Assembly (NCBI GenBank): GCA_039640495.1
Contig: CP046864.1
Span: forward strand, 2,046,001-2,110,000
Direction of reading: 5' to 3'
DNA from: Rhodobacteraceae bacterium IMCC1335
Lineage (GTDB): Bacteria; Pseudomonadota; Alphaproteobacteria; Rhodobacterales; Rhodobacteraceae
Length of the DNA stretch: 64,000 nucleotides
This document shows positions 1-64,000 of this stretch, one piece after another. Positions within the stretch are counted from its first letter, which is position 1; every line of letters starts with the position of its first letter. The notes beneath the pieces were generated by a model, which was given only the letters and a program-made list of their open reading frames with translations, searched no databases and was not told the DNA's origin. The position numbers and the translations under genes were made by a program.

Positions 1-207
1 GGGTCCGGTATGGAGGAACAAGGCGTCACCGATTTGGGTGCGCGTATCCGCGATGATACCGCACGCTTGATGGAGCTTAACGGTTTCGCCGAATACTACA
101 GCCCTCTGGATGGCACACCTGCAGGCGGAGAGACATTCACCTGGACCGCGGCCGTCTGGCTTGGATGGGCCGGGGACAATCGAGAAAACCAACGAGGAGA
201 CGCCTGA
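1..207 (+). CDS. C-terminal end of a glycosidase (partial)
   Basis: The reading frame is open from the left edge, so only about 68 C-terminal residues are present. The tail contains [16 protein letters not shown] followed by FTWTAAVWL. This pattern resembles the end of (alpha/alpha)6-barrel glycosidases of the MGH1/GH63-like group, where a YF/YY-DP-x-G loop precedes a WTAA helix. The TGA stop overlaps the ATG of the next gene (ATGA), so the two are probably translationally coupled in a sugar-uptake and hydrolysis operon. The family call rests on a short tail and is tentative. Confidence 0.5.
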
Positions 208-1223
208 TGTCGTCAATCAAACTCAATGCAGTCGAGAAATGGTTTGGCGCAACTCAGGTCATAAAGGGCGTAGATCTTGAGATTGAAGATGGCGAATTCG
301 TCATTTTCGTTGGTCCGTCCGGATGCGGAAAATCTACACTCCTGCGGATGATCGCCGGGCTTGAGGAAACGTCGCGTGGGCAAATCATGATTGCGGAACG
401 TGACGCCACAGCAGAGCCGCCTAGCAAGCGGGGGCTGGCAATGGTCTTCCAATCCTACGCGCTCTACCCGCACATGTCAGTGCGCGATAACGTTGGCTTT
501 CCTTTGAAATCCGCGGGGCTGCCAAAGGCCGAAGTCGATGCCAAGGTAAACGAAGCCGCCCATGTCTTGAAGCTTAACGATTACCTAGACCGTCGCCCCA
601 AAGACCTGTCCGGCGGGCAACGTCAGCGCGTCGCCATCGGCCGCTCAATCGTCCGTGATCCAACTGCGTTCCTGTTCGATGAGCCGTTATCGAACCTTGA
701 TGCTGCCCTGCGGGTCGAAATGCGCTACGAAATCGCCAAGCTGCACCAAACTCTGCAATCAACGATGATCTACGTGACGCATGATCAGGTCGAAGCAATG
801 ACCCTGGCCGACCGAATTGTTGTTCTTGATTTTGGCAAGATTGCTCAAGTGGGTAGCCCCCGCGAGCTTTATGAACGCCCCGCCAACTTGTTCGTCGCTC
901 AATTTATTGGCTCACCTCGGATGAACGTCGTCCCAAGTACGGCAGTGAAAGGGATAACACTGCCTGAAAATGCGACAGAGGTTGGCGTGCGCCCGGAGCA
1001 TATTGAATTGGTCAGCCCCGGAGCAGGTTTGATCGACGGAACGGTCGATGTGCTGGAATACCTTGGCGCCGATACATTCGTGATCCTCAAGTGTGAAGAC
1101 GCCGGGCAAATCACGGTACGTGTAAATGGAAATTCGACCTTAAGGCCCGGTGACTCAGTTGGTCTGCGCATCTCCAACGATGTGCTTCACGCTTTCAATT
1201 CAGACGGGCTGGCCATTCATTAG
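207..1223 (+). CDS. Sugar ABC transporter ATP-binding protein (UgpC/MalK type)
   Basis: A 338-aa ATPase subunit that powers import of a sugar or sugar-like substrate by a CUT1-type ABC transporter at the inner membrane. Walker [10 protein letters not shown] lies near residue 36, the signature LSGGQRQR near 135, Walker B FLFDEP near 155 and the switch His in THDQ near 190. A C-terminal OB-fold (TOBE/MalK regulatory) segment follows, containing [11 protein letters not shown] chose the ATG at 207 because it overlaps the upstream stop and gives the usual MSS-I-L-N-V-KWFG start; a longer frame from 165 adds only upstream-gene sequence. The permeases and binding protein must lie left of the window. 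Substrate cannot be read from the sequence. Confidence 0.93.
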
Positions 1224-1507
1224 AATAGCCAATGTAATCAATCTGGCTGTAGTAGATTTGACCCCAAAGCGGACCTTGATGACCTCCACTGCAAGTGTAG
1301 CCTTGGAAAAGTAGCCATTGGCTAAAAATTCTCTAATGCTCGCTTTGTCCGCATGTCTGACATTCATGTTTTTAACCGCGAAGGTCCGCTCTGCCTGCCG
1401 AGAGTCAAACAGCAGCGTAATTTTTTAGTTCTCTGGTCTTTTTAGGCAGAGCTACAACGCATATCTAAGAGTATGACTTTTCAGAGATCTCTGCTGTCAT
1501 GAAACAT
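1224..1507. other. Noncoding junction between sugar operon and mobile island
   Basis: I see no convincing gene, RNA or transposon end here. The stretch marks the change from ordinary chromosomal genes to the mobile region, whose first recognisable sequence is the serine-recombinase module starting at 1508. Confidence 0.5.
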
Positions 1508-1605
1508 TCTTTCCACTGGACTTTTCTTGCTCTGCAAGCCTGTGTGTAGCTGCGCCCGAATACCGTCGGGCTCTACTCAGTGCGAGATGATGTACGGAGT
1601 AGAAC

Positions 1606-2001
1606 ATGAGACTTGATTTAGATGGTTTGGCAACTGCCTCGCGCGAGGCGCTGATGTCTGAGTGGCGAGAGGTAGTGGGCCGCCCTCCTCCGAAGCACTT
1701 AAGTCGGCCCCTGATGGTGCAGATCCTCAGTCATACCTATCAGCTGGACACTGTGGGCGGATATACCAAGCGACTTGACGGTAAGCTCAAGAGCGCAGCC
1801 CGGCGCGATGTGGTTTGGCCTGCCTTTAAACCCGGAAGCCGCTTTGTGCGCGAGTATCATGGGATCACCCATGTGATTGAAGTGGGTGATGACGGGCGCT
1901 TTGTGTGGAAGGATCAGAGCTTTAAGTCCCTCTCCCACACAGCACGCTCTATTACTGGCTATAATGTCTCGGGCTATCAGTTCTTTGGGGTACGCCCATG
2001 A
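1606..2001 (+). CDS. DUF2924 family protein
   Basis: A 131-aa protein of the DUF2924 type, a family repeatedly found immediately upstream of large serine recombinases in alphaproteobacterial islands and prophages. The core contains RPPPKHLSRPLM and a C-terminal SGYQFFGVRP. The stop overlaps the recombinase start (ATGA at 1998-2001), which indicates translational coupling. By position it may assist recombinase directionality or DNA binding, but the function is unknown. A near-identical paralogue is at 33476-33871. Confidence 0.85.
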   Translation: MRLDLDGLATASREALMSEWREVVGRPPPKHLSRPLMVQILSHTYQLDTVGGYTKRLDGKLKSAARRDVVWPAFKPGSRFVREYHGITHVIEVGDDGRFVWKDQSFKSLSHTARSITGYNVSGYQFFGVRP

Positions 2002-3605
2002 GCGTCCTTGGAAAGCCCGTAGTGCGCGCAGCTGTCTATACCCGCAAAAGCTCTGATGAAGGTCTTGATCAAGAGTTCAACTCTCTGGATGCACAGCATG
2101 AAGCCTGCAACGCCTATATTGCCTCACAGCGCCATGAAGGCTGGAAGATGGTAAGGAAGCGCTTTGATGATGGCGGTATTTCTGGGGGGACGCTAGAGCG
2201 CCCTGCTCTATCGGCTTTGCTTGCTGACGTAGAGAGCGGTCTTATCGATATGATTGTGGTCTATAAGATAGATAGGCTCACACGGTCTTTATCTGACTTT
2301 GCAAAGCTCATTGATTGTTTAGAGGCCAAGGGCTGTTCTTTTGTCTCTGTGACGCAATCCTTTAATACCTCCTCATCCATGGGACGGCTTACTCTCAATG
2401 TCCTCTTATCTTTTGCCCAGTTTGAGCGAGAGGTCACAGCAGAGCGCATACGCGATAAGATCGCAGCCTCCAAGAAGAAAGGCATGTGGATGGGGGGTAT
2501 GGTGCCCTGGGGCTATAAAGTGCACTCAGATCCAAAGATACAGTCTTTGGAGATATGTGCAGAGCGATCGCCTGATATTCGGCATGTCTATGATCTCTAT
2601 GAGCAGCTTGGATGTCTGAGTAAGGTAAAGCGTGCCATAGATACGCTCTGGCCAGAGAGAAACTGGAGCCGTGGGCGGATACACAATATTCTGATCAATC
2701 CCATCTATATAGGAAAGATTAAACATAAGACGAAAGTCTATGAGGGATTGCATGATGCAATCATTGAGCAAGATCAATTTGATCGGGTTCAGGAGCAGCT
2801 GCAAAAGAGGTCAGTGATCAAGCGGGGCAAACATCCCTGTCGTGGGCATTCTGCCTTTCTGGTTGGCAAAGTCTATGATGAGACTGGGGACAGATTAACG
2901 CCGTCCCGGTCCAAGAAGTCCTCTGGTCGGGTTATACGATATTACTACTCCAACCGGCTCATATCAGGTGGTACTGATCCGACCGGCTGGCGCCTGCGGG
3001 CAGATATGCTGGAGCAATTGCTGAGTGATGTTGTCAGAACACGGTTAATCGAAGCACTCACCCAGTTCAGGTTGGCGCCGCAGATCAAGCCCCATGCGTT
3101 GGTTGAGATCAAAAATCGGTTAGAGCATTTGGATACAAAAGCCATACTGGATTTAATCAAGCGGGTTGATCTCAGTGAGACGAAGGCAAGTATCCAGCTT
3201 GATGTTGAGAAAGTAGCCGCACTTATCAAAACAGAAATCAGCAAGCTGGATTTAGAGCTCTTACGTATTGAAGAACCTGTCACGCTTCGCAAGCGTACGA
3301 ATGGGACCAAGCTCACCTGGGTTGGCTACAAGGGAGAGCCCAATCACGCCCTTATAAGAGCTATTGTAACAGCCCAGGCGTGGGTGGAGGAGATCAAGGC
3401 AGGCCAGTCTGTATCCGACATTATGCAAGCCCATAATATTCCTGAGGGCATGATTTGGAAGCGCATACGCCTTGCCTTTTTATCGCCTAATCTTCTCCAA
3501 GCAATTGTAGACGGTACGAGTAATAGAGACCTTACAATCAAGATGCTCACCCGGCATGATCTGCCCCTTGATTGGTCTGACCAACAGGCCCTGTTTTTGA
3601 GCTGA
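1998..3605 (+). CDS. Large serine recombinase (resolvase/invertase family)
   Basis: A 535-aa site-specific recombinase that should integrate or excise a mobile element through a phosphoserine-DNA intermediate. The N-terminal resolvase domain (about 8-155) has YTRKSSDEG with the likely nucleophile Ser18, and DRLTRS near residue 93. A recombinase DNA-binding domain (about 170-275) and a zinc-ribbon-like/coiled segment follow, although the usual cysteine cluster is not obvious. Overlaps the DUF2924 gene by 4 nt. A second full-length copy lies at 33868-35475. Confidence 0.93.
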   Translation: MSVLGKPVVRAAVYTRKSSDEGLDQEFNSLDAQHEACNAYIASQRHEGWKMVRKRFDDGGISGGTLERPALSALLADVESGLIDMIVVYKIDRLTRSLSDFAKLIDCLEAKGCSFVSVTQSFNTSSSMGRLTLNVLLSFAQFEREVTAERIRDKIAASKKKGMWMGGMVPWGYKVHSDPKIQSLEICAERSPDIRHVYDLYEQLGCLSKVKRAIDTLWPERNWSRGRIHNILINPIYIGKIKHKTKVYEGLHDAIIEQDQFDRVQEQLQKRSVIKRGKHPCRGHSAFLVGKVYDETGDRLTPSRSKKSSGRVIRYYYSNRLISGGTDPTGWRLRADMLEQLLSDVVRTRLIEALTQFRLAPQIKPHALVEIKNRLEHLDTKAILDLIKRVDLSETKASIQLDVEKVAALIKTEISKLDLELLRIEEPVTLRKRTNGTKLTWVGYKGEPNHALIRAIVTAQAWVEEIKAGQSVSDIMQAHNIPEGMIWKRIRLAFLSPNLLQAIVDGTSNRDLTIKMLTRHDLPLDWSDQQALFLS

Positions 3606-4021
3606 ATTCCCTATTACGGACAATTAATTTCCCTGTTATTTTTTGAGGTCAGTTTTATAAAACTCCAATAAACATTAGGTTTTCTCTTACATTTTGGCGT
3701 TTCAAAACATCAAAAAAAGAAAAATTCCCTGTTAAATTCCCTGTTAAATTCCCTGTTAATACCGAAAAGCAGGGAAAACCTACCCTCGGCAAATCACCGG
3801 CTGAGGTTTAGCCGAAATTATCGCTGAAATGAGAGGTGATGTGCTGCATCAGTCGCAAAATGCTGTTGTAAATCCCTGATCTTGCGCAGGAATAGTGCCA
3901 AAAATAACAACAACAGGAATGATGAGGATGTGGTGGCGGTGCTGTCAGACTAAGTAGCCTAAGCATCAGCAATCGATTAACGGCCCTTTCTATGAGAACG
4001 CTAACGAGCGCCACTCGGTGA
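3606..4021. other. Noncoding tail of recombinase module
   Basis: A conserved noncoding stretch, also present after the second recombinase copy. It holds repeated TTCCCTGTTA motifs, both singly just after the stop and in tandem at 3724-3759, with an inverted CAGGGAA near 3769. The conserved part ends at GTGGTGGCGG (3930-3939), and unrelated sequence leads into the IS110-family element. Conservation between copies suggests the tail carries the recombinase target site. Confidence 0.5.
3724..3759 (+). repeat. Three tandem 12-bp iterons (copy 1)
   Basis: The unit ATTCCCTGTTAA occurs three times head to tail about 120 bp after the recombinase stop. Single related copies lie just after the stop codon. 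The identical array occurs at 35594-35629 after the second recombinase. A binding array for the recombinase or DUF2924 protein is a plausible inference. Confidence 0.75.
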
Positions 4022-4108
4022 GATGGGATGGTTGCCGCCCTCCCCAGACGGCATCGCAATGTGCCAATATTGTGGTGTTGAACGCCACACGAAGAGGAGG
4101 ACGGCAAG

Positions 4109-5137
4109 ATGCAGAATATGATGATTGGGGTCGATCTGGCAAAGAATGTTTTCCAGGTTCACGGAGCTTCGCAAACAGGCGAAGTGCTCTACCGAAAGAA
4201 ACTGAGCCGAAAGCAATTCAGTGCGTTTATGGCGCTGCAAGAGCCAAGCTTGGTCATCTTTGAAGCCTGTGGGAGCGCTCACTATTGGGCGCGTGAAATG
4301 GAAGCGCTTGACCACGAGGTGAGGCTGATCGCACCGCAATATGTACGCCCGTTTGTGAAGCGCCAGAAAAATGATGCGGCCGACGCCGAGGCGATCGTGA
4401 TCGCGGCACGCCAGCCCGAGATGCGTTTTGTTGAACCCAAGACCATCGAGCAGCAATCTCGCGCAGCGGTGTTCCGCGGCCGGGAACGCCTGGTGCATCA
4501 GCGGACCGCTGATGTGAACGCGCTGCGCGCACTTTTGTATGAGCACGGCCATGTTTTTCCTGCTGGGATACGTCACCTCAATCGCATGACAGCGCTTATT
4601 GAGGACGAGATCTCTGGCCTGCCAATGCTCATTCGAGAGGAGTGCAAGGACCTACTGGCGCAGATTGCAGAGAAAACAGCACGTATCATCGAGCGTACCG
4701 CGAAACTGAAAACATTAGCCGCGCAGTCAGACAAGGCGCGCCGGCTTCAGACCATGCCTGGTGTTGGACCGCTCACGGCCGTCGCGGTGGAAGCGTTCGG
4801 CCCCGACATGGCGCAGTTCAAAACCGGTCGTGACTTTGCAGCTTGGCTGGGGCTCGTCCCCAAGCAGCATTCCTCTGGCGGCAAGGAGCGTTTAGGGCGG
4901 ATGACCAAGGCAGGCCAGGCAGATATCCGACGCCTTCTGATCATTGGGGCAATGTCGCGATTGACCTGGCTTGGACGACGAACGATTCCGGCAGGCAGCT
5001 GGCTGTCGCGGATGTTGGCACGCAAGCCCAAAATGCTGGTCGCCATAGCGTTGGCCAACAAGATGGCCCGACAGATCTGGGCGATGCTGACGAAGAACGA
5101 GAATTACAGGGATCCGGCGCTGGCAGTTGTGGCATGA
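4109..5137 (+). CDS. IS110/IS1111-family transposase (DEDD recombinase)
   Basis: A 342-aa RNA-guided DEDD transposase. The N-terminal RuvC-like domain starts with GVDLAKNVFQVHG (Asp near residue 8) and continues with KNDAADAEAI. The C-terminal Tnp20 domain has MPGVGPLTAVAVEAFG and a serine-containing FAAWLGLVPKQHSSGGK (about 235-262). It is full length and in frame, with a purine-rich GAGGAGGACGG ahead of the start, so it is probably active. Confidence 0.94.
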   Translation: MQNMMIGVDLAKNVFQVHGASQTGEVLYRKKLSRKQFSAFMALQEPSLVIFEACGSAHYWAREMEALDHEVRLIAPQYVRPFVKRQKNDAADAEAIVIAARQPEMRFVEPKTIEQQSRAAVFRGRERLVHQRTADVNALRALLYEHGHVFPAGIRHLNRMTALIEDEISGLPMLIREECKDLLAQIAEKTARIIERTAKLKTLAAQSDKARRLQTMPGVGPLTAVAVEAFGPDMAQFKTGRDFAAWLGLVPKQHSSGGKERLGRMTKAGQADIRRLLIIGAMSRLTWLGRRTIPAGSWLSRMLARKPKMLVAIALANKMARQIWAMLTKNENYRDPALAVVA

Positions 5138-5391
5138 TATGTATGTCTAGACGCTAGCGGCGGTGCCAAGGGGGTGTGAGAAGACGACGACCTGAATGGG
5201 CAAAACGATCGAACAGATCCGGAGTGGGAAAACCAGGGCTGCTCTCAGTGCAACAAGCACGACGGTAAGATTTGGACCCGATCCGCAGATCACCATACCG
5301 GCCTGCGGCTTTTGAAAAGCCCACATCTCAAGGCCTTACAGAAGACCGCACTCGATCACGCGCTAGAAAGGTAGAAAACTTCTTGCATTAC
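5138..5391 (+). ncRNA. Candidate IS1111-type guide (seek/bridge) RNA region
   Basis: About 250 nt of noncoding DNA between the transposase stop and the right subterminal repeat. In IS1111-group elements the guide RNA that binds target and donor DNA is encoded in the 3' noncoding end. I place the RNA here by position only. No fold was computed, and the guide loops are not defined. Confidence 0.4.
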
Positions 5392-5416
5392 GGGCGGCAA
5401 CCACAGAAGAGCAGCG

Positions 5417-5720
5417 TCACGGTTTAGCTTGAAAGTACTGCGTTTTGAGAGTGACCTTTGTGAGTTGAACAGATTGTGAAACGAGGCGTGAATTGTTCTT
5501 TCGGCCACCGACATCTTGAACCGCTTGATTCCCAATTACCTTCATAGCTGCGCGATACGATTTCAATCTGTCTGTCACTATTTGATGTGGACTTCCATAT
5601 CGCTTCATGATTTTCTTTAGGAATACCAAAGCTGCTTTGCGGCCCTGACGCTTGGTTACATAACTGCAATGGAAAAGGGTCAAGTTTCATCGACACGAAA
5701 CTCCAATAGTAATTATTCAA
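5417..5720 (-). pseudogene. IS6-family transposase remnant
   Basis: Two overlapping frames on the minus strand together give IS6-type DDE transposase sequence. One frame contains GRKAALVFLKKIMKRYGSP followed by IVTDRLKSYRAAMK, which matches the second catalytic Asp region (VTDRLxSY). The other carries upstream WSFVSMKLD-like sequence. The gene is short, frameshifted and without a proper C-terminus. It sits between two intact IS elements. Confidence 0.7.
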
Positions 5721-5870
5721 GTATCGTTAATCCCAAATCTTACCTTTTTTCAAATATCGGGATTTAGCAGACGTGAGGTTGCCCGTGGTGATGTCACGAA
5801 ACCACTATAATATAAGGTACTTTCGTGACATCTCTGAAATTGGCAAAATGGCACCTGCCATAACTTTTAA

Positions 5871-7056
5871 AGACGTCTGCATAACGGGCTTGGATTTTGG
5901 CTTTTCGGAAGTTTGATCATTCGTCTTGTCGCGCAGAGTTTTCAGCGGACGCAAAGCGTTTGAGGGTTTGGTTATGCGATTGCGAGGGTTTGCGGGTTGA
6001 GGGTTATTTTGTTTGCGGCCTTGAGCAGGTTTTGCCCGATTGCCGCCATCGCCAGTTGGGCGTGGGTTTTGGTGACGCCAAAGTAGCGTGCGCGGTGCAA
6101 GCCAAAGAGACGTTTCATGGTGCCGAAGCATTGCTCTACCCGAAACCGGCGTTTGGAAATCAGCTTGTTGAAGCGCTTTTCTGAGGCCCGCAGCGGACGA
6201 TTGCGCGCCGCCTTCCTCATGATCCCGTCGCGGTGTTTGTCACGCAAACTGGCGCGGTTGGCCTTGCTTGCATAGGCCTTGTCCGCCAGCACGCGCTGTG
6301 CTTTCGCGCCTTCGATCATGGTTTCAAATTGGGGGCTCTCGGCCTGGTTGGCAGGGGTGGTGTGGACCTTATCGACAAATCCTTCCTCATCCGTGCGGGC
6401 AAAGGCCTTGTAGCCGAGTGTGGATTTGGCCCCCTTCTTTACCCAACGCGCATCCGGATCGGCGCTGTAATACATCTGCGGATCATCCGGGGCTTCGCCT
6501 TCGGCCCGATCTTCGGGCGCGTCGATATGGGTGCGGGGCCGGGCAGCGCTTTCCACCAAAGTCGCGTCGATGATCGCGGCCTCGGCCTCCTTCAGCTTCA
6601 GCCCATGCGCCTCGATCTGACGGCAAACCTCAGCCAGAAGATCGTCGTAAACACCACCTTTCACCAAGGCGTTGCGAAAGCGACAATGGGTCGTCTCATC
6701 CGGTACGGGAGCGTGCAGATTGAGCCCGCAAAAGATCATGAAATCCAGCCGAACCTTCAGCGCCCGCTCCAGCTTGGGGTCGCTCAGACCGTGCCATTGT
6801 CCAATCAGCAGGCACTTGAACAGGACCAGTGGATCATAACCTTGGGGGCCGACACCGGAACGTCCAAGACCGCGTTTGAGAATGGGCGAAAACGACGACC
6901 AATCCATCAGCGCATCAATCTTGGCCAAGGCATCATCGACCCCAATCCGATCCACCGCTTCACGCAAAAATAGGTCCATGAAAACATCCTCGAAAAACTG
7001 CGAAAACCATACAAGCTCCAGACAGTTCAGGGAATCCCGTCGTTACGCAGAGGTCT
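5871..7056 (-). mobile_element. IS5-family insertion sequence
   Basis: About 1.19 kb, the usual IS5 length, containing one full transposase on the minus strand. Imperfect terminal inverted repeats match at 15 of 17 positions, AGACGTCTGCATAACGG at the left (5871-5887) against the complement of 7040-7056. The AGACCTCTGC-type end resembles IS5-subgroup ends. No clear target duplication was seen. Confidence 0.82.
5972..6979 (-). CDS. IS5-family transposase
   Basis: A 335-aa DDE transposase. The N-terminal domain contains DPLVLFKCLLIGQWHGLSD and PDETTHCRFR. The catalytic core has IIDATLVES (first Asp), VLADKAYAS (second Asp) and RFRVEQCFGTMKRLFGL (the Glu of the Y-(2)-R-(3)-E-(6)-K type motif). 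Full length and uninterrupted. It lies inside matching inverted repeats, so the element may be transposition-competent. Confidence 0.93.
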   Translation of the reverse strand: MDLFLREAVDRIGVDDALAKIDALMDWSSFSPILKRGLGRSGVGPQGYDPLVLFKCLLIGQWHGLSDPKLERALKVRLDFMIFCGLNLHAPVPDETTHCRFRNALVKGGVYDDLLAEVCRQIEAHGLKLKEAEAAIIDATLVESAARPRTHIDAPEDRAEGEAPDDPQMYYSADPDARWVKKGAKSTLGYKAFARTDEEGFVDKVHTTPANQAESPQFETMIEGAKAQRVLADKAYASKANRASLRDKHRDGIMRKAARNRPLRASEKRFNKLISKRRFRVEQCFGTMKRLFGLHRARYFGVTKTHAQLAMAAIGQNLLKAANKITLNPQTLAIA

Positions 7057-7482
7057 TTTTTATTTTTAGGAATTATTTCTTGCGGATATGACGTAATTAA
7101 GAGTCCCATTTCCATCCAAATATTCCAGATCAAGACCGGAGAAATTGGTTCATTGAATAAAACAATGAAAGCAAATGCACTTGATGCTATTAATCTTAGT
7201 TAATGAATTTTTCTAAGTTTGGATAAAAGCAATACATATTGACATGGGGTGGGGGTGCACAACCTCGGTCCCTACCCCCATAACCATAAAATACTACAAG
7301 ATTAATGATAAACGACCACATTTACTTTAGATGGGTAGGATAATGGGTATGTTATAAAATTTACACTAAGTCATTGATATTATTGACTTAGTGGCGGAGG
7401 GAGTGACGCAGGCAACGAACTCTCTCTCGTGTCCAAGGCGGCCGTCGCGCAGCAAAGCGGAGCTCTGCGCTGCATCAACCCG
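7057..7482. other. AT-rich noncoding stretch between two IS elements
   Basis: Mostly AT-rich sequence without a supported gene. Near its end GTGGCGGAGGGAGTG (7390-7404) matches 13 of 15 bases of the tRNA-Ser 3'-end repeat that forms the attachment core at 35804 and 42913. That may be a relic attachment site or chance. GC content rises after 7390. Confidence 0.4.
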
Positions 7483-9139
7483 CATTCCCCAAGTAGTCCG
7501 ATGTTTTCGCGCCTTTGGAAGCCACTAATGTGTTATATTTCAGCATGTTAATTGGGCTGAAGGCGGCGGATCATGGATCACCCAAAGGGTGCAAGCGAAA
7601 CGGTTGGTGCGCGGCTTGGATTTGACCGTCGCGTGCGGCTGGAATTTCATGGATCAAAGATCAGTCCGGACGGTGGTCTGCTGTTGTTTCGGGAACTGGA
7701 CGAGGTACTTGGCCTGCACGACATTGCGGGCGGCGTTCTGAGTGACACCCGCACTGGTCACAATCGTCTGCACTCACTGGTCGGCCTGTTGCGACAGTCG
7801 GTCTTTGGTCGGCTGGCCGGGTACGATGATGTGAATGATGCGGATCGTCTGGCGCTCGATCCAGTGATGCGGCAGGTGGTCGGAGGACGGGCCGTTGATG
7901 CCAAGGCCGCGTCAGCAAGCCAGATGGGACGGTTCGAGACAGAGGTGCTGACGGCGGCCGGTAACCGCACTGCGCTGACTGATCTGCCGGGGCAATGGAT
8001 CGACCGTGTTCACGAACGCAAACCGCCCAAGTGGATCACGCTGGATATGGATAGCTCGGTCAGTCCAACCCACGGAGCGCAGGAGGGCACGGCCTGGAAC
8101 GGGCATTTCGGCTGCATGTGTTATCACCCGCTGTTCGTTTTCAACCAGTTCAGCCATCTCGAACGCTGCGCTCTGCGCCCCGGTAATGTGCACAGCGCGG
8201 ATGGATGGGAAGAGGTTCTGAAGCCCGTCATTGCGCGATATGCGGATCGTCACCTGATGCGGTTCTTCCGGGGGGATGCGGCCTTCGCCATCCCGGAGCT
8301 ATACAAAACTCTGGAAGCGGAAAGATACTACTATGCCATTCGCCTGCGCACCAATCGTGTTCTTCAGGGCAGGATTGCGCATCTGCTCAAGCGCCCGGTG
8401 GGTCGTCCGCCAAAAGGCGTGAAGCGTATCTACGGTGACTTTGAGTATCAGGCGGTGTCCTGGGACAAGCCTCGCCGCGTTATCGCCAAGGTCGAGTGGC
8501 ATCCCGGCGAATTGTTCCCGCGTGTCGGCTTTGTCCTCACCAACCTGCCGATGGAGCCGGACGAGGTCACCCGCTTCTACAATCGACGCGGCACCGCCGA
8601 GCAGTACATCAAGGAAGGCAAGCAAGCTATCAACTGGACGCGATTGTCCTGCAAGGGCATGGCGCAAAACGAGGTCCGCCTTCAGCTTCAAGCACTGGCC
8701 TACAATCTGGGTGTCTTCCTGCAAGGCACGGACCTTCCCAAAGAGATGGCCGACTGGTCTCTAACCAGCTTGCAAACCCGGCTGATCAAGATTGGAGCTA
8801 GGGTGGTTCGACATGCTCGGGCCATCACGTTCCAACTCGCTGAGGTGGCGGTCAGCGGCAATCTATTCACCCGTATCATCGCTGCCATCCATCGCCTGCG
8901 CTCGCCACCGGTTCCTGCATGACGGTTCCAGTGAAAAAACCTGAACGAAAATGGCTCGATTGGTCTGTCCATGCGAATGTTGATCAGCCTAAAATCCGGA
9001 TCAACCCTGCCATCGAAGCCAGAAATCACGCTCAACTCGCGCGCAGAATGCCCAGACATCGGCACTGCGTGCCCAAAAGGCTTGATCTGGATGCAAAACG
9101 GCATCAAGATCAATTGGTCGGTGTTCTACTTGGGGAATG
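7483..9139 (+). mobile_element. IS1380-family insertion sequence
   Basis: A 14-bp perfect inverted repeat, CATTCCCCAAGTAG at 7483-7496 and its complement at 9126-9139, encloses a full IS1380-type transposase. The 1.66 kb size fits the family. The right end lies only 18 bp before the start codon of the hybrid kinase. ISEcp1, another IS1380 member, is known to drive and mobilise adjacent genes from its right end. Confidence 0.88.
7573..8922 (+). CDS. IS1380-family transposase
   Basis: A 449-aa DDE transposase. The N-terminus has KISPDGGLLLFRELDEVLGL and LVGLLRQSVFGRLAGYDDVNDADRL-type sequence, a strong IS1380 signature. ITLDMDSSVSPTHG carries the first catalytic Asp, MRFFRGDAAFAIPELY the second, and NRRGTAEQYIKEGKQAINW the Glu. 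Complete and uninterrupted. Start chosen at ATG 7573, after GGCGGCGGATC. Confidence 0.94.
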   Translation: MDHPKGASETVGARLGFDRRVRLEFHGSKISPDGGLLLFRELDEVLGLHDIAGGVLSDTRTGHNRLHSLVGLLRQSVFGRLAGYDDVNDADRLALDPVMRQVVGGRAVDAKAASASQMGRFETEVLTAAGNRTALTDLPGQWIDRVHERKPPKWITLDMDSSVSPTHGAQEGTAWNGHFGCMCYHPLFVFNQFSHLERCALRPGNVHSADGWEEVLKPVIARYADRHLMRFFRGDAAFAIPELYKTLEAERYYYAIRLRTNRVLQGRIAHLLKRPVGRPPKGVKRIYGDFEYQAVSWDKPRRVIAKVEWHPGELFPRVGFVLTNLPMEPDEVTRFYNRRGTAEQYIKEGKQAINWTRLSCKGMAQNEVRLQLQALAYNLGVFLQGTDLPKEMADWSLTSLQTRLIKIGARVVRHARAITFQLAEVAVSGNLFTRIIAAIHRLRSPPVPA

Positions 9140-9157
9140 TCGGTTTAGGGTAGGTTT

Positions 9158-11827
9158 ATGGTAAATTTTGTTGAGTGTTTAATTGTTTATATTGGCTTGG
9201 ACCAGGGAATCAAGTCGTTTGTTCAGCAGGCTATTGGAAAAATAGCGAAAATTGAAACCATATCGCTTGAAGATTTTTCTGACCTGAATTTAACCGAACT
9301 AAACAATGGCGTTCTTCTTGTTTTTTCAATCAATAGAAAAGAAGACGTTGTACATTATTGGAATGCACTTAAAAAACATAAAAAAAATACTATTTTGTTT
9401 CGTAAACTATTATTGGTAAAAGATGCAGAGGTCGCAAATAACCTGACATTTGATAGTAGTTTTGATTTATTGGTGTGTGAAGAATGGGCCTCCGCAAACA
9501 CATTACTGTCATCGGCAATATCCGAACAAGAGGCCAGAACCCAGAATCAAGCATTCAAGGCGTTTTTAGAACACTCTGTTGACGGATATTGGATTTGGGA
9601 TATTATTCGAGACCAAATTGAGTGGTCCAAACGGACACGCGAAATTGTAGGTGTAAGTGAAAATGAATCTCCAAAAAATATTGAAGCGTTTGTTGAGTTA
9701 ATAGACCCACTAGATAGAGATCGAGTGGAACAGGCTATTAATAGCCACTTCACCTTCAAAATTCCTTACAGGAACGTAGAAATGCGTTTAAAAGGGGCAA
9801 ACAACACCTACCGGCATTTTATGGCAAATGGAACTGCACTTCGAAACAAAGAAGGCACGCCTGTTTTGTTTGTGGGAAGCCTGACCGACCGCACTTTGAT
9901 GCAAAAAGTCGAGCAACGTTTAGAGGATACCGAGAAACGGTTTACAGTTCTTTTTCACCAAATGAATGATGCAGCACTTTTAGCAGATATAGACACTGGT
10001 TTTATTTTGGAGGCAAATCAACCCGCAGAGCGCCTTTGGGGGAAACCTATTTCTGATCTAGTTGGATTACATCAATCAAAACTTCACCCTCTCGTTTTAA
10101 GCGAAGAAGCGAAGCTCGCGTTCGCTGATCATATCAAAGCATTAATGCAAAACAAACGTGACACAATCTATGTTCCCATCTTGCGCGTTGACGGCGTGGA
10201 AGTGCCGGCAGAAATCAGCTCGAGCCTTATTGAACTTGAAGGAAAAACCAGAATTCTAGGAGTTTTCCGCGACATTTCTGACCGCGTTCAACTAGAGAGA
10301 GATATAAGAGAACGCGACGCGCAGCTCCAATTATCATCACATATGGCGTCAATGGGGACACTAGCAGCCGGAGTAGCGCATGAAATCAACAATCCATTAA
10401 CTTATGTGCTTGGAAATTTAGAAATTCTTAAAACATCAATCAAAAAGCTGGGCATCTCCGACCCAGAAATAGAAGAAACGATTTCATCAGCTATTACGGG
10501 CAGCCAATTGGTAAAAGAAATAGTCACTGATCTAAAAGCCCTAAGCCAAAGTGATGAAAGTCAAACCTGCTGCGATCCCTGCGAAGTCATCCGAATAGCA
10601 TCTAGGGTTGCGATGTCGGACCTTAGGCATAGCTCTAGCTTGATTATGGATCTGCCTCAGGTACCACAAGTAGCATTATCTTCTGCCAGGTTATCACAGA
10701 TTATTCTCAATATCTTAAGTAACTCCGCCCGGGCTTTTAAAAAATGCGATAGTAAGTTTAACGAGATAAAAATAAGTGTTGAGAAAAATGCAGGTTATGC
10801 GCAGATAGTTATTTTGGACAATGGTGAGGGGATTAATTTTGAAGATCTGAAACGGATTTGGGAGCCCTTTTTTACGAAAAGAACTAAAAGTGGTGGTACA
10901 GGTCTTGGGCTATCGATCTGTCGGCGAATTTTAAATGAGGTCAAAGGATCAATTGAAATCGAATCTGAGTTGGGGAATTACACACGGGTCACAATTTTAA
11001 TACCGTTCGCGAAGCAAGTTTCTTTTAGTCCAGAAGAATTTCAAACTACAGAAAAGATGTTAGAGACTTTAAACTATACCCCAGCATTAATGGTCGTCGA
11101 TGATGATACATTAGTACTAAATCTTATTACAAAAATGCTGGAAGAAGTATTTTTGGTCAGTAGTTACTCAGATGCCAGAATGGCTCTCACTGCATTTAAA
11201 AAAGGCGAAAAACCGGACGTTATTCTAAGCGATATAATGATGCCCGATATAGATGGAAATGCATTTTTTGAGTCTATGTGCGCTCAGGGCGCCAAGAAGG
11301 AGCAATTTTTATTCATGACGGGGGGCGCTGTAACAGAAGATGCGATGGCATTTGAAAAACTTATGGCTGGGACAAACAGCTTGGTGACCAAGCCATTTCA
11401 AAAAGACAAGCTTAGGCAGGTCATTTTCAATCGTGTTACTTCGTTGATTGCAGTTGAAAATACCAAGAAAACTGAACACGTAGATGATCTTAGTACCCAA
11501 GATGATCTCACCCCTTCAATGGTAGCTGAACTCGAATCCCTTCTCGGTCGAGATGCTCTCAAGGAGCAATATAGAAAATTAGATCAACAGATTGGTGATT
11601 TTTTTGTCCAAGCTCAAAACCTAAAGGCGAGAGACCTTGCATCCCTGGCGCATAAGGTTGCCGGTGGTGCCGCTATGCTAGGCGCCGAAAACTTTGCGAA
11701 GACCCTGCGAGATGTCCAAAAAGCAGCTGTTGAGAAAGATGAATATAAAATTGAGAAATTTTTGACAGATGCAAAAAAGACCGCAAAATTTTTGAAGCAC
11801 TCTATTTCAGAATACCAAAATCAGTAA
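9158..11827 (+). CDS. Hybrid sensor histidine kinase with PAS, receiver and HPt domains
   Basis: An 889-aa soluble multi-domain phosphorelay protein. About 1-125 is an unrecognised, possibly receiver-like input region. PAS domains lie at about 130-255 and 260-385. HisKA follows with the phospho-acceptor His408 in AAGVAHEINNPL, then HATPase (DNGEGINFEDL, GGTGLGLSICR), a receiver with VVDDD and Asp692 in LSDIMMPDIDG, and an HPt domain with His832 in LAHKVAGGAAMLG. No transmembrane segment is seen, so the signal is probably cytoplasmic. The gene is much more AT-rich than the IS before it, a sign of foreign origin. It starts 18 bp after the IS1380 end, whose outward promoter may drive it. No dedicated response regulator is adjacent. 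The next intact gene downstream is the adhesin. Confidence 0.93.
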   Translation: MVNFVECLIVYIGLDQGIKSFVQQAIGKIAKIETISLEDFSDLNLTELNNGVLLVFSINRKEDVVHYWNALKKHKKNTILFRKLLLVKDAEVANNLTFDSSFDLLVCEEWASANTLLSSAISEQEARTQNQAFKAFLEHSVDGYWIWDIIRDQIEWSKRTREIVGVSENESPKNIEAFVELIDPLDRDRVEQAINSHFTFKIPYRNVEMRLKGANNTYRHFMANGTALRNKEGTPVLFVGSLTDRTLMQKVEQRLEDTEKRFTVLFHQMNDAALLADIDTGFILEANQPAERLWGKPISDLVGLHQSKLHPLVLSEEAKLAFADHIKALMQNKRDTIYVPILRVDGVEVPAEISSSLIELEGKTRILGVFRDISDRVQLERDIRERDAQLQLSSHMASMGTLAAGVAHEINNPLTYVLGNLEILKTSIKKLGISDPEIEETISSAITGSQLVKEIVTDLKALSQSDESQTCCDPCEVIRIASRVAMSDLRHSSSLIMDLPQVPQVALSSARLSQIILNILSNSARAFKKCDSKFNEIKISVEKNAGYAQIVILDNGEGINFEDLKRIWEPFFTKRTKSGGTGLGLSICRRILNEVKGSIEIESELGNYTRVTILIPFAKQVSFSPEEFQTTEKMLETLNYTPALMVVDDDTLVLNLITKMLEEVFLVSSYSDARMALTAFKKGEKPDVILSDIMMPDIDGNAFFESMCAQGAKKEQFLFMTGGAVTEDAMAFEKLMAGTNSLVTKPFQKDKLRQVIFNRVTSLIAVENTKKTEHVDDLSTQDDLTPSMVAELESLLGRDALKEQYRKLDQQIGDFFVQAQNLKARDLASLAHKVAGGAAMLGAENFAKTLRDVQKAAVEKDEYKIEKFLTDAKKTAKFLKHSISEYQNQ

Positions 11828-12339
11828 TCCCTCCTAAAATAGGTTCGTGATAGATTAAACCGGTTGCTGCAACACTTTCTTTCACCTACGTACGAGCGGC
11901 AGCAGAGTTATTGTCAGATCTGGTGTTTGTGTGCTTATAGTTTCCATGTTTAGGACAAACAAAAAATAGTGTTAGTCGATCATCGCCAGCAGATATTGAT
12001 TGTGGATTTAAATTTCCGTTTCTATCGTAATCCCAGCGGTCCAATAGCTGGGGTAGATGGGTCATAAGCGATCAATTGGCTCGTAGCCAACCATCAAACC
12101 ATGGGATCAAATACCTAGTCTCATTGGCGTGATTTTACCTTTCCCGTCCAGATCAGACAAGCCGTTGGACAGGAAATCTCAGCTACTGTTGGTCATGTTC
12201 GTGATTTTTTGAACGAAGTCCATGCACGCTCGAACGTCCCAAAGTCAAACCCTGGCGCGCGCGGGACCAAGAATAAGTTTCTCGGTTTCCTGCATTTTCT
12301 GGATTGAATCCGCCAATACCCCCAGCACATCTAAGGGGA
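11828..12339. other. Noncoding stretch between hybrid kinase and IS3 remnant
   Basis: About 510 bp with no open frame I would defend. GCGCGCGCGGGACC near 12260 and scattered short palindromes give no clear terminator. It may contain decayed transposon sequence, but I could not assign it. Confidence 0.4.
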
Positions 12340-12340
12340 T

Positions 12341-12395
12341 GTCCGTCGTCAAATAAAATGGGACATCAGAGCGGCTTGAGCATTGGAGGCTCTGG
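12341..12395 (-). repeat. 55-bp inverted end, left (IS3 remnant)
   Basis: The reverse complement matches 31572-31626 at 50 of 55 positions by hand alignment. It lies beyond the 3' end of the left IS3-family transposase remnant and contains GTCCGTCGTC at its outer edge. Together with the right copy it brackets 19.3 kb that includes the adhesin, DGR and secretion genes. Confidence 0.8.
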
Positions 12396-12412
12396 TTCGG
12401 TTGCGTGATTGA

Positions 12413-12763
12413 TTATGCAGCCTGTTTTTGATGTTGCAAGCGGCGTTTCTGGATTGTCAGTTTCTTGATCTTCGCCCTTTCTCTGATGATGGCTTTGTCG
12501 CGCCCGAAGTAGACGTCGGCGGGTGTGACGTTGTTCAGGCTCTCGTGGTATCGCTGGTTGTTGTAGTAATCGACGAAAGCCCCGATCTGACGTTCGAGAT
12601 CGCCGGGTAGATAGTAGTTCTCTAGCAGAACCCGGTTCTTCATGGTCTTATGCCAACGCTCGATCTTGCCCTGGGTCTGCGGGTGGAACGGGGCACCCCG
12701 AACGTGGTCCATTTTGTGATCTTCCAGCCATTCGGCCAAGTCTCTCATAGCCCCTCCTCTCAA
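12413..12763 (-). pseudogene. IS3-family transposase fragment (C-terminal integrase core)
   Basis: About 112 C-terminal residues of an IS3-type OrfB, including GAPFHPQTQGKIERWHKTMK (the Glu of the DDE triad and the conserved K) and YYNNQRYHESLNNVTPADVY. Homology to the right-hand remnant at 31187-31554 begins at DLAEWL (about 12748). The N-terminal two thirds are missing. The truncated side faces the adhesin and the 3' side faces outward. Confidence 0.88.
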
Positions 12764-12843
12764 AAGAAGGATCTTACCGGACAGATCGCTTGTTACATCA
12801 ACCGGACATATAGCGTGTTAGCGACAGTTAGCGACACCTGGTA

Positions 12844-12872
12844 TTGCAAAGTAAATTGATTTTGGGTATAGG
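12844..12872 (+). promoter_or_regulatory. Candidate promoter of the adhesin gene
   Basis: TTGCAA (12844-12849) and TATAGG (12867-12872) with 17-bp spacing, about 70-95 bp before the adhesin start. Two deviations from the sigma-70 consensus in each box, so the call is moderate. A start near 12879 would place the 15-bp tandem repeats in the 5' leader. Confidence 0.4.
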
Positions 12873-12874
12873 CG

Positions 12875-12919
12875 TTACAAAATAAATTATTACAAAATCA
12901 ATTATTGCAAAATCAATTA
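12875..12919 (+). repeat. Three tandem 15-bp repeats before the adhesin start
   Basis: TTACAAAATAAATTA, TTACAAAATCAATTA and TTGCAAAATCAATTA lie head to tail at 12875, 12890 and 12905. A diverged fourth unit, TTGCAAAGTAAATTG, lies at 12844-12858. The array ends 20 bp before the ATG and just before the AAGGG ribosome-binding site (about 12927-12931). It could be a repeated operator, a leader that tunes translation, or a slippage-prone tract. Confidence 0.85.
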
Positions 12920-12939
12920 ACGTATCAAGGGTAGCCGTC

Positions 12940-15900
12940 ATGAATATCACCATCGTATCTCGTTTGACCTCAAAGCAGACAACCTTTGATAAGGGCACAG
13001 ATCGGGTTTTTCTTGATGGCCCGTCAAAAGTTAATCTTGGTATAGATAGGTCCGACATTGCGTCTAGTGTTAGGGTTGGAGATGATCTTGTTGTGACCTT
13101 AACCAATGGCGAGCAGATCGTCGTTGAGGGGTTTTTCATCGCAGACGCATCTGGAGCCATTAGCGAGCTTGTCTTTGAGGGCTTAGTGGCGCCACTTGAA
13201 GGTGTGGCTGAGTCTGGACTTTTTGCAGCGGGGTTGGGCGTGCTTGCGGTTGGCGGGCTTGCAGGGAGTGGCGGAGCGACTGCTTCCTCGCCTGCCGATA
13301 CGGCGCTCGCTTTGATCGCGGCCTATGCAAACGACAACACGCAGCCTGCGCCGACGGTGCAGGACTATGCGGACGCGGGTGTGACCGGCGTGGATGCGGC
13401 CAACCTTAATGCGACCAATGCGGCCGTGGATGCGGTTGCAGCGGTTGATGCGGATACGGTGCCTGAGGTGCAGGCGCTTGCGACGGCGGCGAACACCCTT
13501 GCCGATACGGCGCTCGCTTTGATCGCGGCCTATGCAAACGACAACACGCAGCCTGCGCCGACGGTGCAGGACTATGCGGACGCGGGTGTGACCGGCGTGG
13601 ATGCGGCCAACCTTAATGCGACCAATGCGGCCGTGGATGCGGTTGCAGCGGTTGATGCGGATACGGTGCCTGAGGTGCAGGCGCTTGCGACGGCGGCGAA
13701 CACCCTTGCCGATACGGCGCTGGCGAAGATCACGGCCTATGCAAACGACAACACGCAGCCTGCGCCGACGGTGCAGGACTATGCGGACGCGGGTGTGACC
13801 GGCGTGGATGCGGCCAACCTTAATGCGACCAATGCGGCCGTGGATGCGGTTGCAGCGGTTGATGCGGATACGGTGCCTGAGGTGCAGGCGCTTGCGACGG
13901 CGGCGAACACCCTTGCCGATACGGCGCTGGCGAAGATCACGGCCTATGCAAACGACAACACGCAGCCTGCGCCGACGGTGCAGGACTATGCGGACGCGGG
14001 TGTGACCGGCGTGGATGCGGCCAACCTTAATGCGACCAATGCGGCCGTGGATGCGGTTGCAGCGGTTGATGCGGATACGATGCCTGAGGTGCAGGCGCTT
14101 GCGACGGCGGCGAACACCCTTGCCGATACGGCGCTGGCGAAGATCACGGCCTATGCAAACGACAACACGCAGCCTGCGCCGACGGTGCAGGACTATGCGG
14201 ACGCGGGTGTGACCGGCGTGGATGCGGCCAACCTTAATGCGACCAATGCGGCCGTGGATGCGGTTGCAGCGGTTGATGCGGATACGGTGCCTGAGGTGCA
14301 GGCGCTTGCGACGGCGGCGAACACCCTTGCCGATACGGCGCTCGCTTTGATCGCGGCCTATGCGGATAACAACACAAACCCAGCCCCAACAGAAGCGGAT
14401 TACGCCGCTGCGGGTGTGACCGGCGTGGATGCGGCCAACCTTAATGCGACCAATGCGGCCGTGGATGCGGTTGCAGCGGTTGATGCGGATACGGTGCCTG
14501 AGGTGCAGGCGCTTGCGACGGCGGCGAACACCCTTGCCGATATGGCGCTGGCGAAGATCACGGCCTATGCAAACGACAACACGCAGCCTGCGCCGACGGT
14601 GCAGGACTATGCGGACGCGGGTGTGACCGGCGTGGATGCGGCCAACCTTAATGCGACCAATGCGGCCGTGGATGCGGTTGCAGCGGTTGATGCGGATACG
14701 GTGCCTGAGGTGCAGGCGCTTGCGACGGCGGCGAACACCCTTGCCGATACGGCGCTGGCGAAGATCACGGCCTATGCAAACGACAACACGCAGCCTGCGC
14801 CGACGGTGCAGGACTATGCGGACGCGGGTGTGACCGGCGTGGATGCGGCCAACCTTAATGCGACCAATGCGGCCGTGGATGCGGTTGCAGCGGTTGATGC
14901 GGATACGGTGCCTGAGGTGCAGGCGCTTGCGACGGCGGCGAACACCCTTGCCGATACGGCGCTCGCTTTGATCACGGCCTATGCAAACGACAACACGCAG
15001 CCTGCGCCGACGGTGCAGGACTATGCGGACGCGGGTGTGACCGGCGTGGATGCGGCCAACCTTAATGCGACCAATGCGGCCGTGGATGCGGTTGCAGCGG
15101 TTGATGCGGATACGGTGCCTGAGGTGCAGGCGCTTGCGACGGCGGCGAACACCCTTGCCGATACGGCGCTCGCTTTGATCGCGGCCTATGCAAACGACAA
15201 CACGCAGCCTGCGCCGACGGTGCAGGACTATGCGGACGCGGGTGTGACCGGCGTGGATGCGGCCAACCTTAATGCGACCAATGCGGCCGTGGATGCGGTT
15301 GCAGCGGTTGATGCGGATACGGTGCCTGAGGTGCAGGCGCTTGCGACGGCGGCGAACACCCTTGCCGATACGGCGCTCGCTTTGATCGCGGCCTATGCAA
15401 ACGACAACACGCAGCCTGCGCCGACGGTGCAGGACTATGCGGACGCGGGTGTGACCGGCGTGGATGCGGCCAACCTTAATGCGACCAATGCGGCCGTGGA
15501 TGCGGTTGCAGCGGTTGATGCGGATACGGTGCCTGAGGTGCAGGCGCTTGCGACGGCGGCGAACACCCTTGCCGATACGGCGCTGGCGAAGATCACGGCC
15601 TATGCAAACGACAACACGCAGCCTGCGCCGACGGTGCAGGACTATGCGGACGCGGGTGTGACCGGCGTGGATGCGGCCAACCTTAATGCGACCAATGCGG
15701 CCGTGGATGCGGTTGCAGCGGTTGATGCGGATACGGTGCCTGAGGTGCAGGCGCTTGCGACGGCGGCGAACACCCTTGCCGATACGGCGCTCGCTTTGAT
15801 CGCGGCCTATGCAAACGACAACACGCAGCCTGCGCCGACGGTGCAGGACTATGCGGACGCGGGTGTGACCGGCGTGGATGCGGCCAACCTTAATGCGACC

Positions 15901-18900
15901 AATGCGGCCGTGGATGCGGTTGCAGCGGTTGATGCGGATACGGTGCCTGAGGTGCAGGCGCTTGCGACGGCGGCGAACACCCTTGCCGATACGGCGCTCG
16001 CTTTGATCGCGGCCTATGCAAACGACAACACGCAGCCTGCGCCGACGGTGCAGGACTATGCGGACGCGGGTGTGACCGGCGTGGATGCGGCCAACCTTAA
16101 TGCGACCAATGCGGCCGTGGATGCGGTTGCAGCGGTTGATGCGGATACGGTGCCTGAGGTGCAGGCGCTTGCGACGGCGGCGAACACCCTTGCCGATACG
16201 GCGCTCGCTTTGATCGCGGCCTATGCAAACGACAACACGCAGCCTGCGCCGACGGTGCAGGACTATGCGGACGCGGGTGTGACCGGCGTGGATGCGGCCA
16301 ACCTTAATGCGACCAATGCGGCCGTGGATGCGGTTGCAGCGGTTGATGCGGATACGGTGCCTGAGGTGCAGGCGCTTGCGACGGCGGCGAACACCCTTGC
16401 CGATACGGCGCTCGCTTTGATCGCGGCCTATGCAAACGACAACACGCAGCCTGCGCCGACGGTGCAGGACTATGCGGACGCGGGTGTGACCGGCGTGGAT
16501 GCGGCCAACCTTAATGCGACCAATGCGGCCGTGGATGCGGTTGCAGCGGTTGATGCGGATACGGTGCCTGAGGTGCAGGCGCTTGCGACGGCGGCGAACA
16601 CCCTTGCCGATACGGCGCTCGCTTTGATCGCGGCCTATGCAAACGACAACACGCAGCCTGCGCCGACGGTGCAGGACTATGCGGACGCGGGTGTGACCGG
16701 CGTGGATGCGGCCAACCTTAATGCGACCAATGCGGCCGTGGATGCGGTTGCAGCGGTTGATGCGGATACGGTGCCTGAGGTGCAGGCGCTTGCGACGGCG
16801 GCGAACACCCTTGCCGATACGGCGCTCGCTTTGATCGCGGCCTATGCAAACGACAACACGCAGCCTGCGCCGACGGTGCAGGACTATGCGGACGCGGGTG
16901 TGACCGGCGTGGATGCGGCCAACCTTAATGCGACCAATGCGGCCGTGGATGCGGTTGCAGCGGTTGATGCGGATACGGTGCCTGAGGTGCAGGCGCTTGC
17001 GACGGCGGCGAACACCCTTGCCGATACGGCGCTGGCGAAGATCACGGCCTATGCAAACGACAACACGCAGCCTGCGCCGACGGTGCAGGACTATGCGGAC
17101 GCGGGTGTGACCGGCGTGGATGCGGCCAACCTTAATGCGACCAATGCGGCCGTGGATGCGGTTGCAGCGGTTGATGCGGATACGGTGCCTGAGGTGCAGG
17201 CGCTTGCGACGGCGGCGAACACCCTTGCCGATACGGCGCTCGCTTTGATCGCGGCCTATGCAAACGACAACACGCAGCCTGCGCCGACGGTGCAGGACTA
17301 TGCGGACGCGGGTGTGACCGGCGTGGATGCGGCCAACCTTAATGCGACCAATGCGGCCGTGGATGCGGTTGCAGCGGTTGATGCGGATACGGTGCCTGAG
17401 GTGCAGGCGCTTGCGACGGCGGCGAACACCCTTGCCGATACGGCGCTCGCTTTGATCGCGGCCTATGCAAACGACAACACGCAGCCTGCGCCGACGGTGC
17501 AGGACTATGCGGACGCGGGTGTGACCGGCGTGGATGCGGCCAACCTTAATGCGACCAATGCGGCCGTGGATGCGGTTGCAGCGGTTGATGCGGATACGGT
17601 GCCTGAGGTGCAGGCGCTTGCGACGGCGGCGAACACCCTTGCCGATACGGCGCTGGCGAAGATCACGGCCTATGCAAAGGACAACACGCAGCCTGCGCCG
17701 ACGGTGCAGGACTATGCGGACGCGGGTGTGACCGGCGTGGATGCGGCCAACCTTAATGCGACCAATGCGGCCGTGGATGCGGTTGCAGCGGTTGATGCGG
17801 ATACGGTGCCTGAGGTGCAGGCGCTTGCGACGGCGGCGAACACCCTTGCCGATACGGCGCTCGCTTTGATCACGGCCTATGCAAACGACAACACGCAGCC
17901 TGCGCCGACGGTGCAGGACTATGCGGACGCGGGTGTGACCGGCGTGGATGCGGCCAACCTTAATGCGACCAATGCGGCCGTGGATGCGGTTGCAGCGGTT
18001 GATGCGGATACGGTGCCTGAGGTGCAGGCGCTTGCGACGGCGGCGAACACCCTTGCCGATACGGCGCTGGCGAAGATCACGGCCTATGCAAACGACAACA
18101 CGCAGCCTGCGCCGACGGTGCAGGACTATGCGGACGCGGGTGTGACCGGCGTGGATGCGGCCAACCTTAATGCGACCAATGCGGCCGTGGATGCGGTTGC
18201 AGCGGTTGATGCGGATACGGTGCCTGAGGTGCAGGCGCTTGCGACGGCGGCGAACACCCTTGCCGATACGGCGCTGGCGAAGATCACGGCCTATGCAAAC
18301 GACAACACGCAGCCTGCGCCGACGGTGCAGGACTATGCGGACGCGGGTGTGACCGGCGTGGATGCGGCCAACCTTAATGCGACCAATGCGGCCGTGGATG
18401 CGGTTGCAGCGGTTGATGCGGATACGGTGCCTGAGGTGCAGGCGCTTGCGACGGCGGCGAACACCCTTGCCGATACGGCGCTCGCTTTGATCACGGCCTA
18501 TGCAAACGACAACACGCAGCCTGCGCCGACGGTGCAGGACTATGCGGACGCGGGTGTGACCGGCGTGGATGCGGCCAACCTTAATGCGACCAATGCGGCC
18601 GTGGATGCGGTTGATGCGGATGATGCGGATACGGTGCCTGAGGTGCAGGCGCTTGCGACGGCGGCGAACACCCTTGCCGATACGGCGCTGGCGAAGATCA
18701 CGGCCTATGCAAACGACAACACGCAGCCTGCGCCGACGGTGCAGGACTATGCGGACGCGGGTGTGACCGGCGTGGATGCGGCCAACCTTAATGCGACCAA
18801 TGCGGCCGTGGATGCGGTTGATGCGGATGATGCGGATACGGTGCCTGAGGTGCAGGCGCTTGCGACGGCGGCGAACACCCTTGCCGATACGGCGCTCGCT

Positions 18901-20661
18901 TTGATCACGGCCTATGCAAACGACAACACGCAGCCTGCGCCGACGGTGCAGGACTATGCGGACTCGGGTGTGACCGGCGTGGATGCGGCCAACCTTAATG
19001 CGACCAATGCGGCCGTGGATGCGGTTGCAGCGGTTGATGCGGATACGGTGCCTGAGGTGCAGGCGCTTGCGACGGCGGCGAACACCCTTGCCGATACGGC
19101 GCTCGCTTTGATCGCGGCCTATGCAAACGACAACACGCAGCCTGCGCCGACGGTGCAGGACTATGCGGACGCGGGTGTGACCGGCGTGGATGCGGCCAAC
19201 CTTAATGCGACCAATGCGGCCGTGGATGCGGTTGCAGCGGTTGATGCGGATACGGTGCCTGAGGTGCAGGCGCTTGCGACGGCGGCGAACACCCTTGCCG
19301 ATACGGCGCTGGCGAAGATCACGGCCTATGCAAACGACAACACGCAGCCTGCGCCGACGGTGCAGGACTATGCGGACGCGGGTGTGACCGGCGTGGATGC
19401 GGCCAACCTTAATGCGACCAATGCGGCCGTGGATGCGGTTGCAGCGGTTGATGCGGATACGGTGCCTGAGGTGCAGGCGCTTGCGACGGCGGCGAACACC
19501 CTTGCCGATACGGCGCTGGCGAAGATCACGGCCTATGCAAAGGACAACACGCAGCCTGCGCCGACGGTGCAGGACTATGCGGACGCGGGTGTGACCGGCG
19601 TGGATGCGGCCAACCTTAATGCGACCAATGCGGCCGTGGATGCGGTTGCAGCGGTTGATGCGGATACGGTGCCTGAGGTGCAGGCGCTTGCGACGGCGGC
19701 GAACACCCTTGCCGATACGGCGCTGGCGAAGATCACGGCCTATGCAAAGGACAACACGCAGCCTGCGCCGACGGTGCAGGACTATGCGGACGCGGGTGTG
19801 ACCGGCGTGGATGCGGCCAACCTTAATGCGACCAATGCGGCCGTGGATGCGGTTGCAGCGGTTGATGCGGATACGGTGCCTGAGGTGCAGGCGCTTGCGA
19901 CGGCGGCGAACACCCTTGCCGATACGGCGCTGGCGAAGATCACGGCCTATGCAAACGACAACACGCAGCCTGCGCCGACGGTGCAGGACTATGCGGACGC
20001 GGGTGTGACCGGCGTGGATGCGGCCAACCTTAATGCGACCAATGCGGCCGTGGATGCGGTTGATGCGGATGATGCGGATACGGTGCCTGAGGTGCAGGCG
20101 CTTGCGGATGAAGTTCCCCCTGCCACGATTGATCTCTCCGGCACAGCCTTTGGAGGCCAGTTGATTGCGCCTGTGGAAGTGTTGATCAACGGAGAAGTGC
20201 GCACGTTTTACTTTTGGGATCGCAATGGAGATGGAGTGGGGAACGCTGCTTTGATTGGGGGCGTGACCGACTACACTACACACGTCGTGTTGGACGATCT
20301 GTTCAACGGTGGGGTGGATACAACGAATGCCGAAGCTACCCGATCCATCAATCTGGAGGACGGAACCACTTTGCGGCTACCTACTCTTGGCATGACACCA
20401 ACGATAGGAGATGTTGATTCGTTCGAAACCGTTGCCAGCCCAACCGAAAACCAGACTGTCCTTAACGACTTAGCGGCGATCAAGGATGCCTTTGACGGCA
20501 CTGGAACCCTCCCCGGCGTTCCTCCTGGCTGGGTGGCCAGCGCCTACTGGTCGGCGACGTCGACGGGCGCCGGGTCGCACGCGCTGCTGCTCTTGAACAA
20601 CGGCGCCTCGAGCAGCATTTCCGACGGCAACGACTACTTTGTCGCGCTGGAGGTCGTGTGA
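12940..20661 (+). CDS. Giant repeat adhesin, DGR target protein with variable lectin-like C-terminus
   Basis: A 2573-aa predicted surface protein. Residues 1-118 resemble the N-terminal prefix of Bap/BapA-type type I-secreted adhesins: VFLDGPSKVNLGIDRSDIAS, DLVVTLTNGEQIVVEGFF, then a Gly/Ala/Leu-rich segment near 95-112. Residues 119-2389 are 33 tandem 69-aa Ala/Asn/Asp/Val-rich repeats, probably helical, lacking RTX GGxGxD nonamers. Residues 2390-2573 form the tip. DRNGDGVG, DYTTHVVLDDLFNGG, a LRLPTLG segment and AYWSATSTGAGSHA follow the pattern of C-type-lectin/DUF1566-like domains used as DGR targets. The last 39 residues (2535-2573, ending FVALEVV) are the variable repeat. No Sec signal is seen, which fits export by the adjacent type I system. 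Start chosen at ATG 12940 with AAGGG upstream. Confidence 0.92.
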   Translation: MNITIVSRLTSKQTTFDKGTDRVFLDGPSKVNLGIDRSDIASSVRVGDDLVVTLTNGEQIVVEGFFIADASGAISELVFEGLVAPLEGVAESGLFAAGLGVLAVGGLAGSGGATASSPADTALALIAAYANDNTQPAPTVQDYADAGVTGVDAANLNATNAAVDAVAAVDADTVPEVQALATAANTLADTALALIAAYANDNTQPAPTVQDYADAGVTGVDAANLNATNAAVDAVAAVDADTVPEVQALATAANTLADTALAKITAYANDNTQPAPTVQDYADAGVTGVDAANLNATNAAVDAVAAVDADTVPEVQALATAANTLADTALAKITAYANDNTQPAPTVQDYADAGVTGVDAANLNATNAAVDAVAAVDADTMPEVQALATAANTLADTALAKITAYANDNTQPAPTVQDYADAGVTGVDAANLNATNAAVDAVAAVDADTVPEVQALATAANTLADTALALIAAYADNNTNPAPTEADYAAAGVTGVDAANLNATNAAVDAVAAVDADTVPEVQALATAANTLADMALAKITAYANDNTQPAPTVQDYADAGVTGVDAANLNATNAAVDAVAAVDADTVPEVQALATAANTLADTALAKITAYANDNTQPAPTVQDYADAGVTGVDAANLNATNAAVDAVAAVDADTVPEVQALATAANTLADTALALITAYANDNTQPAPTVQDYADAGVTGVDAANLNATNAAVDAVAAVDADTVPEVQALATAANTLADTALALIAAYANDNTQPAPTVQDYADAGVTGVDAANLNATNAAVDAVAAVDADTVPEVQALATAANTLADTALALIAAYANDNTQPAPTVQDYADAGVTGVDAANLNATNAAVDAVAAVDADTVPEVQALATAANTLADTALAKITAYANDNTQPAPTVQDYADAGVTGVDAANLNATNAAVDAVAAVDADTVPEVQALATAANTLADTALALIAAYANDNTQPAPTVQDYADAGVTGVDAANLNATNAAVDAVAAVDADTVPEVQALATAANTLADTALALIAAYANDNTQPAPTVQDYADAGVTGVDAANLNATNAAVDAVAAVDADTVPEVQALATAANTLADTALALIAAYANDNTQPAPTVQDYADAGVTGVDAANLNATNAAVDAVAAVDADTVPEVQALATAANTLADTALALIAAYANDNTQPAPTVQDYADAGVTGVDAANLNATNAAVDAVAAVDADTVPEVQALATAANTLADTALALIAAYANDNTQPAPTVQDYADAGVTGVDAANLNATNAAVDAVAAVDADTVPEVQALATAANTLADTALALIAAYANDNTQPAPTVQDYADAGVTGVDAANLNATNAAVDAVAAVDADTVPEVQALATAANTLADTALAKITAYANDNTQPAPTVQDYADAGVTGVDAANLNATNAAVDAVAAVDADTVPEVQALATAANTLADTALALIAAYANDNTQPAPTVQDYADAGVTGVDAANLNATNAAVDAVAAVDADTVPEVQALATAANTLADTALALIAAYANDNTQPAPTVQDYADAGVTGVDAANLNATNAAVDAVAAVDADTVPEVQALATAANTLADTALAKITAYAKDNTQPAPTVQDYADAGVTGVDAANLNATNAAVDAVAAVDADTVPEVQALATAANTLADTALALITAYANDNTQPAPTVQDYADAGVTGVDAANLNATNAAVDAVAAVDADTVPEVQALATAANTLADTALAKITAYANDNTQPAPTVQDYADAGVTGVDAANLNATNAAVDAVAAVDADTVPEVQALATAANTLADTALAKITAYANDNTQPAPTVQDYADAGVTGVDAANLNATNAAVDAVAAVDADTVPEVQALATAANTLADTALALITAYANDNTQPAPTVQDYADAGVTGVDAANLNATNAAVDAVDADDADTVPEVQALATAANTLADTALAKITAYANDNTQPAPTVQDYADAGVTGVDAANLNATNAAVDAVDADDADTVPEVQALATAANTLADTALALITAYANDNTQPAPTVQDYADSGVTGVDAANLNATNAAVDAVAAVDADTVPEVQALATAANTLADTALALIAAYANDNTQPAPTVQDYADAGVTGVDAANLNATNAAVDAVAAVDADTVPEVQALATAANTLADTALAKITAYANDNTQPAPTVQDYADAGVTGVDAANLNATNAAVDAVAAVDADTVPEVQALATAANTLADTALAKITAYAKDNTQPAPTVQDYADAGVTGVDAANLNATNAAVDAVAAVDADTVPEVQALATAANTLADTALAKITAYAKDNTQPAPTVQDYADAGVTGVDAANLNATNAAVDAVAAVDADTVPEVQALATAANTLADTALAKITAYANDNTQPAPTVQDYADAGVTGVDAANLNATNAAVDAVDADDADTVPEVQALADEVPPATIDLSGTAFGGQLIAPVEVLINGEVRTFYFWDRNGDGVGNAALIGGVTDYTTHVVLDDLFNGGVDTTNAEATRSINLEDGTTLRLPTLGMTPTIGDVDSFETVASPTENQTVLNDLAAIKDAFDGTGTLPGVPPGWVASAYWSATSTGAGSHALLLLNNGASSSISDGNDYFVALEVV
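13294..20106 (+). repeat. 33 tandem 207-bp coding repeats
   Basis: Unit boundaries fall exactly every 207 bp from 13294 to 19918 (32 whole units and a 33rd shortened one), with no indel in any unit. Units are nearly identical and differ by a few recurrent alternatives: LALIAA, LAKITA or LALITA at the start; NDN or KDN; and VAAVDAD or VDADDAD (units 26, 27 and 33). Unit 6 (14329-14535) has a diverged block, ADNNTNPAPTEADYAAAG, with different codons. The mosaic pattern points to recent expansion and gene conversion. Exact copy number could be affected by assembly. Confidence 0.96.
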
Positions 20662-20675
20662 GTTTGCCCCCGAGC
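20542..20675 (+). other. DGR variable repeat (VR)
   Basis: 134 nt aligned without gaps to the template repeat 501 bp downstream (21043-21176). The 15 differences all fall at TR adenines: the first base (A to G), three in one AAA codon, two each in two AAC codons and a second AAA, and singles elsewhere. The first 40 nt apart from base 1, and the last 35 nt, are identical. The identical 3' part (20641-20675) spans the stop codon and 14 nt beyond, and would serve as the initiation-of-mutagenic-homology region. Confidence 0.97.
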
Positions 20676-20697
20676 TTTTGCTTTTGAATTTTGTTCT

Positions 20698-20713
20698 GCG
20701 CGCTTTAGCGCGC
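20698..20713 (+). other. Small GC hairpin after the VR
   Basis: GCGCGC, loop TTTA, GCGCGC: a 6-bp stem with a 4-nt loop starting 22 bp after the VR ends. In the well-studied Bordetella phage DGR, a short GC-rich hairpin or cruciform just after the VR enhances retrohoming. This hairpin and the next are candidates for that role. Confidence 0.6.
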
Positions 20714-20744
20714 TTTCCCCTCGGCGTCTTGCGCCGAGGGGAAA
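20714..20744 (+). other. Strong 13-bp stem-loop after the VR
   Basis: TTTCCCCTCGGCG pairs perfectly with CGCCGAGGGGAAA across a 5-nt TCTTG loop. It abuts the small GC hairpin. No T-run follows on the + strand, so it is not a classical intrinsic terminator, although it may stop or stabilise the adhesin mRNA. A DNA cruciform guiding retrohoming is an alternative. Confidence 0.65.
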
Positions 20745-20772
20745 TTCCGTTGGTCATATTGTGCAGAATAGC

Positions 20773-20799
20773 TTGCAAGCAGGTCAGGGCGGTTATAAT
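20773..20799 (+). promoter_or_regulatory. Candidate promoter for the template-repeat RNA
   Basis: A perfect TATAAT at 20794-20799 preceded by TTGCAA at 20773-20778, spacing 15 bp (shorter than ideal). It would start an RNA near 20806 that runs through the TR on the strand required for A-directed mutagenesis. No protein gene is supported in the interval it would serve. Confidence 0.45.
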
Positions 20800-21042
20800 G
20801 CTTACATGGTGAGGCAGGCGTCTGCGCATCCCGCTGGTCATATTGGCTGGCACCTCATGGGTCTGTGGTTGCGGCTGCAAGAAAAAGGGGTCATTAGGGG
20901 ACGTTGCTGGCATCGCCCACGGGAGATATCTCGTTTTGGCATAAGTAGTCCGGTACGCGCCTTTGGCGTCTCTGGGCTGCAATTGGTTCGTTTAGGCGAG
21001 CCAAGAAGTGGCGATGCAAAGCTGTTGATCTGGGCGTCCAAG

Positions 21043-21176
21043 ACCTACTGGTCGGCGACGTCGACGGGCGCCGGGTCGCACGCGAAACTGAACTTGAACA
21101 ACGGCAACTCGAACAGCAAAACCGACGGCAACAACAACTATGTCGCGCTGGAGGTCGTGTGAGTTTGCCCCCGAGC
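21043..21176 (+). ncRNA. DGR template repeat (TR), RNA template for mutagenic cDNA
   Basis: The 134-nt template for the VR. The variable stretch (21085-21143) is rich in AAC codons (8) plus two AAA codons. AAC is the usual DGR design, since adenine changes in it cannot create a stop codon. The TR ends 24 bp before the stop of the opposite-strand reverse transcriptase, so a + strand TR RNA with a 3' extension would be antisense to the RT mRNA. A 133-aa frame from 20761 runs through the TR in the same phase as the adhesin. I regard it as a by-product or relic, not a gene. RNA ends are not defined. Confidence 0.93.
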
Positions 21177-21200
21177 AACGAAAAGGCGTCCGCGTCTGCC

Positions 21201-22472
21201 TCACACCCAATCCTTGGGAATGGTTGCCCGGTTGCGTTTCGGGTATATGCGCATCGAGGTATACTGGCCGTTTTTAGGTCGAAAATGACGCACGAGGAGT
21301 GCGAATTCCTTATCGTAGAACGTCTTGCGGATCTGGTAACTGTTCGTGTGTCGCAAGAGCCCATAATAGCTGTTCAGGGTCGCCAACATACGGTCAAGAA
21401 GCGCTCGCGTGGGTTGCCCGGTATCTTCGAAAGCAATGTTCTCGGAAAACCACAACCTCCAGTGGTCATCCATATGTGGAATGCGGCGGAAAGCGGCCCC
21501 GGCAGCCAGGACGTGGTTGAAATACGTCAAACGGCGTCGCAGCGCTTTCACAGTTTGGGTGCTTTTGTGACTGTGATAAGGGTAGAGGATATTTCCAACA
21601 AAGCGAATGCCCTGATCGTAGCGCTGAAGTCTCGTTTTTGCGGGGTTGAGCCGCACACGAAGTCGGTCGGTCAGGAATGCTTCGATATCCGCTTTATGCT
21701 GGGCGAGCGTTTCTCTGGTATCTGCCAGAAACACAATATCATCCATGTATCGGACGTATCCCGAAAGCCGCAACTCGTGTTTGACATATTGGTCAAGCTC
21801 ATTGAGATAGATGTTGGCAAAGAACTGGCTGGTGTGGCAGCCGATCGGCAAGCCGCATCCGGGTGCAGACCCATACAGAGATTTGTGGCAGGGAATAAGC
21901 TTCAGCAGGGTGGTATCGCCGCTTTTTCGCGGCGGCGGGTTCGTCGGGTCATGGGCAAGAATTGCCTTGATAGCAGACCAGAGAGTAGAGCGACGTCTGT
22001 CGCTCATGGGGCACCGTGCCAAATCACGCTCGAGTATGATTTGCAATACCGACTTGTTGATGCTTGGAAAAAAGGCATTGATATCAATTTGACAGTACCA
22101 AATATGATCCGGCTTGCGCAGCAACGTCTGGAGTTTTCTGCTGGCTGCGAGTGTACCCCGCTCCGGACGATTGGCATAGTTGTCATCGATAAAGCGTTTG
22201 TCCCACCAGGGTTCGAGCTGGCGCACAATCCAGTTATGGCAAATCCGGTCGGGAAGGGACGGTGCGAATATCTCTCTGGGTTTTGGATTGGGAACGACAA
22301 ACATTGTGTAGCGCCCAGGCGTATAGGATTCGGTCGCCAAAGTTTGCGCCAGAGGAATGATGATCTTGGGCAAATCGATCAGCGCACCATTTGTACTCAC
22401 AGTCTTGTTGATATCAGCCGCACTTCGAAAAAGCTCGGCGACAATATCCTGAAAATCGCAATCTGAGCCCAT
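21201..22472 (-). CDS. DGR reverse transcriptase
   Basis: A 423-aa RT that copies TR RNA into adenine-mutagenised cDNA. Order of motifs from the chosen start: YTPGRYTMFVVPNPKPREI (about 54-68), LPDRICHN, the DDNYANRPERGT motif, catalytic QIDINAFFPS (Asp130), LPIGCHTSQFFANIYL (about 209-224), which carries the GxxxSQ signature typical of DGR RTs, and YVRYMDDIVFL (YMDD about 242-245). No maturase domain is present. The ATG at 22472 has AGGA 9 nt upstream, whereas the longer start at 22514 has none and would overlap avd by 44 nt. The strand is opposite to VR, TR and avd, unlike the common DGR layout. Confidence 0.96.
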   Translation of the reverse strand: MGSDCDFQDIVAELFRSAADINKTVSTNGALIDLPKIIIPLAQTLATESYTPGRYTMFVVPNPKPREIFAPSLPDRICHNWIVRQLEPWWDKRFIDDNYANRPERGTLAASRKLQTLLRKPDHIWYCQIDINAFFPSINKSVLQIILERDLARCPMSDRRRSTLWSAIKAILAHDPTNPPPRKSGDTTLLKLIPCHKSLYGSAPGCGLPIGCHTSQFFANIYLNELDQYVKHELRLSGYVRYMDDIVFLADTRETLAQHKADIEAFLTDRLRVRLNPAKTRLQRYDQGIRFVGNILYPYHSHKSTQTVKALRRRLTYFNHVLAAGAAFRRIPHMDDHWRLWFSENIAFEDTGQPTRALLDRMLATLNSYYGLLRHTNSYQIRKTFYDKEFALLVRHFRPKNGQYTSMRIYPKRNRATIPKDWV

Positions 22473-22839
22473 GTACAAGCATCCTAAAATATTCAGTGAC
22501 GTGGTGGAAATCACAAAATTTTACTACGGTGTCCATGCGAATATGCCGCGCCCATTTAGAAACTCTTTTGGCGAAGGTATTTTAGACGAGTTATCAGCAA
22601 ATATGCGCTTGATTATTTTGGTGAACACAACCGATAAAGCCTCATTGACCGAGCGCACCGAAGCTTCACGCTTGTTGCGTGAAGTGCGGGCCCGCGTGGA
22701 GGTTCTTCGGGGTTTTCTCATAGCTGGATGGTCTTTGAAGACGATATCTCATAAGCACATTGGTGCGCTTACCATCCAGCTTGAAAGTATATCCAAGCAA
22801 GCGACAAAATGGCAAGGATGGTTCGAACGTGAGGTGTAA
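22471..22839 (+). CDS. avd: Avd-like DGR accessory protein (four-helix bundle)
   Basis: A 122-aa protein matching the Avd/four-helix family pattern. Helix 1 leads into MPRPFRNSFGEGILDEL (the FP+-x-R-x-xLG position). LLREVRARVEVLRGFLIAG and ISHKHIGALTIQLESI follow, and it ends in ATKWQGWFE, equivalent to the conserved GGW end of helix 4. Avd forms a pentamer that binds RT and TR RNA and is needed for cDNA synthesis in the Bordetella phage system. Its ATG shares CATG with the RT start on the other strand. The stop is 28 bp before the secretion operon, so avd looks co-transcribed with it. Confidence 0.85.
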   Translation: MYKHPKIFSDVVEITKFYYGVHANMPRPFRNSFGEGILDELSANMRLIILVNTTDKASLTERTEASRLLREVRARVEVLRGFLIAGWSLKTISHKHIGALTIQLESISKQATKWQGWFEREV

Positions 22840-22867
22840 TACACTTTTGCTTTGTAGGCGGCTGTAC

Positions 22868-24214
22868 GTGGCGCTGCGTATGCTTGGTTGCGTTGTCGTG
22901 CTCATGCCTATTCTTGGCTGTGAGACAGTCGTATTGCCGGATCCGCTTCAAGATGGGTCTGAGGTCTCTGTTCCTGAAGGCCGTGGTGAGGAAGCACAGT
23001 TGCGCACTAAATCCACCGCGCCGCGCCGCCCGTCTTCCGAGGTCAGCTTGGTTGGCGGCTCACGACTTGCCGATATTGCGGAGCGGCTTGACCAAGTCGC
23101 CATTACGCGATCATCTACCCTGCCCGAAGTGCAAGCGGCCCAAGCGCAATTGCGAGCGCTCAGGTTTGACAGATATCCACAGACACGCCCGACAGCCTCA
23201 GCCCCCTTGACTGGTGGGAGTGCGTCATTTGGGCTTAACATAGAGCAGCTTATCTGGGATGGTGGTCGTATTCGCGGGCGAATGACCGATGCTGAACTCA
23301 AAGTCGCTGAAGCCAGTTTGAGAGCGTGGGAAGAGCGAAACTCCACAGTCTACAACGGGCTAGAAACCTATGTGAATATCACGCGCTACGAGGCCCGTCT
23401 GAGGTCACTTGCAGGTCTCAAGGCGGATCTGGATACAATTTCAGCCCTCCTGCAAACGCGTATGGAGGGTGGAGTTGCAGACAGAGGCGAGCTACTGCGT
23501 GTGAACGCCGCCATAAATTCTGTGGAACGTAACTCCTTGGCCGATAGATCTGACCTGCGCCAAGCTCAAACCGACTTTTCCCGCTTAATGGCAGATACGC
23601 AAAATATGGGATCCTTGTCTGACCTTGGGTCTGCGACCAACCAATGTAGCAGATCATGGCCCGACACCGAGGCGCCTGCAGACGCCTTAGCCAGGATTTC
23701 CCTGGCACGTGCAGAGGTATCGGAGAATACTGTCCGTGCTCAACGCTTTCCTAAAGTTGTCCTTTCCGGTGGCACCACCTACTCCCAAGGGGGGTGGTCA
23801 GAGCCTGCCATTGGTATCCAGCTAGACGCCAGTAATATGCTGGGGCTTGGCCGCGGAGGCACTGTTGATGCCGCAAGCGCGACTACCCGTGCAGCCGAGG
23901 CGTCCTATACGTTGCAGAAGGATGAGACACAGGCTGACTTGGCTCGGTTGGAGGCCGACTTTGGTGGTCTACGAGCAGATGTCACCTCATTGCGTTCTCT
24001 CGCTCAACACGGCGAGGCCACGCTTGATCTTTATGAAGAACAGCTTTACGTTGGATCGATATCACTAACAGACGGTATTGTCTTACATCGCGAACGGGTG
24101 GATACACTCATCTCCCTCATAGATGCTGAGGCGGACATTCTTTTGAATTGTCTCCGATCTTCTCAGCGGCGCGGACTTTTGGCCCCATTCGGAGCTATTG
24201 ATGAAAGTAACTAA
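22868..24214 (+). CDS. TolC/LapE-like outer-membrane efflux lipoprotein
   Basis: A 448-aa outer-membrane channel for type I secretion. I chose GTG 22868 because it gives a lipoprotein signal (MALRMLGCVVVLMPILGC, Cys18 after the ILG lipobox); ATG 22880 is an alternative that loses the N-terminal Arg. The body has the two-repeat TolC layout: ADIAERLDQVAI and LNIEQLIWDGGRIRGR in the first half, and long helical stretches with QLYVGSISLTDGIVLHRER in the second. It starts 28 bp after avd and overlaps the exporter ATPase gene by 14 nt. Partner of the next two genes. Confidence 0.88.
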   Translation: MALRMLGCVVVLMPILGCETVVLPDPLQDGSEVSVPEGRGEEAQLRTKSTAPRRPSSEVSLVGGSRLADIAERLDQVAITRSSTLPEVQAAQAQLRALRFDRYPQTRPTASAPLTGGSASFGLNIEQLIWDGGRIRGRMTDAELKVAEASLRAWEERNSTVYNGLETYVNITRYEARLRSLAGLKADLDTISALLQTRMEGGVADRGELLRVNAAINSVERNSLADRSDLRQAQTDFSRLMADTQNMGSLSDLGSATNQCSRSWPDTEAPADALARISLARAEVSENTVRAQRFPKVVLSGGTTYSQGGWSEPAIGIQLDASNMLGLGRGGTVDAASATTRAAEASYTLQKDETQADLARLEADFGGLRADVTSLRSLAQHGEATLDLYEEQLYVGSISLTDGIVLHRERVDTLISLIDAEADILLNCLRSSQRRGLLAPFGAIDESN

Positions 24215-26354
24215 CACGAAGATCCCGAGCGTACAGGCAGGTGTTGAACCCAGCTTGCAAAAAGCGCTTTTGGCCCTGTTGAAAATACAGTCCGTTGACG
24301 TGGATGCAGAAGGCTTGATTGAGGGCCTGCCTCTCGTAGAGGGCGTATTATCTGAGAGCCTAATGGACCGCGCGTTACACCGCATAGGCTATGAAGCGGT
24401 TTGGATCGATCAGAAAAAAATATCCGATCTGGTCTACCCGTGCTGCATCACTGTCGCATCCAGCGGGTACCTTGTATTGCTGGGCAGGGACGGGGGCACC
24501 CTTCAAATTCTCGACCCAACGCAAGCCAAAGCCTATCGAAGTGCGCCGCTTGATGCGATCCAGAGCATATATGCCACGCGTGCCTTTCAGGTCTTGCCCA
24601 GCACCGACCTGCTTTTGGAAAAGCACTCAACTGTTAATGCAAAGAAGCATTGGTTTTGGGGCAGGCTCCTCCTTCAACGTAGAAGCCTTTTTGAGGTCAT
24701 CCTTGCGTCCTTGTTCGCAAATGTCCTTGCCGTAGTTACTTCACTGTTCGCATTACAGGTCTATGATCGGGTCATCCCCGGTCAGGCTGAAGCAACCCTT
24801 TGGGTGCTAGCAAGCGGTGTTGGTCTGGCTATTCTCTTTGAAGCCATACTTCGCGTCTCACGGGCTAGGCTAGTAGATCAGGTTGGAAAAGAGGCAGAAA
24901 TAGAGATCACCAGCGATATCTTCACCCGATTGGTTGGGATGAAACTCGACAAGCGTCCTGCCCCCCCCGGAACGATTGCCTACATGGCCCGGGAGTTTTC
25001 TGCTGTAAAAGAATTCTTCACCAACGCCGCAGTCGGGGTCGTGGCAGACCTTCCATTTGCGATCATATTCCTTTTGCTAATCTACGGTATTGCAGGGAAC
25101 GTCGTCTGGATTATCGTCTTGGGAGGGGTTCTTATTATTCTTCCCAACATTGCTGTTCAGGGTCAAATGGCACAGCTTTCCAAAGAGTCGCTGGGCGGTA
25201 TGTCGTCAGCATCCCGATTGCTGACCGAAGTATCCTATGGCCTTGAAGCGGTCAAAATTAACCGGTTTGAGTCTCAATTACAGCGACAATGGGAGGAGAT
25301 TATTGCCCTCAACGCAATCAAAACAACAGAGCAACGCTCCTTACGGGCATTTTTGACTTATTGGGCTACAGGCGTGCAACAAGCAACGTATGTATTTGCC
25401 GTTATTGCGTGCGTCTATATGGTTTTTGCTGGGGAGCTATCAACGGGAGCTATTATCGCCATCGGTATTTTGACCACCAGGACGCTTTCGCCAATATCGC
25501 AATTGTCACAAACCCTCTCAAGCTGGCAAAATATGAAGACAGCCCTTTCTGCTCTCGACGCAATTATGGCTTCTGATCAAGAACGCAGCCCAGAGAGGTC
25601 CTATATTAGACGCCCGAAGCTACAAGGACTGCTCACCTTGCAGAAAGTCAGGTTTGCACACCCTGGAACGAAGACGATGGCTCTGGATATTGGCCAGTTG
25701 CATATCAAAGCTGGAAAACGTCTGGCCCTGCTTGGGGCTAATGGGTCCGGGAAGTCAACGCTACTGCGTTTAGCCGCGGGCTTATATCAACCGTCAGAGG
25801 GCGAAATACTCATCGATGGAGTGGATATGCGTCAGGTCGATCCTGGTGACCTGCGGCGCAACATTGGATATCTGCCACAAGAAATACAGATGTTTAGGGG
25901 CAGTCTTAGAGAAAACCTTTCCTCTGGCACGCAGAAACGTTCTGATGAGGATCTTCTTGAAGCTCTCACCTTTGGTGGCTTGGGAGAATTTGTCAGACAC
26001 CACCCTGAAGGTCTTGACTTGCAAATTCCGGATGGAGGCGGAGGCTTGTCAATAGGTCAAAAACAAAGCATCGGACTTGCGCGTCTCTATCTGCAGGATC
26101 CTTCTATTATTTTACTTGATGAGCCGACGTCCGCACTGGACCAAAACCTTGAAAGCACGCTTGTTTCACGGATTGGGAAATGGATAGGTCCTCGAACCTG
26201 CATAGTTGCAACACATAGACCACATATCCTATCGGAAATGACACATGTAGCGGTTCTTCAACAAGGCCGATTATACCTTGAAGGCGAGCGTGACGATATC
26301 CTGAAGAAGCTAATGACACCTCCTCCGGCATTAAATGTGGCAGGTAAGACGTGA
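24201..26354 (+). CDS. LapB-like type I secretion ABC exporter
   Basis: A 717-aa inner-membrane ABC transporter that should energise export of the giant adhesin. About 1-125 is a C39-like domain without the catalytic Cys (substrate docking, no leader cleavage). Transmembrane helices span about 150-430 (RSLFEVILASLFANVLAVVT, YDRVIPGQAEATLWVLASG). The nucleotide-binding domain has Walker A GANGSGKST near 513, Q-loop YLPQEI, signature LSIGQKQ near 616 (variant of LSGGQ) and IILLDEPTSALD near 639. ATG 24201 is preferred over the adjacent TTG. A run of eight C bases at 24961-24968 falls inside the coding sequence. Confidence 0.93.
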   Translation: MKVTNTKIPSVQAGVEPSLQKALLALLKIQSVDVDAEGLIEGLPLVEGVLSESLMDRALHRIGYEAVWIDQKKISDLVYPCCITVASSGYLVLLGRDGGTLQILDPTQAKAYRSAPLDAIQSIYATRAFQVLPSTDLLLEKHSTVNAKKHWFWGRLLLQRRSLFEVILASLFANVLAVVTSLFALQVYDRVIPGQAEATLWVLASGVGLAILFEAILRVSRARLVDQVGKEAEIEITSDIFTRLVGMKLDKRPAPPGTIAYMAREFSAVKEFFTNAAVGVVADLPFAIIFLLLIYGIAGNVVWIIVLGGVLIILPNIAVQGQMAQLSKESLGGMSSASRLLTEVSYGLEAVKINRFESQLQRQWEEIIALNAIKTTEQRSLRAFLTYWATGVQQATYVFAVIACVYMVFAGELSTGAIIAIGILTTRTLSPISQLSQTLSSWQNMKTALSALDAIMASDQERSPERSYIRRPKLQGLLTLQKVRFAHPGTKTMALDIGQLHIKAGKRLALLGANGSGKSTLLRLAAGLYQPSEGEILIDGVDMRQVDPGDLRRNIGYLPQEIQMFRGSLRENLSSGTQKRSDEDLLEALTFGGLGEFVRHHPEGLDLQIPDGGGGLSIGQKQSIGLARLYLQDPSIILLDEPTSALDQNLESTLVSRIGKWIGPRTCIVATHRPHILSEMTHVAVLQQGRLYLEGERDDILKKLMTPPPALNVAGKT
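24961..24968 (+). repeat. C8 homopolymer in the exporter gene
   Basis: Eight consecutive C bases within codons for Ala-Pro-Pro (about residues 254-256), in frame in this sequence. Tracts of this kind can slip during replication and switch a gene off and on. Confidence 0.7.
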
Positions 26355-27532
26355 GGCTCGGGCGAAAAATAAATAGTCGTGTATCAGAAGGTAAGGCTAA
26401 AAAGAGCCGTCATAGGATCTGGCTGATTACTCTGATTGTTGCCGTCTTTGTGGTATGGTCTGCCTTTGCCCCACTCGATGAAATCGTGCGAGGTATTGGA
26501 AAAGTTGTTCCGACGATGAAAAATCAAGTCATCCAGAATCTGGAGGGCGGAATTTTTACCGAGTTGTTTGTGACGGAAGGCGACGTCGTTGAGGCTGGAC
26601 AACTCGTTGTGAAAATGGATGCGACGCGCTTTCAAAGTGCTTATCAGGAGTTACAGGATCAAAGTTGGGCCCTGATACTACGCCTGGCAAGGCTTCGCGC
26701 AGAAGGTGACTTATCAAACGACTTCATCCCCGACGAGGAGCTATTGCGGTTGGCTCCTGAGCATGCTGAATCTGAGGTTCAGCTTTTTCAAGCACGCCGT
26801 TCTGAGCTGCAGGCTAAGATGCGGGATCTACAGGAAGCCATTGATTTGAAGACGCAAGAGGTCGACATAATGCGGCCGATGGTAGAACGGTCTGCCGTGC
26901 CACAAATCGATCTCGTTCGAGCGGAGCAGGCCGCGGTCGATGTGAGGAGCCGCTTGTCGGCGACACAGAATGAGTTTGAAACCGCGCGGTCGCAAGAGTA
27001 TTCGGAAGTTCTGGGAAACCTGCGTCGGACAGCAGAGCAAGCCCGTAGCCGTGAAGATCAGTTATTCCGAACTGATGTGCGATCTCCTATTCGCGGAATC
27101 GTAAATAAAGTTCTCGCGACAACAATTGGCGGTGTCGCTCAACCCGGCGATCCTTTGTTGGAAGTCATCTCCCTCGAGGATAACCTCAGAGTAGAAGGAC
27201 GTATCAATCCGCGTGACATTGGCTTTGTCTATGTTGGGATGCCCGCGACGATCAAGCTCACGGCTTTTGACTTCTCCATCTATGGAACGCTTAAAGGGCG
27301 TGTCATCCACGTTGGCGCTGACACAGTAACCGATGAACAACAAAGAGAGCCACGTCCTTATTACGAGGTCTTTATCCAGCTTAAGGCCACAGTATTGGAG
27401 GGTCCTTCTGGCCAAGTCGAAATCCGACCTGGTATGCAGGCACAAATCGAACTTGATTCTGGTCAAAAGACGGTCTTACAATTCATTTTGAAACCATTGT
27501 TCAAAACGACAGAGGCTCTGTCAGAGCGTTGA
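26351..27532 (+). CDS. HlyD/LapC-like membrane fusion protein of type I secretion
   Basis: A 393-aa periplasmic adaptor linking the ABC exporter to the outer-membrane channel. It has a short cytoplasmic N-terminus, one transmembrane helix (about 23-42, IWLITLIVAVFVVWSAFAPL), a biotinyl-lipoyl segment (QVIQNLEGGIFTELFVTEGD, VEAGQLVVKMD), long coiled-coil hairpin (about 95-225), a second lipoyl half (RSPIRGIVNKVLATTIGGV) and a C-terminal RPYYEVFIQL/ GMQAQIEL region typical of HlyD. The GTG start overlaps the exporter stop (GTGA). Last gene of the avd-secretion operon. Confidence 0.94.
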   Translation: MRLGRKINSRVSEGKAKKSRHRIWLITLIVAVFVVWSAFAPLDEIVRGIGKVVPTMKNQVIQNLEGGIFTELFVTEGDVVEAGQLVVKMDATRFQSAYQELQDQSWALILRLARLRAEGDLSNDFIPDEELLRLAPEHAESEVQLFQARRSELQAKMRDLQEAIDLKTQEVDIMRPMVERSAVPQIDLVRAEQAAVDVRSRLSATQNEFETARSQEYSEVLGNLRRTAEQARSREDQLFRTDVRSPIRGIVNKVLATTIGGVAQPGDPLLEVISLEDNLRVEGRINPRDIGFVYVGMPATIKLTAFDFSIYGTLKGRVIHVGADTVTDEQQREPRPYYEVFIQLKATVLEGPSGQVEIRPGMQAQIELDSGQKTVLQFILKPLFKTTEALSER

Positions 27533-27853
27533 AACGAGAGGTGGCCGCAGGATTTTTGACCTCACACGTCCTGGAGCGCGTCGAGGTTGACGAATATACG
27601 TAAGCGGTGTCTGGGGATCACGTTGATTCCAGGTTGTGAGAACGGCAATGCAAAAGTGAGCCACGGAAGTGGCGAATAGCTACATCGAGTGAACCTATGT
27701 CGTTCCACCTCTTGGACACATCTTGTCACACATTTGGTCCACATTGGCACACATTAAGGGATAGGTCGTGTATTGACAGACAACTTTACTGATGTGACTA
27801 ATATTTCAAGCGGTTTAAAAGTTCTGAAAATTCATTTTACTAGGATAATAGAT
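27533..27853. other. Noncoding gap between adaptor and cyclase genes
   Basis: About 320 bp. Its main content is one copy of an 82-bp direct repeat (27698-27779) that recurs beyond the cyclase gene. TTGACAG at the repeat's 3' edge could serve as a -35 box for the cyclase, but I see no convincing -10 at the right distance. No gene is supported. Confidence 0.5.
27698..27779 (+). repeat. 82-bp direct repeat, copy 1 (left of cyclase)
   Basis: Matches 29975-30056 with 4 mismatches by hand alignment. It contains TGTCACACATTTGGTCCACA and ends in TTGACAG. The two copies flank the cyclase gene exactly, so the gene sits on a 2.3 kb unit bounded by direct repeats. Confidence 0.88.
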
Positions 27854-29806
27854 ATGAAAATTTCATTAAGGATAATCATTCTCTTAGGGTTTTTGCTCAT
27901 CTTGACACCAGCTCTATTACTTCTGTCTTACACTGATTACTCCAAAGCGAAGACGGCTCTGGAAAACAATTTCAACTTCATGATTGATCAAACTGCAGAG
28001 AATGTGACAGGCGCTTACGACTTGGTTGAAGTCGGATTTCGGATTTTGTCACTGAGTTTGGAAAATCAAATGCTTAGTGCCTTTGAGCCTTTTAAGGCTG
28101 CATATTTTGAGGTTAATGGTGAGGTTTCTAAAATTGATTTAGCTGAACTAAAAGAAGAGTTGGGCGATGAAGTTGATTTGTATATAATAGACGAACATGG
28201 TGTCATCATCCACACAACATTTGAAAAGGATTTAAATCTAGATTTCTCAAAAGTTGCACCAGGCTTCAACAAAAAACTCCAAGAAATAAGAATGGAAAGT
28301 CGATATCAGGGTGATCGTATCTCAAATGAGACCGTTACTGGTAATGTTCGCAAATATGCCTACTGGGGCACTCCTGACAAAAAGTATATTCTAGAAATTG
28401 GTATAAAATCATCTCAATTTGAGGGACCATTAAAGTATCTTGATTTATTGAAAATTTCTAGTGACTTCGAACAATTTAATCCAGATCTCAAGTCAGTTAT
28501 CATTTTTAGTGGAAATGGAAAAGTAGCGAATAAACCTGATTTTGTTGTTACAAAGGATCAAGAAAGTAACATTGTAGATGTTTATAAAAGTGGCGAGCGG
28601 CTTGATATTGATATGGTAGCAGCTTCTGAAAAATGGATTTATGTTAAAACTGATATTGACGAAGCAGATGGTAGTGCTTCTCAAGGAGATAAAGTAATTG
28701 AGCTCGTTTTTGACACGTCTACACTAAAAAATCAGCTTAGCGAGCTAGCTTTAAACCAGGCCTCAATCACTGTCTTCTTCATCGTTGCTGGTGGAATAAT
28801 GTCGCTGATTTTGGCCAATAGAATTTCAAGACCAATTACTGCCATTACAGAAGCTGTCGGAGTGATTTCTAAGGGTAAATTGAATATTGAAATCAAAAAA
28901 CAAGAAAGCTCGAAGGAACTATCGGATCTGTCTTCAGGAATCTCACAAATGAAAGATAGCATCAAAGACAGAATTAACGATATTCAAATCATTAATTCTT
29001 CATATGAGCGATTTGTTCCTAAGGAATTTCTGACTCTCTTGGAAAAAAAATCAATAATGGATGTAAGCATTGGCGATAGTACTTCATTAAAGATGTCCGT
29101 TTTATTTTCTGATATGCGGGACTTTACTTCTATTTCCGAAAACATGTCACCAAAAGAAAACTTTGATTTCTTGAATAATTATTTGGACTCAATGACACCA
29201 GCCATCAACAAAAATAACGGCTTTATCGACAAATATATTGGTGACGCAGTGATGGCTCTTTTCCCTACTTCCGCAGAAGACTCTGTAAAAGCAGCATTGG
29301 AAATGAACAAAGAATTAAGAAATTTTAATTCGGTTAGGACTGCAGGTGGTAGAGAAACAGTCGATATGGGGGTAGGTATTCATATTGGACAATTAGTTCT
29401 TGGTACCATTGGCAGAGAGACGAGGATGGAAACTACAGTCATAAGCGACACTGTTAACGCTTCTGCTAGATTGGAAAGTCTAAACAAAACTTACGGAACA
29501 AATGTTTTGATTTCAGGGGATGTGCGAAATGAACTTTCCACTGAAACACAGAAAAGCTGCAGGTTAGTGGACAGGACACAAGTTAAAGGTAAATCAGAAT
29601 TTTTGGATGTTTACGAAGTATTGTCTTCAGACGATACAGAAGTTTTAGAGGCACAATTTTCATCAATCAAAACGCTAGAACAAGTAGTAACGAACTTTCT
29701 GGATGGTGATAAAAAAGCGGCTGGTGCAGAATTTTCAAAAATAAAAAATCTGACTTCTTTAGATCCTGTAATTTCATACTGGGACAAGCGCTTAAAGATA
29801 GGATGA
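27854..29806 (+). CDS. Membrane-bound class III nucleotidyl (adenylate/guanylate) cyclase
   Basis: A 650-aa sensor cyclase that should make cAMP (or cGMP) in response to an external signal. TM1 is at about 5-26, a periplasmic double-Cache-like sensor at about 30-300 (YIIDEHGVIIHTTFEKD), and TM2 at about 305-325. A HAMP domain follows (ANRISRPITAITEAVG), then the cyclase domain with FSDMRDFTSIS (metal Asp420), DKYIGDAVMALF (second metal Asp) and GIHIGQLVLGTIG plus DTVNASARLESLN. ATG 27854 is chosen over an upstream TTG because AGGAT precedes it and it puts TM1 at the N-terminus. AT-rich like the hybrid kinase, unlike the secretion operon. Confidence 0.92.
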   Translation: MKISLRIIILLGFLLILTPALLLLSYTDYSKAKTALENNFNFMIDQTAENVTGAYDLVEVGFRILSLSLENQMLSAFEPFKAAYFEVNGEVSKIDLAELKEELGDEVDLYIIDEHGVIIHTTFEKDLNLDFSKVAPGFNKKLQEIRMESRYQGDRISNETVTGNVRKYAYWGTPDKKYILEIGIKSSQFEGPLKYLDLLKISSDFEQFNPDLKSVIIFSGNGKVANKPDFVVTKDQESNIVDVYKSGERLDIDMVAASEKWIYVKTDIDEADGSASQGDKVIELVFDTSTLKNQLSELALNQASITVFFIVAGGIMSLILANRISRPITAITEAVGVISKGKLNIEIKKQESSKELSDLSSGISQMKDSIKDRINDIQIINSSYERFVPKEFLTLLEKKSIMDVSIGDSTSLKMSVLFSDMRDFTSISENMSPKENFDFLNNYLDSMTPAINKNNGFIDKYIGDAVMALFPTSAEDSVKAALEMNKELRNFNSVRTAGGRETVDMGVGIHIGQLVLGTIGRETRMETTVISDTVNASARLESLNKTYGTNVLISGDVRNELSTETQKSCRLVDRTQVKGKSEFLDVYEVLSSDDTEVLEAQFSSIKTLEQVVTNFLDGDKKAAGAEFSKIKNLTSLDPVISYWDKRLKIG

Positions 29807-30128
29807 CATCGCATTACATCTTATCATCTTAGTATCGCCTTTCTGGAGCCGAAACTTCTAGGAATTAAATTTGGAAGAAGGAGAAGACTTCCCTAATTAA
29901 AATCAAATTTTGTACCAAATTTTTTTTGCAGTGGGCCGTAGCGTTTACATAAATGAAATACTCTCTGGTTTTTCTGTCGTCCCACCTCTTGGACACATCT
30001 TGTCACACATTTGGTCCACATTGGCACACATCAAGAGATAGGTCGTGTGTTGACAGGCTGTCCTCACCGTGTGAATCTATATGCAGGAATTGACGTAAGT
30101 GTCTGACAATGAATACGAAGCGAATTAG
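29807..30128. other. Noncoding gap after the cyclase
   Basis: AT-rich sequence followed by the second 82-bp repeat (29975-30056) and about 70 bp of unassigned sequence leading into a tRNA-Leu-like fragment. No gene or clear terminator seen. Confidence 0.45.
29975..30056 (+). repeat. 82-bp direct repeat, copy 2 (right of cyclase)
   Basis: Second copy of the repeat at 27698-27779. The direct orientation means recombination between copies would delete the cyclase gene. Confidence 0.88.
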
Positions 30129-30186
30129 AGCTTCAGGTGCTAGTGTCTGTATGGACGTGGAGGTTCGAGTCCTCTCCTGGGCACCA
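30129..30186 (+). other. tRNA-Leu 3'-half fragment (attachment-site relic)
   Basis: The segment runs from an anticodon-loop-like TTCAGGT (anticodon CAG) through a long variable arm to GGAGGTTCGAGTCCTC (T arm) and CCTGGGCACCA (acceptor 3' strand with CCA). The 5' half is absent, so it is not a working tRNA. A 3' tRNA piece of this extent is what remains at one end of an element that integrated into a tRNA gene. The IS3-type OrfB frame is broken at its edge. Confidence 0.72.
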
Positions 30187-30850
30187 AAATTCTAGCCCAT
30201 TTTCCCAAGGGCTGCCCGGATAGATTTGCATTGGTTTGATCCCAACCTTCTTCAGCCAGTCCTGTAGATGCGTGGCAATAAACTCGGGTCCGTTGTCAGA
30301 GCGAATAAACTCTGGCTTACCATGTTTAATCAGCAGCGGGTGCAATGTCTCCAAAACGTCGTTCGCATTCATTTTGGACCGCACTGCCACGCAGAGCGCT
30401 TCACGGGTATATTCATCTAGAACCGTGAACATTTTATAGCTGTGCCCATTGCTAAGCTTATCGTGCACAAAGTCGATCGCCCAAATATGGTTGGGATGTG
30501 TGGGCCGCAACCTGATGATGGAGCTGTCTTTATGATAAAGCCGTTTGCGCTTCTTGTGCCGGCGCGGCAGCTGCAAACCTTCTTCGTTCCATAAGCGCTC
30601 GATCCTCTTGTGGTTAACACGCCAGCCTTCCATGCGCAGCAGGGCGGTGACTTTCCTATAGCCATACCACCCATATTGCTTGGCCAGCCGGATCATCGCC
30701 AAGCGTAGTTCGGTATCATCTACTGGTTTGGCTTGATAGCGCAGACTTGAGCGGGCTACATCCAGAACAGCGCAAGCACGCCGCTCAGAAATATCCAGCT
30801 TTTGACGCGTATGAATAACAGCCTGACGAAGCTGAGCCCGCGTCAGGCCC
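30133..30850 (-). pseudogene. IS3-family transposase OrfB, C-terminally truncated
   Basis: The integrase core is visible: IWAIDFVHDKL (first Asp), FIRSDNGPEFIA (second Asp) and SPWENG, just before the catalytic Glu. The IS3 frame then changes to unrelated residues read from the tRNA-Leu fragment, so the third catalytic residue is missing. Upstream, the frame continues to overlap the end of orfA, as expected for a -1 frameshift OrfAB fusion. Not expected to be active. Confidence 0.82.
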
Positions 30851-31185
30851 GCGGCTTTAGATGATCAAGGCTCTCCTTCAGGATCAATTTGTCTAACTGC
30901 AAGTCAGCGACGATCTTCTTCAAGCGCTCGTTTTCTTTCTTGAGCAATTTCATCTCCGAAACCTGCGAACGAGAAAGGCCTCCAAACTTCTTACGCCAGT
31001 AATAATAACTCTTATCTGAAATCCCAGCTTTGCGACACGCACTCACAACGTCCAAACCATCGTGCAAATGAACATCAATCTCGCGCAATAACTTCAACAC
31101 ATCTTCATCAGAATAACGCTTTCGAGCCATGTTTCCTTACTCCCTTTGCCAAAATATACTGGCACAGTTCTAGGGGGCTAAGACA
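30187..31185 (-). mobile_element. IS3-family insertion sequence, truncated at its right (orfB) end
   Basis: Contains orfA and most of orfB on the minus strand. The left terminal end reads TGTCTTAGCCCCCTAG on the minus strand and finishes at about 31185. The orfB end is missing: its sequence stops at the tRNA-Leu fragment. It is inserted directly inside another IS3-type transposase, because that reading frame (LLSDNGSCY) resumes at 31187. Confidence 0.75.
30843..31130 (-). CDS. IS3-family transposase OrfA
   Basis: A 95-aa DNA-binding subunit with a helix-turn-helix (VSACRKAGISDKSYYYWRKK) and a C-terminal leucine-zipper-like stretch (LLKKENERLKKIVADLQLDK). Start and stop are intact. It overlaps the truncated orfB, which would be read by programmed frameshifting. 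Confidence 0.88.
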   Translation of the reverse strand: MARKRYSDEDVLKLLREIDVHLHDGLDVVSACRKAGISDKSYYYWRKKFGGLSRSQVSEMKLLKKENERLKKIVADLQLDKLILKESLDHLKPRA

Positions 31186-31186
31186 C

Positions 31187-31554
31187 GCCTGCTCAGTGAC
31201 AACGGATCATGTTACATCTCGGGTGAACTGGCTGAATGGATGCAAAAGCAGGAGATGGAGCACATTCGTGGCGCTCCTTTCCATCCGCAAACGCAAGGCA
31301 AGATCGAACGCTGGCACCAGACCATGAAGAACCGCATTCTCTTGGAAAACTACTACCTGCCAGGTGATCTGGAGCAGCAGATCGGTGTCTTTGTCGATCA
31401 CTACAACAACCACCATTATCACGAGAGCCTGAACAACGTCACTCCGGCAGACGTCTACTTCGGACGTGACAAAGACATTCTCAGAGAAAGGGAAAAAATC
31501 AAGAAACAGACAATCCAATATCGCCGCTTGCAACATCAAAGGCAGGCTGCATAA
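31187..31554 (+). pseudogene. IS3-family transposase fragment, right bracket
   Basis: About 122 C-terminal residues from LLSDNGSCYISGELAEW through GAPFHPQTQGKIERWHQTMK to the end, homologous to the left remnant at 12413-12763 but on the opposite strand. The 5' part was cut off by insertion of the IS3 copy at 30187-31185. Both remnants point away from the adhesin locus. Confidence 0.88.
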
Positions 31555-31571
31555 TTAACCCTAAAGATGAG

Positions 31572-31626
31572 CCAGAGCCTCCTAAGCTCAAACCACTCTG
31601 ATGTCCCATTTTATATGACGACGGAC
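31572..31626 (+). repeat. 55-bp inverted end, right (IS3 remnant)
   Basis: Matches the reverse complement of 12341-12395 at 50 of 55 bases. Marks the outer end of the right-hand IS3 remnant, and with the left copy bounds a 19.3 kb composite-like segment. Confidence 0.8.
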
Positions 31627-31803
31627 ACCAGTCACCACAAAAGTGTTCACGTGGATCAGACAATTTGCTAACGTAGTAGCATAAATACTATCGAGTAAAA
31701 TGAGTTAAAGTGTCTGACGATTTTTTGACTTAACTACAGCATTCCAATCGCGAGGATAGACAACCTTCAGGTTCTGTTTAGCTGATTCAAAGATATTATT
31801 GCG

Positions 31804-32601
31804 TCAGAGCTTTAAGGCAATAAATGTAAAAAATGGTAAAAAACCATACAGTTTCTTTTCTTTGACCCGATGATCATATTCAGCCACGAGCGCTTCCCCC
31901 AGCTGAGGGCTTATATCTTGGCCATCAGTCATTGCCTTAGCTGCAACTTCCACCCACATCCGCATCCCATCGCCCATGACCACTCTGCTTGCCATATCAA
32001 ATTTATCAACTGCAAAACCTGCTGAAGAACACAAAGGCCCTATTTTTTTCAATAAATTTGGGTCAGTAACATGGCTTCTGACAAAATACGAAGATGCTAA
32101 TGCGAGTGGGTCTTCCAACGAAGACGATAAAGTGGCCTTTGAAAAATCAGCGTCACATATCACTAGTTTACCACCATTTCCTAAGACCCGATATGCTTCT
32201 GCAATTAATTTACTTGGATCAATCACATGCGAAAGCACAGTATGCATAATTACGCTCTCTGCTCCTCCGTCGTTTAGAGGAATCCTGTCACCATCAAAAA
32301 CCTGAAACTCAAGATTGTTAAGGTCGCCAGATTGGTTACGAGCTATATCGATGTAATTGGATGACGGATCGAAGCCTATCACTTGAGTTCCCTTAGCATG
32401 CTTTGCGATGCGCCGGGTAATAGCTCCTGGTCCACAACCAATCTCAACAGTTGGTCTATCAGTCGTAAACTCAAGTTCAATTAGGTAATCATTTACAATC
32501 TTTTCCATTACAGGTTCGGATTGCCGTATCTCCATGGTTTTTGCTGTAGCTTCAGCAAATTCGATACCCGCGCTGTCAACATCGTGAAAGGGATCGCTCA
32601 T
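31804..32601 (-). CDS. SAM-dependent class I methyltransferase
   Basis: A 265-aa soluble methyltransferase. Motif I VEIGCGPGAITRRIA (about 52-66) binds SAM, followed by VIGFDPS (motif II acidic region), GDRIPLNDGGAE (motif III) and a post-motif segment EAYRVLGNGGKLVICDADF. The fold resembles the UbiE/arsenite or small-molecule methyltransferase group. The substrate cannot be told. It lies 51 bp after the small membrane protein gene on the same strand, suggesting a two-gene operon. Confidence 0.87.
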   Translation of the reverse strand: MSDPFHDVDSAGIEFAEATAKTMEIRQSEPVMEKIVNDYLIELEFTTDRPTVEIGCGPGAITRRIAKHAKGTQVIGFDPSSNYIDIARNQSGDLNNLEFQVFDGDRIPLNDGGAESVIMHTVLSHVIDPSKLIAEAYRVLGNGGKLVICDADFSKATLSSSLEDPLALASSYFVRSHVTDPNLLKKIGPLCSSAGFAVDKFDMASRVVMGDGMRMWVEVAAKAMTDGQDISPQLGEALVAEYDHRVKEKKLYGFLPFFTFIALKL

Positions 32602-32651
32602 TGTTACCTCTTCATTTTAATTTAGGTTGGGCCTACAGCCCAACCGGCTCA

Positions 32652-33080
32652 TTAACTCGCTACGACTGCAGCTCCATAGATTATGTCACTCATGTTGAAC
32701 ATAATTATGAGATGAAAAACGAGTAGTATAGCAGGTACTATATACCCCTCTGCGGACGCTTTGACCCCCTCAACTTCAGCCCATTTGCCATTGACCGTCA
32801 TCCAACCAAAAATGAGGAACAGCGCGGCGTGTATGGTGCCATATGCAAAGACAGCCCATGCTCCGACTGGTGACGTAATTATTAACATGGCATAGACAAT
32901 ACCTTGAGCGCCCACGCAACAACCCGTTGCTTTGATCATGAACTCTGAAGCTGCTCCAAGACCATACTGCTCAATAAAAGCATCGGTAGCGAATAAGCAT
33001 CGATAACCGTAAAACAGTCCCATTAAGCAGGGTATTAAGACTGCAATGAAGTTTAAAGTGCCGCCAAATTGCTCGATCAT
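32652..33080 (-). CDS. Small multi-pass membrane protein, unknown function
   Basis: A 142-aa protein with about four hydrophobic segments: FIAVLIPCLMGLFYGY, CVGAQGIVYAMLII, WAVFAYGTIHAALFLIFGW and YIVPAILLVFHLIIMF. I do not recognise the family. AAAGGAGAA precedes the ATG, a strong ribosome-binding site. Upstream of, and probably co-transcribed with, the methyltransferase. Confidence 0.72.
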   Translation of the reverse strand: MIEQFGGTLNFIAVLIPCLMGLFYGYRCLFATDAFIEQYGLGAASEFMIKATGCCVGAQGIVYAMLIITSPVGAWAVFAYGTIHAALFLIFGWMTVNGKWAEVEGVKASAEGYIVPAILLVFHLIIMFNMSDIIYGAAVVAS

Positions 33081-33376
33081 TTTGTTCTCCTTTTAGTTGG
33101 CTAAAAAAAGTATTAACAAAAAATTATGTCCTGTGAAAAAATCGTAGCGTCGATTTAACCTTTTTCAGAAAAAATGCAAGAGCAGGATAACTAGCAACTA
33201 AAGCGCGGGAGTTTTTGCCCCCCACCCCCTTGTGTTGTCTTGAGGCAAGTTATTTTCCCTGCCAAATGGGGGGCCAGAAAATATAATTTCATGTAAATAA
33301 TTGATATAAAGTTATTAATTCAGATTAAGTGGCGGGTCTTTCAGCCCAACTAGTCTTAACATCCAGCCATCTTTGA
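33081..33376. other. Noncoding leader before membrane-protein operon and recombinase module 2
   Basis: AT-rich with C-runs (CCCCCCACCCCC near 33220) and no supported gene. It should contain the minus-strand promoter for the membrane protein/methyltransferase pair. Confidence 0.4.
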
Positions 33377-33475
33377 TCTTTCCACTGGACTTTTCTTGCT
33401 CTGCAAGCCTGTGTGTAGCTGCGCCCGAATACCGTCGGGCTCTGCTCAGTACGAGATGATTGTACGGAGTAGAAC

Positions 33476-33871
33476 ATGAGACTCGATTTAGATGGTTTGG
33501 CTGATGCCTCGCGCGAGGCGTTAATGTCAGAATGGCGAAAGTTGGTTGGTCGCCCTCCTCCGAAGCACTTAAGTCGGCCCCTGATGGTGCAGATCCTCAG
33601 TCATACCTATCAGCTGGATACTATGGGCGGATATACAAAGCGTTTGGATAGTCGCCTCAAGAGTGCAGCGAGGCGCGATGTTGTGCGCCCTGCCTTTAAA
33701 CCCGGAAGCCGCTTTGTGCGCGAGTATCATGGGATCACCCATGTGGTTGAGGTTGGTGATGACGGGCGCTTTATGTGGAGCGAGCAGAGCTTTAAGTCCC
33801 TCTCTCATACAGCACGCGCTATTACTGGCTATAATGTCTCGGGCTATCAGTTCTTTGGGGTACGCCCATGA
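33476..33871 (+). CDS. DUF2924 family protein (second copy)
   Basis: A 131-aa paralogue of the protein at 1606-2001, with the same length and C-terminal SGYQFFGVRP. Differences are scattered (for example WRKLVGR and RLKSAARRDVVRP). The stop overlaps the next start by ATGA. Function unknown; consistently paired with the serine recombinase. Confidence 0.85.
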   Translation: MRLDLDGLADASREALMSEWRKLVGRPPPKHLSRPLMVQILSHTYQLDTMGGYTKRLDSRLKSAARRDVVRPAFKPGSRFVREYHGITHVVEVGDDGRFMWSEQSFKSLSHTARAITGYNVSGYQFFGVRP

Positions 33872-35475
33872 GCGTCCTTGGAAAGCCCGTAGTGCGCGCA
33901 GCTGTCTATACACGCAAAAGCTCTGATGAAGGTCTTGATCAAGAGTTCAACTCTCTGGATGCACAGCATGAAGCCTGCAGTGCCTATATTGCCTCACAGC
34001 GCCATGAAGGCTGGAAGCTGATAAAAAAGCGATATGATGATGGGGGTATCTCAGGAGGTACACTAGAGCGCCCTGCCCTTAAGGCTTTGCTCTCTGACGT
34101 AGAAAGTGGTCTGATAGATATGATTGTGGTCTATAAGATAGATAGGCTCACACGGTCTTTGTCTGACTTTGCAAAGCTGATTGATTGTTTGGACGCGAAG
34201 GGCTGTTCTTTTGTCTCTGTGACGCAATCCTTTAATACCTCCTCATCCATGGGACGGCTGACGCTTAATGTTCTCTTATCTTTTGCCCAGTTTGAGCGAG
34301 AGGTCACAGCAGAGCGTATTCGCGATAAGATCGCAGCCTCCAAGAAGAAAGGCATGTGGATGGGCGGCATGGTGCCCTGGGGCTATAAAGTGCACTCTGA
34401 TCCAAAGATACAGTCTTTAGAAATATGTGAGGTGCGATCCTCTGATATCCGGCATGTCTATGATCTCTATGAGCAGCTTGGATGTCTGAGCAAAGTAAAG
34501 CGTTCTGTAGATACACTCTGGCCTGAGAGAAACTGGAGCCGTGGGCGCATACACAACATTCTGATCAATCCCATCTATATAGGAAAGATCAGACACAAAC
34601 GGGATGTCTATGAAGGCCTCCACGCAGCTATTATAGACCAAGGCCAATTTGATCGGGTTCAGGACCAGCTGCAAAGGAGGTCAGTCATCAAGCGGGGCAA
34701 GCATCCCTCTCGGGGGCCCTCTGCCTTTCTGGTTGGAAAAGTCTATGATGAGACAGGAGACAGATTAACACCGTCCCGGTCCAAGAAATCATCTGGGAGA
34801 GTTATCAGGTACTATTACTCAAACCGTCTCATATCAGGCGGCGCTGATCCGACCGGGTGGCGCCTGCGGGCAGATATGTTGGAGGGGCTGCTGAGTGAGA
34901 TAGTAGTAACGAGGTTAACAGAAGCACTCAATCAGTTCAGGTTGGCGCCGCAGATCAAGCCCCATGCGTTGGTTGGGGCTAAAGAGCGGTTAGAGCAGTT
35001 GGATATCAAAGGCACGCTGGATCTGATAACGCGGATTGATCTCTGTGAGACGAAGGCAAGTATCCAGCTTGATGTTGAGAAAGTAGCTGCGCTCATTCAA
35101 GTCGATCCAAATAAACTAGATTTGGAGTTCTTGCGTGTTGAGGAACCCGTGATCCTAAGAAAGCGCACGAATGGGACCAAGCTCACCTGGGTTGGCTATA
35201 AGGGAGAGCCCAATCATGCCCTTATAAGAGCTATTGTAACAGCTCAGGCTTGGGTGGAAGAAATCAAGGCAGGTCGGTCCATGTCCGATATTATGCAAGC
35301 CCATAATATTCCTGAGGGCATGATCTGGAAGCGCATACGCCTTGCCTTTTTATCTCCTGAGGTTCTCCAAGTCATTGTAGACGGTACAAGCAATCGAGAC
35401 CTTACAATCAAGATGCTCACCCGGCATGATCTGCCCCTTGATTGGTCTAAACAACAGGCCCTGTTTTTGAGCTGA
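33868..35475 (+). CDS. Large serine recombinase (second copy)
   Basis: A 535-aa paralogue of the recombinase at 1998-3605, of identical length and with YTRKSSDEG (Ser18), DRLTRS and the recombinase domain intact. Substitutions cluster in the DNA-binding half (for example KIRHKRDVYEG against KIKHKTKVYEG), which could alter site preference. Both copies look functional, which is unusual if they served one element. Confidence 0.93.
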   Translation: MSVLGKPVVRAAVYTRKSSDEGLDQEFNSLDAQHEACSAYIASQRHEGWKLIKKRYDDGGISGGTLERPALKALLSDVESGLIDMIVVYKIDRLTRSLSDFAKLIDCLDAKGCSFVSVTQSFNTSSSMGRLTLNVLLSFAQFEREVTAERIRDKIAASKKKGMWMGGMVPWGYKVHSDPKIQSLEICEVRSSDIRHVYDLYEQLGCLSKVKRSVDTLWPERNWSRGRIHNILINPIYIGKIRHKRDVYEGLHAAIIDQGQFDRVQDQLQRRSVIKRGKHPSRGPSAFLVGKVYDETGDRLTPSRSKKSSGRVIRYYYSNRLISGGADPTGWRLRADMLEGLLSEIVVTRLTEALNQFRLAPQIKPHALVGAKERLEQLDIKGTLDLITRIDLCETKASIQLDVEKVAALIQVDPNKLDLEFLRVEEPVILRKRTNGTKLTWVGYKGEPNHALIRAIVTAQAWVEEIKAGRSMSDIMQAHNIPEGMIWKRIRLAFLSPEVLQVIVDGTSNRDLTIKMLTRHDLPLDWSKQQALFLS

Positions 35476-35593
35476 ATTCCCTGTTACTGACAATTAATTT
35501 CCCTGTTATTTTTTGAGGTCAGTTTTATAATATCCCAATAAACATTGGGTTTTTCATTACATTTTCGCGTTTCAAAACATCAAAAAAAGTAAA

Positions 35594-35629
35594 ATTCCCT
35601 GTTAAATTCCCTGTTAAATTCCCTGTTAA
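35594..35629 (+). repeat. Three tandem 12-bp iterons (copy 2)
   Basis: ATTCCCTGTTAA three times, identical to the array at 3724-3759 and at the same distance from the recombinase stop. Confidence 0.75.
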
Positions 35630-35803
35630 TACCGAAAAACAGGGAAAAACCCACCCTCGCAAAATCACAGGCTGAGGTTTAGTGAAAATTATCGCTGATA
35701 TAAGAGGTGATGTGGGGCATCAGTCGCAAAGCGCTGTTGTAAATCCCTGATCTTGCGCAGGAATAGTGCCAAAAATAACAACAACAGGAATGAGCAGAAT
35801 GTG

Positions 35804-35818
35804 GTGGCGGAGGAGGTG
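35804..35818 (+). other. attL core (15-bp tRNA-Ser 3' repeat)
   Basis: Perfect copy of the tRNA-Ser 3' end (acceptor strand, discriminator, CCA and one flanking base). It directly abuts the end of serine-recombinase module 2. The next bases differ from the tRNA copy, which fixes the repeat length. Confidence 0.75.
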
Positions 35819-35937
35819 TCCGTATAAGTTATGTTCCAAAGAATTACAAAAAACTTCAATAAACGTTATTTTATTGAATATATGCTATTAACAATACCCT
35901 AACTGTTCCATAGAATATGATTGTGTTCCAGTAAATT

Positions 35938-35960
35938 TGTGGGGGCGACTGTGGGGGCGA
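35938..35960 (+). promoter_or_regulatory. Left pair of arm-type repeats
   Basis: TGTGGGGGCGA occurs at 35938-35948 and 35950-35960, ending just before the integrase ATG. The same tandem pair, with one base changed in its second unit, is near the right end at 42838-42860. Paired direct repeats inside both att sites are the usual form of integrase arm-binding sites. Here they also overlap the integrase ribosome-binding region, so autoregulation is possible. Confidence 0.55.
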
Positions 35961-37178
35961 ATGGGCAAACGACTTAGCGCACAGTATCTCAATTCATCGT
36001 TGGAAGCCGGTCGTTACTACGATGACGCCGGTACAGGTCTTCACATCTATGTCCGGAAAAGTGGCTCGAAAAGCTGGTCGCAAAAGCTGCGCTTCAGAGG
36101 CAAGCAAATCGAGCTTGGCTTAGGCAGCTATCCCGCAGTGACACTGTCTGAGGCTCGCCGTAAAGCGGCTGAAAACAAAGTTCTGGCGTCAGAGGGAATT
36201 AATCCAAAAGTTCCACGACAAGAAGCAGTCACCACCCCAACGTTCGCGGAAATTGCCGACGTAGTGATCCGAATTAAAAAGGCTGAATTGTCAAACGAAA
36301 AGCACAAGGCCCAATGGCGTTCAACATTAGAAACCTATGCATTCCCTAAGCTTGGCCAGCTACCGGTGAATGAGATTGCCATTGATGATATTCAGCAGGT
36401 TTTAGAACCCATCTGGAAAGATAAAACGGAAACTGCCAGCAGGGTACGAGGCCGCATTCAGGCTGTCTTAGATTATGCGATAGTCAAGAAATACAGGCCT
36501 GCACCAAATCCGGCTGTTTGGGAGGGCAATCTTTCAGTCTTACTGCCATCAAAGCCCAAATCTCGATTGAACCAGCCCGCCCTAGCGCTGGAAGATGCGC
36601 CCCGTTGGTGGAGGGAGCTAAAACGCCGCGATGGTGCTGGCGCCAAGGCCTTAATGCTTCTAACGCTCACGGCCGCGCGATCTGGTGAAATCAGGGGCAT
36701 TCGCTGGGATGAGATTACACTGTTTGCCAGAGATGTGTCTTCGGAAAAAAGATATGTCGGCATCTGGACAAGGCCAGCCGCGAGAATGAAGGCAAAGGTC
36801 GCGCATCGAGTACCAATAACCTCTGCAATGCTCGACCTTCTGCCTCAGGAAAACAATCAAACCGGTCTTATATTCGCGTCCAAGTCAGGCAAAGCCCTTT
36901 CCGACATGACGCTTTCTGCGCTGATGCGAAGAATGCATCGAGCAGATGAAACCGGCTATGTGGATAAAACAAGTGGGCGGCCAGCGGTTCCTCACGGCAT
37001 AAGGTCCACGTTCCGCGATTGGGTTGCAGAAGGCGGACATTCGCGAGAAGCCGCGGAATTTCAGCTCGCGCATAAGTTTGGAAGCGAAGTCGAGCATGCA
37101 TACTATCGAACCGATCTAATCGATGCCCGCGCTGAGTTGATGAACAAATGGTACGCATTTTTGGAGGGTAGCTCATGA
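35961..37178 (+). CDS. int: Tyrosine integrase (P4/DUF4102 type)
   Basis: A 405-aa site-specific recombinase that integrates into tRNA-Ser. The N-terminal arm-binding DUF4102-like domain contains TGLHIYVRKSGSKSW and QIELGLGSYPAVTLSEAR. The core domain is at about 95-195. The catalytic residues are Arg240 (LTAARSGEIRG), His345 and Arg348 (VPHGIRSTFRDW), His371 (LAHK) and Tyr381 (EHAYYRTD). ATG 35961 is preferred; an upstream TTG frame reads only through the GGGGGCGA repeats. The stop overlaps the next gene. Confidence 0.94.
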   Translation: MGKRLSAQYLNSSLEAGRYYDDAGTGLHIYVRKSGSKSWSQKLRFRGKQIELGLGSYPAVTLSEARRKAAENKVLASEGINPKVPRQEAVTTPTFAEIADVVIRIKKAELSNEKHKAQWRSTLETYAFPKLGQLPVNEIAIDDIQQVLEPIWKDKTETASRVRGRIQAVLDYAIVKKYRPAPNPAVWEGNLSVLLPSKPKSRLNQPALALEDAPRWWRELKRRDGAGAKALMLLTLTAARSGEIRGIRWDEITLFARDVSSEKRYVGIWTRPAARMKAKVAHRVPITSAMLDLLPQENNQTGLIFASKSGKALSDMTLSALMRRMHRADETGYVDKTSGRPAVPHGIRSTFRDWVAEGGHSREAAEFQLAHKFGSEVEHAYYRTDLIDARAELMNKWYAFLEGSS

Positions 37179-37687
37179 CGAAAAAGCGCGTGCGCGGCTT
37201 GCTGGATTATATGGCATTAAATGAAGGAGAAGAATGGGAATGGGAGCCTCCATCTGAAGACTTTGTGGCCGGCATGGGTACTGGAGCCACGAAGGAAGCC
37301 ACGCGGTGGGCTTACAAGGGCTATCTGCTTGAACATGCGCATGCGTTCAGAGCCATTTCTCCGCAAAAAACAGGCCGACCGCGTAAAGGTCAGTATGAAG
37401 ATATTGATTGTCGGCGAGCTTTTGCAACTTGGCACTTTGTGCAAAGTAACATTCCAGAAGAGTTGCGCGCAGGACTTACAAACCGAAACCTTATCGGGAC
37501 AATGCAAAGCATTCAAAACGCCCTTGAACAACATATGCTTGAACATGATCGAAAGCTATTTCCAATTGGTGAAGCGGCCATTGAATCATCAATCTCGCGC
37601 GGTAAATCTAAATTGGAAATAAGTGCCGGTTGGAATAGTAAAGTTTGCGAAAAACTCATGTCCACTTTATCGCAAACGACAAGCTGA
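37175..37687 (+). CDS. Hypothetical protein linked to integrase
   Basis: A 170-aa acidic-to-neutral soluble protein overlapping the integrase stop by 4 nt (ATGA), so translationally coupled to it. It has an EWEWEPPSEDF stretch and a helical C-terminal half. I do not recognise a family. By position it may modulate integration or excision, which is a guess. Confidence 0.7.
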   Translation: MTKKRVRGLLDYMALNEGEEWEWEPPSEDFVAGMGTGATKEATRWAYKGYLLEHAHAFRAISPQKTGRPRKGQYEDIDCRRAFATWHFVQSNIPEELRAGLTNRNLIGTMQSIQNALEQHMLEHDRKLFPIGEAAIESSISRGKSKLEISAGWNSKVCEKLMSTLSQTTS

Positions 37688-37740
37688 ATAAGCCAATTTA
37701 GCCTTCCGCTATGTACCAACATAGACGGAGGGTTTCCAAA

Positions 37741-37932
37741 ATGGTTCCACAGATATTTCGCAGGCGACAACTCGAAGAGCAGTTAGGCCTTACACGCAGC
37801 TCGATCTATAAGATGATGGAGAACGGCGAGTTTCCGAGGCCAATAAAGCTCGGGCGGCGTGCCGTTGGATGGCGCGCTGACGAAGTTGCGAATTGGCTAG
37901 ACAAATTGCAGGAGGCATCTTCAGATGAATGA
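37741..37932 (+). CDS. AlpA-like excisionase/transcription regulator
   Basis: A 63-aa MerR-type winged helix protein. RRRQLEEQLGLTRSSIYKMM is the helix-turn-helix, followed by GEFPRPIKLGRRAVGWR and EVANWLDKL, the AlpA/prophage-CP4-57 pattern. AlpA-type proteins control integrase and excision in P4-like elements. The ATG at 37741 is chosen for the GGAGGG 9 nt upstream; an ATG 30 nt earlier has no such site. Confidence 0.9.
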   Translation: MVPQIFRRRQLEEQLGLTRSSIYKMMENGEFPRPIKLGRRAVGWRADEVANWLDKLQEASSDE

Positions 37933-38263
37933 CGTCTCAAGCCCCCCCCGCCTCCGAAATAGCACCGGAATAGCTGTCACAGCGAACCGCACACACCATG
38001 AAACAAGCGACCACTACGATGATATCATAGTGCATCTGGCTCCGAGATGGAGGGTAATTGCTTGCAGGGATCGCATTCAATGGATTGTACAAAAGCGATC
38101 ATCAAAACACTTGAATAAAGGCAAGTGGTTGGGCAAGTGGTACTGCACCACCCAAAAAGCGTTAATTGCGACTTGTTCAAGCTTAGGATTGCTCACAGAC
38201 GCTGCTGCAACTGTAGTATTGGAAGCCTTGCCTGAGTTCATCTCCGAGTATCACCAGAAATAG
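37925..38263 (+). CDS. Hypothetical protein downstream of AlpA
   Basis: A 112-aa protein overlapping the AlpA gene by 8 nt. The middle contains APRWRVIACRDRIQWIVQKR and GKWYCTTQKALIATC, a pattern seen in small island proteins beside AlpA and primase genes. No function known. Eight C bases at 37942-37949 lie in codons 6-9. Confidence 0.68.
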   Translation: MNDVSSPPRLRNSTGIAVTANRTHHETSDHYDDIIVHLAPRWRVIACRDRIQWIVQKRSSKHLNKGKWLGKWYCTTQKALIATCSSLGLLTDAAATVVLEALPEFISEYHQK

Positions 38264-38364
38264 AAAACCCACGGCGCGGTGACCGTGGGCATTGATGCGT
38301 AACGTAGGACTTACTGCATCACTATAACTGCACAGGTCATGCGCCTCAAGCTAAAGGCAGAAAT

Positions 38365-40071
38365 ATGACAATAGATTGTACGATGGAGCAGATTATCGGA
38401 TTGCTGAATTTGGAGCCAACTTTCAAGTCAGCACACGAATTAAGGTTTGGCAAAAAAGGTTCACTAAGCGTCAACCTCGCTCAAAACAGCTGGTATGATT
38501 TTGAACACCAGATAGGGGGTGGGATGCTGGACTTTATCGTCCATCATGGCCAAGCCAAAGACAGAGCATCCGCAGCACAGTGGCTGAAGGAAAATGGACT
38601 GATTGCGCCTTCTGGACCGGCACAAAATCCTAAGCCAATTGAGCGCGCACACATTTATCGCGATGAAAGCGGCACACCTATCAAGAAGAGCATCAAATTT
38701 ATGGATGGCTCTTGGCGGCAGATGGGTTGGTATGAGGGGCAATGGAGGCCAAAAGTTAAGGGGCTTCGAGATATACCCTATCAACTGGACCAGTTGGCGG
38801 CGGACACGTCTGACGGAATGCTTTTTGTCTTCGAGGGTGAAAAAGATGTTGATAGAGCAATTACACTTGGCCTGCTGGCGACATGTAACGCTGGCGGTGC
38901 TGGAAACTGGAAGCCCGCGCTCAATCAATTTGTTAAGGAGCGCGTAATCTGTGTTGTACCTGACAATGACAGCGCAGGGTTTGAGCATGCAACAAAGCTG
39001 CTTCATGGCTTCGACAAAGATGGGATCGAAGCTTTTATGCTCACATCTTACCTTGACGGCCTCAAAGACAAAGGCGATTTCTCTGATTGGCTAGAACTTG
39101 AGGGCAATACGATTGAAAAGTTCATCTCGCTTGCCGAGGCGGACCTAGCCAACAGGCAGCCGCCAGAACAAGTTTATTTAGAAAAGTTCGGCATCAAACC
39201 AGCGAGCGCGCTGTTCAATATGCATTTTGAGCCTCTGCGCTTTCTCTATGATGGCCTGATACCAGCTGTAGGCCTTACGCTTTTGGCTGCGCTGCCCAAG
39301 GTTGGTAAATCATGGTTTGTATTGAACTTGGCAAAGCACATAGACGCTGATGGCATTCCCGTTCATTACCTAGCTGCCGAAGATAATGAGCGACGCCTGA
39401 AAGATCGTGTTCTAGCAGTATTCGGAGGTTACGTTCAGCACCTTACTTACCATGCCGTAATGTCGACAGAGGAAAAGCTACCACGCGGTGCAGCAGCTCT
39501 TTCCCACATTGAACTGGTCGCCAAGGGAACAAAGGCACAGTGCGTAGTCATCGATACGGTGCAGAGCATTCTGATGCCCAGCGCCAATAATAAAAATTAC
39601 GACCAGACCGTCGAAGAATATGACGGCCTGCGCAAACTCGCACATAAGCTCGGAATAGCGATTGTCGTTGTGCATCACTGCAAAAAGACGTCAGACGTGT
39701 CCAGCGCGCCGTTGGAAAAGGTTATCGGCAGCATTGGAATAACCGGCACAGCAGAAACGATCCTTGTTATGGAGCAACAGACTGGCACCAAAGACTGCAA
39801 GCTGTATGTGACCGGCAAAGACGTCGAGCAGTGCGAGAAGTATTTAAGCTGGAATGGGCATGGCTTTGATATTGGCGATGACGTTCGTGAAGCTCAGCTC
39901 GGCGCAACGCAGAAACTCGTGCTTGAGCTGATCAGGGAAAGCCCGCGCTGCATGCAAAAGCATATCGTGGACACGATCGGTAAGGATCAGGGCCAAGTTT
40001 CAAGGGCTATAGATCGGCTTATTGAGGTCGGTTTGGTCGTCAAAAAAGAGGGTAGGCTCATGGCGCAGTAG
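38365..40071 (+). CDS. Primase-helicase (TOPRIM plus RepA-like AAA ATPase)
   Basis: A 568-aa predicted replication protein of the element. About 25-75 resembles a CHC2 primase zinc-binding fold without the cysteines (NSWYDFEHQIGGGMLDFI). About 140-230 is TOPRIM-like: MLFVFEGEKDVDRAITLGL has the Glu, and VICVVPDNDSAGFEHA the DxD-like acidic pair. About 290-480 is a RecA/RepA-type ATPase with Walker A ALPKVGKSWF and AQCVVIDTVQSIL (Walker B). A C-terminal winged-helix follows (GQVSRAIDRLIEVGLVVKKEGR). It may support autonomous copying after excision. Confidence 0.85.
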   Translation: MTIDCTMEQIIGLLNLEPTFKSAHELRFGKKGSLSVNLAQNSWYDFEHQIGGGMLDFIVHHGQAKDRASAAQWLKENGLIAPSGPAQNPKPIERAHIYRDESGTPIKKSIKFMDGSWRQMGWYEGQWRPKVKGLRDIPYQLDQLAADTSDGMLFVFEGEKDVDRAITLGLLATCNAGGAGNWKPALNQFVKERVICVVPDNDSAGFEHATKLLHGFDKDGIEAFMLTSYLDGLKDKGDFSDWLELEGNTIEKFISLAEADLANRQPPEQVYLEKFGIKPASALFNMHFEPLRFLYDGLIPAVGLTLLAALPKVGKSWFVLNLAKHIDADGIPVHYLAAEDNERRLKDRVLAVFGGYVQHLTYHAVMSTEEKLPRGAAALSHIELVAKGTKAQCVVIDTVQSILMPSANNKNYDQTVEEYDGLRKLAHKLGIAIVVVHHCKKTSDVSSAPLEKVIGSIGITGTAETILVMEQQTGTKDCKLYVTGKDVEQCEKYLSWNGHGFDIGDDVREAQLGATQKLVLELIRESPRCMQKHIVDTIGKDQGQVSRAIDRLIEVGLVVKKEGRLMAQ

Positions 40072-40082
40072 CTATCATGTTT

Positions 40083-40134
40083 GTCATGCCTGTCATTTTT
40101 TGTGTCCAAATATGACGCGAATGATAGGTATGAC
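40083..40134 (+). repeat. Imperfect inverted repeat after the primase gene
   Basis: GTCATGCCTGTCAT (40083-40096) pairs with ATGATAGGTATGAC (40121-40134) at 12 of 14 positions, with further TGTCAT/ATGAC motifs between them. It may be a terminator, or iteron-like DNA of a replication origin next to the primase. No T-run follows. Confidence 0.45.
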
Positions 40135-40222
40135 GGGGGTACCTACCGACAGATTTAAAGAAAATTTCGTTTGAAATTCTGTTTTCTATTGGTATCGTTG
40201 CCGCCTAAACTACGGATCCTTA

Positions 40223-41449
40223 ATGCGAATTTTTTATCTGTTTTCTATAATTCTTTGTACGCTTACCATAAGCGCAAAAGCGGAAGACAATCCGTTCGGC
40301 ATAACTTTCTACGGATCATATTGGCACACAAAAAACGTTCCTAATGCGCTTTTTTTTATTGATGAAATAAAGAAAAATGACAGCTTTAACTTAAGAAAAG
40401 CGCTCCGAAATCATGATGTAAAAACCATAGTTTTGGCCAGCCCAGGAGGCGATGTAGATGAAGGGCTGCAAATGGCGGGCATTATATTCGATAAGGAATT
40501 GACCACCGTTGTTCCGGTTACAGGAGACTGTGCCTCAGCCTGCGCATTTATGTTCTTTGGCGGAAAAAGCCGCCTCGCAAATGGTCGTCTAGGTGTCCAC
40601 CAATTTAAGTCTAGTAAGGACGGAGAGGCTAAAATTGGTCAAGTTCAAGAGGGAACCCAATTTTATGTTTCAGAAATAATTGGCTTTCTAAATGAATTTG
40701 AGACCCCAAGATTTGTGTTTGAAAAAATGTTTCAGCAATCGGAAATGTATTATTTTTCCGATGATGAACTGGCGCAGCTAAATGCCAATGAAAGTGAAAT
40801 CGAAGTAGCTCAAATCGAAAGTTTTCTTGAGGATTTTGGCAAATATCTGGACAACCAAGAGAAGAAAACGCAGAAAGAGAAATCTGAACCTGAAATTACA
40901 GAAAAAGACTTCTTTTCAATGTTACAGAAGCGCCTTAATGAAGCAGGATGCTCAGCTGGGGTCGTTGATGGAATTTTTGGTCGTAGAACCGAGCGTGCCG
41001 TAAAGCTTTTTGCAAAAACTGCCAATCTCAATTACACTGATGACCTCATTTATTCGGAAAACTTTCTTAGTAAGCTTGCAAGCGCACCAGCAAAATTTTG
41101 TCCTGTACCAAAAAAAGCCACACCACCAAAAAGCAACCTCCCGCCTAGAGTGCTGGCTGGCATCTGGGACACCGATTCCACATGTCGTGGAAGAAGGGTA
41201 AAAGGCGTCCTGTCTTTATTTTTCGTTGGGCCATACAAGTCGTCGTCATCATATAGCTATGACGCAATCTACATGGTAAACGGGAATTCCTACAACGGCA
41301 CTTTGATGCACTATAAGGATCGATTTGAAGCAAGCCTGTTTGGCGAAAATGGGAGGCTTACAGCAACTGGAAGCGTGAACAAGAATTTCAAAGGAGCATA
41401 CGGCGTCGATTCATCTAAGTGTGAATTTGGAGCGCGTAAGCGAAAATAA
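40223..41449 (+). CDS. Secreted ClpP/SppA-like serine protease-fold protein with peptidoglycan-binding domain
   Basis: A 408-aa protein with a Sec signal peptide (about 1-20, cleaved after SAKA). About 35-190 is a ClpP/crotonase-like fold of the periplasmic COG3904 type: VLASPGGDVDEGLQMAG, then GDCASACAFMFFGG with the likely catalytic Ser, then GRLGVHQFK with the likely His. About 230-285 is a peptidoglycan-binding-like helix bundle (LQKRLNEAGCSAGVVDGIFGRRTERAV). About 305-405 is an unrecognised C-terminal domain (LAGIWDTDSTCRG). AT-rich relative to the integrase. Appears to be cargo, acting in the periplasm or cell wall. Confidence 0.78.
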   Translation: MRIFYLFSIILCTLTISAKAEDNPFGITFYGSYWHTKNVPNALFFIDEIKKNDSFNLRKALRNHDVKTIVLASPGGDVDEGLQMAGIIFDKELTTVVPVTGDCASACAFMFFGGKSRLANGRLGVHQFKSSKDGEAKIGQVQEGTQFYVSEIIGFLNEFETPRFVFEKMFQQSEMYYFSDDELAQLNANESEIEVAQIESFLEDFGKYLDNQEKKTQKEKSEPEITEKDFFSMLQKRLNEAGCSAGVVDGIFGRRTERAVKLFAKTANLNYTDDLIYSENFLSKLASAPAKFCPVPKKATPPKSNLPPRVLAGIWDTDSTCRGRRVKGVLSLFFVGPYKSSSSYSYDAIYMVNGNSYNGTLMHYKDRFEASLFGENGRLTATGSVNKNFKGAYGVDSSKCEFGARKRK

Positions 41450-41617
41450 GTGCCGCCAGTCTGACCTCGCGCGGACGCGGGTGAACTGGTGCCAAATTAT
41501 CAGCTCAGCCTCGCTGCCTAGCTTCACGCCAGCAGGCAATGGGATGCGATCATTGATGGCACCAACAAATTCCGCCACCGCAGAGGTCGCGCTATTTTTG
41601 TCTGATCTTTTTTTCAT
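41411..41617 (-). pseudogene. Possible phage terminase small-subunit-like fragment
   Basis: Up to 68 codons on the minus strand with good coding character. LPAGVKLGSEAELIIWHQFTR and RARSDWR recall an LPxGxxLxSExExxIWxQFTRxRxxxDWR pattern in small proteins annotated as terminase small subunits in rhodobacteral prophages. After DWRHL the frame runs into the 3' end of the secreted-protein gene, so the rest is missing. Family identification is from memory of the pattern and is uncertain. Confidence 0.35.
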
Positions 41618-41758
41618 GTGAATTTCTGTAAACGCAAAGACGTTTTGATGTGGACGCCGGTTTCTTGATTATGGCTTTTTGAGATCTGACCAGCCCCCGC
41701 CGTTTGTGATCCAAGTCACGATTTTTAGCGTAGTTGTTGTATAGTTAGGAGATAAGCT

Positions 41759-41950
41759 ATGTCTGCACATCGTGACTTCCTTCAGTTTGAAACTGTCCTT
41801 TCTTACTGCTTCACCAAAACGCGTAGTGATAACTATGACCAAGCAATGCACTATGGTCGGCTAAGCGGTTTCTTTACCAACGCTAATAAATTAACAGCGA
41901 CTGGAAGCCGTATGGCAGAGTTTTTATTTGATGATTGCAAAGCCGCATAA
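41759..41950 (+). CDS. Small hypothetical protein
   Basis: A 63-aa protein, MSAHRDFLQFETVLSYCF at the start, with an AGGAGATAAGCT ribosome-binding site ideally spaced before the ATG. No family recognised. The strong start signal is the main reason to believe it is expressed. Confidence 0.6.
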   Translation: MSAHRDFLQFETVLSYCFTKTRSDNYDQAMHYGRLSGFFTNANKLTATGSRMAEFLFDDCKAA

Positions 41951-42088
41951 CTGACTAAAAGCTCGAATACTTTGGATCGCTAGGCCACCCATCCGCTACG
42001 AGTGCAACGTAGTGACCCTACGTTTAGTTTGACCTAACTCCAGCATCAGATCACCTTTTAAATGGCCTACATTAAGAGGATGATACTG

Positions 42089-42352
42089 ATGAATTATGCA
42101 TTTCATATAGACTTGGGCGATATGGCCTATGAAACTTGGTACGAGATGTACACCAAGCCCGAGAGTGCTCAAAAGCGCGCAGGTTGGTGGGGGCCAGAAC
42201 ACATTGGGAAAAGCGGCCCAAGCAGCGTCGTTGTGCTGGCTCAAGTAAGTGATGAAGAAAAACTTACAGAACATATGAAGTTTGTTAGAGAAATGGCTTC
42301 AAAAATGGGTATGCACCATAAAATTTACAAGCTAGCGCCTGACAGCAGATAA
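42089..42352 (+). CDS. Small hypothetical protein
   Basis: An 87-aa soluble protein with YETWYEMYTKPESAQKRAGWWG and a charged C-terminus. The ATG at 42089 is chosen because AGAGGA lies 8 nt upstream; an earlier in-frame ATG at 42062 lacks one. Function unknown. Confidence 0.55.
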   Translation: MNYAFHIDLGDMAYETWYEMYTKPESAQKRAGWWGPEHIGKSGPSSVVVLAQVSDEEKLTEHMKFVREMASKMGMHHKIYKLAPDSR

Positions 42353-42529
42353 ATTTAATCGACGCTCGGATAATTTGGATCTCTAAGCCGATCATCGGCT
42401 CCAATAGTCGTGTCATATCCCAACACCACTTCCGATTGGATCGCGCCTGAGTGACAGCGGGGCCAGCATACAATTCGTTGCTATGCTGAGTTGCTAACTA
42501 TACGATTTTGTATGTGGGAGGTTATTTGC

Positions 42530-42754
42530 ATGACTGATGATGAAAAGCAGGCGCTCAGGAATTCAATCGCCGGCAAAAAAGTGTCCGAGATGACAGCACA
42601 AGAACGTGAGCTTTTTGATCAAGAGTTTCAGTATGGATTTAAAGATAAGCCTCAAAAAATAAAGCCTACCGATATAAAATCTGAACTACCCTCAAAGCCT
42701 AAAGATCTAACGATGGGATTTCTCAGCCGAATGAATTTAATCGTCAGAAAGTAA
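42530..42754 (+). CDS. Small hypothetical protein
   Basis: A 74-aa, strongly charged protein (MTDDEKQALRNSIAGKK at the start, VRK at the end). The ATG at 42530 follows GGGAGG with good spacing; the longer frame from 42491 is AT-rich leader. Last gene before attR. Function unknown. Confidence 0.55.
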   Translation: MTDDEKQALRNSIAGKKVSEMTAQERELFDQEFQYGFKDKPQKIKPTDIKSELPSKPKDLTMGFLSRMNLIVRK

Positions 42755-42837
42755 GTACATCAGCCCCCACAGCAGATAATAACGCGCCGACGCACAGGCG
42801 CGCACGCGTGCCAAAGTTTCAAACAATAATCAAGATT

Positions 42838-42860
42838 TGTGGGGGCGAATGTGGGGGCTA
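42838..42860 (+). promoter_or_regulatory. Right pair of arm-type repeats
   Basis: TGTGGGGGCGA (42838-42848) and TGTGGGGGCTA (42850-42860), with the same 12-bp period as the left pair at 35938-35960, 52 bp inside the attR core. Confidence 0.55.
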
Positions 42861-42912
42861 AAAAAACACATTATCACTAAATAATTGAAATATATTGTTA
42901 TTTAAAGAAAAC

Positions 42913-42927
42913 GTGGCGGAGGAGGTG
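42913..42927 (+). other. attR core within tRNA-Ser 3' end
   Basis: GTGGCGGAGGAGGTG, the second copy of the 15-bp core. It covers the CCA, discriminator and 3' acceptor strand of the tRNA on the minus strand, so integration keeps the tRNA intact. Confidence 0.75.
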
Positions 42928-43003
42928 GGATTCGAACCCACGGTAGACTTTCACCTACGTCGGTTTTCAAGACCGGTGCATTCAACCACTCTGCCACTCC
43001 TCC
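42914..43003 (-). tRNA. tRNA-Ser (anticodon TGA)
   Basis: A 90-nt gene with 5' acceptor GGAGGAG pairing with CTCCTCC before G-CCA, which is encoded. The anticodon stem-loop CGGTCTTGAAAACCG has anticodon TGA. A long variable arm of the class II type and GGTTCGAATCC (T arm) follow. It is the integration target of the element to its left. Confidence 0.96.
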
Positions 43004-43254
43004 GACCAAACCCGAATAGCTGGACAAGATTGATTCTAAAAGAGCCAATCTGAAATAAAACCGACTTTCCTAGCCGAATTGGCTCAAAATTAATATCATG
43101 GCGTCATCTGACCCCAAAACCTTCATTGCCATGCGACGTATATATTTGCGCGACTCAAAAACAACCAATTCTTCTAAAAGATTAACCCAATGAGCTACCA
43201 ACCGGCATTGAAACTTCAACATTAACCGATAAACTGTAAATAACGCATATCAGT
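43004..43254. other. Noncoding gap, tRNA to dacA-like gene
   Basis: About 250 bp holding the divergent promoters of the tRNA and the dacA-tmk-holB operon. I could not fix promoter boxes with confidence. Confidence 0.4.
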
Positions 43255-44463
43255 ATGGGCAGAATGATGTTTTGGCGGTTTTCGGCAGATCAACGTAAAA
43301 GGAGAGGGGTAATTACATGTTTTATGTTCTGCATCTGCGCGTTAATAGGGCAGGTAGCCTGGTCATTTGATACCAAAGCCAAAGCCGCCTACGCGATTGA
43401 TTTAACCAGCGGCTCGGTGCTGCTGTCAAAAAACTCAGAAACGCCCTTGCCGCCGGCTTCTATGTCAAAACTGATGACGCTTTATATGGCATTCGAGTTT
43501 ATTCGGGCGGGCCGTTTAAGCCTTGATGAAAAGCTCCCCGTTTCTGAACATGCGGCTGGCTATGGTGGCTCAACAATGTTTCTGGATACATCCGATCGCG
43601 TCACGGTGGAAGATCTCTTGCGCGGGATTATTGTGTTATCTGGAAATGATGCCTGCGCGGTCATCGCCGAAGCCCTATCGCCCGATGGAACCGAAGCGGG
43701 CTTTGCCACTATGATGACGCAGCGCGCGAAACAACTTGGAATGAAACAGTCAACTTTTACAAATTCCAATGGGTGGCCACAGATCGGACACGCGATGAGC
43801 GCACATGATCTAGTCCTTTTAGCAGCTACTCTGATCAAAGATTTTCCAGAATTCTATCCGCTTTTCGCCGAACAACGCTTTGAATTTGATGGAAGAGCCC
43901 CTGCCAATACGCAAAACCGGAACCCTTTGTTGAAATTGCAGATCGGAGCTGACGGGTTAAAAACGGGTCATACAGAAGAAGCCGGATATGGGCTTGTAGG
44001 ATCGGCCATACAGGGCGAACGCCGTATTGTGTTTGCGCTTTCAGGCTTGGGGTCGGCGCGCGAGCGTGCGGAGGAAGCAGAAGCGATGGTGAATTGGGCC
44101 TTCCGGCAATTCTCGCTGCGCCCCCTAAGCTCGAAAGGTACCCCGCTGGCATCGGCGCCAGTTTGGAATGGCAGCGAAAAATCAGTTGCTTTGGCTTTAA
44201 ACAAAGACCTTCAAGTTTTGGTGCCCATTATGAGCAAAGACAGCTTGGCGTTGCGGATTGAGTATAATGGACCTATCCCCGCCCCCATTAAACAGGGCGA
44301 TAAAATAGCGGATCTGATCGTTTCATCTGACGGTTTACTCGATAGCCGCTACGATCTTTTCGCGGTAACTTCAATACCAGTTGGTGGGTTTTCTGCACGG
44401 CTGAGGACTGCGGCGATTACGCTGAAAAATATGCTGATCGACGGTCCAGAGGCGGCATTTTGA
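43255..44463 (+). CDS. D-alanyl-D-alanine carboxypeptidase (PBP5/6 family)
   Basis: A 402-aa low-molecular-weight penicillin-binding protein that trims the terminal D-Ala from peptidoglycan stem peptides in the periplasm. It has an N-terminal signal/anchor (about 19-38), catalytic SMSK (Ser near 69 in LPPASMSKLMTLY), SGND (near 129) and KTGH (near 240), then a C-terminal beta-rich PBP5 domain and an amphipathic end. Its TGA overlaps the TTG start of tmk. Confidence 0.94.
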   Translation: MGRMMFWRFSADQRKRRGVITCFMFCICALIGQVAWSFDTKAKAAYAIDLTSGSVLLSKNSETPLPPASMSKLMTLYMAFEFIRAGRLSLDEKLPVSEHAAGYGGSTMFLDTSDRVTVEDLLRGIIVLSGNDACAVIAEALSPDGTEAGFATMMTQRAKQLGMKQSTFTNSNGWPQIGHAMSAHDLVLLAATLIKDFPEFYPLFAEQRFEFDGRAPANTQNRNPLLKLQIGADGLKTGHTEEAGYGLVGSAIQGERRIVFALSGLGSARERAEEAEAMVNWAFRQFSLRPLSSKGTPLASAPVWNGSEKSVALALNKDLQVLVPIMSKDSLALRIEYNGPIPAPIKQGDKIADLIVSSDGLLDSRYDLFAVTSIPVGGFSARLRTAAITLKNMLIDGPEAAF

Positions 44464-45086
44464 ACTATCCCGGCCGTTTCATCACGTTTGAGGGCATAGA
44501 CGGGTCTGGCAAATCAACGCAAACCAAGCTTTTGGCGGCGCGCTTGCAAGACGAAGGATTTGACATCATTTTAACCCGAGAACCCGGTGGCTCAGAAGGT
44601 GCCGAAGAAATTCGCGATCTGGTTCTGCAAGGGGCAACCGACAGATGGTCAGCTGAAACCGAAATACTATTATTTACCGCGGCCCGGCGCGATCACATCG
44701 AACGAACGATTTTACCCGCGCTAGCCCAAGGCAAAATTGTCATCTGCGATCGCTTTGCAGATTCAACCCGCATGTATCAAGGTATAAGCCGGGGAAATCT
44801 GCGGGCGCTCGTGGATCAGTTGCACCATCTTATGATCCCTTATGATCCCGATATTACGATTTTAATCGATATGGATCCGGAAATCGGATTGAAACGGGCG
44901 AAAGCGCGCGCAACATCAGAGGAACGCTTTGAAGATTTTGGTCTTGATCTGCAAAAACGCATGCGCAGCGGATTTTTAGAGTTAGCGCGTGAATTTGACA
45001 CGCGTATCGCAGTTGTGAACGGCAATCGCGATATCCCAGAACTGGCAGAAACCATATATCAACGCGTTAAATTGGCCTTCTCATGA
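44460..45086 (+). CDS. tmk: Thymidylate kinase
   Basis: A 208-aa enzyme that phosphorylates dTMP to dTDP. P-loop GIDGSGKSTQTK is near 11, the DR(F/Y) motif CDRFADSTRMYQG near 98, and a lid region ARATSEERFEDFG near 147. The TTG start at 44460 overlaps the upstream stop by 3 nt, and its own stop overlaps holB by 4 nt. The unusual start codon fits coupled translation. Confidence 0.95.
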   Translation: MNYPGRFITFEGIDGSGKSTQTKLLAARLQDEGFDIILTREPGGSEGAEEIRDLVLQGATDRWSAETEILLFTAARRDHIERTILPALAQGKIVICDRFADSTRMYQGISRGNLRALVDQLHHLMIPYDPDITILIDMDPEIGLKRAKARATSEERFEDFGLDLQKRMRSGFLELAREFDTRIAVVNGNRDIPELAETIYQRVKLAFS

Positions 45087-46219
45087 AGGATCTTGAGCCC
45101 CTGCCTCTGTCGGATCAAATTTCAGGGGCGCCGCATCCTTCTGAAGCCATAGAAATTTTTGGTCAGGATAGCGCTCAACAACAATTTTTAGAGGCTTTTG
45201 ACAGAGGCCGTTTGCATCACGCGTGGTTGTTAAGCGGCCCACGCGGCATTGGCAAAGCAACGCTTGTTTGGAAAATTGCCAAATTCCTGCTCACAACGCC
45301 AGATCCGCTCGCCCATGACGGCCTGTTTGGCGCGATGTGCCAAAACGTATCTAAATTGGAAACACCACCAGATCACCCAGCCCTGCCCCGTATAATGGCC
45401 GGTTCAGAGCCGACGCTTTACGTGCTTAGACGCAGCTATGATGAAAAGCGCAAACGCTTTAAACAAAATATTACGGTTGATGATGTGCGCAGCCTAAAAA
45501 GCTTTTTTGGCCTGTCAGCGGCCGATGGTGGCGCACGCGTGGTTATAATTGATGCCGCCGATGATATGACGGGCAGCGCCGCCAATGCGCTGTTAAAAAT
45601 GCTGGAAGAGCCACCCAAAAACGCCTTTTTGTTTTTGATCAGCCATCAACCGGCCGCCCTCTTACCAACCCTGCGCTCGCGCTGCCGAGAGCTGCGCCTC
45701 TTTGCCTTATCCCAAGATATGGTGCAGCAAGCTCTGACCCAGGCAAAAATCCACCTTTCTGAAGAACAAAGCCCACTCATCACCCGCCTCTCTGCAGGGT
45801 CAGCCGGTCAAGCAATCCGTTTGGCACAGCTTGACGGAGATGCGCTTTACAGCGCTCTAATTTCCACTCTGCACACTTTACCTAATCTGAACCAAAGCAC
45901 CGCTTTAAAATTAGCTGAAAGCTTTGCAGGGCAAGCAAATTCAGAGCGTTTTGATTTGTTGATCGACCTTATCGACTATATTTTAGGGCAAACTGCGAAA
46001 ACCTCGCTTATCCCGCCGGATCCCGATGCCGATCCTACAGCTCTTGATCAAAAGCTGTTCACAAAACTTAATAAAGGATCAATAAGCGCCCGTAAATGGG
46101 CCCTCGTGCAACAAGATATTTCGCAACGAATGCTGCATGGAAAGGCGGTCAACCTTGACCCGGTGACATTGATCCTAGATATGTTCTTCAAGATAGAAAA
46201 ATGTGCTGCAGCATTGTAA
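45083..46219 (+). CDS. holB: DNA polymerase III delta' subunit
   Basis: A 378-aa clamp-loader subunit. HHAWLLSGPRGIGKATLVWKIA is the degenerate P-loop region, VDDVRSLKSFFGLSA and VVIIDAADDMTGSAANALLKMLEEPP the Walker B and SRC-side helix. LPTLRSRCRELRL carries the SRC motif. Cluster tmk-holB-tatD is widely conserved. Confidence 0.94.
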   Translation: MKDLEPLPLSDQISGAPHPSEAIEIFGQDSAQQQFLEAFDRGRLHHAWLLSGPRGIGKATLVWKIAKFLLTTPDPLAHDGLFGAMCQNVSKLETPPDHPALPRIMAGSEPTLYVLRRSYDEKRKRFKQNITVDDVRSLKSFFGLSAADGGARVVIIDAADDMTGSAANALLKMLEEPPKNAFLFLISHQPAALLPTLRSRCRELRLFALSQDMVQQALTQAKIHLSEEQSPLITRLSAGSAGQAIRLAQLDGDALYSALISTLHTLPNLNQSTALKLAESFAGQANSERFDLLIDLIDYILGQTAKTSLIPPDPDADPTALDQKLFTKLNKGSISARKWALVQQDISQRMLHGKAVNLDPVTLILDMFFKIEKCAAAL

Positions 46220-46235
46220 GAGCCAAAGGCCGTGA

Positions 46236-47042
46236 ATGAACATACCCCCCGCGATCACTGATAGCCATTGCCATCTGGATTTTCCAGATTTCGCCGATGA
46301 GCTTGATTCTATAATAAGCCGAGCGCAGGCCGCGGGCGTGCATCGCATCGTCACGATTTGCACGAAGTTGCAGAATGAACCTTCTGTGCGCGCTATCGCA
46401 GAGCGATATGCGCCCGTTTTTTATGCGGCGGGCATTCATCCGATGAGCGCAGCAGATGAACCTTTGGTCACGCTTAATGAACTGCTCGCGCTTTGTGAGC
46501 ACAAAAAAATGATAGGGATCGGGGAAACAGGGCTTGATTATTATTATTCAAGCGACAGCGCAAAGATTCAAAAAGCCTCGCTTTTGGTGCATATACGCGC
46601 AGCGCAACAAAGCGGATTGCCCTTGATTATCCACGCCCGTGCAGCGGATGAAGAGATCGCTGACATTTTGAGCGCTGAGTATAAAAATGCGCCCTATTCT
46701 TGTGTAATGCATTGTTTTTCCTCTGGCGAAACCTTGGCGCGCAGATGTTTGGATTTGGGGTTTTACCTGTCACTTTCTGGAATCACAGCCTTCCCCAAAA
46801 GCGATCAATTGCGGGCAATTTTTAAATTGGCGCCGCAAGAGCGGCTTTTGGTGGAAACCGACAGCCCCTATTTGGCGCCGCCACCCCATCGTGGCAGGCG
46901 CAATGAACCTGCATATGTGGCGCTTACCGCCCGCGCGGCGGCGGATTTTTTTGGACAAGACTATGCTGCATTTGCCTCGCAGGTTGAGAAAAATTTCAAC
47001 CAACTTTTTGCAAAAGCTGCCGCCTATGAGGCCAAGCAATGA
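46236..47042 (+). CDS. TatD family metal-dependent deoxyribonuclease
   Basis: A 268-aa TIM-barrel hydrolase. DSHCHLDFPDF carries the first metal His pair, GIGETGLDYYY the Glu, PLIIHARAADEE and VMHCFSSG further metal ligands, and LLVETDSPYLAPPPHRG the C-terminal Asp. It starts 16 nt after holB and overlaps the next gene by 4 nt. Confidence 0.94.
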   Translation: MNIPPAITDSHCHLDFPDFADELDSIISRAQAAGVHRIVTICTKLQNEPSVRAIAERYAPVFYAAGIHPMSAADEPLVTLNELLALCEHKKMIGIGETGLDYYYSSDSAKIQKASLLVHIRAAQQSGLPLIIHARAADEEIADILSAEYKNAPYSCVMHCFSSGETLARRCLDLGFYLSLSGITAFPKSDQLRAIFKLAPQERLLVETDSPYLAPPPHRGRRNEPAYVALTARAAADFFGQDYAAFASQVEKNFNQLFAKAAAYEAKQ

Positions 47043-47839
47043 CAGAACAGTTACGGTTTCGAATTTTGGGATGCGGGTCCTCGGGCGGGGTGCCGCGGCT
47101 TGGCGGGAATTGGGGGGCTTGCGATCCCAATAATCCCAAAAATATCCGAACGCGCTGCTCGCTTTTGGTTGAGCGCCAAGGTGAAAATGGCCGAACACAA
47201 GTGCTGATTGACACCTCACCGGATATGCGCGCGCAGCTTTTACAGGCGCAAGTGGGCCGTTTGGATGCGGTGCTCTATACGCATGACCACGCCGATCATG
47301 TGCACGGGCTGGATGATTTGCGTATGATTGTGTTTAACCGGCGCAGCCGCCTACCCGTTTGGGCCAACAAAGTCACAAGTGCCGGCCTGCTCAGTCGCTT
47401 TTCCTATGCGTTCAAACAACCTGAGGGCTCTGCCTACCCTCCCATTTTGCAGCTCAATCACATCGAAGGGCCTGTGCAAGTTGATGGCGCAGGCGGTCAG
47501 ATTGAATTCACGCCGTTTGAAGTTGCGCATGGGCAAATCACTGCATTGGGGTTTCGGATCGGTCCCGTGGCTTATCTGCCCGATGTTTCAACCATGCCAC
47601 CTGCCGCGTGGGAGGCTCTGGCCGGCATTGACTGCTGGATCCTGGACGCGTTGCGCCGCGATCCGCACCCCTCACATTCCCACTTGGCCCAAAGTGTTGA
47701 GTGGATCAATCAATCAGGCGTTGCCCGCGCCGTTTTAACCAATATGCACAATGATTTAGATTATGCCACCTTGCAGGCTGAGCTTCCCAAACATATTCTG
47801 CCCGCCTTTGACGGGATGGTTCTTTCCTATGATCTTTGA
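47039..47839 (+). CDS. MBL-fold metallohydrolase (PhnP-like)
   Basis: A 266-aa beta-lactamase-fold phosphodiesterase-like enzyme. LGCGSSGGVPRLGG is the N-terminal signature, YTHDHADHVHGLDDL the HxHxDH metal-binding motif, with later His ligands FEVAHGQ and DPHPSHSH. It belongs to the same operon as tatD (overlapping ATGA). The substrate is likely a cyclic or phosphodiester metabolite; exact role unknown. Confidence 0.92.
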   Translation: MTEQLRFRILGCGSSGGVPRLGGNWGACDPNNPKNIRTRCSLLVERQGENGRTQVLIDTSPDMRAQLLQAQVGRLDAVLYTHDHADHVHGLDDLRMIVFNRRSRLPVWANKVTSAGLLSRFSYAFKQPEGSAYPPILQLNHIEGPVQVDGAGGQIEFTPFEVAHGQITALGFRIGPVAYLPDVSTMPPAAWEALAGIDCWILDALRRDPHPSHSHLAQSVEWINQSGVARAVLTNMHNDLDYATLQAELPKHILPAFDGMVLSYDL

Positions 47840-47857
47840 TCTCGTTAAGCCCCAGCC

Positions 47858-48787
47858 ATGCACGCGTTAATAGAAGTTATTTTTCCAGTTTTTTTGGTCA
47901 TTGGGTTCGGCTATGCCGCCGTCTGGGCAGGCTTTTTTTCTACAGAGTCTGTTGATGGATTGATGCGTTTCACGCAGAATTTTGCAATCCCATGCCTTTT
48001 ATTTGGTGCGATCGCCTCGCTTGATTTGAGTCAAGTTTTTGATTTTGCGCTTCTGTTTAGCTTTTACAGTGGCGCAACGGTTTGTTTTCTGGCTGGATTA
48101 TTTGGAGCAAGGCTTTTGTTCCAGCGGCCCTGGGAAGATTGCGTTGCCATTGGCTTTTGCTGTCTGTTTTCCAATTCTCTCATGCTTGGCTTGGCGATTA
48201 CCGAACGCGCCTATGGCACGGCTGCATTGACCTCAAATTACGCGATCGTCGCCTTGCACGCCCCTTTTTGTTACTGCCTTGGCATCTTAACTATGGAAAT
48301 TGTACGCAACCGGCAGAAATCGGTCTTGCCCGTTGTAAAAAGCGTTTTTATCGCCATGTTCAAAAACGCCCTTTTTCTGGGCATTTTGGTCGGCTTTGCC
48401 GTCAATTTTCTAAAGGTTCCGCTTCCCAGCCCTGTCACCGAGGCCGTTGATATGTTGGTTCAAGCCGCGCTACCGGCAGCGCTGTTCGGGATGGGAGGCG
48501 TTTTGTACCAATACCGGCCTGAAGGCGATACAGGGCCAATTTTATGGGTTTTGGCGGTGGCCTTGCTGCTGCATCCCTCTTTGGTTTGGATAAGCGGGCA
48601 AGCCCTGTCACTTGATCAAGCGGGGCTGCGCTCGGCTGTGTTAACCAGCGCGATGGCTCCTGGCATCAACAGCTATGTCTTTGCCAATATGTATGGGGCT
48701 GCCCGACGCGTGGCAGCCTCGGCGGTCTTATTCAGTACCTCAGCCTCTATCATTACCGTCTGGGGCTGGTTGTATTTTTTGCCGTAA
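47858..48787 (+). CDS. AEC family transporter (auxin efflux carrier type)
   Basis: A 309-aa inner-membrane permease with ten predicted helices in two halves of five. FTQNFAIPCLLFGAIAS in the first half and the GINSYVFANMYGA-type segment in the second match the AEC family. Members export or import small organic acids such as malonate or malate. Starts 18 nt after the hydrolase. Confidence 0.9.
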   Translation: MHALIEVIFPVFLVIGFGYAAVWAGFFSTESVDGLMRFTQNFAIPCLLFGAIASLDLSQVFDFALLFSFYSGATVCFLAGLFGARLLFQRPWEDCVAIGFCCLFSNSLMLGLAITERAYGTAALTSNYAIVALHAPFCYCLGILTMEIVRNRQKSVLPVVKSVFIAMFKNALFLGILVGFAVNFLKVPLPSPVTEAVDMLVQAALPAALFGMGGVLYQYRPEGDTGPILWVLAVALLLHPSLVWISGQALSLDQAGLRSAVLTSAMAPGINSYVFANMYGAARRVAASAVLFSTSASIITVWGWLYFLP

Positions 48788-48893
48788 AACATCTGATCAT
48801 TATGCATATTTTTCAATATGAAATGATTAGAATACAGCCTAGGCTGTGGCGGATGAATATGACAATATCAACCACAAAAGCTACCGGATTCTC

Positions 48894-49313
48894 ATGACTG
48901 CACAACACATATATGGCCGTTACCACGTTTCTCCACAAATCGATATTGCGGATGTTGATGATTTAAAAAAGGCCGGTTTCACGACGATAATCTGCAACCG
49001 ACCAGATTTTGAAGTTCCTCTAGAAGTGCAATCCGAAGTTATAAAAGTCGCAGTTGAAGCGGCCGGAATGCGGTTTGAAGTGCTACCGCTGAGCAGCCAC
49101 AGCATGGACCAGGAAACCATTGCCCATCAAGTTGAATTGATAGAGCAATCACAAGGGCCCGTTCTGGCCTATTGTGCCTCTGGAACACGGTGCACGATCA
49201 TCTGGGCCTTATCACAAGCGGGTCAGCGCGACGCAGACGAAATTTTATCATTAACCGCACAAGCGGGCTATCCATTGGACGGGCTACGGCCTTATCTTAG
49301 CAAAAGCGCATAG
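48894..49313 (+). CDS. DUF442/TIGR01244 family phosphatase-like protein
   Basis: About 139 residues of a protein tyrosine phosphatase-like fold. VSPQIDIADVDDLKKAGFTT leads to ICNRPDFE, and the P-loop is YCASGTRCT with Cys and Arg of the CxxxxR motif. Such domains are found alone or fused to persulfide dioxygenases (Blh type). ATG 48894 is chosen; a GTG 48 nt earlier would add 16 residues. Confidence 0.85.
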   Translation: MTAQHIYGRYHVSPQIDIADVDDLKKAGFTTIICNRPDFEVPLEVQSEVIKVAVEAAGMRFEVLPLSSHSMDQETIAHQVELIEQSQGPVLAYCASGTRCTIIWALSQAGQRDADEILSLTAQAGYPLDGLRPYLSKSA

Positions 49314-49401
49314 CCATAAAGCCACGCTGGGTTTTGCTCCAACAGCAGGTTAGATGGCCTTTTGCTTGCGTTTCAAAACCGAAGGCAAATACAAAACCCG
49401 C

Positions 49402-50388
49402 TCAAACTTTGCCTTCATTTTCCCCGTCCTGCGTTTCATTGCCACTTGGCTGCGCCCCCTTCAGCGACTCAACCTGCTCAGGAGGCGATGCAGGCCCAGT
49501 AAGCTCAGTTTCGAGGGTATTTAAAACGACTGCCCGCCGCAGCCCTATTTTCCCTAACTTTACCGGCAGAGGCGCAGCGCCCCCCTCGGGCCGAAGCAAG
49601 GCATTGTCAAAAACCGTTTGAGGAAGGGGTAAGATCGTGCCTTTCTGCCATTTTTCAAGCGCATTCCAAGGTATTAAAAAGCGGTGTAGCTCTGCGCGTA
49701 AATTTGCCTGTAGCGACATCAAATCGGTTTGCACGCCCAGCTTTAAACCTTCGCCCTTTTGCATCACCGAACCCAAGCTCATTATTTCGCAGGGAACCGC
49801 AACCATAATCACTAAATTATCGGCGACATTTTCAACCGAAAAACTGATTTGAAATGTCGTGAAATGAGAACTGCTTAACCACAAACACAAAGCGTCTGGA
49901 TCCTGTGCGGGAAACCTCACGCGCAATCCTTTCAAAGCTTCTTGCAAGCGCACAGAAAGCCCTTTCAGCGACATTGATCGCAAAACCTCATCTATGAAGG
50001 GGGCAACCAACGCAAAATCAGTGCGCGTTGAGGTGCGTCCGCGTGCCAAAGCATGCCCCAAAACGCGCCCCAATGTTTGGATTTCGATCAAACATCTGAG
50101 CGCAGTACCATTCAAGGCCGCAAAACCTAACGTCTCATCGTCGCCTTTTAAAGCTGTAATTAGAACAAAATCCTTTAAAGCTATAGCGATATCCTGCGCT
50201 AAAAGCAGCTGCGAGTCGTGATGCGCTGGACGCAGCGCTAAGTTCATCTGCCCGAGTGCTGATTTGGCGAAAGAGATTTGCAAACCTTCACTGATGATCC
50301 GGTGGACCTGCTTTCCTTGTGGACGCGCTAAGCTGGCTTTTTGGCGCAATATATTAGCGGCTCTCTCGATCGCGCTTTTCCTAAGCAA
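49402..50388 (-). CDS. FliM/FliN (SPOA) family flagellar switch-like protein
   Basis: A 328-aa protein with a FliM-like middle and a C-terminal surface-presentation-of-antigens domain. LQANLRAELHRFLIPWNALEKWQKGTILPLP corresponds to the SPOA start (L-x-EL-GxxxLxL). The Pro/Glu/Gln-rich tail (about 290-328) is atypical. It lies away from flagellar genes, directly after the histidine kinase. Likely a C-ring component or paralogue; not certain. Confidence 0.65.
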   Translation of the reverse strand: MLRKSAIERAANILRQKASLARPQGKQVHRIISEGLQISFAKSALGQMNLALRPAHHDSQLLLAQDIAIALKDFVLITALKGDDETLGFAALNGTALRCLIEIQTLGRVLGHALARGRTSTRTDFALVAPFIDEVLRSMSLKGLSVRLQEALKGLRVRFPAQDPDALCLWLSSSHFTTFQISFSVENVADNLVIMVAVPCEIMSLGSVMQKGEGLKLGVQTDLMSLQANLRAELHRFLIPWNALEKWQKGTILPLPQTVFDNALLRPEGGAAPLPVKLGKIGLRRAVVLNTLETELTGPASPPEQVESLKGAQPSGNETQDGENEGKV

Positions 50389-50444
50389 GATGCCGTTTCC
50401 GACCCTGTGAGAAAGCTTTAGCCTATTGATGCTTAAAATTTCCT

Positions 50445-51848
50445 TTAAACGCGTTTTGAGGAGCGGCCGTCATCTAAAGGCAATAAAACCCGAAACCCTG
50501 CGCCACCTTGGCCCGGCAAATATGAAATATCTCCGCCCAAGCGCTGCATTATTTCTTTGCAGATCGCCAATCCCAATCCCGCACCGCCGGCCTTTTGATC
50601 CCCAGCCCGTGAAAATTTCTCAAAAATCAGATCTTGCTGATCCTTTGGGATACCGCGGCCATTATCTACGAAATCCAAAACCAACTGACGACCTCTTTGA
50701 AACCCTGTTACGGTCAGGGATGGCGCCGCCGCTTCACAATATTTAACCGCATTGGCGATTAAATTGATGAACACTTGGCCAAGCCTTGTATCATCGGTTT
50801 TTATCTCAGGGCAGTTTTCGGGCAGCTTTACCCGCAAAGCCAATTTATCAAGCTCGGCCCCACCACCGACTGTCAGCGCCGCGCGTTGCAGCAAGGGCTC
50901 GATCGCGGTGCTGCTAATTTTTAACGTGACTTGTCCATTCTCTAGCACGCTCAAATCAAGCAGATCGTCCAAAAGCTGGGTTAGCCTGAGCGATTCTTCG
51001 TGAATGATCCCCGCATATTTGTTCAAATCATCCGTGGATAAATCAGGGCCATCGCGCAAAATTTCGGCAAAAGCCAATATAGAAGTCATTGGGGTGCGCA
51101 GCTCATGGCTGATCTGGGATAGAAAGGCATCTTTTTGCACGGATAGCCTGGTCAGTTTATCGTTTGCGCGCCGCAATTGGCCCGCCGTGCGCACCAATTC
51201 ATTTGATTTCATTTCAAGCCGACTTGAATATTCAAGCATTTGGGCGGTTTCATCGGCCACCGCCATCAGATCTTGAACAGAGACGGCAAGACCGCCCATT
51301 ATTTTTCCCATCATCGCATGCGCCGTCGCCGCCCCGACCGACCCTGCAAGCGCCCGCTCTAGTTTCTGTAAAAACTCTGGTGTGGGTTCAGGAAGATATC
51401 CAGCCCCACCCTGCTTCACAACTTCGCTTTGAAACAAAGCCTGCGCTTCGAGGGATCCCAAGATCCGTTGCGCCATCACCATCAGCTCTTCGCTTTGCCC
51501 CACCCGGCCATTCCAACTATGCGGGCTAGGAGCGTGATCAAAGGTATTCACGAATTGTACCGCCTGCAACCGTTCCAAGGGTGATGGAAAACTTATTAAT
51601 GATACAAAAACAAATACCAAACTGTTCAAAGAGATGCTCCAGAACACCGCATGTACCAAGGGATCTAAACCCGAAATTCCAAATAAAGCCTGTGGGCGCA
51701 GCCAAGAAATTTCAAACGGACCCAGCTGCATCAGCTGCATCAAGAAACCAAGATCCAAACCCAAACTTGGTATAAATAAGGTATAAAGCCAAATACCAAA
51801 GCCCGTGCCTACCCCCATAACGCCCCCAGACGGGTTGCCCCGCGCCAA
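50445..51848 (-). pseudogene. Sensor histidine kinase, C-terminal half of a split symporter-kinase
   Basis: Frame of 467 codons from a TTG. It opens with GVGTGFGIWLYTLFIPSLG, the last transmembrane helices expected of an SSS symporter, followed by a linker and kinase. HisKA (SQISHELRTPMTSIL), N box (NLIANAVKYCE), G1 (DNGRGIPKDQQ) and G2 (GGAGLGLAICKE) are intact. It overlaps the symporter frame by 40 nt in another phase. Adding one G to the G5 run at about 51822-51826 would join the two into a single CbrA-like symporter-kinase of about 900 residues. Whether this is a mutation, a sequencing error or slippage is open. Confidence 0.7.
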
Positions 51849-53134
51849 AAAATACCACCGATCAGAGCCGGCAATACTTGTACTACACCAGTAAATGACA
51901 CCAAGCCGATAGCGGCCAGCGCAGCGCCCCCGCCGGACAGCGAATAATACAGATACCCCAAGAGCAAGATCACCGCGATTGACAAACGCCGGGCCGTCAA
52001 AATCACTTTGCGCACATCGCCCGACATGCTCAGCCTATTGCCGCTGACCCGCAAAAAAAGCGGCATCACCACGTGGTTCGAAACCATCGTTGACAGGGCG
52101 ATTGAGGCCACAATCACCATCGAGGTGGCCGATGAGAACCCACCTAAAAAGGCCAGAATAGCTAGACTGTCTTGCCCCTGAGACAACGGCAAGGTCAAAA
52201 CGAACAAATCCGGGTTGGCGTCAGATGGCAAGATATCAAGCCCAACAACCGCGATTGGCACCACGAAAAGCGACATTAACAGCAAATAAAGCGGAAAGGC
52301 CCATGAGGCAGTTTCCAAAAATGCCTCATCTTCATTTTCAACCACTAGAACCTGAAACATCCGAGGCAGGCACAAAAATGCCGCCGCGGACAAGAATGTC
52401 AGGCTGGCCCAGCGGCTGTTATCAACGCTCCAATGCGCCAGGGACGACTGATCAATTTTTGCAAATGTCTGCCCGATTCCTCCCATAAGCCCCCAGACAA
52501 CAAAAACACCAACCGCCAAAAGCGCAAACAGCTTCACAATCGCCTCAACCGCGATCGCAATCACCACACCGTGATGTCGTTCATTTACATCCAGGTTTCG
52601 GGTTCCAAAAACGATGGTGAATAAAGCCAAACCAACGGCAACCCAAAACGCCGTATTACCCCCCAATGTTGCGCTTTGTCCAACCTGTCCAGACGCTGCG
52701 AACACTTCAAAGGAAAGGGTAACAGATTGCAGTTGCAGCGCGATGTATGGGGTTGTGCCGACCACAGCCAAAAATGTGATCAAAGCCGCCAAACTGTTTG
52801 ATTTTCCAAATCGAGACGACAATAAATCTGCGATCGAAGTGACCCTCTGGCTGCGACCGATACGCACCAGCTTGCGTAAAACCCACCACCAGCCAAACAT
52901 AACCAATGACGGTCCAATATAAATTGTCAGAAACTCCAAGCCTGAGCGCGCAGCATAGCCAACGGCGCCGTAAAAGGTCCAGGCTGTACAATATATTGAA
53001 ATGGATAAAGTATAAATCCAGGCGCTGCGCAACCATCTACCGCGGCCGCGCATCGCGGCTTTTTCCGCAATAAACGCTACTGCAAACAACAACCCAACAT
53101 AAAGTAAGCACACGAAAATGAGGAGGTTCAACAT
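51809..53134 (-). pseudogene. Sodium:solute symporter, N-terminal half of a split symporter-kinase
   Basis: Frame of 441 codons with about 12 hydrophobic helices of the SSS/SLC5 family: SAWIYTLSISIYCTAWTFYG and GFSSATSMVIVASIALSTM. It stops just after PALIGGIFWRGATRLGALWG, where intact homologues continue into further helices and a kinase. Starts by ATGA overlap with the small membrane protein gene. In CbrA-type proteins the symporter part carries the substrate (often histidine) and feeds the kinase. Confidence 0.75.
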
Positions 53135-53421
53135 TAGAGTTCGGCCTTATCGGAACCCGATACATCTATCGAGCGCTGAACATCCTCAGGCAAATGCCGC
53201 AACTTCCAAGACAAAACAAACTGACTAATAATCAAGAGGAGCCAGACGCCAAACACATAAAGACCCGCGCTAGAAATTAAGATCGACGGCTCTTCGATAG
53301 ACTGCCACAGGAATGGCACACTCCACAAAAAAATGCCCAGCAGTGGCAGAATATGCGCCGCGTCAATCACTCTGCGCGCCTTGTAATTGCGCCGTTCTAA
53401 AAAAACGGGTCCCTGTGGCAT
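53134..53421 (-). CDS. Small two-helix membrane protein
   Basis: A 95-aa protein, MPQGPVFLERRNYKARRVID then helices ILPLLGIFLWSVPFLW and LYVFGVWLLLIISQFVL. It resembles DUF-type helper proteins encoded just upstream of SSS symporters in proteobacteria. ATG 53421 is chosen, 2 nt after the response regulator stop. The stop overlaps the symporter start. Confidence 0.8.
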   Translation of the reverse strand: MPQGPVFLERRNYKARRVIDAAHILPLLGIFLWSVPFLWQSIEEPSILISSAGLYVFGVWLLLIISQFVLSWKLRHLPEDVQRSIDVSGSDKAEL

Positions 53422-53423
53422 GC

Positions 53424-53792
53424 TTACACCCCAGCCAATTCGCGAACAGCGTCTAACATCTCTTGATTGGAAAACGGTTTTGTCATGAACCGGCTTGCGC
53501 CTAAAGCCTCGGCCATTTGGCGGTCTTTCGTCTGGCCCCGCGCTGTCAATATCAATACTGGAATATCCAAACATTCAGGGGTAAGCCGGATTTCTCTTAA
53601 AATATCATAGCCGCTTTTTCCCGGAAGCATCACATCCAAAATAATCAAATCAGGTAGGCTGCTTTGAATCACAGCATTGGCATCATGCCCATTCGCATGC
53701 GTTTTTACCTGCCATCCATTGCGCGACAGGATATATTGCACTGCCTCAATGATATTTGGCTCATCCTCGATAAGCAGAACCGTCTTCGCCAT
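53424..53792 (-). CDS. Single-domain response regulator (CheY-like)
   Basis: A 122-aa receiver domain: IEDEPNIIEA acidic pair near 9, phospho-acceptor Asp near 52 in PDLIILDVMLPGKSGYD, Thr in LILTARGQ and Lys in FMTKPF. No output domain. ATG 53792 follows GGGAGG. First gene of the operon with the small membrane protein and symporter-kinase, so a likely partner of that kinase. Confidence 0.92.
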   Translation of the reverse strand: MAKTVLLIEDEPNIIEAVQYILSRNGWQVKTHANGHDANAVIQSSLPDLIILDVMLPGKSGYDILREIRLTPECLDIPVLILTARGQTKDRQMAEALGASRFMTKPFSNQEMLDAVRELAGV

Positions 53793-53864
53793 CGTTCCTC
53801 CCAAAACTGACTGCTGTGAACAGCACGGCTTAAGCGATACTAAACAATATTTCTTCCACCGATG

Positions 53865-55193
53865 TCAAAACTCTTCGGCAAACACGGAAATTTCACGGCG
53901 AGCAGAACAATCTATGCGCGTGCAAAGCCGACAGGTTAAGCCTACTTCACGCGGCAGCTGCGCGTGTGCCATTTCTGCAAATGACCCCTGAGGTAAGCTT
54001 TCGTGAGGCTGAAGCAGCATATAGCCCAAGGGTAACACAGGATCAGCACTCATTGGAATTTCCGGAAGCTGGGCAAATGAAAAGCTTTGAAACAGCCCGC
54101 CTTCACGCCCATTTTGTTGAAGCTTGAGGCGGATCGGACGCATCGGAAGTTGCAGTGCTTCAAAAACTGGCCAGATGGCACAAAACCCCGCAGATATGGG
54201 CAATTTAAACCCTGGAACGGGTTTGTTGAAGAGCACGCTTCCTGACGCATCACAAATCAACAGGCCCACCTCAACGTTTAAAATCTGGGTGCTCAGCGTT
54301 GCCATGCGCCGCATAACCACTGGCAAGGCTTGGCCTGAGCGGCGCGCAGCCTCAACAGGATCACTGCCAAACTCATTCAAAATTCGCGACAACGTGGTTT
54401 GTGGCAACGCAAGAGCATCTTTTTGATACTGCTCAAGGTAATTCCACAATAACTGTTGCGCTTGGGCTGACAATTGAGAACAAGCTTCAACATAGCGCGT
54501 CACATCGCCACCACTTTCTTCAAATTCTTCAAAGTAATATCGCTGCGCGGCCAAAAACCCATCAAACTCTTCGCGCGGCGATAAGATATTGTTTTGATTT
54601 GCCTCCTCAGGATCTAGAAACCCCACCAAAGCTTGGGCTCCCGCTGCCAACCGGCTGCTATCCTCGTTTAAATTGCGATGAAACCGGTTTTGCCACTCGG
54701 GCTCGATATTAGTCGTTTCGGCCAAAATAGCGCTGGTAGAGCGGATTGCGGTTGCTGCGCTAAGCACTTCAAACAAGGAATCCGCCAAGCGCGGATCATG
54801 CGACAAACGATCGGCCATCGCATTCACCATATGTTCAAGTTCGCGGTATTTTCCATGCAGCGCCACCAAGCGGTTTGCCCAAGGTAAAAACCGTGCAGCA
54901 AAATCGGCGGTGTCTTTAGGTAAAACCGCCGCCTCCGTATCCAATAGCGCCGCGATATCATTCAATCCCGCAATCAACGCCGCCTCTGCCCCTTGGCTTA
55001 AAAGCGAGGCCTCCACGTCGAGCAGCTTTGCAAGATCAATCAACAATTTACCAGCGATTTTCCGACGATCATGCTCAATCAAATTTAAATAGGGCGCCGA
55101 TATCCCAGCCCTCGCCGCCAATTCGGCTTGTTTCAGGCCCGCCGCAAGCCGGGCTTGCCGAATCCGTGCGCCCGGTGTGTTTTCTGACACCAT
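53865..55193 (-). CDS. XRE-family short-chain fatty acyl-CoA regulator (ScfR/RamB type)
   Basis: A 442-aa transcription factor. The N-terminal helix-turn-helix (GARIRQARLAAGLKQAELAARAGISAPYL) is followed by a long helical middle and a C-terminal DUF2083-like domain with a cysteine cluster (LTCRLCTRIDCSARRE). RamB/ScfR-type proteins control acetate and short-chain acyl-CoA genes. Divergent from the Liv operon and close to acs, which fits control of acetate or organic-acid uptake and activation. Confidence 0.88.
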   Translation of the reverse strand: MVSENTPGARIRQARLAAGLKQAELAARAGISAPYLNLIEHDRRKIAGKLLIDLAKLLDVEASLLSQGAEAALIAGLNDIAALLDTEAAVLPKDTADFAARFLPWANRLVALHGKYRELEHMVNAMADRLSHDPRLADSLFEVLSAATAIRSTSAILAETTNIEPEWQNRFHRNLNEDSSRLAAGAQALVGFLDPEEANQNNILSPREEFDGFLAAQRYYFEEFEESGGDVTRYVEACSQLSAQAQQLLWNYLEQYQKDALALPQTTLSRILNEFGSDPVEAARRSGQALPVVMRRMATLSTQILNVEVGLLICDASGSVLFNKPVPGFKLPISAGFCAIWPVFEALQLPMRPIRLKLQQNGREGGLFQSFSFAQLPEIPMSADPVLPLGYMLLQPHESLPQGSFAEMAHAQLPREVGLTCRLCTRIDCSARREISVFAEEF

Positions 55194-55240
55194 ATTTTAC
55201 ACCTTAATTTCAGCGGTATGCCGCACTGCAACATAAATAA

Positions 55241-55282
55241 ATTTACAAAAATTGTCTATTCTATTTACATTAATTTACAAAA
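55241..55282 (+). promoter_or_regulatory. Candidate operator in the scfR-liv divergent region
   Basis: ATTTACAAAA at 55241-55250 and 55273-55282, with ATTTACAT at 55263-55270 between them. Starts are 22 and 10 bp apart, about two and one turns of DNA, so the sites face the same side. They lie in the gap between the divergent regulator and the substrate-binding protein gene. Confidence 0.45.
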
Positions 55283-55405
55283 TTTTCTTTGATTTGATGA
55301 TGTTTATTGCGAAATTTTCCAATTCTGAAGATAAATACCTTACATTCTAGTGATGTACGCCCGATCGGAGGAGACTGGGCTTGAAACGCGACATGGGAGG
55401 TTTTT

Positions 55406-56761
55406 ATGTCAAAATCTAATTTTACACGCCGCGGCGTTTTAAAAACCGGCGCAATTGCCGGTGCAGGCTTGGCTCTGCCGACAATTCTTTCAGCAGGCAG
55501 CCATGCAGGGTATACCAATGCCCCTACGGGCGGCACCGTAACGCTTGGGTTCAACGTGCCTCAAACTGGGCCATATGCAGATGAGGGCGCAGATGAGCTG
55601 CGCGCATACAAATTGGCTGTAGAGCACTTAAATGGCGGTGGTGACGGTGGCATGATGTCCACATTCAGCTCTAAAGCTCTCGACGGTACGGGCATTTTGG
55701 GCAAAAAAGTCGAATATGTAACAGGAGATACGCAAACTAAACCTGATGCAGCACGAGCCTCTGCGCGCTCCATGATCGAAAAAGACGGCGCCATTATGAT
55801 CACAGGCGGTTCTTCTTCTGGTGTTGCTGTGGCTGTACAATCTTTGTGCCAGGAAGCAGGCATTATCTTTATGGCAGGCCTAACGCATTCGAACGACACC
55901 ACCGGTAAAGATAAGAAAGCAAATGGTTTCCGCCATTTCTTTAATTCATATATGTCTGGCGCCGCTTTGGCCCCGATATTGGCTTCAAATTATGGCAAGG
56001 ATCGCAAAGCCTATCACCTGACCGCCGACTACAACTGGGGCTATACAACGGAAGAAGCGGTACGTACCTCAACCGAAGCTATGGGCTGGGAAACTGTTGC
56101 AGCAGTTAAAACGCCTTTGGCGCAAACTGATTTCTCATCCTATGTAGCTCCTGTTCTGGGGTCAGGCGCCGATGTTTTGGTTCTGAACCATTATGGTGGA
56201 AACATGGTTAACTCACTGACGTCTGCCGTACAATTTGGTTTGCGCGCCGCACAGGCCAATGGTAAGAACTTTGAGATCATCGTTCCGCTGTACTCACGGT
56301 TGATGGCAAAAGGTGCTGGTAAAAACGTGGCTGGAATTTTTGGTTCAACAAACTGGCACTGGTCGCTTGAAAATGTTGCAGGTGCAAGATACGCCGGAAC
56401 GAACGCTTTCGTGCAATCTTTCGGAACCAAATATGGCTTCCCACCCTCTCAAGCTGCACACACAGTTTACTGTCAAACATTGTTATATGCAGACGCAGTG
56501 CAACGTGCGGGCTCATTCAACCCATGTGCCGTAGCCGAAGCGCTTGAAGGCTTCGAATTTGACGGCTTGGGCAACGGCCCAACGCTTTATCGCGCAGAAG
56601 ATCACCAGTGCTTTAAAGACGTTCTGGTTGTTAAAGGGAAAGAAAACCCTGAAAACGACTTTGACTTGCTTGAAATCGTTGACGTGACACCTGCATCGGC
56701 AGTGAGCTATGATGCTTCTATATTTGGCGGCGATCTAGGTTCTTGCAACCCAGGCGCATAA
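55406..56761 (+). CDS. Periplasmic substrate-binding protein of a Liv-type ABC transporter
   Basis: A 451-aa type I periplasmic binding protein. Twin-arginine signal (FTRRGVLKTGAIAGAGLALP, cleaved near residue 33) suggests folded export. GFNVPQTGPYADEGADELRAY is the first binding lobe, YVTGDTQTKPDAARASARS the hinge region. The family binds branched-chain amino acids, amides or urea; ligand not readable. The ATG follows GGGAGG. A stem-loop after the gene separates it from the permeases and probably gives it higher expression. Confidence 0.93.
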   Translation: MSKSNFTRRGVLKTGAIAGAGLALPTILSAGSHAGYTNAPTGGTVTLGFNVPQTGPYADEGADELRAYKLAVEHLNGGGDGGMMSTFSSKALDGTGILGKKVEYVTGDTQTKPDAARASARSMIEKDGAIMITGGSSSGVAVAVQSLCQEAGIIFMAGLTHSNDTTGKDKKANGFRHFFNSYMSGAALAPILASNYGKDRKAYHLTADYNWGYTTEEAVRTSTEAMGWETVAAVKTPLAQTDFSSYVAPVLGSGADVLVLNHYGGNMVNSLTSAVQFGLRAAQANGKNFEIIVPLYSRLMAKGAGKNVAGIFGSTNWHWSLENVAGARYAGTNAFVQSFGTKYGFPPSQAAHTVYCQTLLYADAVQRAGSFNPCAVAEALEGFEFDGLGNGPTLYRAEDHQCFKDVLVVKGKENPENDFDLLEIVDVTPASAVSYDASIFGGDLGSCNPGA

Positions 56762-56775
56762 GCGAAACAATAAAT

Positions 56776-56808
56776 TGCACCGACCTTGAGATATGCGGGG
56801 TCGGTGCA
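56776..56808 (+). terminator. Stem-loop after the binding-protein gene (attenuating terminator)
   Basis: TGCACCGACC pairs perfectly with GGTCGGTGCA across a 13-nt loop, followed by TATTGTAATTATTT. The T-rich but broken tail suggests partial termination or mRNA stabilisation. Confidence 0.6.
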
Positions 56809-56861
56809 TATTGTAATTATTTGGTTTAAAAAAACCGGTCTGGCAAAAGTTTTTAGAGACA

Positions 56862-57893
56862 ATGGATCAAATTATTCTACAAATCCTCAACGGGCTCGAT
56901 AAAGGCAGTGCCTACGCCCTGATTGCGCTTGGCCTGACGCTGATCTTTGGCACCTTGGGCGTGGTAAATTTCGCGCATGGCGCCCTATTTATGATGGGGG
57001 CATTCTGTGCAGTCACGCTCAGCCGAATTCTTACAACATCGCACACGATAATTGACGAAACAAAAAAGGATTTTTTGGGCAAACCGCTGAAGGTAGAAGT
57101 TCCCTATGTAAATGACTGGTTTGGTCCCGAAACCGGCGGGACGTTGATCGACTGGGCCGTTCCTCTTTCAATTCTATTTGCCATCCCAGTAATGATACTG
57201 ATTGGCGTCATCATGGAACGGGGCTTAATTAAATATTTTTACAAACGTCCGCATGCGGACCAGATTTTGGTGACTTTTGGCTTAGCGATCGTACTTCAAG
57301 AAATAGTCAAATATTACTTCGGCGCCAACCAAATTCCTACGCCAGCGCCCGAGGCATTTGTGGGATCTTTTGATTTCGGCGCTCTGATCGGTTTGGATGC
57401 TGGTAAAATCATCTATCCTTATTGGCGCATTTTATATTTCTGTTTTGCGATGATTTTGATTGCGCTTGTGTTTGCGTTTTTGCAATTCACCACCTTCGGA
57501 ATGGTTGTACGTGCCGGTATGGCAGACCGTGAAACTGTTGGCATGCTGGGCATTAATATTGACAGGCGCTTTACGGTTATGTTTGGCGTAGCCGCTGCGG
57601 TGGCTGGGCTTGCAGGGGTGATGTATACTCCGATCAACCCTCCAAACTATCACATGGGTATGGACTTTCTTGTGATCTCATTCGTAGTGGTTGTAGTCGG
57701 CGGCATGGGATCGCTGCCGGGCGCTGTCTTGGCTGGTCTGCTCTTGGGTATTCTTGAAAGTTTTGCATCGATGCGCGAAGTAATCGAATTTCTGCCCGGG
57801 ATCAATCAGGTCGTAATTTACCTTGCAGCAATCGTAATTCTACTCACGCGCCCTCGTGGGCTCATGGGACGCAAAGGCGTGATGGAGGACTAA
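56862..57893 (+). CDS. Liv-type ABC transporter permease (LivH family)
   Basis: A 343-aa inner-membrane permease with about eight helices. GLDKGSAYALIALGLTLIFG, VVNFAHGALFMMGAF and the cytoplasmic loop FGMVVRAGMADRETVGMLGINI (EAA-like ATPase contact) match LivH. An extra hydrophilic insertion at about 60-95 (DETKKDFLGKPLKVEVPYVN) is longer than in standard LivH. Three nt before the next permease gene. Confidence 0.93.
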   Translation: MDQIILQILNGLDKGSAYALIALGLTLIFGTLGVVNFAHGALFMMGAFCAVTLSRILTTSHTIIDETKKDFLGKPLKVEVPYVNDWFGPETGGTLIDWAVPLSILFAIPVMILIGVIMERGLIKYFYKRPHADQILVTFGLAIVLQEIVKYYFGANQIPTPAPEAFVGSFDFGALIGLDAGKIIYPYWRILYFCFAMILIALVFAFLQFTTFGMVVRAGMADRETVGMLGINIDRRFTVMFGVAAAVAGLAGVMYTPINPPNYHMGMDFLVISFVVVVVGGMGSLPGAVLAGLLLGILESFASMREVIEFLPGINQVVIYLAAIVILLTRPRGLMGRKGVMED

Positions 57894-57896
57894 TCA

Positions 57897-59090
57897 ATGT
57901 TTGGGCTCGAAAAGAAAGACGCACAACTTCTGCTAACGGTGGCAATTTTGGTCGTTTTAGCACCTATATTTCTTAATCCGTTCCCCGAAGGCTCTGCATT
58001 AGCCCAATTCAATGCTGGCTATCCGGACTTAATGCAGCGATTTGTCATTTTTGGAATCTTTGCGATTGGCTTCAATATTCTTTTTGGCTTAACCGGGTAC
58101 TTGTCTTTCGGACATGCGGCTTTTCTCGGCGCGGGATCTTACGCGGGTGTCTGGATGCTGAAATTGCTGACAATCAATGTGATCCCCGCAATTATAGTAT
58201 CAACGATCGTTGCAGGTATCTTCGCACTTATAATCGGTTTTATCTCGCTGCGCCGGTCAGGAATTTATTTTTCCATTCTCACGCTCGCTTTTGCGCAGAT
58301 GTCTTTTGCCTTGGCAGCATCGGTTCTAACTCCAATCACTGGAGGAGAAACCGGGCTTCAAACGAGTCTTAATGATCCCCGTATTCTTGATCGAGCGAAC
58401 GAAAGCGGAAATATTCCTGCACCAAGTTTACTGGGGCTAGAGATGAATGACAGTTTTCAGTTGGCTGTAGGAAATTGGCTTTGGACGTTCAATGTAGGCT
58501 ACTACGTTTCGGGTTTGGTGATGCTTCTTTCTTTTTTTATTGCGATACGCATTTTCCGCTCACCGTTCGGGATGATGTTGCGGGCGATAAAGTCAAACCA
58601 ACAGCGTTTAAACTACACAGGCCTTAACACTCGGCCTTATATGTTGGCCTGTTTTGTCGTCTCGGGAATGTACGCAGGTCTAGCCGGTGGCCTGATGGTT
58701 TCAATGGATCCGCTTGCAGGAGCTGAGAGGATGCAGTGGACCGCCTCTGGAGAAGTGGTGCTTATGACCATTCTAGGTGGTGTGGGCACCTTGATCGGGC
58801 CTGTTCTCGGCGCTGGATTGATCAAGTATTTTGAAAATATTTTTTCAAAAATTAACGACAACTTGCTGCATCAGTGGTTTTCATTTTTGCCTCAGGGCAT
58901 GGAAGACTTCATTGTATCCATTATCCACCCGTTTATTGGTAAAGGCTGGCACCTTACATTGGGATTGATGTTTATGGCCGTCATCATCTTTTTACCGGGC
59001 GGCTTGGTGGAACTGGGCCAGCGGGTCGCTAAGTTACTGAAAAAACGACCAGAGGGTGAAACCAACCCCCAAAAAGAACCAGCCGAGTAA
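57897..59090 (+). CDS. Liv-type ABC transporter permease (LivM family)
   Basis: A 397-aa permease with about ten helices. [21 protein letters not shown] and [22 protein letters not shown] (ATPase contact loop) are diagnostic for LivM. Pairs with the LivH homologue. The charged C-terminal tail ([16 protein letters not shown]) is cytoplasmic. Confidence 0.93.
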
Positions 59091-59099
59091 GAGGAACTG

Positions 59100-59855
59100 A
59101 TGGGTATTCTTGAAATAAAAGACATCGGCAAACGCTTTGGTGGGCTTCAAGCCTTATCGGAAGTCAATCTGAGCGTTAAGGAAAACACCTGCCATGCGAT
59201 AATCGGACCAAACGGGGCGGGCAAGTCAACGCTACTAAACTGCCTGATCGGTAAATTGATTCCCGATAGCGGTTCCGTAATGTTTGATGGTAAGTCTGTT
59301 TTGGGCCGATCTGCACATGAAATCAACCAATTAGGTATTTCTCGCGTGTTCCAAACACCTGAAATTTTCGGGGATCTGACTGTTTTGGAAAATATGATGA
59401 TACCTATATTTGCGGCGCGCGATGGCTCTTTTTCCATAGATGCTATGTCTAATGTGATGGCTGATAAAACGGTGTTAAACGCTGCTTATAAGATGCTCGA
59501 AGAAATGAACATGTTGGACAAACGTGAAATGCAAGCCGCATCGTTGTCACGCGGTGACAAGCGCCGCTTAGAAATAGGCATGTGCCTGAGTCAAAACCCG
59601 CGCTTGCTTTTGTTAGACGAACCCACAGCCGGCATGGCGCGTGCCGATACTAACAATACAATCGATTTACTAAATGAAATCAAACAGAAGCGAGATATCA
59701 CCATAGCAATCATAGAACATGACATGCATGTTGTTTTCTCCCTAGCTGATCGCATAACAGTTCTGGCGCAAGGCACTCCACTAGTGGAAGACGTTCCAGA
59801 CAAAATCAAAGGGCATCCAAAAGTCAAAGAAGCCTATCTCGGCGAAACTCATTGA
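59100..59855 (+). CDS. Liv-type ABC transporter ATPase (LivG family)
   Basis: A 251-aa ATPase. Walker A GPNGAGKST is near 36, signature LSRGDKRRLEIG near 143 (Arg and Asp variants of LSGGQ), Walker B LLLLDEPTAGM near 163 and switch His EHDMHVV. GAGGAACTG precedes the ATG. Starts 9 nt after the LivM gene. Confidence 0.94.
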   Translation: MGILEIKDIGKRFGGLQALSEVNLSVKENTCHAIIGPNGAGKSTLLNCLIGKLIPDSGSVMFDGKSVLGRSAHEINQLGISRVFQTPEIFGDLTVLENMMIPIFAARDGSFSIDAMSNVMADKTVLNAAYKMLEEMNMLDKREMQAASLSRGDKRRLEIGMCLSQNPRLLLLDEPTAGMARADTNNTIDLLNEIKQKRDITIAIIEHDMHVVFSLADRITVLAQGTPLVEDVPDKIKGHPKVKEAYLGETH

Positions 59856-59865
59856 GGAGCAGATA

Positions 59866-60603
59866 ATGTCTGGAAATCTGGCTATCGATCCCCATGCACC
59901 GTCTTATTTTTCTGTGCATGACATTCATTCATATTATGATGAAAGCTATATTGTTCAGGGTGTCAGCTTCAATGTGCATGAAGGAGAGATTTTGGCGCTT
60001 TTAGGGCGCAACGGGGCTGGAAAAACATCTACACTTCGTAGTATCGCGCGTCTTGACAGCCCGGTGGTACAGCGTGGAGAAATTTGGTTAGATCACAAGG
60101 CCCTGCACAAAATGACCAGCTATCAAGCCGCAACATCTGGTGTTTCTTTGGTACCGGAAGACCGGCGGATCATTTCCGGCCTTACCGTTGAAGAAAATCT
60201 GCAATTGGCCCAGATAGCGGAACCTGTCGGTTGGGGACTTGATCGTATTTATAACCTGTTCCCGCGCCTAGGCGAAAGACGAAAGCAAGACGGGACAACA
60301 TTATCGGGGGGTGAGCAGCAAATGTTGTCAATTGCCCGCGCGCTAGCACGAGACATCAAGCTGCTGTTACTGGATGAACCTTACGAAGGTTTGGCCCCAG
60401 TGATCGTTGATGAAATTGAAAAAACTTTGCAAGTCATCAAAGATCAGGGCATGACAACCATTATCGTTGAGCAAAACGCAGTGCGCGCGCTTGAACTGGC
60501 AGATCGCTCCGTTATCTTAGACACGGGAAGCGTGATTTTTGATGGCAGCGCCAAAGAAGTGCTGGACAACCCCGACTTGCGTGCCGAATATCTTGCCATC
60601 TAA
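59866..60603 (+). CDS. Liv-type ABC transporter ATPase (LivF family)
   Basis: A 245-aa ATPase partner. Walker A GRNGAGKTST is near 46, signature LSGGEQQMLSIAR near 140, LLLLDEPYEGLAP near 161 and the EQNAVRAL switch. Starts 10 nt after LivG and ends the transporter operon, before a stem-loop. Confidence 0.94.
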   Translation: MSGNLAIDPHAPSYFSVHDIHSYYDESYIVQGVSFNVHEGEILALLGRNGAGKTSTLRSIARLDSPVVQRGEIWLDHKALHKMTSYQAATSGVSLVPEDRRIISGLTVEENLQLAQIAEPVGWGLDRIYNLFPRLGERRKQDGTTLSGGEQQMLSIARALARDIKLLLLDEPYEGLAPVIVDEIEKTLQVIKDQGMTTIIVEQNAVRALELADRSVILDTGSVIFDGSAKEVLDNPDLRAEYLAI

Positions 60604-60613
60604 ACGCAAACGC

Positions 60614-60638
60614 TGAGGGCGGTTTTTATCCGCCTTCA
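60614..60638 (+). terminator. Stem-loop between livF-like gene and acs
   Basis: TGAGGGCGG pairs with CCGCCTTCA (one G-T pair) around a TTTTTAT loop. A short, stable terminator-like hairpin; the T-run is in the loop, not after the stem, so it may act only as a partial terminator. Confidence 0.5.
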
Positions 60639-60686
60639 AGACCACCAACAGAAAATTAAGATTTTCTGACATTAGGGACCAGAGTT

Positions 60687-62630
<1,944 letters not shown>

Positions 62631-62862
62631 AAAAATTGCAAAGGGGCTTAGGCAAATCATTACCTGCGTTTTTTGTGCCCGAAAAGCGCTTTGCGGAGCC
62701 CCTCTCGGGTGCAATGGCCCTGCGCCTGTGATTGATTGCAACTGTTGAGCACCCTTCAGACCGGGATCGGGTGGGGTTTGCCGCACCGGAACAGTTTTAG
62801 CTTCAGTCGCTCGAAAAAGTTACATAAAAAAAGACCAGTAAGTACATATAAATAAGTATTTT
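62631..62862. other. Convergent noncoding gap
   Basis: About 230 bp between the convergent acs and acyl-CoA ligase genes. No gene is supported. It should hold both terminators, though none is clear. Confidence 0.4.
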
Positions 62863-64000
62863 TTAATCATTTATTAAAGATCTCAACGCTGTTTTCAAAA
62901 CTTTCCCATAATTATTCTTGGGTAACTCGGATACAAAGATATACTCTTTTGGACGTTTAAAACGCGCAATCCGGTCAAGGCAGAATTGATCCAACGCGCT
63001 TTTCGAAACGCTATGTGATGGCCAAGGCACCACAAAGGCAATCACCTCTTCCCCCCAATCAGAATGCCTGCGGCCAATAACGGATACTTCGCAAATGCTG
63101 GGATGATGCAGCAAAACCTCTTCAACCTCTCGGGGGTAGATATTGCTACCCCCCGAAATAATCACGTCTTTGGACCGATCTATCAATGTTAAGTAGCCCG
63201 CCTTATCCAATTTCCCCATATCACCGGTCAAAAGCCACCCATTCTTGAACGCCGCTTGCGTGGCTTGTGGATCTTTCCAATATCCAGACATCACCGGAGC
63301 GCCCTTCACGGCGATCTCGCCAACCTGCCCTAGCGATGCAACCTCTCCCTCACGATCAAAAAGTTGTAGCTCAACAACCGATTGCGCCCGCCCTACGGAC
63401 GATAGACGCGCTTGCCATCCCGCTGTTTCACGATCGGAAATATCCGCGCGAGACAGCGCGGTTATAGCCATTGGGCATTCTCCCTGACCATAAATTTGAA
63501 TGAAAATTGGGCCAAAACAGGCAGTGGCATCCACGATATCGCTCAAATACATGGGACCGCCGCCATAAATAACGCTGCGCAAACCCGAAACTTTGCCAGG
63601 CGTGTGTTGCGCGGCCTTGGTCATGCGTTTGACCATTGTCGGCGCAGCGAACAGATGGGCCCGTTGAAAAAAATTAGCCAATTCAAAAATTTCAAGCGGA
63701 TCAAACCCACCGGAACGTGGAAAGACATGCTGCGCGCCCTTCAAGACATGCATTACATTATAAAGCCCCGCCCCATGGGAAAGAGGCGCTGCATAAATCG
63801 CTGAATCTTGTACGCTCACAGCATCCACATCGGCAAAATAACCCAGCGCCATCGCCTGTAGCATCCCATGCGTAATCATCACGCCTTTGGGCTTTCCCGT
63901 TGTTCCAGAGGTGTAAAAAAGCCACGCCAGATCGCAGCTGCTACGGGCGGTGATGTTTTGAAATAACCCCATTTCAGTGGCTTGCCTGATGCCCATATCA
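62863..64000 (-). CDS. AMP-dependent acyl-CoA ligase, C-terminal part (partial)
   Basis: About 379 residues, open at the right edge of the window. LFYTSGTTGKPKGVMITHGM is the phosphate loop, IQIYGQGECPMAI the A5-type motif, LTGDMGKLDKAGYLTLIDRSKDVI the A7/A8 hinge, and LPKNNYGKVLKTALR the C-terminal catalytic Lys. Belongs to the fatty-acid/aryl-CoA ligase group; the substrate cannot be fixed. Confidence 0.9.
   Translation of the reverse strand, partial: DMGIRQATEMGLFQNITARSSCDLAWLFYTSGTTGKPKGVMITHGMLQAMALGYFADVDAVSVQDSAIYAAPLSHGAGLYNVMHVLKGAQHVFPRSGGFDPLEIFELANFFQRAHLFAAPTMVKRMTKAAQHTPGKVSGLRSVIYGGGPMYLSDIVDATACFGPIFIQIYGQGECPMAITALSRADISDRETAGWQARLSSVGRAQSVVELQLFDREGEVASLGQVGEIAVKGAPVMSGYWKDPQATQAAFKNGWLLTGDMGKLDKAGYLTLIDRSKDVIISGGSNIYPREVEEVLLHHPSICEVSVIGRRHSDWGEEVIAFVVPWPSHSVSKSALDQFCLDRIARFKRPKEYIFVSELPKNNYGKVLKTALRSLIND

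Follow-up and report, generated by a model that had tools for sequence, protein, structure and literature searches.

How does a diversity-generating retroelement (DGR) work when its reverse transcriptase (RT) is read from the strand opposite to its template repeat (TR), and what does it diversify? The question is raised by a locus within a 64,000-nt stretch of DNA, referred to here as the window. What is known of RNA recognition and priming by DGR enzymes comes mostly from a single phage system, in which the key RNA lies after the TR.

The sequence-only reading of the locus had described the variable repeat (VR; 20542..20675, plus strand) and the TR (21043..21176, plus strand) as ungapped 134-nt copies whose 15 differences all fall at TR adenines. 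The computed alignment gave the same result (15/15 at A); since A makes up 34 of the 134 TR bases, a random placement of the differences has P = 6.8e-11. Taking the pair one base later gave 133 nt with 14/14 differences at A. A repeat search lengthened the pair to 147 nt (87% identity), but three of the four differences in the added 13 nt were not at A, and these nucleotides were therefore left out. The lack of any difference at a non-A base indicates that neither copy has drifted. When the whole genome was queried with the TR, it matched itself and the VR, the four other matches all having E values of at least 0.26. The VR comprises the last 39 codons of an adhesin gene, its stop codon and 14 nt. 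Two hairpins follow (20698..20744, plus strand), 22 and 38 nt 3′ of the VR, one with a 6-bp stem and the loop TTTA and the other with a 13-bp stem and the loop TCTTG; in phage DGRs the hairpin loop is GRNA (PMC3240598) rather than TTTA. A post-VR hairpin was present in all nine inverted loci looked at; in L192 and L197 the end of the VR was set by eye for this count.

The RT gene (21201..22472, minus strand; start codon read from the sequence) is antisense to the TR. As had been proposed, its product contains YMDD and the GxxxSQ signature (IGCHTSQ), and it matched Pfam RVT_1 (E 2.4e-18) and PHROG 1423 (E 9.8e-86). Its best PDB sequence match was 8ub7 (E 2e-27), which we take to be the BPP-1 enzyme. 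The adjacent gene (22471..22839, plus strand; 122 aa) diverges from that of the RT, their start codons overlapping in CATG (22470-22473). Its assignment as Avd-like was confirmed by PHROG 3206 ('Avd protein of DGR', E 2.8e-10); NCBIfam DivGenRetAVD was matched at 24.4 bits, below the cut-off of 80, and no Pfam family was matched. A search for a retron RT led to rejection: the St85 model reached 47.5 bits, its cut-off being 235, and the window RT falls with DGR RTs in the tree.

These features support a complete DGR whose parts, judged from their sequence, look intact. The claim that all four parts of the Bordetella-phage paradigm are present stood, while the layout differs from that paradigm: the RT lies antisense to the TR and divergent from Avd, opposite to the strand of TR, VR and Avd, a strand opposition absent from the sequence-only reading. 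The phage BPP-1 (PMC12875486, PMC3240598; NC_005357) resembles the window in its A-directed TR/VR pair, RT, Avd and post-VR hairpin, but its avd, TR and RT lie on one strand. The BPP-1-type arrangement, with TR and RT on one strand, is thus not that of the window.

Inverted DGRs were published in 2012 as Group 4 (Schillinger et al., PMC3521204), with examples from Shewanella baltica OS155 pSbal02, Vibrio sp. RC586 and Photobacterium angustum S14. As in the window, their RT is on one strand and their TR, VR and target are on the other. The window element is an inverted DGR of this rare type, here in another class of Pseudomonadota. Those DGRs diversify an Ig-like protein encoded next to an OmpA-like gene; in the window the target is an adhesin of BapA type and its neighbour a type I operon. 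RNA structure is not described in the accessible text of PMC3521204. A survey of 97 loci, 40 of them without an accepted TR/VR pair, left 57 to be counted; in seven, the window included, the TR was antisense at the 3′ side of the RT. Of the plasmid matches 7 of 27 were covered, and of the phage-record matches 1 of 19 listed; the inverted loci include near-copies. In the RT tree the 13 RTs labelled inverted formed one group (support 100/100), in which the pSbal02 RT (L193) clusters with that of the window. The script used for the other loci found no TR/VR pair in L142, L145, L192 and L198; a sequence match then located the TRs of L192 and L198 on the far side of an IS30 insertion, and alignment located that of L145. 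L144 and L146 had no recognisable TR beside the RT. Further inverted DGRs may lie on the contigs of P0009 and P0010 (RT 76-77% identical).

The target of the window DGR is a giant adhesin of 2573 aa (12940..20661, plus strand), with a BapA prefix domain at residues 2-81 (Pfam BapA_N, E 1.9e-17; NCBIfam biofilm_BapA_N, E 1.3e-15; both above cut-offs) and the VR at residues 2535-2573. Its stalk (13293..20106, plus strand) consists of a 207-bp (69-aa) unit repeated 32.9 times, with 98% matches in Tandem Repeats Finder. The C-terminal tip domain (20107..20658, plus strand) is predicted to resemble a C-type-lectin-like fold in an AlphaFold2 model made with a 34-row alignment (a 5-row alignment gave pLDDT 41). 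A Foldseek search with the tip gave no strong match. When the 5-row alignment was searched as a profile against the PDB, all 11 matches were to Cadherin-3, at profile positions 711-819 (best E 0.023), and Pfam matched the tip alone only to DUF1344 (E 0.022). The tip of the Aeromonas counterpart matched Pfam Lcl_C below the cut-off (E 0.0017). No RTX family was reported for the adhesin by Pfam or NCBIfam, and plasmid DNA searched with it gave no match.

Type I secreted adhesins of the BapA/LapA/SiiE type have a BapA prefix domain, long tandem repeats and genes for an LssB-type ABC protein, HlyD and a TolC-like protein. The window shares all of these: downstream of Avd, on the plus strand, lie genes for a TolC-like outer membrane protein (22760..24214; Pfam OEP, E 9.5e-25; a lipobox-like leader, recognised by eye, puts the likely start at 22880), a type I secretion ABC protein of LssB type (24198..26354; TIGR03375, E 6.6e-213) and a HlyD-type adaptor (26351..27532; TIGR01843, E 6.5e-91), the last two above their cut-offs. 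Their position makes this adjoining system the likely exporter of the adhesin. Unlike those adhesins, it ends in a DGR-variable tip at its very C-terminus. On the target side, the locus brings together targeted hypermutation and adhesins secreted by type I systems; the combination is a predicted means for bacteria to vary what they adhere to. A related case exists on Aeromonas plasmids, which carry a module similar to that of the window; one A. caviae plasmid carries the same combination. A literature search for DGRs together with BapA, covering few subscription papers, found nothing, one for DGRs combined with type I secretion and an adhesin gave two papers, and PMC6642488 was alone, among the matches listed, in joining a DGR to a giant adhesin. 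There, a giant LapA-like adhesin of Pseudomonas costantinii is reported as a multi-VR DGR target, a proposal like that made for the window. The P. costantinii case is called atypical there: A-to-N substitutions are few and those of other kinds many, against 15/15 at A in the window; we suspect its 'VRs' to be the adhesin's own repeats.

Before the TR stands sequence able to form an RNA core with a covarying helix. This conserved core (20877..21021, plus strand) was found in the window by a covariance model built without it (41.7 bits, E 8.2e-9); the model does not detect the Vibrio/Shewanella cores. This 5′ core is conserved between RTs of just 45-50% identity. Within it lies a helix, P2, with arms GCATCGCC (20910..20917) and GGCGATGC (21010..21017), both on the plus strand. 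In the P2 alignment, where a gap interrupts the L197 arm, 92.1% of cells were paired and 10 cells were changed on both sides (0/500 shuffles). Two other measures lay within the shuffle range (pairs with a double change, 22/500; pair types, 274/500), and foreign P2 arms sometimes paired fully (L102 with L101, L007 with L145).

A second predicted helix, P1, has 13 bp, with arms at 20809..20821 and 21192..21204 (plus strand; 1/200 shuffles as good); the downstream arm lies 16-28 nt 3′ of the TR and shares bases with the RT stop codon, which is on the opposite strand. In the inverted clade P1 brackets the TR, its upstream arm standing about 150-220 nt from it, and the folded core therefore stands before the TR. 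Such a far-arm helix was found in 6 of 7 inverted loci (≤1/200 shuffles) against 3 of 47 same-strand loci (≤2/200; Fisher 2.2e-5), the flank being sufficient in 47 of 48 same-strand loci. When P1 partners were permuted among seven representatives, own arms scored 31.1 and foreign arms 18.0 (2/20000 permutations). L007 failed both tests (111/200 shuffles; rank 4 of 7 among partners). The P2 arms, the motifs setting the partner-permutation windows and the interrupted P1 of L007 were chosen by eye; in the far-arm shuffle test, the P2 covariation (plain alignment) and the covariance model the arms were not.

P1 could also be a DNA inverted repeat left by inversion or movement of the cassette, with no role in RNA. 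The cassette is mobile, being found on plasmids and, here, near recombinase and integrase genes. However, the arm sequences are wholly different between groups while their places are constant, which is unexpected for old terminal repeats; several arms contain G-U pairs, and P2 covaries independently. We hold this origin to be very unlikely.

In same-strand DGRs the upstream arm is often right at the TR. In the window such a near arm, as a BPP-1-type element would have directly before its TR, was equalled by 71/200 shuffles. It was present in 1 of 7 inverted and 20 of 46 same-strand loci (flank sufficient in 46 of 48), a difference not significant by itself (Fisher 0.22); with just 20 of 46 same-strand loci having one, its absence is common. 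By the same stem method, the best raw stem of BPP-1 had 16 bp, an arm at -71 to -55 pairing with +64, and an 8-bp arm, AGGGCAGG, at -19 paired with +62.

The inverted element might be an ordinary one that, as BPP-1 does with its spacer, still uses RNA 3′ of the TR (antisense of the RT gene end). P1 and the 5′ core would then serve another purpose, for instance controlling transcription in the interval from the adhesin to the Avd and secretion genes. In BPP-1 the RNA that recruits RT-Avd and primes is indeed 3′ of the TR (PMC12875486), whereas the conserved core of the window is before it. Folding energies taken by themselves give the 5′ side no advantage: in 160-nt windows the mean z before/after the TR was -1.09/-0.45 for nine antisense loci and -0.95/-1.22 for 46 same-strand loci, and sliding windows over seven inverted loci gave a mean z between -0.9 and -1.4 at 260-380 nt 3′ of the TR. 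Against such a use of 3′ RNA, the mean z in the first 200 nt after the TR was just -0.4 to +0.3, the downstream P1 arm lies near the end of the TR (about +5 to +35) in 7/7 representatives, and it is the 5′ core that is kept between such distant RTs. Fold energy was not taken as proof, since the sliding windows are weak and the 160-nt windows do not separate the groups. On balance, reliance on 3′ RNA seems unlikely, and the template RNA of the inverted clade is probably permuted, with its folded core in front of the TR and not behind it. Whereas the inverted DGR type was already known (PMC3521204), this core is the new part; a literature search in general terms, covering few subscription papers, found no mention of an RNA core before the TR. 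Rfam, searched with E up to 1, gave a single match: a minus-strand hit to rnk_leader (20715-20761) that scored 22.3 bits, its cut-off being 50.

The reading preferred here, with a probability of roughly 0.65, is that an inverted DGR rewrites the C-terminal tip of the BapA-type adhesin from a template RNA likely to have its folded core before the TR. The plus-strand transcript would fold so that P1 carries the end of the TR to the side of the 5′ core, to which RT and Avd would bind; cDNA would be primed from that core across the TR, with errors opposite adenines, and would replace the VR. The type I system would then export the adhesin, its N-terminus staying anchored, and the changed lectin-like tip would be displayed at the far end of the 33-repeat stalk. 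Evenly balanced, in our judgement, is the wider proposal that inverted DGRs are a branch with a mechanism of its own, built on a template RNA that is permuted and retron-like. In it, RT-Avd would sit on the 5′ core, a long-range helix would return the TR end for cDNA to be primed there, and the RT gene would be freed to run antisense; members of the branch would have become coupled to type I secretion, the adhesin tip varying as a phage tail fibre does. Retrons (PMC8867640) resemble the proposed RNA in outline only (a closing helix, the folded part first, then the template); they make msDNA, whereas the window has an adenine-directed VR. The permutation, if real, would explain how RT and template come to lie on opposite strands, would show the essential element to be a helix joining the TR end to the core from either side, and would offer a compact, testable RNA for diversification tools.

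In two Aeromonas plasmids the TR is identical and the VRs are different, mostly at TR adenines. The sequence-only reading took the DGR to be active now or in the recent past; by analogy with these plasmids, and from the A-only differences in the window, we infer only that it may be active in this genome. The element could instead be an imported relic, intact in sequence, silent in this strain and with a single VR fixed. Among 60 related genomes the RT had two weak matches and no good one, which points to a lone import. The VR runs counter to the likely direction of replication, and in E. coli such an orientation was a disadvantage to the BPP-1 system (PMC12875486). Silence is distinctly improbable, however, given that no damage is apparent in the RT, Avd, core, P1, P2 or the hairpins after the VR and that the repeats are undrifted. 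As to the surroundings of the cassette, plasmid DNA searched with the recombinase element gave no match. The flanking repeats, considered as a possible insertion sequence, proved to be serine-recombinase modules. The tRNA-Ser stretch recurs in part at two further places in the genome (86% over 49 and 83% over 40).

The variable repeat (VR, 20542-20675) and the template repeat (TR, 21043-21176) of the diversity-generating retroelement (DGR) align over 134 nt without gaps, and all 15 differences between them fall at TR adenines (P 6.8e-11), as the sequence-only reading had claimed from a hand alignment. The reverse transcriptase (RT; 21201-22472, minus strand) contains the YMDD and IGCHTSQ motifs named in that reading, and profile and sequence searches confirmed its assignment, the matches being DGR-type enzymes. 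The gene for the accessory protein Avd (22471-22839) lies on the plus strand, and reading of the sequence showed its start codon to overlap that of the RT gene within CATG (22470-22473). The VR, also on the plus strand, covers the final 39 codons and the stop codon of the giant BapA-type adhesin gene 12940-20661, plus 14 nt; it is the one copy matching TR in the 3.74-Mb genome. VR and TR differ in 10 codons. The TR has eight AAC codons, and the A-containing codons, 20 of its 39, would permit about 1e18 proteins. In the window itself, the A-only differences between TR and VR are the sole sign of activity.

The window does carry a DGR, and it belongs to a rare type already described, the inverted DGR, in which the RT lies on the strand opposite to TR, VR and target. 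A TR/VR pair was accepted in 57 of 97 loci with RT relatives; the TR was on the RT strand in 48, antisense at the RT 3′ side in seven and antisense at the RT 5′ side in two. The 13 RTs labelled inverted formed one group in a 40-row tree (support 100/100), and the RT of Shewanella baltica pSbal02, reported in 2012 to carry an inverted DGR (PMC3521204), fell inside it. In a 2019 survey, standard cassettes outnumber RT-inverted ones by more than 20 to 1 (PMC6642488). The layout is already known; the literature searched describes neither a permuted DGR RNA nor a clear tie of a DGR to an adhesin of the type I kind.

In the Bordetella phage BPP-1 DGR, the RNA after TR is reported to recruit RT-Avd and to supply the priming adenine (PMC12875486). 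In the inverted clade, conserved, covarying sequence sits 5′ of TR. The RNA 3′ of TR in this clade is antisense to the RT gene, and its first 200 nt showed no fold above chance. The conserved core contains a predicted helix, P2 (20910-20917 with 21010-21017), whose downstream arm ends 25 nt 5′ of TR in the window. All eight P2 pairs form in six representatives and all seven in locus L145; two foreign arm combinations also pair fully. In a plain MAFFT alignment of five loci, 92.1% of cells were paired and 10 were changed on both sides; neither these figures nor the covariation score were reached in any of 500 shuffles, and slid versions of P2 paired 26-58%. Two further measures did not go beyond shuffles (22/500 and 274/500). 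A covariance model built from four loci without the window matched 20877-21021 of the window (E 8.2e-9). Run on 68 further sources, it had no hit at E <0.05 apart from the four loci it was trained on and L198, which is nearly a copy of one of them. It matched neither BPP-1 nor the same-strand loci supplied, and it missed the Vibrio/Shewanella cores, which look diverged.

A second predicted helix, P1 (20809-20821 with 21192-21204), brackets TR. In same-strand loci, an arm directly before TR (beginning at -10 to -25) pairs with RNA after TR (+13 to +164) in 20 of 46 cases at ≤10/200 shuffles, and in 13 of 46 at ≤2/200. In the inverted clade the bracketing arm lies far upstream, at about -150 to -220, pairing with a segment that starts 15-18 nt past TR. 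This far-arm helix was detected in six of seven inverted loci, which contain near-copies, at ≤1/200 shuffles, versus three of 47 same-strand loci at ≤2/200 (Fisher 2.2e-5) and five of 47 at the looser ≤10/200. A near arm was seen in one inverted locus of seven (L101), a lack not significant alone (Fisher 0.22). Partner choice was scored, with windows set by position, in seven representatives (the window, L007, L192, L145, L197, L101 and L102; Aeromonas, L145 and Yersinia hibernica added). Own arms averaged 31.1 and foreign arms 18.0 (highest 25.5), and the own partner ranked first in six of seven rows (2/20000 permutations as high). The exception was L007 (rank 4), where an interrupted helix, picked by eye, can be read at the P1 place.

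The simplest account of the inverted clade is a permuted template RNA, in which the core would stand on the other side of TR, the helix tying the TR end to the core having been retained. Such an RNA would resemble retron RNA in outline; we infer RNA binding, priming and direction. Against this account, fold energies do not separate the inverted and same-strand groups.

As to replication, dnaA lies at 227-1576, and GC skew over 20 sampled stretches, though irregular, is mostly positive up to about 1.87-1.93 Mb and mostly negative beyond, so the window (2.05-2.11 Mb) would replicate leftward, against VR. The BPP-1 system in E. coli is reported to favour the other orientation (PMC12875486), and orientation is described as not critical in the phage (PMC3240598).

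In two plasmids of Aeromonas caviae the TR region is the same over 305 nt, as are the 500 nt after VR, but the VRs differ. In one, 15 of 16 VR/TR differences fall at A and the remaining one is an edge base, with a 3-nt insertion besides; in the other, 17 of 21 fall at A, the four exceptions being one edge base and three within four bases. The RT annotated on the second plasmid is short, so the VR variant there is either older or was made in trans. On the first plasmid, the target gene encodes an Ig-like protein of 4021 aa whose tip shares 31% identity with the window tip; TolC, ABC and HlyD genes lie from 7 kb past the target start, the ABC protein being 34% identical to that of the window. 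The coupling of an inverted DGR to a type I adhesin thus also occurs outside the window genome. Elsewhere, the TR of L140 (genome G754) differs from that of its near-copy L101 at 18 of 113 sites, of which 14 are L101 adenines (flanks, 26/365); mutated cDNA made from this template may have been written back over it.

The adhesin-DGR locus is an import. No good RT match was found in 60 related genomes, two of which gave weak matches. The ABC protein had matches of ≤38% identity in two same-genus genomes of six related genomes searched, and no match at E 1e-80 in the other four. The window genome, presumably alphaproteobacterial, shares its phylum, but not its class, with genomes including a Vibrio.

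Two direct copies, 89% alike, of a 2.4-kb element (1508-3939 and 33377-35810) flank the adhesin-DGR-secretion segment. Both copies hold a serine-recombinase-like gene and three AAATTCCCTGTT repeats. Beyond them lie a gene resembling P4-type integrases (35937-37178) and a tRNA-Ser (42914-43003). The segment they enclose may be mobile. Two direct 82-bp repeats with 95% identity (27698-27779 and 29975-30056) bracket an adenylate-cyclase-like gene (27773-29806). The 889-aa histidine-kinase-like protein encoded before the adhesin (9158-11827; family matches below cut-offs) might regulate it. A 2366-codon open frame antisense to the repeat stalk (13183-20283, minus strand) most likely results simply from the repetition of a GC-rich unit. 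Vibrio/Shewanella-type inverted DGRs have, between VR and TR, a 163-aa gene annotated as hypothetical (L101 10981-11472; L102 759-1250), with no counterpart in the window; its product might be a further accessory protein. The tip domain recurs, in some cases in tandem, in giant proteins with cadherin, VCBS or RTX-type repeats (protein matches P0002-P0007 and P0128-P0196).
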